From Cordia subcordata (taxonomy: Eukaryota > Streptophyta > Magnoliopsida > Boraginales > Cordiaceae), in assembly GCA_028554755.1 (NCBI GenBank), contig JAPTOF010000024.1:6711001-6775000 (forward strand): DNA of 64,000 nucleotides, given 5' to 3'. Below, one piece after another: positions 1 through 64,000 of this stretch; within the stretch, counting starts at the first letter, position 1, and each line of letters begins with the position of its first letter. Position numbers and translations under genes: made by a program. The notes below the pieces were generated by a model. That model saw only the letters and a list, made by a program, of their open reading frames with translations, was not told where the DNA came from and did no database searches.

Positions 1-1019
1 ACCACAAGCTTAGGATTCTAACTCACACACTCGGAATGTTGATATTTCGTGCCCTCTCGACTAACATGGCCTTCTTAACATGCATAAAGCTCAAAGACAA
101 GATGAGAGAATATACAAATGTAATGGCTTATAAAAGCTTTCTTCACATATCTACAAAGATGATAGGATGTGCTAAGTTAACATTGTTTCACTTATGCACT
201 TATTCATAAAACTTTTTGGTGCCTTTGGCTTTTTCTCTTTTCCATTTTTTGTTACTTTTTCAATCTTTTTCATCTTTTTGCACCTTTTTACCTTTTCCAA
301 TTTTTTTTTGATTTTTCATGCTTTGCATTGTATTGACACAAAAAGAAAAGAAAAAGAAAGGTTTTGGCACATCAGAAACAACCAATCAAGAAAGAGGCAC
401 TCATATCAACAGCCTTTTTTTAACACTCTTTCTTACCAAGCTATGGGGTGGCTACAAGGGTCATTCTTAAAGGTTCTCACTCCTTACAACTTCCAAGGGC
501 ATCTCCTCTAATACCCGATTTTCAATCCACTCCATTCAATTCCCCATAATGCTACTCATATTCACCAATCAATAGAGTCAATCACAATAGCTAGTACAAT
601 GATCAACAAAGGAATAAACAATTTGACATGCATTAACATTTGAAAATTTGAAAACTTTTCACTATTTTTTTACCAAATAATGCAATCTACCTTAAGAAAA
701 CATAAAACGATAAAACCAAACCCCCACACCCCCAAACCTAAATTTTGCTTGTCCTCAAGCAAATAGAATAAAGCAAATAAACAAGCAAATTGGGCAGCAC
801 AAAGCAAGTAAGGGTGGTGGGGAAAAGGTAAAAACATGGGGAACAAGTGGAGAAAGAATAGACACAACCTTGTATTGTCTTCAAAGCTTTCCATGCCAAT
901 GATAAATCATCATAGGACGAACTTTATGACTCATAATCCATAAGTATTCAAAGGAAACAAGGTTAGTAGCATTGCCTTTGCAATCTTGCATTACCATGTG
1001 CAATAATAAGCAACGGTGT
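1..1019 (-). other. GypA post-pol non-coding tail
   Basis: No gene is visible. This stretch matches the tails of GypB, GypE, GypH, GypI and GypK. In element sense it starts after the integrase, passes a perfect hairpin (744-763, arms TTTGCTTG and CAAGCAAA) joined to a G-rich polypurine-like tract (721-743), and then an A-rich plus T-rich pair of tracts at about 222-360. A conserved block related to 10227-10281 lies at about 1116-1180. Small open frames here are chance. Confidence 0.75.
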
Positions 1020-1022
1020 ATC

Positions 1023-2345
1023 TTATGGGACAAAGGATCGGGATTCAACACTTTGGTGTGGGTGAAAGAAAAAGAAAGAAATCAAAATGGAAGGAAAATG
1101 AAACAAAATTAAAATTGAACCTAGGCTGTCTCCTAGTAGCGCTAACCACCACGCCGTCAGCCAGGTGAACACCAACTCATCTTCAACCCCATATATGGGA
1201 TCCTGAAGCATTAAAACTTCCATACAAGTCACGCTTAGATCATATGCATCCTTCAGGCATTGCCCGTTCACTGTCAACTCTCAGCCATCCTTCAAGTCCT
1301 TAATTTTGAGCACTCCAGAAAGGTAGGCTATCAATACTTCATATGTACCATCCCATCTTGACGTGAGCTTACTTGGAAAGAGCTTCAAACGTGAGTTAAA
1401 TAACCAAACTTTATCTGAGGGAGAGAATTATTTCTTAAGAATATGTTTAGCATGAATTCTTTTCATTCTATCCTTATAAAGCTTGGCATTCTTATACATC
1501 TCAAACTTAAGCTCCTCCAATTCTGCTAGGTCAAGCTTTCTTTTCTCACCCACTCTTGCTAAATCAAAGTTTAGGGCCTTAATTGCCTAATAAGCCCTAT
1601 GCTTTAGTTCTACCAGCAAGTGACAAGCTTTCCCATAAACCATCACTACAGAGACATACCAATGGGAGTTTTAAAAAGTGGTACGGTAGGCCCATAAAGC
1701 ATCATTCAATCTAATAGACTAATCCCTCCTATCATGCCTAGTTGTTCTCTCTAAAATGTGCTTGATCTCCCTATTGGAAACCTCTCCTTATCCACCAGTT
1801 TATGGGTGATAAAGGGTAGCAACCTTATGGGTAATCGAATATCTCCTCAACAAGGCCTCTAAAGTTCTATAGCAAAAATGCAATCCCCCATTGCTAATCA
1901 AGAACCTCGGGACTCTAAATCTAGAGAAAATGTTCTGCTTAATAAATTTCACCACTACCCCATGGTCATTAGTGCATGTGGGAATAGCCTTAACCCATTT
2001 GAACACTTAATCAACAGCCCCTAAAATGTACTGGTACCTAAAGGAAGGTAGAAATGGACCCATGAAATCTATGCCCCAAACATCAAATAACTCACATGAA
2101 AGGATAAGGGATAAAGGCATCATGTTTCTCCTAGAGATAGACCCAAATTGTTGACATTTAGCACACTTTTTACAGTACTCTTGGGCATCCCTAAAGAGAG
2201 TTAGTGAAAATAACCCATATTGCTAGACCTTCGCAACGGTCTTCTTTCCACTAAAATGACCTCTGTATCTCTCATCACGACACATACTTAACACGCTTGC
2301 AAATTTGTCTTCAAGCACACACTGGTGAATCACTTGATCTACACA
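1023..2345 (-). pseudogene. GypA integrase remnant
   Basis: This is the DNA-joining enzyme of the element, read right to left. A zinc-binding part is visible near 2150-2330 (RGHFSG, then CKKCAKCQ). The catalytic core follows with GIDFMGP near 2080 and an ORF at 1800-2006 with FSRFRVPRFLISNGG and THKVATLYHP. The canonical LISDGG is LISNGG here, so the second catalytic aspartate reads as asparagine. The third acidic residue survives in a VSNRE block near 1790. A C-terminal part with KLFPSKLTSRWDG, typical of gypsy integrases, runs to about 1240. In-frame stops occur throughout, so no active enzyme is expected. The assignment is firm; the exact ends are approximate. Confidence 0.85.
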
Positions 2346-2392
2346 CACTTTAAAAAAATTGGGATCCTCCCAAAAGAAATGTCTCACTTGTG

Positions 2393-2915
2393 CTACAAAC
2401 TTATCTTTCTTTCTCTCTCTCTTCTCCTAATGGGAGGGAAAACGCCCTGTGGCAAGATAATTAAAAATATGAGCAAACCATGGTGTGTGATGAGAGATGG
2501 CAAACAATTGCTTATCGGGAAATGAATCACAAAAAGGAGATGGATCCTTAGAAGACTCACAAGTACGACGGGAAAGGTGATTCGCAAGTAAGTTTTCACT
2601 ACCCTTCTTATCCCAAATTTGAACATCGAATTCTTGAAGAAGGAGCAACTACCTAATCAAGTAGGTCTTAGACTCTTTCTTAGACAACAGATACCTCAAT
2701 GCCACAAGATCAATGTAGACAATCAATTTAGACCCTAGGATATACGACTTAAACTTGTCGAGGGAGAAGACTACTACTAGAAGCTCTTTTTCTGTGGTGG
2801 TATGGTTCTTTTGGGCCTCATCAAAAGCCTTGCTTGCATAGTACACTATAGAGGGAAACTTATCTTTTTGTTGACCTAAAATAGCTGCTATTGCATAATC
2901 AGATGTGTCACACAT
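2393..2915 (-). pseudogene. GypA RNase H remnant
   Basis: This domain degrades the RNA strand of the RNA-DNA hybrid. The frame at 2649-2915 begins CDTSDYAIAAILGQ, continues with IVYYASKAFDEAQ and TTEKELLVVVFSLDKF, and ends near LRYLLSKKESKTYLIR, which is the order expected in gypsy RNase H. The domain continues after a stop at 2427-2648 with FDVQIWDKKGSENLLANHLSR, the conserved end of the domain before the integrase linker. A stop separates the two parts, so the copy is broken. It lies directly between reverse transcriptase and integrase, as expected for Ty3/gypsy. Confidence 0.9.
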
Positions 2916-3905
2916 AACCTAGAACGGGAGACTGTAGTCAGGTGGTTGAATGATCGAGGACGTAGACAATAAGGATTTAAGCTTAGCTCTAATACACTCA
3001 TCATCAAACTTAAAGGAAACATCTTGCGCTAAGAGCCTACACAAAAGACGTGTTATATGGCTAAAATCCTTAATGAACCAACGGCAGAATCCTGCATGCT
3101 CTAGAAAAGATCTAACATCCTTAACACACTTAGGGATAGACAACTTTTCAATCAATTCTACCTTAGATAGATCAACTTGAATACCACTAAATGAGACTAC
3201 ATGACCAAACGCTATCCCTTGTTGCACCATGAAATGGGATTTCTCCCAACTCAACACTAGATTCTTCTTCACACATCGATCTAAAACTAAAGAGAGGTGA
3301 CTCAAGCACTCATCAAAACTAGCACCAAAGACTGAGAAGTCATCCATGAAAATCTCTAAATGCTTCTCTATCTTGTCACTAGAAATGGCTATCATATACC
3401 TCTGGAAAGTCGCTGGGGCATTACAAAGACTGAAAGGCATCCTCCTATAGGCAAAATCACCATAGGGACAAGTAGAAGTGGTTTTCTCCGGGTCCTCAGG
3501 AAACACAGGGATTTGATTATACCCGGATTAGCCATCTAGAAAGCAATAGTAGCTATGCCCAACTACTCTATCTAAAATCTGGTCTAAGAAAGGCAATGGG
3601 AAATGATCCTTCCTAGTTTTGGAGTTGAGCTTCCTATAGTCAATATAAACTCTCCAACCTGTGAGAGTACGCGAAGGGATAAGCTTTCTTATCTCATTTT
3701 CTACAACTATGATCTAGGATTTCTTAAGGACAACTTGGACCGAGCTAACCCACTCACTATTGGAGATTAGATAAATAATGCATGCATCTAAAAGCTTAAT
3801 GATCTCTTTGTTAATTACTTCACTCATATGTGGGTTTAGCCTCTTTTGCATATCCTTAGAAGGAACGGCTCCATTCTCAAGGTAAATACGATGCATGGTC
3901 AATTC
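2916..3905 (-). pseudogene. GypA reverse transcriptase remnant
   Basis: The N-terminal part is the frame at 3714-3902, with HRIYLENGAVP, KRLNPHMSEVINKEI and SEWVSSVQVVLKKS, the start of gypsy reverse transcriptases. The core is the frame at 2919-3506: TCPYGDFAYRRMPFSLCNAPATFQR, then the catalytic FMDDFSVFG at about 3336-3352, then NLVLSWEKSHFMV and the thumb region. FMDD is the usual form of the YxDD active site in Athila-like elements. Stops between 3506 and 3714 interrupt the fingers region. The domain is recognisable with certainty but inactive. Confidence 0.93.
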
Positions 3906-5110
3906 CTTTCAAATCATCAATTTTCCCCCTATAACCTTCTTATGTTTCCTAGGAACCTTTAAGAGACACTCCTTATGCTCTCTAGAAAGATCAAAAGCTA
4001 TGATAACTAAAAGGGTCTTACTAAGGCCTAGGAATGCATACTTCAAATGGTCGGGAAGGGATTTGAGCTCTAAAGAAGGCCTAAGCTCAATCAAGGGGAA
4101 CTCAACCTCAACATCATCAATGGGAATATTACTAGAATCAAGACTAGAAGGATTAACCTCAAGTAGCTTATCAATCGAAGAATTCTCAACTAAGGAGGTA
4201 GAAGCTACACATTTTCGCTCTAAGGTTTTTAAATCAAAGCTAGTCAACAAATCCTCAAATTTTCTCCATTTTTTCCCATCGGTCATAGTTTTCTCTATAA
4301 AGTCCTTAATGCATGAATAAATCACATCAATTCTAAAGCACTCTTCTCCATCCTCTTCTCCCATACTAGCCCTATTCACTTCGTCGACAACCTTCATGGT
4401 GGATCTCAAATTCCCAAATTTCATCTCTAATAACCCCGACCTACAATGAATAATAGCATTCGCAGTAGTAAAGAAGGGGCGACCTAATAGAACAGGGGTG
4501 GTATGTCTAGAGTCATGTCCCAAATCCATATCTAACACTATAAAGTCAACATGGTACACAAACTCACCTACTTGGACCATAACATCCTCTAGCACACCCT
4601 TAGGTCTACGCTTGGACCTATCAGCTAGCTAAAGAGTAACATGTGTAGGGGACAACTCACCTAGACCTCGCTGTCGATAGATAGAGTAGGGAATGAGATT
4701 AACACTGGACCCTAAATCTAACAAGGCATGATCAATCTGGGTTTCTCTAATCCTACAAGGAATAGAAAAGGCTCCGGGGTCATTTATCTTAGGTAGAAGG
4801 CCCAAAGTACAAATACGACTCACTTTCTCTGTAAGCCTCACCTTTTTAGGAATGTTCGATGAACTACGCTTCCTTGTACAAAAATCCTTAAAGAACTTGG
4901 AATAGGAGGGAATGGAAAGGATCGCATCTTTCAAAGGAAGATTGACCTTTAGGTCCTTAAGATGCTCTAAAATCTTGAAAAACCTAGAATTCTCACTATG
5001 TATAGGCCTTTCTAAAGCAGATAGGAAGGAAACTCTAGGTGCAACCCCATTAGACACATGGGAATCGTCGATAGGCTCTCTAGGTGCAACCCCATTAAAC
5101 ACATGGGAAT
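3906..5110 (-). pseudogene. GypA protease and protease-RT linker remnant
   Basis: The frame at 4629-5102 contains IDHALLDLGSSVNLIPYSIY, which matches the aspartic protease of Athila-like elements (usual core DLGAS). The frame at 3909-4595 follows with VLLGRPFFTTANAIIHCRSG and the pre-RT linker ending LELKSLPDHLKYAFLGL and DLSREHKECLLKV. This linker matters because a related segment is found in the ORF of the non-autonomous elements GypB, GypE and GypH. The protein upstream of the protease contains a tandem 15-residue repeat (5033-5122). The protease and linker frames are separated by a stop near 4600. Confidence 0.85.
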
Positions 5111-5122
5111 CGTCGATAGGCT
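5033..5122 (-). repeat. 45-bp in-frame tandem duplication in GypA polyprotein
   Basis: Two near-identical 45-bp units lie head to tail; each encodes 15 residues containing NGVAPREPIDDSHVS or its variant. One base differs in the second half of the unit. Being a multiple of three, the duplication keeps frame. Confidence 0.85.
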
Positions 5123-5349
5123 CCTTTCCCTCCCGATGAGGGTGGGAAGTACTGCTCTCTCCATGGTCTCTAATAGGCTCAATTCTCTCAATAAGACCCT
5201 ATCTAGAATCCCTTTCAATAGGGCTACTATATGGCTCTCTCGACTCGAAAAGACCACTAGGTGCAGGCATCGCAAAATCAACTTCTACCCTATTATCCAC
5301 TATCCTACTACTCCTAAGAGTGGTGATAGCCTTAGCTTGGGACTAGGGG

Positions 5350-6870
5350 GATAAGTAGCGCTGATGGAGGAACAGGACTAAACTCTAGGGTTCACTTTCA
5401 ATTAAAAAGGAAATTTCCCAAGGTCTCTAGTGCTCAATTGCGTAGCAATCTACCCTAACTGTGTCTCAAACCTAGCCATCTGCTGCCTATAGCTAGTTAT
5501 CTCTTGTCTACTATCGGTTAACTCCTATTGTTGACTAGCTAATGCCTGCTACTAATTCTAAATAAACTGCATTAACTTTATCATATCATTGCTAGGAAAC
5601 TGGCTACTAAAGAAAGCAAGAAGTGTTGGTGGCTGAGGAGCACTAGAAAGCCTAGGTTGATTGACATGGTAAAACCTTAAAGGATTAGCAGGACAGGGTC
5701 ACTGCTGTAGTAGGACTTGGGGTTGGGACGAAGAAGAGTCATGCTGACCTTGCCTCTAAGAAAATTTTGGGTTGTCTTTCCAACCCAGATTGTATGTGTT
5801 CAATTACAAATTGTACTAATGAGAATAACCTTGAATGGCATACACTTGCTCCTTCATAAACTCAGGAAACTGTGATGCTAAAGGGCAAGCTATGGTCTCG
5901 TGAGACAATTAGGAACACATTGCACAAACCTTAACAACTAAAGGGGCCAAGAAAAAACCTATGCTATTAGTCCTATGACGGTGGGATAAATAAGACAAGG
6001 AAATGAATTGGTCTAACTTATTTGTCGAGGCCTCTACCTTAGCGAATAAATCTAAAGAGACCTCAACCTTATTAACTTTTCTCTTGTTACCTCTACAACT
6101 AGACCTTTCCATAACGAAGTTTTGAAAAGAATTTTTGGCCATTAACTCCATTTTTTTCCATGCCTCAGTCGATTTCAAAAGATAGAAGCCACTACCGAAG
6201 GTGGCATTGACCATCATCCTATTTTGTTCATTTAAGCCTTGAAATAAGTATTGCAATAGGTCATGATTACCGTACCCTTGGTGTGGACATTGTTTAAGAA
6301 GGTCTTTGAACCTCTCCCAAGACTCGTGAGAAGATTCTAGATCATGCTAAGAGAAAGCCATAATGGTGGTTCTAAGGTCAGCCGTCTGGGCCATGGGATA
6401 GAATTTTCGAAAGAACTTAGATCGAAGCTCGGCCGGTGTAGTAATGCAACCATTAGGTAAGGAATGCAACCAAGCCCTAGCTTGTCCTTAAGAGAGAAAG
6501 GGAGCAATCTCAGACGTATTACCTCTTGGGCGACATTAGGAACATGGAGAGTGGAACTCATCTAAAAAAAGTCGGTAATATGTTCTAGAAGACTCTTATT
6601 GCTTCCCTCGTAGAAGGAAGAAAGCATGACTAACATATTAAGCTTAATCTCGAAGTTCATCACCCTCAAACTAGTAATTTGATTAGCCAAATTAGGCGTA
6701 ATGGCTACGAGGATGTAGAATTGCCCAAGAGTGGGTTCCTCATCTATGGGTGGGTGTGGTATAAGGGGTTCTTGTCTCTAATGATCTTGGGCTTGATGCC
6801 CATAGTTATGAGGTGGAATAGGATTCATTGGGGGAATGGGAGGATTAGGAGGATGATTTGGATTGGCCAT
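5350..6870 (-). pseudogene. GypA gag remnant
   Basis: This is the structural protein that would form the virus-like particle. The likely start is the ATG at 6868-6870, giving a Pro/Asn-rich N-terminus (MANPNHPPNPP). The capsid-like region appears in the frame at 6337-6561 (LRLLPFSLKDK) and in 5909-6256 (QYLFQGLNEQNRMMVNATFGSGF). A zinc knuckle, CAMCSQLSHETIAC, is at about 5890-5925 and fits CX2CX4HX4C. It is followed by a YNLGWKDNPKFS block and a Gln-rich coiled-coil-like stretch, both typical of Athila gag. Several stops and frameshifts break it. The boundary with protease is arbitrary because gag and pol share one frame in this lineage. Confidence 0.85.
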
Positions 6871-7200
6871 CTCCTCAAGAAGATCTCCTAAATTCCTAAA
6901 ATGCCTAGCAATCCTATTGAGTTTGGGATTAAAGGGAACTAGGGGATTTCTAAGGGATCTTCTACCAAGTACGCATAACTATCCTAACTTTAATCACTTC
7001 AATCCCCAAAACTTCAACAAACCTACGTCTACAGCAAATAAACCACAATCCTAGAAAGTCGACCAAAAATAAAACAAAAATAACTAGTAAAGCTAAAGAA
7101 GCAAGCAAGTTAAGTATGGAAAGTAAACTCAACAACTCAATAGGAGACAAAAATAAAGAAAGATAAGCAAGTACCAAAGTAAGATAATATAAATGAGAAG
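6871..7200 (-). other. GypA leader, left part, ending in the GypB target site
   Basis: A/T-rich untranslated leader upstream of GypA gag. Bases 7196-7200 (AGAAG) are the left copy of the GypB target duplication. The leader resumes at 23437. No gene seen. Confidence 0.75.
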
Positions 7201-8811
7201 TGATACACTATTTGAGCACAAGCCTAAATAGCCCGCAAGTGCACGGGACGTGTGTAGTATAGTGTGTGCAAGTGCGGGGTCGAATCCACAGGGAGGCTAC
7301 CTTAGTTTAGTCTCTATGTGCTCGGGTGCCTTAAAATAGCTATGTGCGTGTGTGTACTTACTTTGGGATGGAAGGGAGCTCGGAAAAAGGAAAATAAAAA
7401 CTAATCTATGGAGGAACTTAAAGGAGCCAAACTAAGAAAGGAAACACTAATAAAGAAGAAGGGGGCCTAGGGTGATTGCATTGCAGCTAGACTTGGGCTA
7501 TGATAACGAATGAGGTCTATCTAAGGCTCGGGACTACTATTGTCATTGTGTTGATCGGGGGTTCTCTTAACCAATACTAGTGGTTTAATCCGTTAGCTAG
7601 ATTTAAAGCTAAGGGCCAATCCCTCCTAGCCTACGCAATCCGTGCTGAGAACTTATCCTCTTGGCTGGATTTAAAGCCAAGGACTAGCACCTAAACACTA
7701 CGTGACATTAAAGCTCGATTAACCAACACTAACGTGAGTGAGGGATACTCTAGTCTAGGTTAACTTATCCGCTTGGCTGGATTTAAAGCCAAGGACTAGC
7801 ACCTAAACTTGACTAAGCAAAGCATGTAACCTATTAGCTGGATTTAAAGCTAAAGCCTACTGTACTAAGCAAAGCCACAAGATTAAGCATAATCAAATCA
7901 CCCATATAAGTAGATAAGAGCATTTGAAGCACAAATAACACATGCATATTCACTTAGGCATTTTAACAAGCACATAGACATGTTTGATTTCCAATACATA
8001 GACATATTGAATCATGCCATAAATTTATGTAAATAAACATGTATTAAGAGCCAAAGATCTACACAAATCCATTATTCAAAGCTCTAATCTAATATACAAC
8101 AACAATCAACCCTAAATCTAGCCTAATCTAGCAACATATTTACAAGAAATAGAGAAAGAACAAGAAGAACTTCCCTAAATTCTTGCTTCCAAATCCGTAC
8201 AAATCCTTCAAATCTTTGTTTAATGCTTCATTCCTAGCTTGGTGTGGGGTTTAGATGATGGTTTAGGGTGTTTTGTGAAGTGGGTAAAGGGTTAGGGTTT
8301 ATTAAGATTTAAGAAATAAAAGTTCCTCCGTCGAAAATGAGCTGAAACGAGCTTTTTATGGATTTCTTTAGCGCACAGCCGGTCGACTGGCTCCTCTTTC
8401 TTGCTCGACCAGCTTCAATCATGATGCTCTTTGGACTGGCCGGTCGACCTAGCCAGTCGACTGGCTTCTTTAGGAACTCGACCGGCTTCAAATCTTTTAT
8501 TCTCTGGAGCGGCCGGTCGACCGTCTTCTTCTAAGTCGACCGGTTGGATCAGAATGATCTCTTCTTTATTTCTTTTCTTCCGGTCTTCATCCGTTAGCTC
8601 ATTTCTTCCTCGCATAAGCTTGAACCCTTCCAAAACACTCCTAAAACATGGAATATAACACTTAGTATAGTATTTATGCACCTAAATACATTATGTACAA
8701 TTATTAACAAATATGCATAAACTTTGTACTAAGTGCACTCAATTATACTCTAAACACCCTTAAATGTGCATGCAAAAACAAGATGCAAACACGCACAAAT
8801 GACACACATCA
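7201..8811 (-). repeat. GypB 3' LTR
   Basis: The 1611-bp LTR starts TGATACACT and ends CACACATCA on the plus strand. It holds four 20-bp hairpins (7593-7612, 7661-7680, 7773-7792, 7834-7853), CACATAGACATG-like repeats (7971-7982, 7996-8007) and five GTCGAC-centred palindromes (8381-8543) just upstream, in element sense, of a weak TATA-like sequence at 8351-8363. Open frames at 8309-8681 fall inside the palindrome cluster and are not genes. Confidence 0.95.
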
Positions 8812-8849
8812 ACACCCCCAAACCTTCCCCTTGCTTGTCCTCAAGCAAG
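8812..8849 (-). promoter_or_regulatory. GypB polypurine tract with adjoining hairpin
   Basis: In element sense a perfect 8-bp hairpin (8830-8849, arms CTTGCTTG and CAAGCAAG, loop AGGA) is followed at once by a purine-rich tract ending GGTTTGGGGGTGT next to the LTR. The tract should prime plus-strand DNA synthesis. Confidence 0.85.
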
Positions 8850-10281
8850 CCTAAATGATGTCTATCCTCATGCTTTTCAAAGAGTTGCCAATTGCATTGA
8901 CTTGCTATCTTTTCACATCCAAGAGGTACAAGGGGTCATTCTTTTCATGTAAGGGCTTCCCTAGTCTTTTTCGGATCCTCCCTTTGATCACAAGGGGTCT
9001 CACACCTCTTTGAAATTTACCAAGTGGCTAGAACCGCCACAACTTAGGATTCCAACTCACGCACTCGGGATGTTGATACTTTATGCCCTATCTACAAACA
9101 TGGCCTCCCAATATGCACTTAGCCTCAAAGATACAAGGAAGAGAAGATACATCACAATGGCTCACATTGACGTAAGAACCTTATCCTAAATACATAAAAA
9201 TAAACAAAAGAGATACTTGTGTCAAATTGACATTATGTCACTTGACACTTATTCAACATACTTCACTTTTCAATCTTTTTGTTGCCTTTTGGCTTTTCTC
9301 TTTTTCTCATTTTTTTTTTCGTTTTTGTTTTTTTTTTAATACATAAATTGAACAAAAAGAAAGGAAAAAGAAGAGGCTAAGGCAAACTAAAAGAACCAAT
9401 CAAGGAATGGGCACTAATATCAACAATCCTTTAAAAACACTTTTTCCAACCAAGTTGTGGGGAAACTACGAGGTGCATTCTTAGAAATACTCACTTCCCA
9501 TAGTTTTCAAAAAGGATTCTCTTCAAAGTCTAGGTTATACCCTACACTCCATTTACTCCCCACAATACACCCTTATCTTCTCCAATCAATTAAGTCAATA
9601 ACAAAAGCCAACTCTCCAACCAACGTGGAGATAAACTAACTCAAAATATGCAAAAAATTGAAAAATTTGAACACATTTTAAACAAAAATAAGATATGGCA
9701 AGCGAATCTATCCCTTATATGATATAAACAATAAATGACAAAGCCACACGACAAGCAATCAACATGAAACACATATGGGGAATGCGGAGAGGGATAAATA
9801 AGGACAAGTAAAAGATGGATAGATACAACCTTGTTTCCATGTAGTCCGCAAATGCCAAAGACAATCCAATGATCTACTAGCCTCTATCTTTTGTGGAAAG
9901 CACTAATGCTCAAAAAACAAAGAAGAGATTAGAAGATAGGCTATGTAAGCTCACATTGACATTTGAAATGATAAACAAGGATGTAAACACGGGGTAAGGG
10001 ATTGATGCACAAATGAAGGAAAGGAGCAAGAACAAGTAAGGGAGTAAAAATCTAACCTACTAAGAATGAAAATAAACAAAAGAAATCGTAAAATATAAAA
10101 AGGTAAGATAAACAAAAGCAATCTAATCTATTATGTACAAAGCAAGAATAAGTACAAGAAAACTAATCTACTATATACAAAGGAAAAGGCAAATAAATAC
10201 AAGAAAAACAAGAAAAATATGAACAAGTCTAGGGTGCCTCCTAGTAGTGCTGGATTTAACGCCTCCAGCCGGGCGCCAATG
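8850..10281 (-). other. GypB 3' non-coding region
   Basis: No gene is visible. It matches the tails of GypA, GypE, GypH, GypI and GypK. It has a T-rich tract at about 9260-9340 and an A/G-rich tract at 9350-9380 that could pair. The inner hairpin plus polypurine-like motif present in relatives appears deleted near 9755. A conserved block lies at 10227-10281, just after the ORF stop, and contains an inverted repeat at 10249-10269 (GCTGGA and TCCAGC). Confidence 0.8.
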
Positions 10282-10733
10282 TTAGAGTAAAACATGTTTA
10301 AAGTTGCGTGGCACAAATTGCCGGATAATCATCAAATTACAGAATATAGAAGGAAAAGGGTCATGCACTAAAGGTTGTGGCAATGAATGCATGATGCACC
10401 CCTTTTCAAGATCCCACCCTAAAATATCAAATAAATGCACAAGTGTGGAATGAAGCATGCTCAAACGTGAAGAATCATGTCCCGTTTGCTCTTTAATTAG
10501 CCACCCCAATGCCTTCTTCTCATAATCAAGGGCTAGGAACACACTTTCCCTATAGGTCAAAGATAGGTCTAATGCGTGCAACATGGGAAACGTGCTTTCT
10601 AACCCTAGATGAAAATGTTCTATGCATGAAGGCACAAACGTGAGCTCCAAAAAGGAAGACTCAATGGAATGGGAAATGGGGGTTGGAACGACATTTGGAG
10701 AAGAAGGAGCAACGATATAGGAAGTGGATGTAC
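10282..10733 (-). pseudogene. GypB ORF, C-terminal part (pol-linker-like)
   Basis: This is the end of the long GypB ORF, cut from its N-terminal part (20102-21614) by CopC. It contains LELTFVPSCIEHFHLGLEST, ALDLS, EKKALGW and ends FKHVLL. The segment aligns by eye with the protease-RT linker of GypA (LELKSLPDHLKYAFLGL, FDLSREHK, KKVIGG), so it probably derives from an Athila pol that was cut just before the reverse transcriptase. GypE (31961-33959) and GypH (48542-50423) carry the same end. Its function is unknown. Confidence 0.75.
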
Positions 10734-12627
10734 TGTTAGGATTAGTATGCCCTAAAGCTCACTTGTACATGACATTTTGGATATGAAACAATGTATAATC
10801 ATATTTTTGTTAAATGGCATTATGAGTTTCTTACATATAATCTCTGTTATGTTTTATCGATGCATGTATGAAGGTCCTTTGACTTGCACTAATGACTTGG
10901 GTGTGCAGTGAGGCTGGACGCACAGTAGGTTCAAGTCTAGATTTAGTCACGTCATAAATTGAATCCATAACCAAATAGTAGTGTTGGGCACTCTACTTTG
11001 ATAAGGTTATATTGAGTAAATCTCCTCTTTAAGGGTGATCTACCTAGGTCATTGGAGGACTTTCTGGATTTGTCTCAATAGTACGTGTGTCACGTATTGG
11101 ATAGGACCATTGTGAGTATGTTTTCTAGCGACGTACTATCAAAGAAAGAAAACAAGACACTCACTGCTACTAAATGATCATTGCTCTTAATCTTGAGTAT
11201 ATGTGGATGAACTAATGAAGTTAGGGTTTAGTACTTTGATTCACTGTGGGTGAGATCTTATTTTATTATGATCAACAGCCTTGTGCATTGAGTGCTAAGT
11301 TCTAATTAATTAGAACATGCATATGCAAAAATGGAATCTATGTGCCCCCTTTGGGATTGTCCAAATTTATCATCCGAATCTAGATCTAGTGATACTATCT
11401 TTATAGGTGTGTCGGTCATATGGCTTGAGGGTCGCTCCTGAGATCAAGAGATTCCATGACCAAGGATGGTTGGCAATAGGACAAGAAACCCAACGGAAAA
11501 AGATACAGCTAAGGAGGTGATAGTACAGGCCAAAGGCCCGATCTTAGCTGTGGGTATACATAGAGGGCATTATGGTCAGTTATTTAGTAGGTCAAAGACA
11601 AAGTTCACATTCTTTTGTGATAAGCTTTTGGGTAATGACAATTATTCTTGGAGTGCAACTTTGATCTTATGGTGGAATAGATCGAAGTTAAAAATAATTA
11701 TTATGTCGCCTAGATCGGGCAAGGATATTTTTAATTATTTTTGGAAGCCAATGATAATTGTGTCTTCTTGGTCCCTTCCCTAGTTGAAATGACTTTGAGA
11801 GAGTAATCTTGAAAGAGCAAATTCCATATTGTGGTAGTAGCCTTATTGGGCCAAAGCTTGAAATTGGGTTTGGGCTTTCTTTAGAGTCTAAGATAACCTA
11901 ATTAGGCTAGGATGGTTTCCTATTGGGCTTGGGCCTCCACATGGATTATGGACTATGTGTTGGACTTGGATAATGGGCTTGGCCTAAGTCTTCCAAGACA
12001 AGTGGACAACTTGCAAAATACTACAAAAACAAGTGGACAACTTGCACAAGTCTTCCAAGACAAGATTGACAAGTTTCAAAAGGAAATACTACATGGAAAT
12101 TTTCTCCCACATTGAAAGTTTAGCAACTTTAGATGCCAAGGTTCTCTCTATAAATAGACAAGACCCTACACCTTTTATGCATTCCACTTTGTAGTTAATT
12201 TCTTCCTTTTTGGCAAGAAAATACTACAACACATAGTACACACTTATTGTGTGATTTTTGCTCTAGTTTTTCAAGAGCATATTACTTTGCTTCTTCCCAC
12301 ACAAGAGGCTATTCTCTCAAAATAAGTCTCTTTCATCATAGGGAAGAAGACTAGGGAGTTGCTTATTGTGACACTCTTATAGCAAATTTTGGTGGCCTTG
12401 TTCGTGAACGGGAACAAAGCTTGTAACCGGTTTTAGCTTCATCAAAGGCCCCACGCTTCAAGAGGTTAGCTTTATATATTTTTGCAAGCATTAGTTATAT
12501 TCTATATGTTCTTGAGCATGTTCTTGTGTGTGTAATGTGGTTATTTTATTTTCCTAGCATGTTTTCTTAGTTATAATTTAGAAAATATGGACTAGGATAC
12601 CCCACACTTAATAATATCGATCCTACA
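10734..12627 (+). repeat. CopC 5' LTR
   Basis: 1894-bp LTR. A TATA box CTATAAATAG is at 12148-12157, so transcription probably starts about 30 bp further on. Open frames at 11466-11783 and 11912-12115 recur in the 3' LTR and have no known domain; I do not regard them as genes. Confidence 0.96.
12148..12157 (+). promoter_or_regulatory. CopC TATA box
   Basis: CTATAAATAG in the 5' LTR, repeated at 19617-19626 in the 3' LTR. It is the best TATA match in the LTR and is followed by an AGACAAGACC stretch. Confidence 0.7.
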
Positions 12628-12629
12628 AT

Positions 12630-12641
12630 TGGTATCAGAGC
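12630..12641 (+). promoter_or_regulatory. CopC primer binding site, tRNA-Met type
   Basis: TGGTATCAGAGC starts two bases after the LTR end and is the standard copia site complementary to the 3' end of initiator tRNA-Met. Confidence 0.95.
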
Positions 12642-14293
12642 TTAGGCTCATACACAACATGCTTAGACTATGCAAGAATATTGTATTTGTATAAATATAT
12701 ATTAGTCATCTTGTGAGTGGCAAGATTAGGAAATCTTGTGTTGCATATACTTGTGGTTTTATGCTTGTATGTGCAGGTAATATAAAATCCCCTTGATGGT
12801 TCGTATGTATGCATGAGAGATTTTCGTGTACGGTCAACAAAGCTTGGCCATAGGCGATTTCATGTATAAAATATTTCTGGTTATTGCTTTTAGTTTCATT
12901 TAAAAAAAGCATAGGATGTTTTGATATCCTTGTAATGTTTCTTTATGAAGCTTGTATTAGCAATTGCAAAGTGTATTATTGTAATCTTTCAAGACCAAGG
13001 AGAAAAACAAGAAAAACAGCATATAGGAATACTCTACCTGGTAAGCAAGCCGGACGACCAGGTGGACTTTACTAGTCGACCGTCTAGGTCGACCGACTAC
13101 TCCAGAGAGCAAAAAAAAAAAAAAATTCCTCAAGCAATTGGAGCCGATCGACCGGCTCTTATTGACGGTCGACCGGCTGAGGCAGAAAAAAACTACTATG
13201 TGTGCTGTTTTTGTTGAAGATTACAGGGAGCCATCAAAGAGGGATTCTAACATATTTTTGGTGGATATTTATAATGCATTGATATATGGTTTTAACATAT
13301 TTGCATTAACATGATTGCCACATAGAAATATGTCCACTCATTAGGGTTTATAAAAATTAGTCATACATATGAGTTGATTCTCAAAGATAGTTAAGTTTAT
13401 GAGAACGGCTTAGACAAGAGAATTACAAGCGGCTATGTCTAAAGATGCCATGAGATCTCAAGACAACATTAAAAGAACTTAACTTGAGATTTACATGTAT
13501 ATATATCAACCTAAGGGTCTATGCACCCAGATATAGGTAAGAGATCTATTGTGATATTGCAATGTTTTAGTAACACAAAGGGGATTTACATATATCCAAA
13601 ATGTGTTTAGATCTAAAACAAAGCAAGAATATCAAAGGAAACCCTTAAGTTAAAATATTGAGTGGGAGAGGGGACTGGAAATACCCCACAGCTTTCCATA
13701 TCCAATTCACGTTAGTGATAAATGTCATTAACTTCCCCAACGGAAGGTGACATTTTGTCTAGATTTAACAAGGTGAAACATAAAATGTTTATTCAAAAGG
13801 GTGTTAGTAAGTTCGGCCATCCCATTGATGGAGTTCTTCACTAAAGATCGCCTTACGTAACATTGATTAAAGTCACTACCCTATTGGAGGGCTTAAATCA
13901 AGAATGTTTTGGGGACTAAACATTAGGAATGGGTGTACACTCAACTTAAATGGTAGGTTCGGCTATCCTATCGATAGAGTTCGCTACAGGATTTAAGAAG
14001 CCAAACAAAATAGTGATTGAATTATTCAATTGGATCATATCCAGACAATTGTTAATTCAAATAAGTGGTGGCACTTAACTTAACATTCATAAGTTCGGCC
14101 ATCCCATCGGTGGAGTTCTTATGAGGATGTTGAGACAACATTACATCGAGTAGTTTAAAGGGTTGATCTGCTCAAAGGCAAATGAAGTAAAAAGTACTCG
14201 TATGTTTTATTTCCAAAGATAGCATACATATTATACATGCATCAATTTTGTACTCATAAATTAATTATGATTATATTGTTGTATCCAGAAAAA
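12642..14293 (+). other. CopC long leader
   Basis: A 1.65-kb untranslated leader lies between the primer site and gag. It carries a cluster of GTCGAC palindromes (13074-13175) like those in the gypsy LTRs, a run of 15 A near 13113-13127, and three copies of a hairpin motif (13811-14118). No coding gene seen. Confidence 0.85.
13811..14118 (+). repeat. Three hairpin repeats in the CopC leader
   Basis: A 26-bp motif of the form GTTCGGC, arm, loop, arm, GAGTTC occurs at 13811-13836, 13957-13982 and 14093-14118. The arms are CCATC/GATGG, CTATC/GATAG and CCATC/GGTGG. The first two differ by a compensatory change and the third needs one G-U pair. Confidence 0.75.
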
Positions 14294-15110
14294 ATGTCTT
14301 CGTTCAGTCCATTAGCTACAATTCTCAAAGAGCACAAGCTCACTGGACCGAATTTTGTGGATAGAACGAAACTTAGACATAGTACTCACTGCAGAAGAGT
14401 ACAAGTATGTCCTAACAACTCCTTGTCCTGTTGTGAGGGCTAACTCTTTGAAACCAAAGATGCTGAGGCAAAATGGCAGAAAGCCAATAGTATGGCCAAG
14501 TGCTATATGATGGCTTCTATATCAGATATTTTGCAGAGCAAGCATCATCATATGGAAACTGCAAAAGAAATCATGACCTCACTGTCTCATATGTTTACTG
14601 ATAAGAGCAGGCCTGCAAGGCAAGGTGCTTTTAGAGAAATTATGAATCAAAGGATGGTAGAAGGAGCATGCATGGGAGCATATGCTCAAAATGATGGATT
14701 GCTTCAATACTGCTGAGATCCTAGGAGCAAACATAGATGAACAATCAAAGGTAGACATGATTTTGGAGACTCTACCGTCATCTTATACTCAGTTCAAGCT
14801 TAATTATAATATGAGTAAGATGAACATGGATATGACGGAATTAATGAAAGAGCTCCTAGCTGCAAAAGCCATAATGAAAAATAAAGGCCACATAAATATG
14901 GTTCAAGCATCCACTGGACTTAACCGAAAGGGAGAAAGTTCAAAGGAAAGGGGAAGCAAAAACGTGGTCAAGGGAAAAAGAAGAAAAGTGGTGAACAACC
15001 CAGGCAGTTAACAGGTGAAAAGCCCAAGGGCAAATGCTTTAAATGTGGCCTAAAAGGACACTAGAAAAAGGATTGCCCGAAGTACTTGGCTCGAGGCCAG
15101 AAAGGTACAC
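14294..15110 (+). pseudogene. CopC gag remnant
   Basis: The start is the ATG at 14294, giving MSSFSPLATILKEHKLTGPN, the usual start of this copia gag family. The frame is lost soon after and resumes at 14492-14716 with MAKCYMMASISDIL and TAKEIMTSLSHMF, then at 14682-15011 with SKVDMILETLPSSYTQFKL and a Lys-rich stretch. A zinc knuckle at about 15035-15080 reads CFKCGLKGH then a stop, then KKDC, so the CX2CX4HX4C motif is interrupted by a nonsense codon. Several frame changes make it non-functional. Confidence 0.9.
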
Positions 15111-16633
15111 CTCTTTTGTTCGACATTGAAACCTGCTTAGTGGTTGATTCTACTGATTCTTGGATTGTAGACTCTGGAGCCACTAACCATATTTGCAATT
15201 CTTTGCATTGGTTTTAGGAAATGAAGGAACTAGCTAAAGGGGAGTTTGCTCTGAGGTTGGGTAATGGAGCAAAAGTATGGGCTGCTGCAGTGGGAGGAAT
15301 GTGCTTAAATTTTCCCTATAATAGGAAGATATTTTTGAACAATGTTTATTATGTTCCGGATGTACGTAAAAACCTTATCTTTGTTTCGCAATTAATATTA
15401 GAGGGTTTTTGCATTAATTTCCATTTTGGTGTTGATATCAGTAGAGATGGAAATATTATTTGTTCCGGTAGCATGCATGATAATTTGTTCTATATAAAAC
15501 CTATTACAAACTCACTGCATAATATAGAACAAACTAATTCCCGGAAAAGGAAGGTTTCTTCGACCAATGATACATATCTTTGGCACCTACGCTTAGGACA
15601 TATCAGTCTAAAGCAAATTCGGAGATTAGTTGAGGATGGGCATGTTAGCTCATTAGATCTCGAAGATCTACCTCCGTGTGAATCTTGTCTCAAAGGGAAG
15701 ATGACTAAACGGTCATTTTCTTCTAAAGGAGAAAGGGCCAAAGAAGTATTGGAATTGGTTCACACTGATGTGTGTGGTCCTATGAGCAAACCAGACGAGG
15801 AGGTTATGAGTATTTCATTACTTTTCGATGATTACTCTAGGTATGGATACGTATATCTAATGCGACGCAAGTCTGAATCCTTTGAGAAATTCAAAGAGTT
15901 CAAAGCTGAGGCAGAGTGGAAATTAGATAAACATATCAAAGCCCTTCGGTCTGATCGAGATGGCGAATACCTCTCGGGTGAGTTCAGAGACTATCTTACA
16001 CAAGAAGGGATAGTGTCTTAATTGACAGCACTAGGGACTCCTCAGCAAAATGGTGTAGCAGAGAGAAGAAATCGTACCCTATTGGATATGGTTAGGTCAA
16101 TGATGAGTCATGCATCATTACCTTTATCTTTTTGGGGGTATGCCATTGAAACAGCGGCATACATCTTGAACTTGGTACCATCCAAATCAGTACCTAGGAC
16201 ACCTCAAGAAATGTGGACTGGGCGTAAGCCTAGTCTAAATCATCTCCACATTTGGGGTTGTCCAGCTTATGTACTTAATAGTAATGCTTCAAAATTGGAA
16301 CCAAGATCCGAGTTATGCTATTTCATTGGATATCCTAAGGGAACCAGAGGTGGGATCCTTTATAATCCTAAGGAGCAAAAGGTGTTTATAAGCACCCATG
16401 CTAGATACTTAGAGAATGATGAAATGGTCCAGAAAACACCAGATTCTAAAGTTGTTCTAGATGAGATTTCACAAGAATCTCCAGTAACACCTGTGGTAAC
16501 TGTGAATGAAAAAGAACAACATATTACACCTAATATATCGGAGCATCGTCGTAGTGGGAGAATATCCAAGCCTCCGATAGATACTATGGAGAGTCCTTTG
16601 GACTTCTTGAGAGAATCGTGGTGGATCCCGTAA
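15111..16633 (+). pseudogene. CopC protease and integrase remnant
   Basis: The protease active site DSGATNHIC lies at about 15170-15195. The frame at 15221-16021 follows with LGNGAKV, YVPDVRKNLIFVSQL, the pre-integrase motif WHLRLGHISLKQIRRL and the zinc-binding CESCLKGK. The catalytic core begins HTDVCGPM, continues FDDYSRYGYVYLM and LRSDRDGEY, and after a stop at 16021 continues in the same frame (16022-16633) with TPQQNGVAERRNRTLLDMVRSM, SFWGYAIETAAYILN and WGCPAYV. All three DDE residues appear present. The stop at 16021 and one in the protease region (15216-15218) are the visible lesions. Confidence 0.93.
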
Positions 16634-17400
16634 GTTATGATGAAGCGATTTCGACATAGATGCCGACAAATGGCATAAGGCAATGGATTCAGAGTTAGAA
16701 TCTATGTATTCTAACAAAGTCCGATCTTGTAGTTGCACTGAAGGGGTAAAACCTATAGGGTGCAAATGGGTCTACAAGAGAAAAAGAGGAGTTGATGGAA
16801 AAGTTGAAACCTTTTAAGCAAGGTTGGTGGCGAAAGGTTATACTCAGAAAGAAGGGATCGATTATGAGGAAACTGTCTCACCAGTAGCCATGCTTAAATC
16901 CATCAGGATACTTCTTGCCATCGCTTGTCATTATGACTACGAGATATGGCAAATGGACGTCAAGACAGCCTTTCTTAATGGGGAACTTGCCGAGACCATT
17001 TACATGACACAACCAGATGGATACATTGCTAAAGGCCAGAACATATGGTTTGTAAATTAAAGAAGTCCATTTATGGATTAAAGCAGCATCTAAAGAATGG
17101 AACATCAAATTTGATCGTAATTAAATCTTATGGTTTTGATCAAAATATTGATGAACCTTGCGTGTATAAAAGGTGTAATGGAAATCTGTAGCTTTTTGGT
17201 TACGTATGTGGATGATATCCTCGATAGGAAATGATGTGGGGATGCTATCATCCATAAAGGTTTGGCTTTCTACTCAATTTCAAATGAAGGATTTAGGAGA
17301 AGCTAGTTATGTTCTAGGCATCAAGCTTATGCGAGATCGTAAGAATGAAGGCTAGCCCTATCTCAAGCTTCATTTATTGAGAAGATATTAGTCAGGTTTA
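16634..17400 (+). pseudogene. CopC reverse transcriptase remnant
   Basis: The frame at 16824-17060 has VAKGYTQKEGIDYEETVSPVA and WQMDVKTAFLNGEL, the copia reverse transcriptase core. It then breaks. The catalytic TYVDDIL can be read at about 17200-17225 in another frame. FQMKDLGEASYVLGIKLMRD follows at 17280-17340, typical of the end of this domain. At least two frameshifts and a stop make it inactive. Confidence 0.92.
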
Positions 17401-18184
17401 ACATGCAAAACTCTAAGAAGGCCTTGTTACCTTCTAGACATGGAGTTTATCTATCTCGGGATCAATGTCCTAAAACACCTGAGGAGATAGAGAGCATGAA
17501 GCGAGTTCCTTATGCTTCAGTTGGAAGTCTCATGTATGCCATGTTATGTACTAGACCGGATATACGCTTTGTTGTTGGCATGGTTAGTAGATATCAGTCA
17601 AACCACAGGTAGCACATTGGGTCGCGGTTAAGCATATATTCAAATTCCTGCAAGGAACAAAGGATTATGTGCTAGAATACCATGCAGATGATCTAACACC
17701 ATTAGCCTATACAGACTTGGATTTCCAGTCTGACAGAGATTCCAGAAAGTCTACTTCTGGATATGTTTTCACTCTGTCAGGAGGAGCTATTTCGTGGAGA
17801 AGTGTGAAGCAAAATTGTATTGCTGACTCTACCATGGAGGCCGAGTATGTAGCAGCATCTGAGGCTGTGAAAGAGGCAGTATGGCTAAGAAAGTTCCTGT
17901 TAGACCTAGAGATTGTGCCGGCAGCTCACAGACCAATAACGTTGTATTGCGACAACAACGGTGCTGTTTCACAGTGCAAAGAGCCCAGGAATCACAAAAA
18001 GGGTAAACACATTGAACGGAAATATCATTTGATTTGTGAGTTTATCCAAAGAGAAGATGTAGTAGTTGACAAGATAGCTTCAGTAGAAAACCTGGCAAAC
18101 CCATTTACTAAGACTCTTTCAGAGAAAGTGTTTGCCACACATTTAGAGTCTTTGGGTGTTAGGCTTTGCAGAAGTAATCTTTAG
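17401..18184 (+). pseudogene. CopC RNase H remnant
   Basis: The frame at 17403-17612 covers the connection (QNSKKALLPSRHGVYLSRDQ, PYASVGSLMYAMLCTRPDI). The frame at 17669-18184 has YTDLDFQSDRDSRKSTSGYV, ADSTMEAEYVAASEAVKEAVW, LYCDNNGAVSQ, KHIERKYHLICEFI and NLANPFTKTLSE, the full copia RNase H motif series. The C-terminus runs to a stop directly before the polypurine tract. One frameshift separates the two frames. Confidence 0.95.
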
Positions 18185-18198
18185 TGCAAGTGGGAGAT
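18185..18198 (+). promoter_or_regulatory. CopC polypurine tract
   Basis: GCAAGTGGGAGAT sits directly before the 3' LTR start TGTTAGG, the usual copia arrangement. Confidence 0.9.
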
Positions 18199-20096
18199 TG
18201 TTAGGATTAGTATGCCCTAAAGCTCACTTGTACATGACATTTTGGATATGAAACAATGTATAATCATATTTTTGTTAAATGGCATTATGAGTTTCTTACA
18301 TATAATCTCTGTTATGTTTTATCGATGCATGTATGAATGTCCTTTGACTTGCACTAATGACTTGGAGTGCGCAGTGATGAAATTTGGGCGCATGAGGTTC
18401 AAGTCTAGATTTAGTCACGTCATAAATTGAATCCATAACCAAATAGTAGTGTTGGGCACTCTACTTTGATAAGGTTATATTGAGTAAGTCTCTTCTTTGA
18501 GGGTGATCTACCTAGGTCATTGGAGGACTTTCTGGATTTGTCTCAATAGTACGTGTGTCACGTATTGGATAGGACCATTGTGAGTATGTTTTCTAGCGAC
18601 GTACTATCAAAGAAAGAAAAAGACACTCACTGCTACTAAATGATCATTGCTCTTAATCTTGAGTATATGTGGATGAACTAATGAAGTTAGGGTTTAGTAC
18701 TTTGATTCACTGGGTGAGATCTTATTTTATTAGGATCAACGACCTTGTGCATTGAGTGCTAAGTTCTAATTAATCAGAACATGCATATGCAAAAATGGAA
18801 TCTATGTGCCCCCTTGGGATTGTCCTAATTTATCATCCGAATCTAGATCTAGTGATACTACCTTTATAGGTGTGTCGGTCATATGGCTTGAGGGTCGCTC
18901 CCGAGATCAAGAGATTCCATGACCAAGGATGGTTGGCAATAGGACAAGAAACCCAACGGAAAAAAAGATACAGCTAAGGAGGTGATAGTACACAGGCCAA
19001 AGGATCGATATTAGCTGTGGGTATACATAGAGGGGCATTATGGTCAGTTATTTAGTAGGTCAAAGACAAAGTTCACATTCTTTTGTGATAAGCTTTTGGG
19101 TAATGACAATTATTCTTGGAGTGCAACTTTGATCATATGGTGGAATAGATCGAAGTTAAAAATAATTATTATGTCGCCTAGATCGGGCAAGGATATTTTT
19201 AATTATTTTTGGAAGCCAATGATAATTGTGTCTTCTTGGTCCCTTTCCTAGTTGAAATGACTTTGAGAGAGTAATCTTGAAAGAGCAAATTCCATATTGT
19301 GGTAGTAGCCTTATTGGGCCAAAGCTTGAAATTGGATTTGGGCTTTCTTTAGAGTCCAAGATAACCTAATTGGGCTAGGATGGTTTCCTATTGGGCTTGG
19401 GCCTCCACATGGATTATGGACTATGTGTTGGACTTGGATAATGGGCTTGGCCTAAGTCTTCCAAGACAAGTGGACAACTTGCAAAATACTACAAAAACAA
19501 GTGGACAACTTGCACAAGTCTTCCAAGACAAGATTGACAAGTTTCAAAAAGGAAATACTACATGGAAATTTTCTCCCACATTGAAAGTTTAGCAACTTTA
19601 GATGCCAAGGTTCTCTCTATAAATAGACAAGACCCTACACCTTTTATGCATTCCACTTTATAGTTGATTTCTTCCTTTTTGGCAAGAAAATACTACAACA
19701 CATAGTACACACTTATTGTGTGATTTTTGCTCTAGTTTTTCAAGAGCATATTACTTTGCTTCTTCCCACACAAGAGGCTATTCTCTCAAGATAAGTCTCT
19801 TTCATCATAGGGAAGAAGACTAGGGAGTTGCTTATTGTGACACTCTTATAGCAAATTTTGGTGGCCTTGTTCGTGAACGGGAACAAAGCTTGTAACCGGT
19901 TTTTGCTTCATCAAAGGCCCCACGCTTCAAGAGGTTAGCTTTATATATTTTTGCAAGCATTAGTTATATTCTATATGTTCTTGAGCATGTTCTTGTGTGT
20001 GTAATGTGGTTATTTTATTTTCCTAGCATGTTTTCTTAGTTATAATTTAGAAAATATGGACTAGGATTCCCCACACTTAATAATATCGATCCTACA
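18199..20096 (+). repeat. CopC 3' LTR
   Basis: 1898 bp, almost identical to 10734-12627. The main difference is a short rewritten stretch at about 18365-18395 and a few small indels. The frame at 19380-19592 matches that at 11912-12115. Confidence 0.96.
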
Positions 20097-20101
20097 TGTA
20101 C

Positions 20102-21614
20102 TACACTCTTCTTCTCCACAAGATATAACATGATCAAGCCTAGGTCGTTCTAACTCCTCACGAATGATGGATTCGATCTTAATGGGCTCTATTTCCATCA
20201 ATGAATCATCAAACATCTAAAGAGACTCATAGATCATTCTTCCAAGCACATCAATTCCTTTCTTATGTGTCTTCTTAGAGTTTCTATTCTCTTCAACATC
20301 ATGATTCTTAACTCCAAGAAACTTATCATCTAAAATCTACGAAATTGATGTCTTGTTTTCCCCAGTGGATGACTTTAAACCTTCACTAGCTACAGTCTCT
20401 TTAAATTCATCAATACATTCATCACTAGTGGGTGTCATCTCGCCATCATGCTTTTCATACAGGGTAGACACTAATGGAGGGGGCAATGGGGACTCAACGG
20501 ATTCCTCATCATGTATGCATGAATGCTCAAGGGGAGAATGCGCGCTAAACTCCCTAAATGCCGACTCGGACTGCAATTAAGTACTATCGACACAAGAGCC
20601 AACCTCCATGTGTACGGAATGTGTGGGATGAGGAGAAAGAAAAAGCTCATAGGACTCAATGGGAGACGTTAAAAGCTTAAGAGGATAGGGTAGTACTTCC
20701 TCTAAAACATAATCACAAGAGTCATCAAGAACCAAGTTATCGTTAAGCTTATCTTCATCCTCACTACAAGATGTTATCTCACCATCAACCTCTCTTTCTA
20801 GTTGTCTTTCCAATACATCATCATTTCCACCCCTAGTTATCTCATCGTTAGGTCTCATCTCTATCCCATCAACTCGTTCTAAAGGTATCTCAAAATTATC
20901 ACTAATGAGTTGCATACTCTCAGCCATTCTCTTCAAGCGCTCTCCTAGAGATTTGGATTCTCGCTTAAAACTCTCTAATTCCTCTTGATTAGATTGGAGG
21001 AGAGATTGGGATTGCTCAAGCATTTGATCTAATTGCTCTGAGAGTGTAGACATAACGGAAGAGGGTTCAACTGAGTGAAAAGGGTAGTCATGTTGAAAAT
21101 CATTTTGCACATAACCATAAAAAAACTCGGGAGAGGAATGGGTGGAAAAAGAAGGTGTTGGAGGTGGACAATCGAAACTAAAAGGTGAATGGAATAAAGA
21201 GTCATCTTGACCCCATTGTGAAAATGCATGATGTTGCTCCCTAGAATCATGATAGATAGATGTAAATGCATGCATGGGCATATGATTGCTAGGGGTATAG
21301 GAAATTGCATGCAATCGGGGATAAGAGTGGAAGGTGGGACAAGCACTAGAAAAGTGAGCACGGCTTCCACAATGATTGCAATAAGAAGAATATGCATCCC
21401 TATAGTCATGATTACTAAATGAAGATGCATGAGATGTTGCATTACTATAGGGGTCATTAGTAGCACTAGCCTTAGGTGGGGAATTCTCGTGGGGACAGAA
21501 AACGGTAGGATGCATGAAACATCCACACAAGCGACATGCATAAGAGACACGTTCGGGTGGTGGGGAAGAGGATACAAGTGACCACCAAGAAGCATTAGGA
21601 TCGGTCATATTCAA
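20102..21614 (-). pseudogene. GypB ORF, N-terminal part: double zinc-knuckle protein
   Basis: The longest intact frame is 20577-21614 (345 codons), starting at an ATG about 180 bp after the primer site. Near residue 27 CRLCGCFMHPTVFC, and near residue 75 CNHCGSRAHFSSAC, both fit the CX2CX4HX4C gag knuckle. A Ser/His/Tyr-rich stretch follows, then a coiled-coil-like segment (SEQLDQMLEQSQSLLQSNQE), then an acidic region. A TAA at 20577-20579 is followed in the same frame by 20337-20576; GypH has tyrosine at that place, so this looks like a nonsense mutation. The frame then runs on to CopC and resumes at 10733. Total length is about 650 codons with three stops. I infer a gag-derived RNA-binding protein. 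Confidence 0.8.
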
Positions 21615-21795
21615 TGAATCACAAGTAAAACCCCTTCACAGTCAATTTTTTTTAATTTTTTAAAATTTTTTTTTTGAGAAAATTTTTTTTCTATTTTTTT
21701 TTTCTTTTTCGAAAAATGGAAAGCAAGTAAAGATAGTGCACATGCAAGCAACCAATCGCAAACACAAAAACACTCAAAGAACCAATACCGTACCT
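21615..21795 (-). other. GypB leader
   Basis: Short untranslated leader between primer site and ORF, with a strongly T-rich stretch on the plus strand (21643-21712). The frame at 21611-21826 here is not a gene. Confidence 0.7.
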
Positions 21796-21812
21796 CCCCG
21801 GCAATGGCGCCA
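21796..21812 (-). promoter_or_regulatory. GypB primer binding site, tRNA-Asp type
   Basis: In element sense TGGCGCCATTGCCGGGG lies six bases after the 5' LTR. It differs by one base from the complement of the plant tRNA-Asp 3' end as I know it. Confidence 0.9.
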
Positions 21813-21818
21813 AAAACT

Positions 21819-23431
21819 TGATACACTATTTAAGCACAAGCCTAAATAGCCCGCAAGTGCACGGGACGTGTGTAGTATAGTATGTGCAAGTGCGGGGTTG
21901 AATCCACAGGGAGGCTACCTTAGTTTAGTCTCTATGTGCTCGGGTGCCTTAAACTAGCTATGTGCGTGTGTCTATTTACTTTGGGATGGAAGGGAGCTCG
22001 GAAAAAGGAAAATAAAAACTAATTTATGGAGGAACTTAAAGGAGCCAAACTAAGAAAAGAAACACTGATAAAGAAGAAGGGGGCCTAGGGTGATTGCATT
22101 GCAGCTAGACTTGGGCTATGATAACGAATGAGGTCTATCTAAGGCTCGGGACTACTATTGTCATAGTGTTGATCGGGGGTTCTCTTAACCAATACTAGTG
22201 GTTTAATCCGTTAGCTAGATTTAAAGCTAAGGGCCAATCCCTCCTAGCCTACGCAATCCGTGCTGAGAACTTATCCTCTTGGCTGGATTTAAAGCCAAGG
22301 ACTAGCACCTAAACACTACGTGACATTAAAGCTCGATTAACCAACACTAACGTGAGTGAGGGATACTCTAGTCTAGGTTAACTTATCTGCTTGGCTGGAT
22401 TTAAAGCCAAGGACTAGCACCTAAACTCGACTAAGCAAAGCATGTAACCTATTAGCTAGATTTAAAGCTAAAGCCTACTGTACTAAGCAAAGCCACGAGA
22501 TTAAGCATAATCACATCGCCCATATAAGTAGATAAGAGCATTTGAAGCACAAATAACACATGCATATTCACTTAGGCATTTTAACAAACACATAGACATG
22601 TTTGATTTCCAATACATAGACATATTGAATTATGCCATAAATTTATGTAAATAAACATGTATTAAGAGCCAAAGATCTACACAAATCCATTATTCAAAGC
22701 CTTAATCTAATATACAACAACAATCAACCCTAAATCTAGCCTAAACTAGCAACATATTTACAAGAAATAGAGAAAGAACAAGAAGAACTTCCCTAAATTC
22801 TTGCTTCCAAATCCATACAAATCCTTCAAATCTTTGTTTAATGCTTCATTCCTAGCTTGGTATGGGGTTTAGATGGTGGTTTAGGGTGTTTTGTGAAGTG
22901 GGTAAAGGGTTAGGGTTTATTAGGATTTAAGAAATAAAAGTTCCTCCGTTGAAAATTAGCTGAAACAAGCTTTTTATGGATTTCTTCAGTGCACAGCCGG
23001 TCGACCGGCTCCTCTTTCTTGCTCGACCGGCTTCAATCATGATGCTCTCTGGACTGGTCGGTCGACCGGCTTCTTGAGGAACTCGACCGGCTTCAAATCT
23101 TTTATTCTCTGGAGCGGTCGGTCGACCTAGACGATCGACCGGCTCTTCTTCTAAGTCAACCGATTGGATCAGAATGATCTCTTCTTTATTTCTTTTCTTC
23201 CGGTCTTCATCCGTTAGCTCATTTGTTCCTCGCATAAGCTTGAACCCTTCCAAAATACTCCTAAAACATGGAATATAACACTTAGTATAGTATTTATGCA
23301 CCTGAATACATTATGTACAAATATTAACAAATATGCATAAACTTTGTACTAAGTGCACTCAATTATACTCTAAACACCCTTAAATGTGCATGCAAAAACA
23401 AGATGCAAACACGCACAAATGACACACATCA
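21819..23431 (-). repeat. GypB 5' LTR
   Basis: 1613 bp, nearly identical to 7201-8811. It holds the hairpins at 22211-22230, 22279-22298, 22391-22410 and 22452-22471, and a perfect 16-bp palindrome AGCCGGTCGACCGGCT at 22995-23010 just upstream of the TATA-like site near 22971-22980. The palindrome units are arranged differently from the 3' LTR. Confidence 0.95.
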
Positions 23432-23535
23432 AGAAGCCAGATAGACAAAACTAAACAAACTATAAAGAAAAAGTTAGGAAAATAAATAAAGCAGCTACCA
23501 AAACACTGAAGCAAATAATGCAAACCACCGTGCCT
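23432..23535 (-). other. GypA leader, right part
   Basis: Begins with the right copy of the GypB duplication (AGAAG, 23432-23436) and continues the GypA leader to its primer site. Confidence 0.8.
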
Positions 23536-23552
23536 CCTTGACAACGACGCCA
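23536..23552 (-). promoter_or_regulatory. GypA primer binding site, degraded tRNA-Asp type
   Basis: In element sense TGGCGTCGTTGTCAAGG, adjacent to the 5' LTR. It resembles the GypB site but has several changes. Confidence 0.8.
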
Positions 23553-23558
23553 AGAACT

Positions 23559-25381
23559 TGATAGTCGTCTTTGAAGTGCAAGCTCTAAAGGCCTGCAAGC
23601 GTAAAGATCGATGCAGTGTAGTGTGTGCGAGAACGGGTGTCGAACCACAGGAAGGCTATGTTGTGGGATGGATTCTACGTGTGTGTGTTCTAAGGAATAC
23701 CTAAAAGGAGACCTAAACTAACTATTTTTGGTATTTTTGGATGATTGGGAGCTTTAGATAAAGAAACTTTAGATAAAGAAAATAAAACTAAACTATGGGA
23801 GTGGAAAAGTACAGAGACAAACTACCTAGAGGGCATTAACAAATGAGAGGGATTAGGGTGACATCTACTTGCTAATGAGTGATCCTAAACTCAAATACTA
23901 TGGGATTTACATAGAATGGCTTAATGACCAATTGCTTTTAACTAGGTTGCTTGATTAGTGTTCTAATTTCTCCCTAGGACTTGGTACGACTCTGTCCCTA
24001 GGCGCGGCCCCCTAGAGTTACGGCGTGGTCCTTATGACCTAAAGCCTTAAGAGTGACTAACTAGCTTCCTAGGTGACCTAGAACAAACCTACCCTAGTAC
24101 CTAACTCATTGGCTAGCCAAGACCTAGTGTTGCTAGAGTCGATTGAATCTACGCGAAAACCTATTGATTGGATTTAAAGCCAAAAGAGACTCGATCTAAA
24201 CTAGTCTTAATTTAAGCTTCATCATTCTAAAGTCACTAAAGTGGGATTTGACCTATTAGCGCAATCATACATGTTCAAGGCCAAGGTGTTTGCGAATGAA
24301 GTGGCCTATTCAACTACCAAACATCTTCATTCTCGGATCACACCATTAAAAACACTTTGAGCCAACATGTATATAGTTTTAAAGTCATATTTTCTACTAG
24401 GCATGCAAACATAAACATAGACATGAATATAAGCATACCCACTTCACAAGATCCACACATAAACACATAGACATGATTATAGAATGGATTAGAGGTGTTT
24501 AGTAGTAAATAGACTTCAATTTTTACATATGCAACTCTCATAGGCATATTATCAAACACCTAGACATATATTGAACAATAGCCATTTAAATAAGAAGAAC
24601 ATAGCATATGTATATATATTAAGCCATTAAATCCCATAATATAAAAGCATAGAATCAACCCATTACACAAGTATCATCACCCTAAACATATATACTCAAA
24701 CATAATATAAAAGATGATGAAAGAGAGAATAGAAGACTCTTCTTCCATCCTAGCAATTTTTGTACAAAATCTTTGAGTAGGTTTCAATCCAAATGTTTGA
24801 ACCCTCTAAATAAGCTTGAATCTAGGTGAAAAGTGTGTGATTGGGTATGTGTTAATGGTGGTATAGCTAGGGTTTTGTATGTGTGTGATAGATGTATGAT
24901 GGGTATAAAAAAACCCTCCAAAAGCTAAAAAATCAAGTTTTTATAGCATCAGCTGCACACTGCTTGTCAACCTAGCCGGTGACAGGCTTCTCTTCTTAGC
25001 TTATCTGGCTTTCAAAGTGATACTCTATAGACTGGCAGGTCGACCGGCTTTTTAGGGGAGTTTCAATTTTTCTCAGTCGACGGCTTCTCCAGTTGGCCTT
25101 TTATTCTCTTTCTTACTCTTGGCCTTTAACACACGACCTGTACGTCTTCTATCTTCGACATTCATTCTTGTTCAAGCTCCGTTTTAGCCCTATAGCTCGC
25201 CTAAAGCACAAAATTAAGCATTTAGTATAACATTTAACTTAAAAACTCAATTATGTACATTTGTTTACGCTTCAGCCTAATTCTAGTATATGTACTATAC
25301 TAATGCATCTTCTAAGGCTCAAAACACCTCTTAAACATAGGCAATTAACAACACAAACACACACAAAAACATAACACATCA
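23559..25381 (-). repeat. GypA 5' LTR
   Basis: The 1823-bp LTR starts TGATAGTCG and ends AACACATCA on the plus strand. It shares modules with the GypB LTR: a hairpin remnant near 24161-24185, a hairpin with lost loop at about 24112-24123, AACATAGACATG-like repeats, a GGTCGACCGG site at about 25038-25047 and a TATA box GCTATAAAAAC at 24938-24947. Bases 25382-25386 (CTTCT) would be its target duplication; the partner lies outside the window. Confidence 0.9.
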
Positions 25382-25452
25382 CTTCTGTATCTATTACACC
25401 TATTCTTTTTGCAGTTCCCACGTAAGCAGTCACCATTACCATAACTAGCCAT

Positions 25453-26170
25453 GTCGATCCCACTATTCCTCTCAACTTGACAACTCTTCACCTTCAATTC
25501 CCGACCCTGAGTAGCTTAAACATAACTACTTTGGTGACAATCAAATTTAATGGAACCAACTAACTATAGTTTATGGTGTTTGCGGATTGAACCTGTTCTC
25601 TTCACCTATGGGGTATCAGGTATTGTAGATGACACCCTTCCATGTATACCACTCGATTCTCCCACTCATCTCTCTTTACTTTGCTTTGATTGTCTGGTGC
25701 GTATGTGGCTTAATACCACCTTTACCACTAACATCATTCAAGATGTCTACCACTATCCTCATAGTTGAGATATTTGGTTGGCCCTTCAAGAACAATATTG
25801 TGGACTCCTTTAAGGTGAACTTGGATGCTCTTCGCCTTCAATTGCATTCCTTGCGCAAAGATAATAAAAATATGGAGACATATATGCGTGAATTAAAGGT
25901 GATTACTGATGCCCTTTTTTATGTCCACAAGCTCGTGTCTAAAGATGATCTGATCACCACCATGCTTCATGGCCTTCCTGCTGAGTATGGCGTTTTGGTC
26001 ACAACCCTTGTCAACTCAGGCAAAGTTCTGACATTGAATAATGCCTATCATAAACTGTTCACGCAAGAGGCTCATTTAAAGCTTATGGCTCAGTCCCAAA
26101 TCCCATCAACATGTCAAGCGTATGTAGCCACTTCAACAATAACCTCTCAGTAGCTTTCTAATGGGCACGG
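25453..26170 (+). pseudogene. CopD gag remnant
   Basis: Near 25500-25560 the reading gives LVTIKFNGTN, then with a frame change NYSLWCLRIEPVLFTYGVSG, the usual copia gag start. The frame at 25629-26153 continues with SFKVNLDALRLQLHSLRKDN, MRELKVITDAL, LHGLPAEYGVLVTTLVNSG and AHLKLMAQSQ, which is the UBN2-type gag region. No intact zinc knuckle is visible between 26170 and 26580, which contains no other clear coding signal. Confidence 0.85.
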
Positions 26171-26559
26171 ACGAGGCTCTAACAAACACAACAGCCGTGG
26201 CTGGGTCACACAAATTTTGGTGGTGGTCATGGCAGTCCCAATAATGGCTAGTACTCCATGATGGGGTCCATGTCATCCTCTTTAAGCCCATAGGAGATCT
26301 CAATGATATAGCAAATGGTTAGTGCATCTTCTTACTCATCTTTTAATTCTGCTCGCTCTAGTAATGTGTCACCTACTATTTATGATGGCTTACTAGGTCC
26401 TAGACCCTTGTTTCTACCACCTCAATGCCAAATATGCTTCTGGACATATTGCTATAAATTATGTTCACCATTTCAACCACGCCATTGTTTCCTCTAACCT
26501 GGCAAAATCACTTACTACTATGTCAATTAGTGAAACTAATGATGCTATTTAGTACCCTG

Positions 26560-27850
26560 ACTTTGCCACATCTGCTCACATGACTCTAGATATAGATATA
26601 CTTTCTTCTGTAACTCTGTATTGCGGTACTTCTAAAATCTTGGTTGGTAATGATGTACATCTTCCTATTGAACATATTGCCATAGCCATACTTTGTACAC
26701 CCAAAAAATCCCTGATTTTAAAAATTGTTTTGCATGTCCCTCACCTATCCCATCATCTTTTGTCTATTAGACACTTATGTGCACATTATGATTGTATAAC
26801 TGAATTTGATTCTTCTTCTTTTTCTTTTAAGGACAAGAACACAGGCCCTCTATTTCTTCGTTTCACCAGTAACACTGACCTATATCCACTGCCAACACAA
26901 TGCGTCTTCCCTACATTACAAGCTTTGGTTGTGCATCAAGTAGATGGTGATGTGTGGCATTGTCATCTAGGTCACTCAACTATAGGATTGTTTCTTTTTT
27001 GAAGTCAAATAATTTAATAAAGTGCTCTTATGCACCATTGAGTCTATGTAAGGAGTATCAGTTGGGCAAAAATGTTAGGTTGCCCTTTTAAAGTGTTGAA
27101 CATCATTCTAAATTGCTTTTACATTTCATTCATTTAGATGTTTGGATATCTCCTGTTTTTCTAATTTAGGTTTTAAATATTATGCTCTGTTTGCAGATGA
27201 CTTCTCAAATTTTACTTGGATTTTTCCCATGAAACACAAATCACAGGTTTTCTCTCACTTTCAAACATTTAAAACTTAAGTCGGAGACCTTTTTCAAATA
27301 AAATAAAATATTTTCAAAGTTATAGTGGTGGTGAATTTGACAACTTTGGTTTTTAGGCTTTTTTCGTCATCATGGTATTAGTTTTTGAAAGTCATGCCCG
27401 GACACTTCCCAACAAAATAGAGTGGCTGAACGTAAGTAGCAGCACATAATGGATGTTACCCATACTTTTCTTACACACACATCTATGCCTCCCTCTTTTT
27501 GGCTTGATGCAGCATATACCGCTATCTATGTTATAAATAGACTTCCTTCTCCCATTTTAAATTCCCGTTCCCCTTTTGAACTTTTATTTATTTCACAACC
27601 TGACTATACACTATTCAGGACCTTTAGTTGTGCTTGTTTTCCAAATCTTATTGCCACTACCTCTCACAAATTGGCGTTGCACTCTATCGAATGTGTGTTT
27701 CTTGGCTATGCTAATGGGTACAAAGGCTATCGTTGTTTGGACCTTTACATTGGTCGAGTATACTCTAGTAGGCATGCTCACTTCGCAGAGTCTATTTTCC
27801 CTTACCTATTCTTTTATGGCGCCATTCCTTTCTCCCTCCTCCTCTAAAGT
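26560..27850 (+). pseudogene. CopD protease and integrase remnant
   Basis: The frame at 26580-27002 has ILVGNDVHLPIEHI, HVPHLSHHLLSIRHL, EFDSSSFSFKDK and the pre-integrase WHCHLGHS. The integrase core at about 27120-27440 is strongly decayed (FADDFSNFTWIFPMKHKS can be read). The frame at 27449-27847 continues with PPSFWLDAAYTAIYVINRLP, CACFPN and CVFLGYANGYKGYRC. The protease active site itself is not recovered. Numerous frame changes. Confidence 0.87.
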
Positions 27851-28139
27851 CATCTCATTACCTGTTCCCCCTGTTGACCTTGATGTCACAGCGCATGCAT
27901 CACTTGCCCTTACAACTATCATCTCATCTTTGACATCTATGATCCTTCACGGCTCGTCATCTTCTCCCACACCTATCATTGAATCTGCCGCCCTCTTTCT
28001 TTTAATAGCTAGTGTCTTGTCTCCTTCATGTGCTCGCAGTTTATCTCCTTTTACAGAGTCTGTCCCCACCTCATCACCAACATTCTTCTTGAGTCCTACT
28101 CCTAAACCCTAACCTCCACAAAATGAACATCCAATGTAG

Positions 28140-28799
28140 ACCAGATTGAAATTAGGTATTAAAAAACCTAGGAATCTTTTGTCTCTTGCTTCCTCTACTA
28201 ATACTAATAAGCCCACCTCTTTCACTAACGTTTCCTGTAGTCTACACTGGTGCAAAGCTATGGCCAAGGAGTTCAACGCATTAATTCAAAATAAAACATG
28301 GGTCCATGTGCTACCACAATCAACCAAGAATTTAGTTGGTAGTAAATGGATTTATAGAATTAAGTATAACTCTGATGGGTCTATTGAGCACTATAAGACT
28401 CGTCTTGTTGCACAGGCATTTCACCAATAGGCAAGTATTGACTACTCTGAAACCTTTTGTTCTATTGTTAAACCCACTACTATTTGAACTATTCTCCCTA
28501 GAGTTTCTCTCGTTGTTGGCTCATTTATCAGTTGGATATTTAAAATGCTTTCTTTCATGGTTACTTAACTAAAAAGGTATATATGAAACAACCGCCAAGT
28601 TCCGTTGATCCTTAGCGACCTAATCATGTGTACAAATTGTAGAAAGCTCTCTAAGGTCTGAAACAAGCACCACTGCTTGGTTTCAAAGATTCAATTCTTT
28701 TGTTTTTTGTCTAATGGTATCCGATGCAGTTTTGTTGAAACTTTAATGTTCATTTCTCAATCACCACAAGGTATGCTTGTCTTGATTCTATATGTTGAT
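28140..28799 (+). pseudogene. CopD reverse transcriptase, N-terminal part
   Basis: The frame at 28146-28430 has WCKAMAKEFNALIQNKTWV, LVGSKWIYRIKYNSDGSIEHYKTRLVAQ, the standard copia reverse transcriptase opening. After a stop the sequence runs on through decayed core motifs to MLVLILYVD at 28799, where GypE interrupts the YVDD active site. The remainder starts at 44676 with DIVLTSS. Confidence 0.9.
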
Positions 28800-30395
28800 T
28801 GATGCGTGTTTTAACCAGCAAGCATACAGATAATTCATGGTATAGCAGATACGAGTACAAGTATCATTTCCATAGGAAGGCTACATTAGTTTGGTCTTTA
28901 CATGCTCGTGTGCTAAAGATAGCTACGTGCATGTGGGTACTTTCTTTAGGATAGAAAGGAGCTTAGAAAAAGGAAAATTAAATCTAAAATAGGAACTATA
29001 GCTGCCAAGCTAAGGAAGGAAAACTCTACAAGATAGAAGGGAACCTAGAGTGATTACGTTGCAACTAAACTCAGGCTATAATAATGGATTAAGTCTACCC
29101 AAGGCTCGGGACTTCTATTATCATTGTGTTGATTATGGTGGTTCAACCTATTAGCGAGGATTAAAGCTAAAAGCCAATCCCTCCTAGCCTACACAATCTA
29201 TTCTTGAAACTTATCCTCTTAGCTGGGTTTAATGCCAAGGACTAGCACCTAAACACTACGTGACATTAAGGCTCAATTAACCAACACTAACGTGGGTGAT
29301 GGATAATCTAGTCTAGGTTAACTTATCCTCTTGGTTGAGTTTAAAGCCGAGGACTAGCACTTAAACTCAACTAAGCATAGCATGTAACCTATTAACTGGG
29401 TTTAAAGCTAAAGCCTACTCTATTAAGCAAAGCCATAAATTAAGCACAATCTAGCAACACCCATAAAAGTACATAAAAGCATTTGAAGCACAAATAAAAC
29501 ATGCATATTCAATTAGTCATTTTAACAAACACATAGACATGTTTGATTTTCAATACATAGACATATTGAATCATGCCATAGATTTATGTAAACAAACATG
29601 TATTAAGAGCCAAAGATAAACACAAATCCTTTACTTAAAGCCCTAACCTAATATATAATATCAATCAACCTTCGATCTAACTCAATTGCAAAGCTTATTT
29701 ACAAGAATGAGAAAGGATAAGAAACTCCCCTTTAAACTTTTGCTCAAATCCAAAATAAAACCCTTCAATCTCTTCTTACAAGCTTCAATCCTAGCTTGGT
29801 TTGATGTGGGATTGTGTTTTTGGGTGTTTGGTGAAGTTGGTAGAGGTTAGGGTTTATAAGGGTTTTAAGAAATAAAAGTTCTTCCCTTCTAAAATTGCGA
29901 AAAGTCAAGCTTTTATAGATTGTTTCAGCGTATAGCTGGTAAACCGACCTTGGGAAGAGGGGGCAGCTTAACATGGATGCTTGTTGACTTGGTCGGAGTA
30001 TCTAGCTGGGGAAGTGACCAGCCTAACTGGGGAGGTGACTGGCCTTTTTCCTCTTATGCCCAAATTTTGCTCGATTTGCTCTCAATCTTCTCCGCTTGCT
30101 TCATGCTCTTTCCTAGAGTTTCTAAATGGCTTTTTTGTCATTTCTTCTGCTTCATATCAAACCTAGCTTTGCTCCTTGATCTAAGCATCATCATTTTAGG
30201 CTCAAGTCTTTCTCTCAAAATGTGCCTAAAACATGAAATAAGGCACTTAGTGTCGTATTTATGGGTTTTAAGTACTTATGCCCAAATATGACTAATAGTG
30301 CACAAATGCAACCTTAAATGCACTCAATTATGCTCAAAACACCCTGAAATTGTATGAAAACAATATATACGAACATACACAAATCACACACATCA
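28800..30395 (-). repeat. GypE 3' LTR
   Basis: 1596 bp, starting TGATGCGTG and ending CACACATCA. It carries four hairpin sites (29151-29170, 29219-29238, 29331-29350, 29392-29411), some with G-U pairs or mismatches, and a TATA-like CTATAAAAGC on the minus strand near 29908-29920. The palindrome cluster is decayed (29935-30050). Frames at 29765-30291 are not genes. Confidence 0.9.
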
Positions 30396-31960
30396 ACACC
30401 CCCCAAACCTCTCCCTTGCTTGTCCCTAAGTAAGCCTAAACCAAGTCTATCCACATGCTTTTTAAAGAGTTGTCAATTGTATTGACTTGCTATCTTTTTG
30501 CCTCCAAGGGGTAAAAGGGGTCATTCCTTTTATATAAGGGCTTCCCTAGCCTTTTTTGGATGCTCTCCTTAATCACAAGGGATCTTACACCCCTTAGGAA
30601 GTTATCAAGTGGCTAAAACCACCACAAACTTAGAATTCCAACTTATGCACCTGGGTTGTTGATACTTCGTGCCCAATCGACCAACATGGCCTCCCAACAT
30701 GCACTTAGCCTTGAAGATACAAGGAAAAGAAGATACATCACAATGGCTCATAATGATGTAAGAGCCTTATTCATAATACAATAAAATAATAAAAGAAAAC
30801 ACTTGTGTCAAGTTGACATTGTGTTAGTTGACACCTATTTACTTACTTTACTTTTTAATCTTTTTGTTGCATTTTTTGCTTTTGTCACTTTTTTCATTTT
30901 TTTTCTATTTTTTCATTTTTCCTTTTTTTTTTCCTCATTTTTGCAATTTTTTCAATTATTTTACATTTTTCTCAATACATGGCATAAACAAAAGAAAAAG
31001 AAAAAGAAGAAGATAAGACACACTAAAAGAACCAACCAGGGACGAGACACTCATATCAACAATCCTTAAAAACACTTTTTCCAACCAAGTCAAGGGATAG
31101 CTACAAGGTGCATCCTTAGATGTGCTCACTCTTCACAACTTTCAAAAGGAGTTTCTTTAAAGTCCCAATTCCCCCTCCACTCTATCCACTCACCACAAGA
31201 CAACCTTATCTTCACCAATCAATTAAGTTAATAACAAAATCTAACTGTGCAACCAAAATAGAGATAAACAGCTCAAAACATGCAAACAATCAAAAAAAAA
31301 ATGAAAACAATTTGAGCAAAAACAAGCATGCTATGCATCTACCCCATAAATGATATATAAACAATAAAGGAAGAATCACACTCCCAAACTTAAACTTTGT
31401 TTGTCCTCAAACAAATAACATCGAACCACAACAAGCAATCACATGAAACACATATGAGGAACGTGAAGAGCAATAGTTAAGGGCAAGTAAAAGATGGATA
31501 GATACAACTTTGTTTCCATGTAGTTTGCAAATGCCAAAGACAATTCAATGGTCTACTAGCCTCCATCTTTTGTGGAAAGCACTAATGCTCAAAAAAACAA
31601 AGAAGGGATTAATAGTCAATACAATGCAAATCCACATAGACATTTGAAATGATAAACAAAGATGTATGCAATGGTCTAACATTGTTGCACAAATGAAGGA
31701 AAGAAGCAAGAACAAGTGAGAGAGCAAAATTCTAACCTACTAAGAATACAAACAAAAAGAATAAGGCATAAACTATCAAAAGGCAAGAAAAACAAAACCA
31801 ATCTAATCTACTATATACAAAGCAAGAACAAGTAAAACAAAACTAATCTACTAGATACAAGACAAAAAAGAAGTAAATACAAGAAAAATAAGGAAAATAT
31901 AAATAAGCCTAAGATGCCTCCTAGTAGTGTTGGATTTAATGCCCCCAGCTGGGGCAAATG
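30396..31960 (-). other. GypE 3' non-coding region with two polypurine-like sites
   Basis: No gene. The 3' polypurine tract is at 30396-30417 with the adjoining hairpin decayed. A T-rich tract lies at 30840-30980 and an A-rich one at 30985-31015. The inner polypurine-like motif is at 31381-31412. A conserved post-ORF block is at 31909-31960. Frames at 30803-31069 are artefacts of the T-rich tract. Confidence 0.8.
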
Positions 31961-33959
31961 TTAGAGAAAAATATGTTTAAAGTTTTGAGGCACAAATTGT
32001 CGAATGCTCAAGTAAGCTCAAAAGGGAGAAGGAAACGGATTATGCACTATATAATGGGGTAATGAATGAACAATGCAAGCTTTACCAAAATGTCCACCCC
32101 GAAATGTCAAATATGAATGTGTGCTTGTATGTGATAAGGACCATACAACAATGCAAATGCTTATGCCTGACTTGCTCGCTAATTAACCACCCTATGGCCT
32201 ATTTCTCATAATCAAGGGCTAAGAACACGCCCTCCCCATGGGTCAATAATAGGTCTAATGCATGCAAAGTGGGTAGTGTATGTCTCAGTACTAGGTGGAA
32301 GTGTTCTATAGAAGAAGGCACAAATGTGAGCTCCAAATAAGAGGATACTCAATAGAATAGGAGTGGGGAGTAGGAACAACATCCAGAGAAATAAGGCCGA
32401 TGAAAGAAGATATGGAAGCACTAGACTCTTTCTCTCAATGAGATATGGCATGATCAAACAATACCGCTCTGACTCCTCACAAGGGTTGGATTCGATCTTA
32501 GTAGGTTCCCTCACACTAAAGGAAGATTCTTGTTCATCTAAAAAGAGATTAACCTCATCAATCAATACCGCTCTGACTCCTCACAAGGGTTGGATTCGAT
32601 CTTAGTAGGTTCCCTCACACTAAAGGAAGATTCTTGTTCATCTAAAAAGAGATTAACCTCATCAATCAATTCGTAGTAGAGAGGGTAGAAGAAGGTATCA
32701 ACAATGACTCATCAAATACACCCAAAAACCCATAAATCAAAATTTCAAGTTCATTGATTTCTTTCTTAAGTGTCTTCTTAGTGTGGCTATTTTCCTCAAC
32801 ACAATAATTTACAACTCCAAGAAACTTATCATGTTTAGAATATGAAATTGATGCTATGTTCTCCCAATTGATGACTCTAAATTCACACTAGCTAGGTTAT
32901 CATCAAACTCATTCTCAAATCCATTATTAGTGATCATCATCTCACAATCATGCTCTTCACAATGGGTGAAGGGGATAAAGGGGACTCAAAAGACTTCTCA
33001 TCACGCATCATGTTTGCTCGGGGAAGGTCTGTGTCCCTAAACTCCCTCGATGAAGACTCAAAATGCAATTGAGTACTAGGAACAATGGGATCATCCTCCA
33101 AATATGTATGAAGTGTGAGCAGAGAAGGGAAGGTAGGTTAAAATGACTCAATGGGAGGCAATAGGAGCATAAAACGATAAGGTGTCGCTTCTTCTAAAAC
33201 ATGCCCAAACTCGTCATCAAGAACCAAAATGCCATCAAGCTTATCTTCTTCCTCACTACAGGATGTAAATGCTTTATCAACCTCTGTCTCTATATTTCCC
33301 TCTCTAACACATCATCAAATTCATCACTAATTGCCTCAACTATAAGCTTCACTCCCATCCCTTCAACTTGGTCAAAAGGCATCTCAACACTCTTATCCAC
33401 AAGTTGCTCATTCTCAAATCCCCTATTTAAGCACTTGTCTATTTGGGATAACCTTTCCAAAATCCTAACTAGCCTATATTAATTGGATTGAAATATTTGA
33501 GCTTGTTGATAGGCTAAAGTTTGGATTTGTTCAAGCTTTCATCACGTGAAAAAGACCTAATGGAAGAGGATTCAATCGAGTGAAAATGGTAATCATTTTG
33601 GAAATCATTTTCAGCATAACCATAAGAAAACTAGAGAGAGGAATGGATTGGAAAGATGATGTGAAGGATGAACTCTCAAAGCAAGGAGATGAATAGAAGG
33701 AATAGTTGTTTTGACCCTAAGATGGATATGCATGATATGGCTCCCTATAATCATGATAACTTGATATTGATACATGGAAGGGCATATTACTATAAGGGGC
33801 ATTGTAAGAATTAGCACAAGATTAGGGATTTCTATATACAAGGGGACAACAAATAGTCCAATGCTCTCGACTACCACATAAGAGACAAGCATTAACAGCA
33901 TATACGGGAGGTGGGTAAGATGATACAAGTGACCACCAAGAAACATTAGATTTTTCCAT
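31961..33959 (-). pseudogene. GypE zinc-knuckle ORF remnant
   Basis: The start is the ATG at 33957-33959 (MEKSNVSWWSLVSSYPPP), matching the SWWSLVSSS start of GypB. CLLCGSREHWTICC fits the CX2CX4HX4C knuckle. Stops follow within the first 50 codons. The acidic and linker regions can be followed in pieces (IDEVNLFLDEQESSFSVREP at about 32500-32565) to a stop at 31961-31963 equivalent to that of GypB. A 104-bp tandem duplication (32459-32667) breaks the frame. The frame at 33611-33946 is a shadow in another frame. It would encode the same roughly 650-residue protein. Confidence 0.75.
32459..32667. repeat. Exact 104-bp tandem duplication in the GypE ORF
   Basis: The sequence beginning ATACCGCTCTGACTCCTCAC at 32461 recurs unchanged at 32565. 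The two 104-bp copies look identical, so the event is recent compared with the decay around it. 104 is not a multiple of three. Confidence 0.95.
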
Positions 33960-34149
33960 ACTTAATCAACATAAGTAGCCTCTTCTCAATTCACAAAAGT
34001 TTCTGAATTTTTTTCAAATTTTTTGGGTTTTTTTAAAGATTTTTTTTATTTTTTTTGTGATTTTGAAATAAAGGAAAGCTAGTGAAGATAGAATAACATG
34101 CAAGAAACTAACACAAACACAAAACACATAAAGAGCTAATACCGTGCCT

Positions 34150-34166
34150 CTTCAGCAATGGCACCA
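34150..34166 (-). promoter_or_regulatory. GypE primer binding site, tRNA-Asp type
   Basis: In element sense TGGTGCCATTGCTGAAG next to the 5' LTR, a degraded version of the GypB site. Confidence 0.82.
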
Positions 34167-34172
34167 AAAACT

Positions 34173-34376
34173 TGATGTGTGTTTTGACCCACAAGCATGC
34201 AGATCATTTGTGGTATAACGAATACGAGTACGGGTATCATCTCCACAGAGAGGCTACCTTAGTTCAGTCTCTATGTGTTTATGTGCTAAGGACAGCTACG
34301 TATATGTGGGTGCTTTCTTCATGATAGAAGGGAGCTCAAGAAAAGGAAAACTAAACCTAAACTATGGAGGAACTTT
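34173..34376 (-). repeat. GypE 5' LTR, first part
   Basis: Starts TGATGTGTG and matches 28800-29000. It is cut by CopF after ACTTT (34372-34376). The other part is 43263-44675. Confidence 0.92.
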
Positions 34377-36176
34377 TGTTGGTCTGAGTTGCTAATTCTA
34401 TGTCTAATTGATTACCCAATTTTTTTTAAAAAATTAATCAACAATAGTAGCGGAATTTAGCAACTAAACATCTATTACACACATAGGCACAATCACATAA
34501 ACAATATATGTAAAAAAGATGAGATGTAATGTGTCACCCTTAAGTATCATTGATAAAGCCTCCTTACACAATTACCTACCTTGTGCTGGCCTCCTAATGG
34601 TCTTCTCCGCTATAACCAATCACCAATAGTTAGGATGTAGTGTGCTATGTAGTGGGCAAGCACTAATTAGGGATTAATTAAGGTTTAGACTAGGTAATGA
34701 GTGTTCTTGGTGTAACTATGTCAAAAATTCTACATGCACACCAAAGAGAGAATGAGCATCTTATGTTATGTATATCTTCTTGGGTCTTGCCAGTTGCGAT
34801 TATATATAATACATGGCATCCTTAGTAAAGATAAGGTGCTAAGAAAATTATTGTTTCCAATGATGTCCCTTCTTATCTTCTAGAAAAGGAATATTTTCTA
34901 TAGATATGTCTTATCCAAAATATCCCACTTCACACACTATAAATATCTTCCATGTAGGCCCCCCTTATCTAATTAAGACATCCATGAGTTATATTAAGAA
35001 GACCTTGGACAATTAAATCCCTTTATAATTCTAAACTCAAATGTTAATTAAGAAATCCACATAATTAGCCATCCTCAATTAATTACATCCAATTGGAACA
35101 TGACTAGTGGAGGGACTAAAAGACATAACTAACCTTGGCTCATAAAATGACCAAAAATGTCCTCGCCACCACTTTGGCGACATCAAGGCCGCTTTGATCT
35201 TGGTCTATTTCCACCAGAAAACCAAAGCCTCACTCCATGGATAATCACTGGTTAAGCAAGAGCTTGTCACCCTCTCTAGTAACCTTTGTCATTGACCAAC
35301 CGAGTAAAATGACCAAAATGCATCTCTATGTATACCCATAGTCAAGGCTGGTTCATACAAGTACCATTACCTCCAAGACTATCTCTAGAACCTCGGAATC
35401 TCTAGTCCCATATAATGATCATCCATTGGTCATGGATCTCTTGATCTAGGGAGTGACCCATAAGCCAAATGACCAATATACCCTTGAAGGGAGATATCAT
35501 TAATACTAGATTTCTAGTGATTTAATGGACAAATCTAAGGGGGCAAATAGACTCTATTGTTGTATATGCATGTCCCAACTAAATTAGAATACAACACGTA
35601 ACATACGAAGAAGACAATCTTATCACTGAAGACCTCTCTGTATAGCACATTAAAGTGTTACACGCTAACTTAGTTAGTTCACCCACAAATGCTCAAGATT
35701 AAAAGCATTGCTCACTTAGAAGCTGTGAGTATCTCGTCTTCTATATGTGACAATATGTTTCACAGAAGACGTACTCATGGTGGCCCTATCCAATGCATGA
35801 TACACATACTAGGAGCGTAGTTTGAACAACCATCCAATGACCTAGGTAGACCTCCCTCTCAGGGAGACTCGCCCACTATAGCCTTGTCCCGATAGAGTGC
35901 CTAACACTACTATCTGGCTGTGGACCAATTTATAATATCACCAAATTTGGAATTGGACCTACTATGCTTTTAGCCTCACTGTGTACCCAAGTCATTGATT
36001 TATATCATTGGACCTTTATACTTTGCATCAATGCACAAATAGGGAGAATAAGTTGTGTAAAGCTCAATCACATGAACAATATCATAAGCATATTATGTCT
36101 AATATCCAGTAATCATTATGTCTAATATCCAGTAGTCATAATGTGCTTGTGGTCCTTAGGGCATATAATCCCAACA
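34377..36176 (-). repeat. CopF 3' LTR
   Basis: 1800 bp. Related to the CopC LTR by several shared blocks such as the stretch around 35780-35900. A 23-bp tandem duplication (36092-36114 and 36115-36137, one difference) is present only in this LTR. Confidence 0.9.
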
Positions 36177-38800
36177 ATCTCCCACTTATATTAAAGATCA
36201 CAACCTCCAAATCGAGTTCCCAAATGACTCAATTTGTGTGGCAAACATCTTCCCCAAGAGTCATGTCTCATGGGCACACATAGTTTTCACTACGGTTATC
36301 TAATCTTCCTTCGAGTGACTCAATACACAATCTTCCATTCTCTAAAAGATACTAGGATATGTGCAAATCCACTTGCCTAGGGACATTGGTCTAATATTTT
36401 AACTAATATCTACTATCATTGCTCACCGCAATAGCAGATATCTAGTTCTATTATTTAGCATGTAGTTTGTAAAGTTTTCACTGCACTAAAGCACATAATG
36501 GTTTACAATGTCTTCTTTATCCCTATGGGTATCAAACAGCCCTCAAAGGAGGCAAAAACTCTCCTTTGGAATATTGTATGTTATTCTAAGCTAAGACCAA
36601 TTTAATATAGAAACACAAGACAGAGTTAACCTTTACTATATATCTGTTATCTTCTTTGTGCACCCATGGTCCATCAATATCTTGATCAAAACAAAGACTT
36701 ATTTTTTTTATAAGATTTGATTCCATTTACTCGATGTTCGTCTAAGCCTCTAAGAGGACTTCTTAGGTAGTACAAGCCATATAATCTCTGCATCTAGCAA
36801 TGCACTTGTTTGATTACAAATCCAGATGAATTCGTCAAACTTTTCACTCAAGAAAAGCTATCTTGACAAATATCTTTGATATCTTACTATCACTTAGATA
36901 AATGCTAGCAATGGAGTCACTTAATGGACCTTAGCATGGCTTTTTAGATAGAAGGTTTTCTCATAATAGATCCTTTTCTTTCTGAGTATAACCCCTCACT
37001 ATCCAACCTTGCTATGAAGCTTTCAACCTTCCCATTAGCTCTATTTTTGTTCCTTGTAAACCCAACTGCATCCTACGAGTTTTACCTCTTTAGAAACAGC
37101 TACAAGAATCAAGACATAATTAGAGTAAGAAACTCTTAGTCATTTGCTATGCATCAATGGCAAACATCTAACTGCTTCATCGTTTCTAGTGAGCACTACA
37201 ATGCAAAACTTTGGGAACTTGTCAAAAGGACTTTCTAGAGCATTTATTAGGTTACATAGTAATCATCCCACTATAATAAGACTCTGGGTGTAATAATGAT
37301 AACATATAACACTCTTCCCTTTTCAAGATGGTATAGATTTATCTGAAGACCAAAAGATCACTTATAGAACAAATCCAAATTCTGGTAAGTACTGAATCAT
37401 CTATCATTCTCTAAGTATCTAGCTTGCTCCTTAAATTGATATGTAATTTTGCGTCGAATCTAAAAGGATATATCAAAAAACAACACATCTTTAACCTTTG
37501 GTTCCATCCATCAAGGACACTAAACACATTAGCTGGAATATTACAAATATGGAACATAGCTCAAACAAAGTTTGTGCTATAACCATATTTCTCGTAATGT
37601 CCCATGTTACCTTAAACAACACTGAATAGAAGATGTAAACTGTTATCTCAAAATCACGCTCCCACTAAGACATAGTCAGTGATATAGAAAATGTCATGAG
37701 CCTTTCCACGTCTTCAAATGTTCAATTTCTCTACTCATCTACACCATTTTCGTTGCAAGGAAAATCTTGATAAAGATTACTGAGTGACAATCCGTAATCT
37801 ATAAGGTGTTTCTCAAATTCACATGTAAGGCATATTCCACTTTGATTAGGATTAAAGAGGTTTTAATGTATTCATCTAATTTCTACTCCACCTTAGTCTC
37901 AAACCACTAAAGACTTATGTAATATCAGATGATCACATCTGTATCCTTGTGCAATCTCTAGTCAAAACTAGTACTTAAAACCTTGCAAACTAGTTATCTC
38001 ATGGAACCTCATACATTAATGTGAACCAATTTCTAACACTTTCCAAACTCCTTGTCACCTAGAGAAGAAGGTACCTTTGCAGGTCGTCTTTTATAGACAA
38101 GACCATTGGAAGTTATATCTTCGAGATCTAGTAAGTTGTGAAGCCCATATTCAACTAACTTCTTATCATGCTCTTGGACTAGATGTCTCTTAGGCAAGAT
38201 TAAAAGTTATGACCTCGAACTCTTTATCAATCCTTAGACAAAAAGTCTTAAGCTCGAGTATGTCCAAAGTGTTACTGGTTGGAGAAAATATCCTTTTTGG
38301 ATCAAATATACTCTATATCATGTAGTGATAGTGTAATAGGATATTGTTAAACCATTATGTATTCTACCAAACGACAAACATTTCCATGCCTACTGATATT
38401 GAAACTAGAATGGAAATAAGATGTCTACGAAGTATAGAACAAAGTTCTTTCTCATGTTCAGAACATAAATATTAACATGAATATCCAAACACTATACAAC
38501 TCTTATTGCAAAAGCCTATACTTTGCTTTGCTGCGCACTTTAAAAAAAAGCTTCTTCACTTTTTATCCATATCTCTTGAAACCTCTACTACAGATGGTAG
38601 TTATGGTCATTGGCTCAGGGCCTGCCCACAAGAAGAACCAACCACCATAAGGGTTTCACCATGAGAAGTGAAGCTTATATCTTTCTAATACTTGGTTAAG
38701 CATATGAGACAATGCATCCGCTAGTGCTCTTACAGGCTGCACTAGAAACATTTCCTTTTGGGTTTGTCATCTGCTACCTTCTATTGTTTCTTTTGAGGAC
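36177..38800 (-). pseudogene. CopF pol remnant
   Basis: Very decayed, with no long frame. By comparison with CopC, FDQDIDGPWVHK is readable at about 36655-36700, equivalent to FDQNIDEPCVYK in CopC, and GYTQKE at about 36985-37005, the reverse transcriptase start motif. The C-terminal RNase H end lies next to the polypurine tract near 36195-36260. The integrase and protease between 37100 and 38800 are assumed from position; I cannot identify their motifs. Confidence 0.7.
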
Positions 38801-39600
38801 TTGCATTTTGTTGTTGCTCAACGCTATCCAACTACCTTTTTCCATGTTCTAATTGTTTCTCTTATCACTGGACTAAAAGTACCAAAAGGTTTAACTTTAG
38901 GAATGGAAACTTGGGTCTCTTGTCGAATGACCGACTCTATTTTCTAAAGCTTCTTCATTAAATTAGAAAGGTTCATCAGCTTGAACTTATTGAAGGATTT
39001 AGGTAGTCTCTTGAGTATTATCTCAACATGAGTTGTAGTGTTAATTTGAGCATTTAGGATCTCAATAATACTGAAGTTATCCATCAACTAGAGCATATGC
39101 TCTGTGATAGATTCCTCTTCTACCATCCTAGAATTCATGATCTCTCTCATAGCCGCTTGCCTAGTTAGCTTGCTTATGTGTTTGAACATCTCAAACAATA
39201 AGATCATGATTTTACAACAGTCCTTATACCCTCATGCTGTATCAGTTGACTGTCGGATAAAGAGGCTAATATATATAGCACTTGGCCATAGTATTAGCCC
39301 TCATCCAACTCAGCATCTTGCTGGGTATTAGTAGAACCAATCCCTATCCAAGGATAGGATTAGGTAAGGACCAACTTATACCTATCCTTGTTGCGTACGT
39401 TGTCCAAGATCCTCTTCCAATGAACATAGTTTGGCTAGTTAACTTATTCTTGAAGAGAATACCTATCAAACCACTAGTGGAACTGCATGACATTTTACTA
39501 GATACACACATAATAATATCGCAAATGAATGAGTAAAATATTATGATATAAGTATGAAATGTATGTAACAGTGGAAAATAACATACATTAAACCTTTTTA
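38801..39600 (-). pseudogene. CopF gag remnant
   Basis: The reading AAMREIMNSRMVEEE at about 39115-39160 and LMDNFSIIEILNAQIN at about 39030-39085, then VEIILKRLPKSFNKFKLM, match the CopC gag (REIMNQRMVE, MMDCFNTAEILGANID, VDMILETLPSSYTQFKL) in order. No intact frame remains. Confidence 0.8.
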
Positions 39601-41521
39601 CATTGTTTTCCATTTAGTAGATAAACCCTTAAATTACTATAATGTAACAATGTCTCAACCTTATCACTCAAACTCTATGGATGCCATGGCCAAACTAGTG
39701 AATAGTTGAGTTAGGCTTTAACCTATTTCAATAATGCTTATCTAGATAGACACTATCTAACGGCATCCAATCACTGGTTTGTTTGGCTTCTCAAATTGCC
39801 TTGGGGTCTCTACCAATGGGGTGGCCGAACCCATGATTTGAGTTGAGTGTTAATAACCATTTCTTAATGTTCATTCCTCATTATGTCTAGATTTGAGCCA
39901 TTCGACGGTGTAGTGACTTTCATCCATATACCATGAGACAATTCATGATGAAGAACTCCACAAACTAGGTGGCTGACCTTCACCAACGCCCTTATGAATG
40001 AACACATTAAGTCCACCTTGCTAAATCTAGGTGATTGTGACACCCTCCAATAGGAAGGTTAATGCCAATTACCCTTAGTGTGAACCAGACATGGAAGGCC
40101 ATGGGGTTTCCATTCTCCTCTCCCACTTAATATTTTGACCTTAAGGGTTTTTTTCTATTGATCTTGGTCCCATATGTTTTAGATCTAAACACTACCTCTG
40201 AATCAAAAGAACTCGGAATGTTCTTGACTTGAGTCCTCTAATAGGGTAGCTACTTTTGTCAACATCCCATAAAGCGATCCTTAGTAAAGAACTCTATCGA
40301 CAGGATGGCCGAACTCACTAACACTTTTTATGCTTTAAGATTCAACTTTGTGTTTCTAAAACAAACATTTCATGGTATTCAAATGGATTCGACTTAATCT
40401 TGGGCTTTTAATAAACCGGTAGATTGGCAACTTGACTTTCTCTATTAGATATGGTACTTTGACTTTAGTTCTAAACACTCCCTTTGAATTAAAATTCACT
40501 TTGTGTTTACCAAGTCATATCCATACCAAAATAGAAAGTCAAACCTAAATCCGAATTATGAAATCCTTAAGTTGGCGCGCTTAAGTTTCTCGATAAGTCC
40601 ATTGGTTAATTAGTGTCGCAAACAACTAGTATCCCTATCCAATTTTATGCATTGCTCTTTAGGATCTCTAATTACCATACAATTAGCCTAAATAATCTCG
40701 AGGGACTTATCAAACTCCAGCTAAACAAAATCCAAATGTTAGCCAATTTTAAACCCTACTTGGGTAGACATGTTGCTATATGATCACATCTCTATAATCC
40801 AAACATACAATCAAACATGCATATAAATATTGCATAATAAACATGCATATCATAATTAAATGGTCCCCAATCGATGGTTCCCTGTAAATTAGCCCTAGGC
40901 TCAAAGCCCAAAGCAATTGGATTGCCGAAACAAGCTTCTGTTGCAAAACTGCTCTAATCATTCGAGCTTTGCACTCCTACTGGTCAATTGAACCGGTCGA
41001 CCAGTTCATCCAGAATGTCAACTTCTTTTGCCGGTCGAGCAAAGCCTTTTGCCGGTGGTCGACCAACAGTTATAGAATGCTTTCAATTTCAACTGGTTAA
41101 GCCTCGAACTCTCATTGTTGACCTAGCTGGTCGATTACTACCTCCAGATGTGCTTTGAACATCATGCACAATAATGTTTTTGGATCTGAATCGAAACATT
41201 ACAAGGAATTACATAGAAAATCAACCTATACAAGCTTCATGTATCAAAAGAAACACAAATTTGGCCACAAAATACAAGTCATTTCCTATTCCTATGCTTC
41301 TTTCAAATAGATGCTACATTAACTTTCTATGCAAGAAAATAAATCCATACATTTGAGCCATCGATTAGGACCAAAATCACACATAAGCTACAACCACAAA
41401 GGTTAGCCCACTACAAACACACCAAGAAAACACACAAATCTCACCACTCATGAGATATTTCACATCTAAAAGCTATTGTTTACGTGTTCTAGGCCATTAA
41501 TAATGTGTATAATAGGCACTT
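39601..41521 (-). other. CopF leader
   Basis: Equivalent to the CopC leader. It contains three sites related to the CopC leader hairpin (39810-39830, 39957-39971, 40289-40314) and a palindrome cluster with GGTCGACC at 40995-41002 and 41057-41064. No gene seen; the frame at 41174-41356 has no recognisable domain. Confidence 0.8.
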
Positions 41522-41534
41522 ATCTCTGATACCA
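41522..41534 (-). promoter_or_regulatory. CopF primer binding site, tRNA-Met type
   Basis: In element sense TGGTATCAGAGAT directly after the 5' LTR. Confidence 0.92.
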
Positions 41535-41536
41535 CT

Positions 41537-43262
41537 TGTTAGACTAGGTTGCTAATACAATGCCTAGTTGATCCAAATTTTTTTAAAAAAAAATCCACAA
41601 TGTAGCTGAATGTAGCAACTAAACATCTATTATACACATCTGCACAGTCACATAAACAATATGTATAAAGAAGATGACATGTAGTGTGTCACCCTTGATG
41701 TGTAGTGTCATTGATGGAGCCTCCTTATACAATGGTCTTCTCTGCAATAATCAATCGCCAGTAGCTAGGATGTAGTGTGCTATGTAGTGGGCAAACACTG
41801 ATTTGGGATTAATTAAGGTTTAGGCTAGGTAGAGAGTGTTCTTAGTGTAACTGTGTGAAAAATTTTGCACACACACCAAAGAGAAAGATGAACTTCTTAT
41901 GTTATTTATATCTTCTTGGGTCTTGCCCATTGCCACTATATGTAGTACATGGCAACCTTAGTAAAGATAAGCTGCTAGGAAAGTTATTGTTTCCAATAAT
42001 GCCTCTCCTTATCTTCTAGAAAAGGAATATTCTCTGTGAATAAGTCTTATCCAAAATATCCCATTTCACTCTATATAATATCTTTCATTTGGGCCTCGCT
42101 TATCTAATTAAAACATCCATGAGTTATATTAAGATGACCCAGATAATTAAATCCCTTCTTAATTCTAAATTGAAATCTTAATTAATCAATTCATATAATT
42201 AGCCATCCTCAATTAATTATATCTAATTTGAACATGACTAGTTGAGGGACCAAAAGACATAATTATTCTTGTCTCCGAAAATGACCAAAAATGTTCTCTT
42301 CATTGCTTTGGCAACGTCAAGGCCATTTTAATTTCTATCTATTTCTACCAGAAGACCAAAGTTGCATCCAAGGATAATCATTGACTAAGTAGGAACTTGT
42401 TACCCACTCTAGTGACATCATGACCAAAATGCCCCTCTATGTATACCCATAGTCAAGGTCAATCCAAACAAGTACCATCACCTCTAAGGCTATATTTGGA
42501 ACCTTGAAAATCCCAATCACATATAATGATCATTTAATTGTCCCAGTTTTCTTGATCTAGGGAGCGACCCATAAGCCAAATGATTGATATACTCCTAAAG
42601 GGCAATATCAATAGTAATAGATTTCTAGTGGTCAAGTGGACAAATCCAAGGGGGCATATAGACTCTGTTGTTGCATAAGCATGTCCTAACTAAATTAGAA
42701 TACAACACCCAACATAAGAGGTAGACAATCTTATCACCCAAGGCCTCTTCTTATGGAACATTAAAGTGTTGTACCCTAACTTCGTCAACTTATCCATAGA
42801 TTCTCAAGATTAAGAGCATTGGTTGCTCGAAAGCTATGAGTATCTCGTCTTCTATACGTAACGGTACGATTTTCAAAAGACATACTTATGGTGGCCCTGT
42901 CTAATGCATGATATGCCCTAGGAGTGTAGTCCAAAAAACCATCTAATGACCTAGATAGATCACCTTTTCAAAGAGACTTGCCCACTATAGCCTTGTCCTA
43001 GTAGAGTACCCAACACTACAATCTGACTATGGACTAATTTATGATATCACCAAATCCAAAATTGGACCTAATATACGTCTAGCCTCACTGTGCACCCAAG
43101 TCATTGATCTATATCATTGAACCTTCATACTCTGCATTAATGCATAAATGGGGAGAATACGACATGCTAAGCTCAATCATATAAACAATATCATGAGTGT
43201 ATTATGTCTAGTATGCAATAATCACCATGTGCTTATGGTGTTTAGGGTATACAATCCCAACA
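41537..43262 (-). repeat. CopF 5' LTR
   Basis: 1726 bp, alignable over its length with 34377-36176 but with many substitutions and indels. No frame of interest. Confidence 0.9.
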
Positions 43263-44675
43263 ATTATAGGTGTCAAGCTAAGGAAGGAAAACTCTATAAG
43301 GTAGAAAGGGACCTCAGGTGATTGTATTGCAACAAGAATCGGGCTATAGTAACAGATTACATCTACCTAGAGCTAAGGACTTCTATTATTGTTATGTTCA
43401 TTAAGGGTCTCTTAACCAATACTAGTGGTTCAACCTATTAGCTGGGTTTAAAGCTAAAGGAATCCCTCCTAGCCTATGCAATCTATGCTTAGAACTTATC
43501 CTTTTGGTTTGGTTTAAAGCCAAAGACGAGCACTTAAACACTACATGACATTAAGGCTCGATTAACCAAAACTAACGTGGGTGATGGATACTCTAGTCTA
43601 GGTTAACTTATCCTCTTGGCTAGGTTTAAAGCCAAGGACGAGCACCTAAACTTGACTAAGCATAGCATGTAACCTATTAACTAGTTTAAAGCTAAAACCT
43701 ACTCTACTAAGCAAAGACATGAATTAAGCACAATCCAATAACACCCATATGAGTAGATAAAAGCATTTAAAGGGCAAATAATACTTGTATATTCACTTAG
43801 GCATTTTAACAAACACATAGACATATTTGATTTTCAATACACAGACATATTGAATCATGCCATAGATTTATATAAACAAAAATGTATTAAGAGCAAAAGA
43901 TATACACAAATCCTTTATTCAAAGGCCTAATTTAATATACAACGTCAATAAATCCTCGATCTATCTCAATTACAAAGCATATTTACAATAATAAGAAAAG
44001 GAATAAGAAACTCCCCTTCAAAGCTTCACTCAAATCCAAAGCAAAACCATTGAATCCTTTGTTACAAGTTTCAATCCTAGCATGGTTTGGTGTGGGATGG
44101 TTGTTTTCGTGTTTGGTGAAGTGGGTAAAGGTGAGGGTTTATTAGGGTTTTAAGAAATAAAAGTTCCTCACCTTTAAAATTGCTGAAAATCAAGCTTTAT
44201 AGATTGCTTTAGCGCACTCTCAGTCCACTTTCGAGAAGAGGAGGACCGACTTAACATGGATACTTCCTAACTTGGCCACTCTATTGAGCCTGTCGACCAG
44301 CCTAGTCGAGAGGGTGATCAGCCTCTCTATACTTATGCTCAAATTTTGCTCAATTTGGTCCTCATCTTCTCCGCTTGCTTCGTGCTTATTCTAGGGGGTT
44401 TTCAAATGGCTTTTTCTTCGTTTCTTCTCCTTCAAATCAAACCTAGGTTTTCTCCTTGATCTACGCATCATCATTTTAGGCTCAAGTGCTTCTCCCAAAA
44501 TGTGCCTAAAACACAAAATAAGGCACTTAGTGTTGCATTTATGTGTTTTGACTACTTATGCACAAATATCACTAATAGTGCACAAATGCAACCCTAATGC
44601 ACTCAATTATGCTGAAAACACCCTAAAAAATGTATGTAAACAATATATACAAACATATACAAATCACACACATCA
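43263..44675 (-). repeat. GypE 5' LTR, second part
   Basis: Resumes at the point matching 29015 of the 3' LTR and ends CACACATCA. Hairpin sites at 43438-43457, 43504-43523, 43616-43635 and 43677-43695. A GTCGAC site survives at 44292-44297. TATA-like CTATAAAGC on the minus strand lies near 44192-44205. Confidence 0.92.
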
Positions 44676-45559
44676 TTGATGATATTGTTTTGACTAGTAG
44701 CTCACTTTTGTTGATTTTTCAATTCATCCACACTCTTACTCATACCTTTGCCATGAGTAAGACGTAGGTGATCTTTATTACTTCCTAGGTATCCAGGTGA
44801 AGCATACCTCTACTTCCTTCTTCTTGTCTCAAGCGAAATACATCACTAATATTCTTCATAGATTCTCTATGCAAAATGCCAAACTAGTCAAAACCCCTTT
44901 ACCCTCCAAATCCCAGCCCTTATTAGTAGGTCCAACAAAATTTAGAAGTATGGTGGAAGGTTTGCAATACCTAATGCTGATTCATCTAAAAAATATTATA
45001 CTATTAATCTAGTTAGCCAATATAAATGTGCCCTTCATACTTCTCTCTTGCAAATTATTAAAAGAATTTTCAGGTACTTGTATGGCACACTTGATGAAGG
45101 ACTTTTCTTTCATACGACACCACAACCCTCTTTTGTTGCCTATGTCGATGTAGATTGAGTAGAGTGTCCTAATTGTCACTACTCCATGATTGGCTATGCC
45201 ATCTATCTTGGTTCCTTCCTTATTTCCTAGCAATCCAAGAAGTAACCTACGATTGCTTATTCTAGTGCCAAGGTCAAATACAGAGCCTTAGCTTATGAAT
45301 TTGTAGAAATATATTAGATTCAACAATTGCTTTGTGACTTGTGTGTTGTTCTTTCATCTCCTATAGTATTGTATTGTGACAATATTTTTGGTGCATATCT
45401 CTTGGCTAAGCTTGTTCTTCATGTCTGCATGAAGCATGTTAAGATTGATTTTCACCTTATTTGAGAAAAGATTACTGAAGGTGATGTTGTTGTTTGGTAT
45501 GTTCCTACTGCTTCACAGGTTGCTAACATACTAACAAAAGCCTTAGCATTGGGACATTA
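44676..45559 (+). pseudogene. CopD reverse transcriptase end and RNase H remnant
   Basis: Starts with DIVLTSS, the second half of YVDDI, directly after GypE. The frame at 44797-45012 has KHTSTSFFLSQAKYITNILH, FSMQNAKLVKTPLPSKS and FRSMVEGLQYL, the copia connection. RNase H follows in pieces: IIKRIFRYLYGTLDEGLFF, then YSMIGYAIYLGS, AKVKYRALAYE, VLYCDN, KHVKIDFHLI, and VANILTKAL ending near 45558. Four or more stops are visible. Confidence 0.9.
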
Positions 45560-45606
45560 ATAAGATCTTAATGCCAATCTTCATGTGTAGTTATCTACTC
45601 CCTATT

Positions 45607-45812
45607 TAGATTGAGGGGATATTAGGGCACAGCATATAGTGTATATATGTAAAGGATATAATTGTAACCTTGTACATCTTTTGGTATTATAAATATATAT
45701 CAAGCACCCTCATTAGGAAGGCACACGAGTGATCACATCTATACAATGGACTCTGCTCTTTTACGTGTTTCTTGTTAACTTATTTATTCCACCGTCAACT
45801 TTTGAATTAACA
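45607..45812 (+). repeat. CopD polypurine tract and short 3' LTR
   Basis: A purine tract (TTGAGGGGA, 45611-45619) is followed by a putative LTR of about 193 bp from 45620 to 45812, starting TATTAGGG (TG changed to TA) and ending ATTAACA. A TATA-like TATAAATATATATC lies inside. The 5' copy is outside the window, so the ends are inferred from family form. Confidence 0.6.
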
Positions 45813-46143
45813 CATTACACATATAACCACCACAAGCAATAACCAAAAATTTTTGTTAACTTCTAAAGTTGTACTTCTCATATGGGATGTTAACTTCCAT
45901 ATGATTTTTCTTTTTTTTTTTTGGGCTAAATAAGCAACGACTTGTATTAATACCAAAAAATACACATCATGACCTAATTGTAAGGAATGTTTTGCCCATA
46001 ATGTGCTCGTCATATTGCTCATTGATCTATAATTTATGTAAATTAGGAGTTTTACCTAACTTTGAAGTATAGATATGTAAATATTTACAATGCCATTATA
46101 ATTTGCATATAATACCCATGAGGCCTATCCTACAACGTAAGCC
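45813..46143. other. Unassigned A/T-rich stretch between CopD and CopG
   Basis: No gene. By position it could be the 3' LTR of CopG, but without a partner copy I cannot show this. It includes a 7-bp inverted repeat ACGTAAG/CTTACGT at about 46136-46150 and a T run near 45908-45923. Confidence 0.4.
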
Positions 46144-46369
46144 TTACGTATACAAATAACAACCCTCCACAAGTGGGTGGTGGGAAACTATTGGCAACTT
46201 GGTTCTCGATAGCTCAATTTGTGGATAACAAAGTGGCTTGGTAAAGAAGTCAGCAAGTTGAGAATCTATAGAGATACAAATGGAATGTGTCATTGTGAAG
46301 GCTTTCGTGCACAAAATGAATATCTATCTTAATATACTTGGTTTTATTGTGAATAACCAAATTAGATGC
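46144..46369 (-). pseudogene. CopG: copia RNase H C-terminal fragment, left of GypH
   Basis: Read on the minus strand, ASNLVIHNKTKYIKIDIHFVHE is followed, after a frame change, by SQLADFFTKPLCYPQIELSR and a stop at 46144-46146. This is the end of a copia RNase H. GypH interrupts it at 46370 and the preceding part is at 53840-54300. Confidence 0.88.
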
Positions 46370-48364
46370 TAATGTGTTGGTTTTGGGTGTGATTTTGCAT
46401 TGTATTTGTATATCCATTTTGAAGTGTTTTCTGCTCTATTAGGTGTATTAGTATACCATTTATATCATACTTGAGTATATTAGGCTTTAGATGTCTATAG
46501 TTAAGCTTAAAGCATAAATGCTATACTAAAGTGCACTTAACTTGTCTTTTAGGTAAGATTTGGACCAATGCTTGGAGCTTAAAATGATGAAGAGTTGATT
46601 ATAATACCAATCCAAAGGTATTTTGGATGAGAAGAAAGCAAGAAGATTGCATTTGCAAGCTCCCAAACGTAGAATGGAGTAACAGGGCAAAATTGAGCGC
46701 AATAGGAGACATGGAATAAGTTTGGACATGTTTATGGGATGCAAAATATGAAGAAAAATGGCTTGGGAGATTCTCGGAAGTGAGACAAAGTCATAGAAAA
46801 AAACCATGCGCGAATCAAAGCCAAAGCGAAGCCAAATGGAGCAAAACAAAAAGAGCTGGCTAACTGTCCTTCAGAGAAGCTGTGCATTGGCTCACTAGGC
46901 TGGTAAAAATAGTGAGAAACCCTCCTTTGGTAGAATTGAGGTCCCTTGGTACCGGTGCACCGGTTAGGTGTTCCGGTAGTTGCAGAAAATTGGCTATATA
47001 AGCCCTCTTTTGGCCATTTTATAGGAGGGCAAGTCATATTCTTTCACACTCATCTCCCAAAACCCTAATCCTCTGATCTCCCACCTCTCACACACTCTTC
47101 CATACACAAAATCACTTTGGAATCAAGCATTTAAGAGGATCAAACACAAGAATTTGGGCATAACTCATGGATTTGGATAGAAGGGTATATCTCTTTTGTC
47201 CCAAATCTAAATATGTATGATTAGAGCTACGTAGGGTGATTATTCTTGTATTTATAGATTGATTATTACTCTTATGTAATGGGAACTGATGGATTTATAT
47301 ATATATATATATATATGCTTTGTGCTTAGAGTTTCAAAGGCCATTTTATATACATGTCTATGTCTTTGTTGAAATGCCTCAATGATGTAGCATATGTATA
47401 TTGAAGTCTATTTTACTATTAACCATTTCTAAATCATTATGCTAGTATGTCTAGGTGTTTGTGTGGTGATTGCATGAGGTATGCTTATATACATGTCTAT
47501 ATGTGTGTTTACATATCAAATAACATAAATAGCTTCTATTGCATACATGTCGGGTACCATTGCTTAAATTGGTGTAATCTACGTATGTCTATGTGCTTAG
47601 TAGTAGAATACCCCAGAATATTCTCAAATGCCATGCCTTAGATGTGTTTGCTTTGCGCTTAAACGTTAATACCCGATATTATGGTGATGATCGGTTGCGC
47701 ATAACTAATGACTAGCCTATCGAGTCTCCCTTAGCTTTAAATCCAGTTAATGGGTTTTAGGGTAGGTTAGTTGACCTTAGATGGACTAGGTCTTGGCTTT
47801 AAATCCAGCCAACGGTTTAGACGTTAGGGTTAGATTGATCTAAGTTACCTCGAATCTTAACTAGCTAGCTCTATGGCCCAAAGTCATAAAAACCATACGC
47901 CATGGCTCTAGGGGTCGACACTTAGGGATAGATTCGCACTGAGTCTTAGGGTATAATTAGGAGGTGAATTAGGAGACTAGACAAGAGCCACTAAGTTTAA
48001 TCCATCAAGCAACCATAACAAGAAATAATAATCACCCATTTGCAAGCTATAATCACCCTATTCCCTATTTCCATGTGTTAGCATTCCCTTAGATCGCTTG
48101 ATTCCCCTATCACAGACAGACACACACCACCTTTTTATTTCCTTGTTCTTAGATTAGGTTTACTTTTCCCGAGCTCCCTTTAAATCGAAAACCCCAAAAG
48201 CATTGTAGTTAGGACCTCAACACGTAGCTTTTAGGACGTACTTAGCCTAGGAAACCATACACGTTAGGCCTCCCCGTGAATTTGACCTCGACTCGCACAC
48301 ACTGTACTACACACGTCCCGTGTGCTTGCAGGCTATTTAGGCTTGTGCTGCGAGATAGCGATCA
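46370..48364 (+). repeat. GypH 5' LTR
   Basis: 1995 bp. A perfect 14-bp palindrome ACCGGTGCACCGGT (46951-46964) lies 30 bp upstream of a TATA box CTATATAAG (46994-47002). Downstream are CATGTCTATGTG-like repeats (47353-47600), a TA run at 47297-47316 absent from the other LTR, and hairpins at 47731-47750 and 47793-47812. Frames at 46526-47037 overlap the promoter region and are not genes. Confidence 0.92.
46994..47002 (+). promoter_or_regulatory. GypH TATA box
   Basis: CTATATAAG, repeated at 52509-52517 in the 3' LTR, with the palindromes a fixed 30-31 bp upstream in both. Confidence 0.7.
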
Positions 48365-48370
48365 AGTTCT

Positions 48371-48387
48371 TGGCACTGTTGCCGGGG
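48371..48387 (+). promoter_or_regulatory. GypH primer binding site, tRNA-Asp type
   Basis: TGGCACTGTTGCCGGGG, six bases after the LTR, close to the GypB site. Confidence 0.88.
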
Positions 48388-48541
48388 AGGCAACGGTTGT
48401 TTGGTTTCCTTGTTTTTTGTGTGTCTTTTGTTAGGTGTTCTTTTATCTTTTCTTTTAACATTTTCTTTATTCTGATTAATAAAAAAATTCAAAAATATTG
48501 TTGAGCATTATGAAAAGGTTTACTTGTGTCAATTAATCGTG

Positions 48542-50423
48542 AATGATCTTAATGCGTCATGGTGGTCACCTATATCCTTTTCCCCATCACCCAAAAATGT
48601 CCCCATTGCATGTCACATTTGTGGAAGTTTTATGCATCCAACTGTTTTCTGTCCTAATGAAAATTCCCCACCTAGGGTTAGTGCTAACTATGACCCCTAT
48701 AGTCAAGCATCATCTTATGCATCTTCATTTAAAAATCATGACTATTGGAATGCATATTCTTGTTATTGCAATCTATGTGGAAGCTGAGCTTATGGTTCCA
48801 ATACTTGTCCTACCTTCTACCCTTATCCTCGATTGCATGCATCTCCATCCTATTATCATGATTCTAGGGAGCAATATCATGCATCTTCATATTAGGGTCA
48901 AGATGACTCTTTGTATTTTCCACCTCGTTGCTTTGAAATTCCATCTTCTGCTCCGTCATTGCCTACCCAAACTTCCTTCGAGTTTTAGAATGGTTGTGCT
49001 TATAGTGACCCCAATTAAGATATTTACCATTTTCACTCAGTTGAACTCTCTTCCGTTATGTCTTCATTCTCGGAGCAATTGGATCAAATGCTTGAGCAAT
49101 CCAAATCTTTCCTCCGATCCAATCAAGAGGAACCAGAGAGTTTGAAGCAAGCCACCAAATCTCTAGGTGAGCACTTAAAAAGAATGGTTGAGAGTGTGCA
49201 ACTCATGAACGAGAATGTTGAAATACCTTTAAAACGAGCTGACGAGATAGAGATGAACGATGTGGTGACTAGGGCTGGAAATGATGATGTATTAGAGAGA
49301 CAAATAAAAAGAGAGGTTGATGGAGAGATAACATCTTGTAGTGAGGATGGGGATGAGCTTAATGATAATTTGGTTCTTAATGACTCTTATGAATATGTTT
49401 TAGAGGAAGTAGTACCCTATCCTCCTAAGCTTTCAACGTCTTTCATTGAGTCATTTGAGCCTTTTCTTTCTCCTCATCCCACACATTCCACACACTTGGA
49501 GGTTAAGTCTCATGATCATAGCACTTATTTGCATTTTAAGTCTACATTTAGGGAGTCTAAGGTATACATCTCTCTTGAGCATTCATGCATCCATGACCCG
49601 AAATCCTTTAAGTTCTCCTTTATCCCCTATATGTGTGTCTACCCCATATGAAAAGCATGATGGTGAGATGACACCTACTAGTGTTAAACGTATTGTTGAA
49701 TTTAAAGAGACTGTAGCTAGTGAAGGTTTAAAGTCATCCATTGAGGAAAACGAGACATCAATTTCGGAGGTTTAGATGATAAATCTGTAGGAGTTAAGAA
49801 TTATTGTATTGAGGAGAATAGCAACTCTAAGAAGACACTTGAGAAAGAAATTGGTGTGCTTGGAAGATTGATCTATGGGTCTCTTTGGATGTTTGATGAA
49901 TCATTAATGAGGAGTTAAAGCGACCTAGGCTTGATGATGAGGTATCTTATGGAGAAGAAGAGTGTAGTATGTCTATTTCTCTTGTCATTTCTCCTCCTTC
50001 TCCAAGTGTCGTTCCTACTCCCCTTTTCTATTTCGTTGAGTCTCCATCTTTGGAGCTTACGTTCATGCCTTCATGCATAGAACATTTTCATGTAGGGTTA
50101 GAAAGCACGTTTCCTATGTTGCATGCATTAGACCTATCTTTGACCCATGGGAAGGGTGTGTTCCTAGCTCTTGATTATGAAAAGAAGGCCATGGGGTGGT
50201 TAGTTAGAGTGCATGCTGGGCATGATCTTTCACGTTTATGCATAACACCCTTTACACTTGCGCACACATTATTATTTGATGTTTTGGGTGGGATCTTGAA
50301 AAAGGGTGCATTATGCATTCATTACCCTATCATATAATGCATGACCCTTTTCCTTCTACTGCTTGTGCTTGGTTGAATATTCGGCAATTTGTGCCTCTGA
50401 ATTTTAAACATGTATTGCTCTAA
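48542..50423 (+). pseudogene. GypH zinc-knuckle ORF remnant
   Basis: The frame from about 48542 gives NDLNASWW and CHICGSFMHPTVFC, a CX2CX4HX4C knuckle. The second knuckle is broken (CNLCGS, stop, then NTC with the histidine lost). The coiled-coil and acidic region is open at 49058-49651 (SEQLDQMLEQSKSFLRSNQE). A frameshift near 49630 moves to 49446-49775 (YEKHDGEMTPTS). The C-terminal part at 49969-50337 has LELTFMPSCIEHFHVGLEST, ALDLS and EKKAMGWLV, the pol-linker-like segment. The stop at 50421-50423 matches GypB and GypE. No ATG is visible at the start (GTG instead). Confidence 0.8.
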
Positions 50424-51854
50424 CACTAGCGCCCGACTGGAGGCGTTAAATCCAACGCTACTAGGAGGCACCCTAGACATGTTTAATTTCCATTTTCTTT
50501 CCTTATTTTCCTTTTCTTTTACTTGCTTTTACTTCCTAGTTATTCTCACTCTTTGCTTTTCATTTTCTTTTTAAGTCATTTTCTTTTTCACCCTCTTAAG
50601 TGTTGATCCTCAACTCTATTATTTTCCTTTTTTTATACGCCTTGATTATCATTTGATAATGCCAATGTGAGCTCGCATGGCAATGCTACTAATCGTGTAC
50701 TTGAGTGTTTATAACTATTAGAAAATAGGGTTAGTAGTGAATTCATACATCTTGGCATTGAGAAGCTTCAAAAAGAACACAAGGTTGTATCTATCCTTTC
50801 TCTACCTGTCCCCTTTTATCTACCCTATCCCCACCACCCTTACTCTCTTTATGTTGCCTATTTACTTGTTGAGTAGTATAGTTCTATTTGCTTGAGGACA
50901 AGCAAAGTTTAGGTTTGGGGGTATGGGAAATTAGTTTTCTCATTATATGTTTTATATAGGGTAGATGTGCATTATGTGCTTAAAATGGTGAAAATTTTTC
51001 GATTTTGACGCATGTAGAGTCGTTTGTCTCTTGGTTGATTGGAGTGTTGGCTTTTGTGATTGATTTGATTGATTGGTGAATATGAGTTGCATTGGGGGCA
51101 CTGAATGAAGTGGATTAAAAATTGAGTTTTAGAAAGGATACCCTGGAAAGTTGTGGGGAATGAGGACCTTTAAGAATAACCCTTGTAGCCATCCTATAGC
51201 TTGTAGGAAAAAGTAAATAAAACAAAAAAGTTGTTGATATGAGTGCCTTTTTCTTGATTGGTTCTTTTTTATGTGCCTTAGCCTTTCTTTTTCTTTCTCT
51301 TTTTGTTATGCAATGCAAAGTATGAAAGATCAAAAAAATTTGAAAAAGGCAAAAAGGTGCAATAATATCCAAAAAAATGAAGAAAAAAAAGAAAGAAAGC
51401 CAAAGGCATCAAAAGGTTTTGTGAATATGTGCATAAGTGACACAATGTCAACTTAGCACAATCTATCCTCTATGTAGATATGTGAATAAGGCTTTTTATA
51501 AGTCATTGTGCATGTATATTATCTCTCTTCTTGTCATTGAGGCTTTGTGCATGTTAAGAAGGCTATATAGTTGAAGGGGCACGAAATCTCAAAATCCCAA
51601 GTGCGTGCATTAAAATCCTGGCTTGTGGTGGTTAGGCTACTCGGGAACTTCCTACAAGGTTCGAGGCCCTTTATGAGCAGAGGAACGATCTGAAAAGACT
51701 TGTGGATCTCTCCACAATAGGAATACCCTCTTCATGCTTCTTAGGCTAACCATGATAGCGAGTCAATTCCTTAGGCAACCCTTTGTATCGACTTCAGAGA
51801 AAAACTTAAGTTTTGCCTTGCTTGGGGACAAGTAAGGAGAAGGTTTGGGGGTGT
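50424..51854 (+). other. GypH 3' non-coding region and polypurine tract
   Basis: No gene. A conserved block follows the stop (50424-50480). A perfect 8-bp hairpin TTTGCTTG/CAAGCAAA (50887-50906) runs into a purine tract GTTTAGGTTTGGGGGT (50907-50922). A pyrimidine tract (51285-51308) and purine tracts (51350-51400) follow. The terminal polypurine tract is 51834-51854. Confidence 0.85.
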
Positions 51855-53838
51855 TGATGTGTTGGTTTCGTGTGTGATTTTCCACTATATTTCTATATCT
51901 ATTTTGAAGTGTTTTGATCTCTATTAGGTGTATTAGTATAGCATTTATATCATACTTGAGCATATTAGGCATTAGATGTCTATAATTAAGCTTAAAGCAT
52001 AAATGCTACACTAAAGTGCACTTAACTTATCTTTTAGGTGAGATTTGGAACAATCCTTGGAACTTAAAATGATAAAGAGGTGATGATAATACCAAGCCAA
52101 AGGTGTTTTGGATGAGAATAAAGCAAGAAGATTGCATTTGCAAGCTCTCGGACGAAGAACGAAGTAACAGGGCCAAAAATCAAGCGCAACGGGAGCCAAA
52201 TTTGGAGCTTGCAACCAAAAGGAACATCGAATAAGTTTGGAAATTTTTATGGGGTGAAAAAGATGAATAAAAATGGCTTGGGAGATTCCTAGAGCGATAC
52301 AAAGCCATAGAAAAAAAATTGCACGCGAATCGGAGCCAAAACAAAGCCGAACGGAGCAAAACAAGAAGAGCTGGCTGACTGCCCTTCAGAGAACCGGTGC
52401 ACCGGCTCACTAGGCTGGTAAAAACAGTGAGCAACCCTCCTTTGGTAAAATTGAGGTCCCTTGGTACTGGTGCACCGGTTAGGTGTTCCAGTGGTCACAA
52501 AAAATTGGCTATATAAGCCCACTTTTAGCCATTTTATAGAAGAACAAGTTATATTCTTTCATACCCATCTCCCAAAACCCTAATCCTCTCATCTCCCACC
52601 TCTCACACACTCTTCCACACACAAAAGCACTTTGGGATTAAGCATTTAAGAGGATCAAACACAAGGATTTGGGCATAGCTCATGGATTGTAAAGCATGGA
52701 TTTGGATAGAAGGGTATCTCTCTTTTGTCCCAAATCTAAATATGTATGATTAGAGCTATCTAGGGTGATTATTCTTGTATTTATGGATCGATTCTTACTC
52801 TTAGGGTTTCAAAGGCCATTTTATATACATGTCTATATGTTTGTTGAAATGCTTCAATGATGTGGCATATGTATATTGAAATCTATTTTACTATTAACCA
52901 TGTTTAAATCATTATGCTTGCATGTCTATGTATTTGTGTGGTGATTGCATGAAGTGGGTATGCTTATATACATGTCTATGTGTGTGTTTGCATATCAAAT
53001 AACATAAATAGCTTCTATTGCATACATGTCGGGTACCATTGCTTAAATTGGTGTATCTATGTATGTCTATGTGCTTAGTAGTAGAATACCCCGTAATATT
53101 CTTGAACGCCATGCCCTAGATGTGTTTGCGTTGCACTTAAATGTTAATACCCACTATTGGGATGATGATCGGTAATGCATAACTAATGGCTAGCCTAGGT
53201 TGAGTCTTCCTTAGCTTTAATCTAGCTAATGGGTTTCAGGGTAGGTTAGTCAACCTTAAATGGACTAGGTCTTGGCTTTAAATCCAGCCAACAGTTTAGA
53301 TGCTAGTGTTAGATCGATCTAAGTCACCTAGAATCCTAACTAGCTAGCCCTATGGTCTTAAGTCATAAAGACCATACGCCATGGCTCTAGGGGTCGACAA
53401 CTAGAGACGGATTCACACAGAGTCTTAGGGTGTAATTAGGTGGTTAATTAGGAGACTAGACGAGAGCAACCGAGTTTAATCTATCAAGCAACCCTAACAA
53501 GAAGTAATAATCACCCATCTGCAAGCTGTAATCACCCTATTCCCTATTTTCACGTGTTAGCATCCCCTTAGATCGCTTGATTCCCCCATCACATACACAC
53601 ACACACCACCTTTTTATTTCCTTGTTCTTAGATTAGGTTTACTTTTCCTGAGCTCTCTTTAAATCAAAAAAACCCTAAATAGTTAGGACCTTAACACGTA
53701 GCTTTTAGGACGTACTTAGCCTAGGACACCATGCATATTAGGCCTCCCCTTGGATTCGACCTTGCACTCATACACACTGTACTACACACGTCCCGTGTGC
53801 TTGCGGGCCATTTAGGCTTGTGCTACAAGATAGTGATT
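51855..53838 (+). repeat. GypH 3' LTR
   Basis: About 1984 bp, starting TGATGTGTTGG. Palindromes at 52394-52405 and 52467-52478, TATA box at 52509-52517, hairpins at 53211-53229 and 53272-53291. The terminus reads GATAGTGAT where the 5' copy has GATAGCGATCA, so the end is altered. Confidence 0.9.
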
Positions 53839-53839
53839 C

Positions 53840-54300
53840 TATAGAAAACATATTGTATGTAGCATCAACACAAGTTCTAAAGTTAGAGAAGCAAGAGCAC
53901 GATATTTCGGGCTAAAGCTTGGCTTAGAAGCTATAGGTTGATTTTTAGAGCTAGCACAAAGATATAAGATTAAATCCAAGGAAAACAGTTAAACCATAGG
54001 TGGATCATCTAGTGATATGAAAAACAACCCAGCCAGAATCACTAAAATCTGTCACCATAAGATTAGGGACGGGTTGGAAAACAAAACTATGTGTGATTAT
54101 ATTCTTTAAATAGCAGATAATAGGGGATGGCCCTGACCAGATCTATGGGACTTTGAGTCCATCTAAGATTGGGCCCTGACTCGACAGTATTAAATGGGTT
54201 AGAGGTGTTGCTATCTTGAACCCGTAAAGTTTCCATGTATATCCAATCAATGAGGAGCTTATGTAGGACATCTTGGGCAATTAGGTTTCTGTTTACACCT
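53840..54300 (-). pseudogene. CopG: copia RNase H N-terminal part, right of GypH
   Basis: On the minus strand, VTDFSDSGW at about 54010-54060, then RSTYGLTVFLGFNLIS, SSKNQPIASKPSFSPKYRAL and ASLTLEL near 53870-53920 match copia RNase H (usual SDSDWAGC, RSTSGYCVFLG, EAEYRALA). It ends next to GypH, and the remaining part of the domain is at 46144-46369 on the other side. About 20-25 residues seem missing between the two parts. The region 54090-54300 may hold the preceding connection but is unclear. Confidence 0.8.
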
Positions 54301-54734
54301 AAATTTTGCAAATCTAGTGACCTAAAGATCGAAAGGGAGATTCGTGCCTAAAAAAGGCCAAAGAACTAAGCTAAAGGAAAGGCTAAACAAGTGACTAGAA
54401 AGCATACGATGGCCAAATCTCGACCTAAAGAACAAACGACATGTACGGCATGCGTGATTTTCAAAATGAAAGACCGAGTCAAAATAAGCAAGTACGGCAT
54501 CAACTGTTAGGTGAACAATAGGGGAAAATATGCTAAAATCAATTAAAACAATTGACCTAAAGTTGTTCCAGAATCAAGGCACTTTTTTGAGAAATTTCAA
54601 GAGTCAACGAAGTATGAAAACAGATCGACACCAAGTAAGAGATGGTCTTAGAACCACCATATCTTATCCTAATTTACACATCGAGCACTTCATAGCTTAG
54701 TCTTAGATTAGTCGTAGCTAGCTTAATCATAGAT
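54301..54734. other. Unassigned stretch
   Basis: No gene or repeat signature found. It may be more of CopG, but I see no motif. Confidence 0.3.
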
Positions 54735-56432
54735 TCATTGAAGTGTTCTAAACCCGCAAGCGAACAGATCTTACAATATAGGGACGTGAATATAGGGTAT
54801 CTTCTCCTCAAGGAGGCAAACTATGGCGAGTTCCCAAGGCAAGTGTATTCGGAGAGCTACAAGGTCCTAAACTAACTCTTTTTGGTTTTTTTCAATTTGA
54901 ATGGGCCCAATAGAAGTAGACATAAGTAAAAAAACCTTAAACTAAGGGGTGGAGGGATAGAAATCAAACTAACTAGAGGGAAGAAACACAAATAATAGGG
55001 AGTAGGGTGACCTTCACTTGATTATGAAGGTCGATATTATACTTTTGATTAAAGGGTATTTGATGGATTTGAATGGCTCTGTCTATAATTCCTAATTAAC
55101 TATCTTATTATTCTCTAGGCCTCGGTGTAATTCTATCCCTAGGTGGATCTGTCCTTGAGCGTGGTATTGTCTTTATTGCCTATAGTTTTAGGGTTAGTTA
55201 CTCAGGTTTTCTAGGTGATGTTAATTGATCCTGCCCTAATATCTAAATTGTTAGCTAGGTTTAAAGCTAAGACCTAGGCCAATTAAGGTTGATTAAACTA
55301 ATGTCGACACCTATTAGTTGGAGTTAAAGCTAAAGGAACTAAACTAAGCCTAGCCTTTAACCACGTACTATCAATCACGCATCACAATAAGGGGTAAAGC
55401 AATTAAAGCACAAATACATACATTTTCTTCATTATGGCATTTCATCGAACACAGACATATTTGATACCAAATACATAGACATGTTAAAATCATACCATAA
55501 AAGCAATAAAAAACCAACATGTATATGTAGTTAATGTATGCTTAATCATTGTGACATTAACAAACACATAGACATGATTGAAAATAGTCATTAAGCAAGA
55601 AAAGCGAAGCAGATATTAATCCATCAAATATTCCATAACAAGAATATAATAATCTAACCCATAATCATAGTTTTAGTCACCCTATACTTCTTTATTCAAA
55701 CATGAAATAAACTAAGATAGAAGGGAGATAATAAGTCTTCCTTTCCATCCTTAACAATCTCTTTCCAAAGTTTGTTCAAATCCTCTAAACAAGTGTTTGA
55801 TCCTTTAAGATAGCTTGATTCTATGTGTAGATGTGTATGGAAGAGTGTGTGTAAGGTTGGTGAGAAGGATGGTGGGCTAGGCTCTTGTGGGTGTGTGAAT
55901 AGTAAGTGAAGAGATGCTCAAAATGGTTGAAAATTGCATATTTATAGCTTCTTCAGCACCTTCAGTTGGTTGACTTAGCCAATCGATCAGTACCCTCGAC
56001 CGGCACAGATTGAAGCGTTCTAGGTTTGCTAGTCGACCGGTACTGGGACTTGCTTGACTGATAACAACTTGAGCTCTTTGGTCATACCAATTGACCTAGC
56101 CGATCAACCAGCTCTTTTCTTGAGCTTGATTGATTGTGCCAGATTGCCTTTTTCTTCATGGTTTGTTCATCCGGTGTTTATTTTGTAGCTTGTTCATCCA
56201 CTTTCTTCAACGTCCATCTTTATTCAAGCTCGTTTCCATCCCATAGCTCATCTAAAGCACAAAATGAAGCATTTAGTGTAGCATTTCCTCACTAAACTCA
56301 TTATGGACACTTAAAGCCAATTACGCACAAATATCATGTAAATGCTACACTAATGCCTACCTAAATAGCCCAAAACACCTCTAAAATCATAAGAACATGC
56401 AAAGACAAACACACACAATCCAACACACATCA
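54735..56432 (-). repeat. GypI left LTR
   Basis: It ends CACACATCA and is followed by polypurine-like CAAACCTCC-type sequence. Hairpins at 55251-55270 and 55314-55333, a palindromic AGTCGACCGG at 56031-56040 and a TATA box GCTATAAATATG (55938-55949, minus). The left boundary is uncertain by tens of bases. Confidence 0.78.
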
Positions 56433-57349
56433 AAACCTCCAAACCTTCTCATTGGCAAGACCAATCCTACGTTTATCTTCATGTTGCTCAAAGAGTTGCT
56501 AGTTGTATTGACCTACTATTCTTTTGATTCTAAGAAGTATAAAGGGTCATGCTTACTACATAAAAGGTCACCTAACCTTTTTTAGATTCTCTGCTCAAGC
56601 ACAAAGGGGCTCACACCTTTTGGGAACTTACCAAACAAGTTAAAACCACTATATCACTTAAGTCTTCAAACACATACACCCGGGATATTGATACTTCATG
56701 TCCCCATCATATAACATGGCCTACCAACATGCCCTTTGCCCAAGGATACAATGAAAAGTAAAATACATAACAATGACTCACATTTTGTCTGGAGATCTTA
56801 TTCACAATACATAAAATATCAAAAGAAACACACATAATTTTTTTTCTTTGGTCACAACTTGTGTCAAATTGATATTGTGTCATTTGAAACTTATTCACAA
56901 ACTTTACTTTTTCTCTTACCTTTTGGCTTTTTTTTTTTTCTCTTTTCCATTTCTTTCAAATTTTCACTTTTTTCACTTTTTTTCTTTCTTTTTCTTTTTG
57001 CAATACAAAACATAAAACAAAAATAGGGGCTAAGATACAGTAAAAGTCAACGAAGGGGCACTCATATCAATAACCTAAAATAATTTTTCCTACCTAAATT
57101 GTGAGCCAACCACAAGGTTCTTAAAGGTGCTCATTCCCCACAATTCTCTCAAGGATTTTCTTTAAAGTCATGGTTCACCCTACACTCTATTCATTATGTA
57201 CAATACAACCTTATTATCTACATTCAATTAAGTCAAAAGCAAAAGCCAACACTCCAATCAACCTAGAGATAAACGACTCTAATATGCTCAAAAATCAAAA
57301 AAAATTAATTATTTTTAAGAAAACAATGCAATTCTACCCTTAATGAACA
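56433..57349 (-). other. GypI 3' non-coding tail
   Basis: Matches the tails of GypB and GypK, including the T-rich tract at 56920-57000 and the A-rich tract near 57005-57020. No gene. Confidence 0.75.
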
Positions 57350-58430
57350 TAAACACAAGACCGTGTACTTGTGGGCTTTTCTGGGGTTACACCCTAGATT
57401 TACATCAAGTTTTTAGTGCCATTACCGGGGTGGCATGGTGGTTTGCTTCTTTAATTTTGTGTGTTTTTAAGTAAGTTGCATTTCTTTACTTGTTTGTCAT
57501 GCTTTCTTGCTTTGGTAATTTGTTATTCTTGCTTATTTGTTTTACTTATCTTATGGCATAGTTATGTTGCTGTCTAGTTTGTGGTTATAGCTTTTTTCTT
57601 TCTTGTTTAATAGTTTTCTACGTGTTTGTGGTTTACTTATTGTAGATTTAGGATTTCTTGCAGTTTTGAGGAATTTAAAGTGGAAGGAGTTTCTTTACAG
57701 TTTTGTATGCATGGTAGGAGATCCCTGAGATTCCCTTTAGCACATGTTCATCCCAAACCCGGAAGAATTGCATACCCAATAGAAAATCCTAAAAAAAGAA
57801 AGTTACGTTAGTTGTTTGTAGCTTCTTAGAGCACATTAGATTGTAGAAGTAAACCTAGTTTATAGCCTCCCTGAGGATACGATCCCACACTTATATACTT
57901 TCTTTCTCACTTCCCCATGTGCTTGCGGGATTTTTTAGGGTTACAACCCAAATTTACATCTTGAATGATGACTGCTAATCACCTGGTGACGACATAGTGC
58001 TTAGCGTTACTAGCAGGCAAGCTAGATTTTTGGTATTATTGTTCATTGCTTTTACTTTCTTTGTTTTTTCTTTTTAGGCTTTAATGTTCTTTCCCATCCT
58101 TACTACATTTCCCCTTTAAGTATACCTTGTTTATTATTTGCTTATGCCAATGCAAGCTTGCATGTCATTGTCTACTAATCTATCTTATGTTTTGTGAGTG
58201 TTTGTAGTTTTTTGAGAAATAGGTTAGTAGACTAGTGATTGAGCATTGGCATTTGAAGAATTCCAAGAATACAAGGTTGTATCTATCATTCTCCTCTTGT
58301 CCCCACTTGTTTATCCTTCCCTACCTCCCTTACATGCTTCTTGTTGCTTACTTGTTATGTGGTTTTATCATATTTGCTTGAGGACAAGCAAAGTTTAGGT
58401 TTTAGAGTGTGGGAGTTTAGAGACATGTGA
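57350..58430 (+). other. GypI inverted block: LTR end, primer site, gag start, LTR piece and post-ORF tail
   Basis: In plus sense it shows an LTR end (about 57355-57405), a decayed tRNA-Asp-type primer site (near 57407-57430), a leader and a short frame at 57626-57811 with HVHPKPGRIAYPIENP that may be a gag start, then a second LTR end (about 57780-57965), then a tail matching GypH (57970-58430) with a perfect hairpin TTTGCTTG/CAAGCAAA at 58373-58392. The internal genes are gone. Confidence 0.6.
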
Positions 58431-59500
58431 AGTGAAGTGTATGAGTATACGGTCGAATCCATAGAAAGGCTATAAACTAGTTTTACTTTTGCAATCTAAT
58501 GTCTTCAAAGAAGCTACAAACAACTAACCTAACTTCCTTTTTTTTAAAGGTTTTTTAGATTGAAGGGAGCTAGACACAAGTCAAGTAAAACTAAACTAAG
58601 AAAAGTGCAATCAAACTAAGAAGTATGTGTGCACAATAGAGGAATGGGAAATCAAACTACCTAAAGGGATTAAGCACTAAAGGGAGAAAGCTAAGGTGAT
58701 TCCTACTTGCTTATGAGTTCTTTATACACTCTTGCTAGGGCTTGAATGATGGTCTAAAAGGGAAGCTTATTGTTTAAAGTCTGGATACCTAATTAGCTTG
58801 CCTTATTATCCTTAGAGTCTCAATGTGGATCTATCCCTAGACAAGCCTCCCTAGAGCATAACTTGGTCCCTATGACTTAAGGGTTTAAGACTAGCTTACA
58901 AGGCATTCTAGGTATTGATGATTGTTCATTATTTAGAACCTAAGGCATTAGTTGGGTATAAAACTAAGACCTAAGTTGACCTTAGTAGCATTAGGCTAAT
59001 TAGAGTCCTATTAGTTGATTTTAAAACTAAAGGGCCCTCAACTTAGTCTAAACACTAATTATGAACCAACAGTCAATCACTACTTCAAGCATTTAAGGCA
59101 TTAAAAGCTCATTTTCACATATACACAATAGGTGAACTTCCTAATTACTCATAGACAAGTCAATTAAAAGTCATAAAATTGTGTCATAACCTGCATACAA
59201 GGAAGATTTAACATGCTTTGATCCATTGAAGCCATAACTTAGACATATAGACATGTTTAAAGTTATTAAAATTCTCTTTTATGAAGTAAACCCTAAGATT
59301 TAGCACATAGACATACTAAATTAGGATTATAAGGCTCTTAAGAGCAAGCATGTTAAATAAGCACATATACTTCCATAGAAACCATACATCAAACACTTGG
59401 AGTGTAAGATAAAATAGCCATACATTCATAAAATTCTAAGTATATGTTCCACCATCTTTCAAAATCAAACATAGAGAGATAGAGAAGCTTGTGGAATGGA
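58430..59500 (-). repeat. GypI right LTR, truncated
   Basis: Minus-strand LTR related to the piece at 57780-57965. Two hairpins with changed stems lie at 58948-58967 and 59011-59030, and CATAGACATG-like repeats around 59235-59310. The right end is unclear. Confidence 0.65.
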
Positions 59501-60038
59501 GAAAAAAATTAACTAGTATGAGCTACTTTTTAGCTATACTTATTTGCTGAGCTACTAAAGCGTGTGGCTAGTAAGTGTGCACGAGAGAGATAAGTAAGCT
59601 AATTGAGATAGCTATTCGTGCGGTGAGATAGGAAAGGAATATTGATTTCTTCTTCTTTTCTTTTCCATGTGTACATGTGCATGTGTTGATGTATATTTAA
59701 AAAAAAGACAACTAAAAATAAATGCATGTAATCTATATGTACATATACATATACATATATATATATATATATTATCCTATCATAATATAAACCTAGGTTA
59801 ATCATTTAAGCTAAAATTTAAGCTAAGAAAAATAACCTATTAAGATTATATAACACATTATATAATATAATAAACCTACCTAACTACGATATTACTAACC
59901 TAATTTATCCTACAGCTATGCTAATATTAATGAAATAACTATACTATATTACAAGACCTATTTGATTTATATACTATAATATAATCTAATATTCTATTAC
60001 AATAATATATATGTTGTTAAATATAATTACCAACTATA
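59501..60038. other. A/T-rich stretch without genes
   Basis: Contains alternating TA/CATA sequence near 59735-59772. No coding or element signal found; it may be the rest of the GypI LTR. Confidence 0.4.
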
Positions 60039-60837
60039 TGTTGGGATTAGTATGCCCTAAAGCTCACTTGTATATGACATTTTGGATGTTGAACAATGTA
60101 TAGTCATTTTATTTATGGCATTATGAGTTTATTACATATTGTTTTTGGTATGTATTATTGATGTATGTATAAAGGTCCCTTATCTTGAACTAATGAATTG
60201 GGTGTGCAGTGAGGCTAGATGCATAGTAGAACCAAGTCTAGATTTACTCTTATCATAAAGGAGTCCATAACTGAATGGTAGTGTTGGGCACTTTACCAGG
60301 TTGTGGTTATAGTGAGCAAGTCTCCTCCTTGAAGATGATCTACCTAGGTCATTGGAGGACTTTCCAGACTTGTCTCTCTAATTTGTGTGTATCACCCATT
60401 GGACAGGACCATTATGAGTATACTTTCAATAGATGTACTATCAAAAGAAAGAAAACAAGTACTCATAGCTACTAAGTGACCTTGCTCTTAATTTTGAGCA
60501 TATATGGATGAACTAATAAATTTAGGGTTTGGTGCTTTGATTCACTGTGAGTGAGATCTTATTTTATTAGGATCAACAACCATGTGCATCGAGTGCCAAG
60601 TTCTAATTAGTTGGATGTGCATATATAATATGGAATCTATGTTCCCTCTTGGGATTGTCCAATTGATCATCTAAATCTAGATCTAGTGATTATACCTTTA
60701 TGAGTGTATCAGTCATTTGGATTGAGAGTCGTTTCCGAGATCAAGGATCTATGACCAAGGATGATTGTTTATAGGACAAAAGACCCAATGGAGAAGATGC
60801 AGCTAAGGGGGTGATAGTACAAAGGCCAAAGGACTGG
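60039..60837 (+). repeat. CopJ: first 800 bp of a copia LTR
   Basis: Starts TGTTGGGATTAG and matches the first part of the CopC LTR closely in order (for example GTATGCCCTAAAGCTCACTT). It stops at 60837 where GypK begins. The rest should follow GypK, outside the window. It could be a solo LTR or part of a full element. Confidence 0.88.
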
Positions 60838-61912
60838 TGATACACTATCTCACGGTACAAGACTAAATAGCCCACAAACGCATGAGTCCTATGTGGTACG
60901 ATGTGAGAGTGCGGGATCAAATCCACGGGGAAGCTTAACGTGTAAAGTGTCCTAAGTTATGTGCATCCTAAAAAGCTATGTGTTAGATCCCTAAACCATA
61001 TCCTTTTGGTGTTTTTAGAGTGAGGAAAGCTGGGGAAAGATAAATCTAAGCTAAGGATAAGAAAGTAAAAAAGGCGACATGTATGTGTGTGTCTCAAAGG
61101 GGAATCAAGCGATCTAAGGGGATGCTAACATGTGGAAATGGGGAATAGAGTGATTAAGGCTTGCAAATGGGTGATTACTATTTCTTGTTAGGGTTAGTTG
61201 ATGGATTAAACTTGGTTGCTCTTGTCTAGACTCCAAATTAACTTTCTAATTACACCCTAAGCCTCAGTGCGAATCTGTCTCTAAGTGTTGCCCTCTAGGG
61301 CCACGGCATATGCTCTTAATGACTTAGGGCCATAGGGTAGCTAGTTAAGATTCTAGGTAACTTAGATTGATCTAACCCTAGCGTTTAAAACATTGGCTGG
61401 AATTAAAGCCAAGATCTAGTATGTCCAAAGTCAACTAACCTACCCTAAAACCCATTAGCTAGATTTAAAGCTAAGGGAGACTCAACCAAGGCCAGCCATT
61501 AGTTATGCACCACCGATCATCATCACAATAGCAGATATTAACATTTGAGCACACAGCAAACACATCTGGGGCATGACATTCGAGAATATTCTGGAGTATT
61601 CTATTACTAAGCACATAGACCTATTTAGATTACACCAATTCAAGCAATAGAACCTGACATGTAAGTAATAGAAGCTATTTATCCTATTAAGTATGTGAAT
61701 ACACACATAGACATGCATATAAGCATACCCAATTCTAATCATCACACAAACACATAGATATGCTCATACAATGATTTAGAGATGGTTAATAACATAATAG
61801 ACTTCAATATACTTAAGCAACATCATTGAAGCATTTCTACAAGCACATAGACATGAATGTAAATTTGCCAATCAAAACCCTAAGTACAAGCATGCATGCA
61901 TACATACATACA

Positions 61913-61975
<63 letters not shown>

Positions 61976-62957
61976 ATCAAATATTTATAATGATAATGTA
62001 ATAATCATCCATAATACAAGAGTAAATCACCCTACATAGCTCTAATCAAATATAAATTAACTTAGGATAAAAGAGAGACAGAGAGGCTACCCTTTTATCT
62101 AAAGCCATATCTTTACTATCTAAGAGCTATGCCCAAATCCTTGTGTTTGGTCCTCTTAAAGGCTTGATTCCGAGTGCTAAAATGTGTTTATAAGTGTGTC
62201 TCTAAGGTGCGTTTAGGTGGAGTTAGAGTTTAAGGAAGTGGGTGTCTGAATATAGAGTGAAAGATGGAGTGAAAGATATGCAAAATGAGCTCAAAATGGG
62301 CTTAAATAGGCTGTTTTGTTGTAAAAGCTGATCACCGAGTCGGTCTCTTAGCCCAAAATCAAGTGAGATCGACCAAAATAAGTTGCATTCTAGTTAGGGT
62401 TGGTCTTTGGCCCAGTCAGCCAGCCTTGGGCAGGGGTGCAATCGGTCTTCAATAGTTTTTTTCATATCTTGCTCATTTCGGCTCCGATTCGCGCGTGGCT
62501 TTCCTTTGGCCTCGTATCGCTTTTGGGCACCTCTAAGGCTATTTTTCTTCATCTTTTCATCCCCATAAACATGTCCAAGCTTTGTCCATTCGCTTTAAGG
62601 ATGCAAGCTTCAAATTCTGCCCCAATCGTGCTCAGTTTCGCACGATTGCTTCATTCTTCTTCTAGGAGCTTCCAAATAGCTTTTTCTTCATTTCTTCTCA
62701 TCCAAATCAACCCTAACTTTGCTCGATCAAAAAATATTCATCCTTTTGAGCTCCAAGCATTACTTCAAATCTCTCCTAAATCAAGCAATAACCACACATT
62801 AGTATAACATTTACATCTTACGTTCAACTATAAACATGTAAACCCTAATATGCACAAATATGACCTAAATGCTATACTGATACACTAATGAAGCAAAAAA
62901 CACCTCAAAACAAGAATAAGAATGCAATACATACATATACACAAAACCAACACATCA
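60838..62957 (-). repeat. GypK 3' LTR
   Basis: 2120 bp, TGATACACT to ACACATCA. Hairpins at 61393-61412 and 61455-61474 have perfect stems. CACATAGACATG-like repeats lie at 61611-61860. The palindrome cluster near 62330-62420 is decayed. A TATA-like TATTTAAGC (minus) lies near 62302-62312. The frame at 62400-62807 is not a gene. Confidence 0.88.
61889..61972. repeat. CATA/TA microsatellite in the GypK LTR
   Basis: About a dozen CATA units are followed by an uninterrupted TA run of about 30 bp. Confidence 0.95.
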
Positions 62958-64000
62958 ACACCCCCAGACCTTTTCCTTGCTTGTCCGTAAGCAAGCCCAA
63001 ACCTTAGTTTATCGCTAAAGTTGATATAAAAGGTTGCCTAAGAAATTGACTCGCTATCAAGGTTAGCCTAAGTAGCACGAAGGGGGCATTCCTATTTTGG
63101 AGCAATCCTCAAGTCTCTTTGGATCCTCCTTCTATTCATAAAGGGCCTCGAATCTCGTGAAAAGTTCTTGAGTAGCCAAACCACTACAGGCCTAGGATTT
63201 TAATGCATGCACTTGGGATGTTGAAATTTTACGCCTCCTCAACTAAATGACCTCTCTAATATGCACAAAGCCTCAAAGACAAGAAGAGAGAGAATATATA
63301 TAAACAATGGCTTATAAAAAGCCTTATTCACATATCTACAAAAAAAAATAGCTTTTGCTAAGTTGACATTATGTCATTTATGCACTTATTCACAAAACTT
63401 TTTGGTATCTTTGGCTTTTTCTCTTTTTGTCATCATTTTTTTCAATTTTTCAACTTTTTGCACATTTTTGCCTTTTTTCAATTTTTTTGGATTTTTCATA
63501 CTTTGCATTGCATTTACACAAAAAAAAAAAAAAGAAAGGCTTAGGCACATCAAACTTTTTCAACACTCTTTCTTATCAAGCTATGGGGTGGCTAAAAGGG
63601 TTATTTCTGAAGGTTCTCACTCACCACAACTCTTAAGGGCATCCTCTCTAAGACCTGGTTTTCAATCTACTCCATTCACTTCCTCACAATGCAACTCATA
63701 TTCACCAATCAATTGAATTAATCACAATAGCCAACACTCCAATCGACAAGGGGTAAACGACTCTATATGCATAAAAATAAAAAAAAATCTCACCATTTTA
63801 AGCATATAATGCACATATACCCTAATCAAAGCATAAACAATAAACACCAAACTCCCACACCTCTAAACCTAAACTTTACTTGCCCTCAAGCAAATAGAAC
63901 AAAAGTACAAACAAGCAAATAGGTGATACAAAGCAAGTAAAGATGGTGGGGATGGGGTAGATATCAAGGGACAAATGAAGAAAGGTTTGATAAAACCTTG
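62958..64000 (-). other. GypK polypurine tract and 3' non-coding tail
   Basis: The tract ACACCCCCAGACC (plus) adjoins the LTR. A hairpin-like CTTGCTTG/TAAGCAAG follows at about 62978-62997. T-rich tract at 63395-63500, A run at 63520-63540, and the inner hairpin plus purine-like motif at 63850-63894 with one stem mismatch. No gene. Confidence 0.8.

What the first reader, a model, noticed from the sequence alone, without database searches (positions are those of the whole stretch)
7593..7853. Four 20-nt hairpins per gypsy LTR with compensatory stem changes
The GypB LTR carries TTAGCTAGATTTAAAGCTAA (7593), TTGGCTGGATTTAAAGCCAA (7661 and 7773) and TTAGCTGGATTTAAAGCTAA (7834). Each is a 6-bp stem with an 8-nt loop. 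An A-T pair in one copy is a G-C pair in another, with both sides changed. The same hairpin recurs in GypE (29151-29411, 43438-43695), GypH (47731, 47793, 53211, 53272), GypK (61393, 61455) and GypI (55251, 55314), where most of the surrounding LTR has diverged. They lie 500-760 nt downstream of the TATA-like site, so they should be in the RNA. I do not know of a described function. Packaging, dimerisation or translation control are guesses.
Basis: partly seen in the sequence, partly recalled or inferred. Interest (0 to 1): 0.85.

Follow-up and report, generated by a model that had tools for sequence, protein, structure and literature searches.

The report
Paired RNA hairpins in plant retrotransposons
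Many related mobile elements in this plant genome keep the same pair of folded RNA hairpins near their start, and when one side of a hairpin changes the other tends to change to match, so the fold itself appears to be preserved, probably as a handle used when the element copies itself.

Summary
The window lies in a 472-Mb genome, apparently a plant's. It holds ten LTRs, whole or partial, of Athila-like gypsy elements, each with the hairpin. Nine have two hairpins 60-63 nt apart; in the tenth (J) the second has lost its loop. B and E have four. About 6,900 copies of the first hairpin occur genome-wide, against 98 for a control pattern.

In 125 copies, partner positions change together more than expected: 19 co-changes on a tree, 14 ending in Watson-Crick pairs, against 6.9 expected (0 of 5,000 randomisations). 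Between neighbouring LTRs taken as one element's pair, stem changes were almost all uncompensated: 26 single, 2 double.

Both hairpins are longer than reported: each has an outer helix behind a small 3' bulge. Outside the B family, the second hairpin's outer helix has three G-U pairs: all seven pairs form in 49 of 80 rows on the coding strand, 0 of 80 on the other. This favours RNA over DNA.

Against: in an all-pairs, phylogeny-aware test no pair reaches E<0.05 (best 0.19), and independent changes per pair are few. Function is inferred; a leader-RNA element for packaging or dimerisation is my best guess.

The parts
7201..8811 (-). 3' LTR of element B (TGATG...TATCA, 1,611 bp)
   Evidence: LTR pair with 21819-23431, 95.6% identical; TSD CTTCT; PPT GTTTGGGGGTGT next to it
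21819..23431 (-). 5' LTR of element B
   Evidence: PBS 6 nt beyond its end
7834..7853 (-). B 3' LTR HP1 (RNA UUAGCUUUAAAUCCAGCUAA)
7773..7792 (-). B 3' LTR HP2 (UUGGCUUUAAAUCCAGCCAA)
7661..7680 (-). B 3' LTR HP3, part of a 47-nt duplication of the HP2 region
7593..7612 (-). B 3' LTR HP4
22211..22471 (-). B 5' LTR HP4-HP1 (22211, 22279, 22391, 22452)
29151..29411 (-). E 3' LTR hairpins (29151, 29219, 29331, 29392), partly decayed
43438..43695 (-). E 5' LTR hairpins (43438, 43504, 43616, 43677); HP1 has a 7-nt loop
47728..47754 (+). H 5' LTR HP1 with its 3-bp outer stem and bulged U (core 47731-47750)
47786..47820 (+). H 5' LTR HP2 with 7-bp outer stem and 1-nt bulge (core 47793-47812)
53211..53291 (+). 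H 3' LTR HP1 (53211, 7-nt loop) and HP2 (53272)
61393..61474 (-). K 3' LTR HP2 (61393) and HP1 (61455)
55251..55333 (-). I 3' LTR HP2 (55251, A-U at 3/18) and HP1 (55314)
58948..59030 (-). LTR fragment F: HP2 (58948) and HP1 (59011), both with U-A at 5/16
24164..24183 (-). J LTR HP1 (5' LTR of the pol-bearing element A into which B is inserted)
24109..24120 (-). J LTR HP2 with the 8-nt loop deleted, leaving TTGGCTAGCCAA
21795..21812 (-). primer binding site TGGCGCCATTGCCGGGGA of B
   Evidence: tRNA-Asp letters recalled; tRNA-Asp stated for this lineage in PMC1142308 (passages)
8354..8361 (-). TATA-like CCATAAAA in B; CTATAAAA in E and J, CTATAAAT in I, CTATATAA in H
2919..6346 (-). pol-bearing element A: gag remnant 5909-6346 (PF03732, below its cut-off), ORF 3909-4628 read as protease by eye, RT 2919-3527 (PF00078)

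Best explanation
A tandem pair of bulged RNA hairpins in the transcribed part of the LTR (5' leader, R/U5) of an Athila-like gypsy group. Shown by sequence: each hairpin has a 6-bp inner stem and an 8-nt UUAAAYCY loop, and recurs in diverged LTR families. HP1 and HP2 are 60-63 nt apart. In the LTRs with a recognisable end, HP1 lies about 611-652 nt before that end, where the tRNA primer site follows. Stem partners tend to change together. Supported: both hairpins have an outer helix behind a 1-2 nt 3' bulge; outside the B family that of HP2 pairs fully on the sense strand only. Inferred: the fold is maintained by selection during transposition, as RNA. Guessed (about 0.4): it is a cis-acting handle on the genomic RNA, recognised by Gag of the pol-bearing partner or used in RNA dimerisation, for packaging. 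That would let short non-autonomous relatives be carried by the autonomous element. The loop plus its closing pair reads UUUAAA, a self-complementary hexamer, so loop-loop contacts between hairpins are possible.
For: Genome-wide number: 6,928 HP1-type sites against 98 for the reversed pattern. Pair 3/18 in 96 of the 100 listed rows (those with a TTAAA loop): 48 A-T, 42 G-C, 1 A-C, 0 G-T, 5 other. Co-changes on one branch (parsimony): 19 in 14 stem pairs, 14 ending Watson-Crick, against null 6.9 (sd 2.3, 0 of 5,000); non-partner opposite-arm pairs show 0.37 per pair against 1.36. HP1 3/18 ranks 1 of 12,246 and the pair across the HP1 bulge ranks 3. Neighbour LTR pairs: 26 single against 2 double inner-stem changes. 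HP2 outer stem, non-B: 0.92 paired at the proposed register against at most 0.59 when slid, antisense 0.60; all 7 pairs present in 49 of 80 rows sense and 0 of 80 antisense; pairs -3/+4 and -7/+8 exceed all 2,000 re-dealings. RNAalifold on 54 of 79 rows draws the HP2 outer helix in sense and not in antisense. In B, sense SCI is 0.82 (z -4.2) against antisense 0.60 (z -2.3). The hairpins occur in J, the LTR of a pol-bearing element, and in B and H, where no pol domain was found in the few ORFs tested (one in B, two in H).
Against: No pair reaches E<0.05 in the all-pairs test. Independent contrasts per pair are few (1-6 on supported branches in the summaries shown), none significant alone; HP1 5/16 shows no tendency in the part of the output that was not cut, and has no same-branch double change. 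Single-change decay gives no clear strand bias at pairs 3/18 and 4/17: 14 events to G-U against 10 to A-C. Pair 5/16 shows more C-A than U-G (27 to 7 rows). For HP1 the outer stem does not separate the strands (0.93 sense, 0.88 antisense, non-B). In HP2, 24% of non-B rows lack the first outer pair, and five of seven outer pairs do not beat re-dealing. Some families have lost HP2 (L042, c17_12375) or its loop (J). RNAalifold on all 79 non-B rows gave almost nothing: SCI 0.06 sense and 0.10 antisense, z -2.5 and -10.0; in the 54 rows chosen for intact inner stems the antisense strand also scores (SCI 1.42 against 1.45, z -4.9 against -5.5). 104 of the 125 modules were found by patterns that fix parts of the hairpin, which inflates conservation. 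No transcript, Gag-binding or other-species data were available.
Confidence: 0.45

Rival explanations
1. DNA-level palindrome: a binding site for a dimeric host transcription or chromatin factor inside the LTR.
For: The inner stem is a perfect inverted repeat on both strands and is conserved. Hairpins fold on either strand in many of the copies tested.
Against: A dimer site with a degenerate base would allow mixed half-sites, but mixed 3/18 states are rare (1 of 91 rows that are A-T, G-C, A-C or G-T). The outer helices sit across a bulge, off the dyad, and that of HP2 contains G-U pairs. Distance to the TATA-like box varies (507-763) more than distance to the LTR end (about 611-652 where the end is recognisable).
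Confidence: 0.15
2. RNA structure with another role: translation control of the long leader, RNA stability or nuclear export, rather than packaging.
For: Position in the presumed leader upstream of gag; stable local folding (z -3.4 for 291 nt of B; z -1.8 for 116 nt of H).
Against: Nothing specific. Sharing between pol-bearing and short elements fits packaging but does not exclude this.
Confidence: 0.25
3. No function: compensatory changes produced by palindrome correction (template switching) or by recombination that swaps whole hairpins between families.
For: Two LTR classes (A-T and G-C at 3/18) exist to swap between. HP1 and HP2 are paralogous. Independent changes are few.
Against: Differences between neighbour LTRs are nearly all single (26 to 2), so DNA-level correction after insertion is not common. 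The A-U state at 4/17 has eight places genome-wide; the seven fetched fall in six groups by flank. HP2 5/16 C-G to U-A co-changes fell on three separate branches. Ten-column blocks inside the hairpins are up to 0.91-0.95 identical and flank blocks 0.55-0.86, but 50 of those 71 rows were picked for a perfect core, so this point is weak.
Confidence: 0.15

Closest known systems
Retroviral packaging/dimerisation hairpins (for example the tandem stem-loops of murine leukaemia virus Psi, HIV-1 DIS; recalled)
   Same: Tandem hairpins in the genomic RNA leader, conserved loops, a palindromic loop sequence
   Different: Here inside the LTR, about 550-650 nt upstream of the primer site for HP1 and HP2; loop is A/U-rich; no binding data; no sequence relation tested
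Athila/Calypso/Diaspora lineage of plant Ty3-gypsy elements
   Same: Primer site complementary to tRNA-Asp a few nt from the LTR (PMC1142308, passages), 5-bp TSD, gag and RT in element A
   Different: A term search of the main text of PMC1142308 (Diaspora) found 0 occurrences of hairpin, stem-loop or secondary structure
Cassandra, Helenus and Ajax: LTRs carrying 5S rRNA- or tRNA-derived sequence (PMC10886601, passages)
   Same: A conserved small-RNA-like module inside LTRs of non-autonomous elements
   Different: Those derive from known small RNA genes and are linked to Pol III promoters; this module matches no Rfam family

Membership tests
Athila-like Ty3-gypsy LTR retrotransposon | LTR pair, TG...CA ends and 5-bp TSD | tested here: met
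   B: LTRs 95.6% identical, TGATG...TATCA, TSD CTTCT
Athila-like Ty3-gypsy LTR retrotransposon | PBS for tRNA-Asp next to the 5' LTR | tested here: met
   TGGCGCCATTGCCGGGGA 6 nt from the LTR end in B; best matches 13, 14 and 15 of 18 in J, E, H. tRNA letters recalled (one mismatch to them in B); lineage feature
Athila-like Ty3-gypsy LTR retrotransposon | RT falls in the Athila clade | tested here: inconclusive
   RT fragment is PF00078 and matches RTs at 58-67% identity in the 120 hits listed of 3,162, those with a named source mostly plants; no clade tree was made, and the Athila call rests partly on recalled motifs
RNA structure under selection | Covariation beyond phylogeny | tested here: inconclusive
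   All-pairs E not below 0.05; 15-pair E 0.0002 and 0.007 for two pairs; co-change test 0 of 5,000; independent contrasts too few
RNA structure under selection | Strand-specific pairing (G-U kept on the RNA strand) | tested here: inconclusive
   HP2 outer stem 49 of 80 sense, 0 of 80 antisense; but HP1 outer stem and inner-stem decay show no clear bias
Retroelement packaging or dimerisation signal | Present in the genomic RNA leader | not tested
   Only inferred from TATA-like boxes
Retroelement packaging or dimerisation signal | Binds Gag, or directs RNA into particles, or dimerises | not testable with these tools
   Needs bench data
Any Rfam family | Covariance-model match | tested here: not met
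   No hit at gathering threshold in the window or at E<=1 in the B LTR

The most novel reading that the evidence does not exclude
A previously undescribed packaging/dimerisation element of plant Athila-like retrotransposons: two or four bulged hairpins with self-complementary UUUAAA loops, kept by compensatory evolution in both pol-bearing and short non-autonomous families, by which one machinery carries many relatives.
Probability: 0.25. Interest if true: 0.75.

Novelty: new variant of a known kind. Interest (0 to 1): 0.55.

Why it matters
Cis-acting RNA signals of plant LTR retrotransposons are poorly defined (general knowledge). A short hairpin pair present thousands of times in one genome, with compensatory changes, is a concrete and cheaply testable candidate for how short non-autonomous elements recruit the machinery of others. 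It could also serve as a marker for annotating this group.

Tried and rejected
Relatives elsewhere. The hairpin pattern gave 8 single hits in viral contigs with unrelated context, taken as chance. The two-hairpin pattern gave 0 in viral and 0 in genome contigs. The U5 pattern gave 0 in viral contigs. A primer-site pattern gave 4 viral contigs that I did not examine. No collection of other plant genomes was at hand, so distribution outside this genome is untested.

Proteins. The B ORF (345 aa) has no Pfam hit above cut-off and no protein hit at E<=0.001.

Literature. One search for the letters themselves gave five papers, none on retrotransposons by title. Searches on Athila hairpins and untranslated regions (19), plant LTR stem-loops (41), gag-only elements (42), packaging signals (62, no paper), Athila plus tRNA-Asp/PPT (85), structure and covariation (109, no paper) and Athila leader structure (119, no paper) listed nothing whose title or abstract start describes these hairpins. 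I saw listings for these and find-passages only of PMC1142308, PMC11963269 and PMC10886601. Searches were malformed and not answered.

Strand from decay. I hoped single changes would show G-U favoured over A-C. In my sample they do not clearly (14 to 10). The genome-wide count of G-U at 4/17 is 207, but its A-C partner count did not complete, so that test is incomplete. The A-U double at 4/17 (8 genome-wide) may not exceed what single rates predict.

RNAalifold on all 79 non-B rows failed, which I attribute to decayed copies breaking the consensus.

LTR ends. My first ends for E (28785), H (48362), K (60843) and J (23569 or 23563) were off by 2-15 nt; one search gives 28800, 48364, 60838 and 23559. 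The HP-to-end distances printed carry the old ends.

Full report
What is there. The window is C17:6711001-6775000 of a 472-Mb genome, apparently a plant's judging by its elements and the named RT relatives. It is rich in gypsy LTRs of one group. From self-comparison, primer site and PPT I place LTRs at B 7201-8811 and 21819-23431, E 28800-30395 and 43231-44675 + 34173-34375 (split by a nested element), H 46370-48364 and 51855 to about 53838, K 60838-62957, J 23559-25381, I 56431 to about 54751 (end not recognisable) and a fragment F 58421-59066. All are on the minus strand except H. In B the LTR runs TGATG...TATCA, is preceded by the tract GTTTGGGGGTGT and followed after 6 nt by TGGCGCCATTGCCGGGGA. 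B has TSD CTTCT and is inserted in the leader of element A, whose 5' LTR is J and which has gag and RT remnants with Pfam matches, the gag one below its cut-off.

The hairpins. All claimed sites exist. Two, HP1 and HP2, 60-63 nt apart, are in nine of the ten window LTRs. B and E have HP3 and HP4 as well, partly by a 47-nt duplication. J keeps HP1, but its HP2 has lost the loop. Where the LTR end is recognisable HP1 starts about 611 (E), 624 (J), 627-633 (H), 636 (K) and 652 (B) nt before it, while the distance from the TATA-like box ranges from 507 to 763 (positions, ends).

More than chance. In the window there are 22 matches against 0.13 expected. In the genome there are 12,067 exact matches to the core pattern and 6,928 to an HP1 pattern with most stem positions free, against 98 for its reversal. 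Recurrence alone is explained by the elements' copy number. The point is how the stems vary.

Sample. 125 modules: 21 from a contiguous 264 kb (selected only by a profile of the module), 50 around perfect hairpins on C1, 54 around HP1 sites on C1 from the list. Eleven of the 115 small loci gave no full module and were left out. The last 54 were picked on parts of HP1 and the flank letters AATRGGT, so I do not use them for HP1 outer-stem strand counts.

Covariation. Pair HP1 3/18: A-T 64, G-C 53, G-T 3, A-C 1, other 4. HP2 3/18: G-C 92, A-T 12, G-T 5, A-C 3, other 5, gaps 8. On a tree from columns outside the hairpins, with substitutions redistributed over branches, HP1 3/18 ranks 1 of 12,246 pairs, HP1 -1/+2 ranks 3 and HP2 3/18 ranks 36. 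All-pairs E is 0.19, 5.6 and 71; restricted to the 15 proposed pairs it is 0.0002, 0.007 and 0.087. The other 12 pairs rank 898 or lower. An earlier run on 71 rows ranked the three 1, 5 and 6 of 11,026. So no single pair is significant in the all-pairs test. Counting branches on which both partners change gives 19 (14 ending Watson-Crick) against 6.9 expected, none of 5,000 reaching it; partner pairs show 1.36 per pair, non-partner opposite-arm pairs 0.37, same-arm pairs 0.23. Strict independent contrasts on supported branches are few and not significant: same way against opposite way was 1.9 to 0.0 of 2 pairs (HP1 3/18), 1.8 to 0.2 of 5 (HP2 3/18), 1.3 to 0.1 of 2 (HP1 4/17), 3.5 to 0.0 of 6 (HP2 5/16) and 0.9 to 0.0 of 1 (HP1 -1/+2). 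The summary for HP1 5/16 was cut and the visible part shows no tendency; two control pairs gave 0.1 to 0.1 and 0.5 to 0.3 of 2. Eight genomic sites have A-U at 4/17; the seven fetched fall in six groups by flank.

Selection or mutation. In 19 same-orientation neighbour pairs taken as the two LTRs of one element (3-16 kb apart; some may be distinct insertions), inner-stem differences were 26 single and 2 double, one of the doubles Watson-Crick. Changes after insertion are thus mostly uncompensated, whereas between families they are often compensated. That favours selection in active lineages over palindrome correction of resident DNA. Correction during reverse transcription, and recombination between families, are not excluded.

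RNA or DNA, and which strand. Folding showed that HP1 continues past a bulged U into 2-3 more pairs, and HP2 past a 1-nt bulge into 7 pairs in H, or a 2-nt bulge in B. In 80 non-B rows the HP2 outer stem is 0.92 paired on the sense strand at this register, at most 0.59 at others, and 0.60 on the antisense strand. 49 of 80 rows have all seven pairs in sense and none in antisense. Pairs -3/+4 and -7/+8 beat all 2,000 re-dealings in sense; the other five outer pairs do not stand out by this test, some because they hardly vary. B still pairs with a different outer sequence (0.84 sense, 0.62 antisense). The HP1 outer stem does not separate the strands (0.93 and 0.88 in 46 non-B rows not picked on the flank). 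RNAalifold draws the HP2 outer helix in sense only, in 54 of 79 rows chosen for intact inner stems, though overall scores of the two strands are close (SCI 1.45 and 1.42; a 35-nt HP2 piece folds better in sense in 37 of 54). With all 79 rows it failed. In B, SCI is 0.82 sense against 0.60 antisense. Inner-stem decay shows no clear strand preference: 14 events to G-U against 10 to A-C. I therefore lean to sense RNA, not proven.

Mechanism. Shown: conserved paired hairpins with co-changing stems. Inferred: leader RNA element. Guess: recognition by Gag or dimerisation for packaging, shared by a pol-bearing element (J/A) and short elements B, E and H, whose interiors without nested insertions are about 3.5-3.8 kb (coordinates). 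No pol domain was found in the ORFs tested, which are one in B and two of five listed in H; E was not tested. Translation or stability roles are nearly as likely. The palindromic UUUAAA in the loop makes loop-loop contact possible, but A-U pairs are weak.

Known or new. No Rfam match. The literature searches named under Tried and rejected listed no description of this module; the library holds open-licence papers only. Tandem leader hairpins as packaging signals are a known kind in retroviruses (recalled). I therefore call this a new variant of a known kind, pending function.

Noticed in passing
8812-8850 (-), 51815-51855 (+), 62958-63000 (-), 30396-30440 (-): A second hairpin, GCTTGCTTGAGGACAAGCAAG-like (8-bp stem, 4-nt loop in B, with wobbles or mismatches elsewhere), sits just upstream of the polypurine tract in B, H, K and E.
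   Followed up: partly
50880-50922 (+) and 727-760 (-): A similar hairpin plus a GTTTGGGGGT tract lies inside the internal region, about 930 nt upstream of the real tract in H, with no LTR start recognised after it; it could be a central polypurine tract or a relic.
   Followed up: no
7215-7300 (-), 21833-21915 (-): Strongly conserved U5 end (CCCTGTGGATTCGACCC...CCCGTGCACTTGCGGG in B 3' LTR, the latter a hairpin near the primer site), about 86-88% identical between the B 3' LTR and H although most of the LTR has diverged.
   Followed up: no
20577-21614 (-): 345-aa ORF next to the 5' LTR of B with a CCHC-like cysteine pattern (by eye), no Pfam hit above cut-off and no protein relative found.
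   Followed up: partly
10734-20096 and 34376-43230: Copia-like elements (assigned by eye: repeat pairs in both, integrase-like ORFs in the first, distant similarity to it in the second) nested inside B and inside the E 5' LTR; B itself nested in A.
   Followed up: partly
L042 (+), and left of the window at C17:6523375 (-): A family in which HP1 is intact but HP2 is replaced by unrelated sequence.
   Followed up: no
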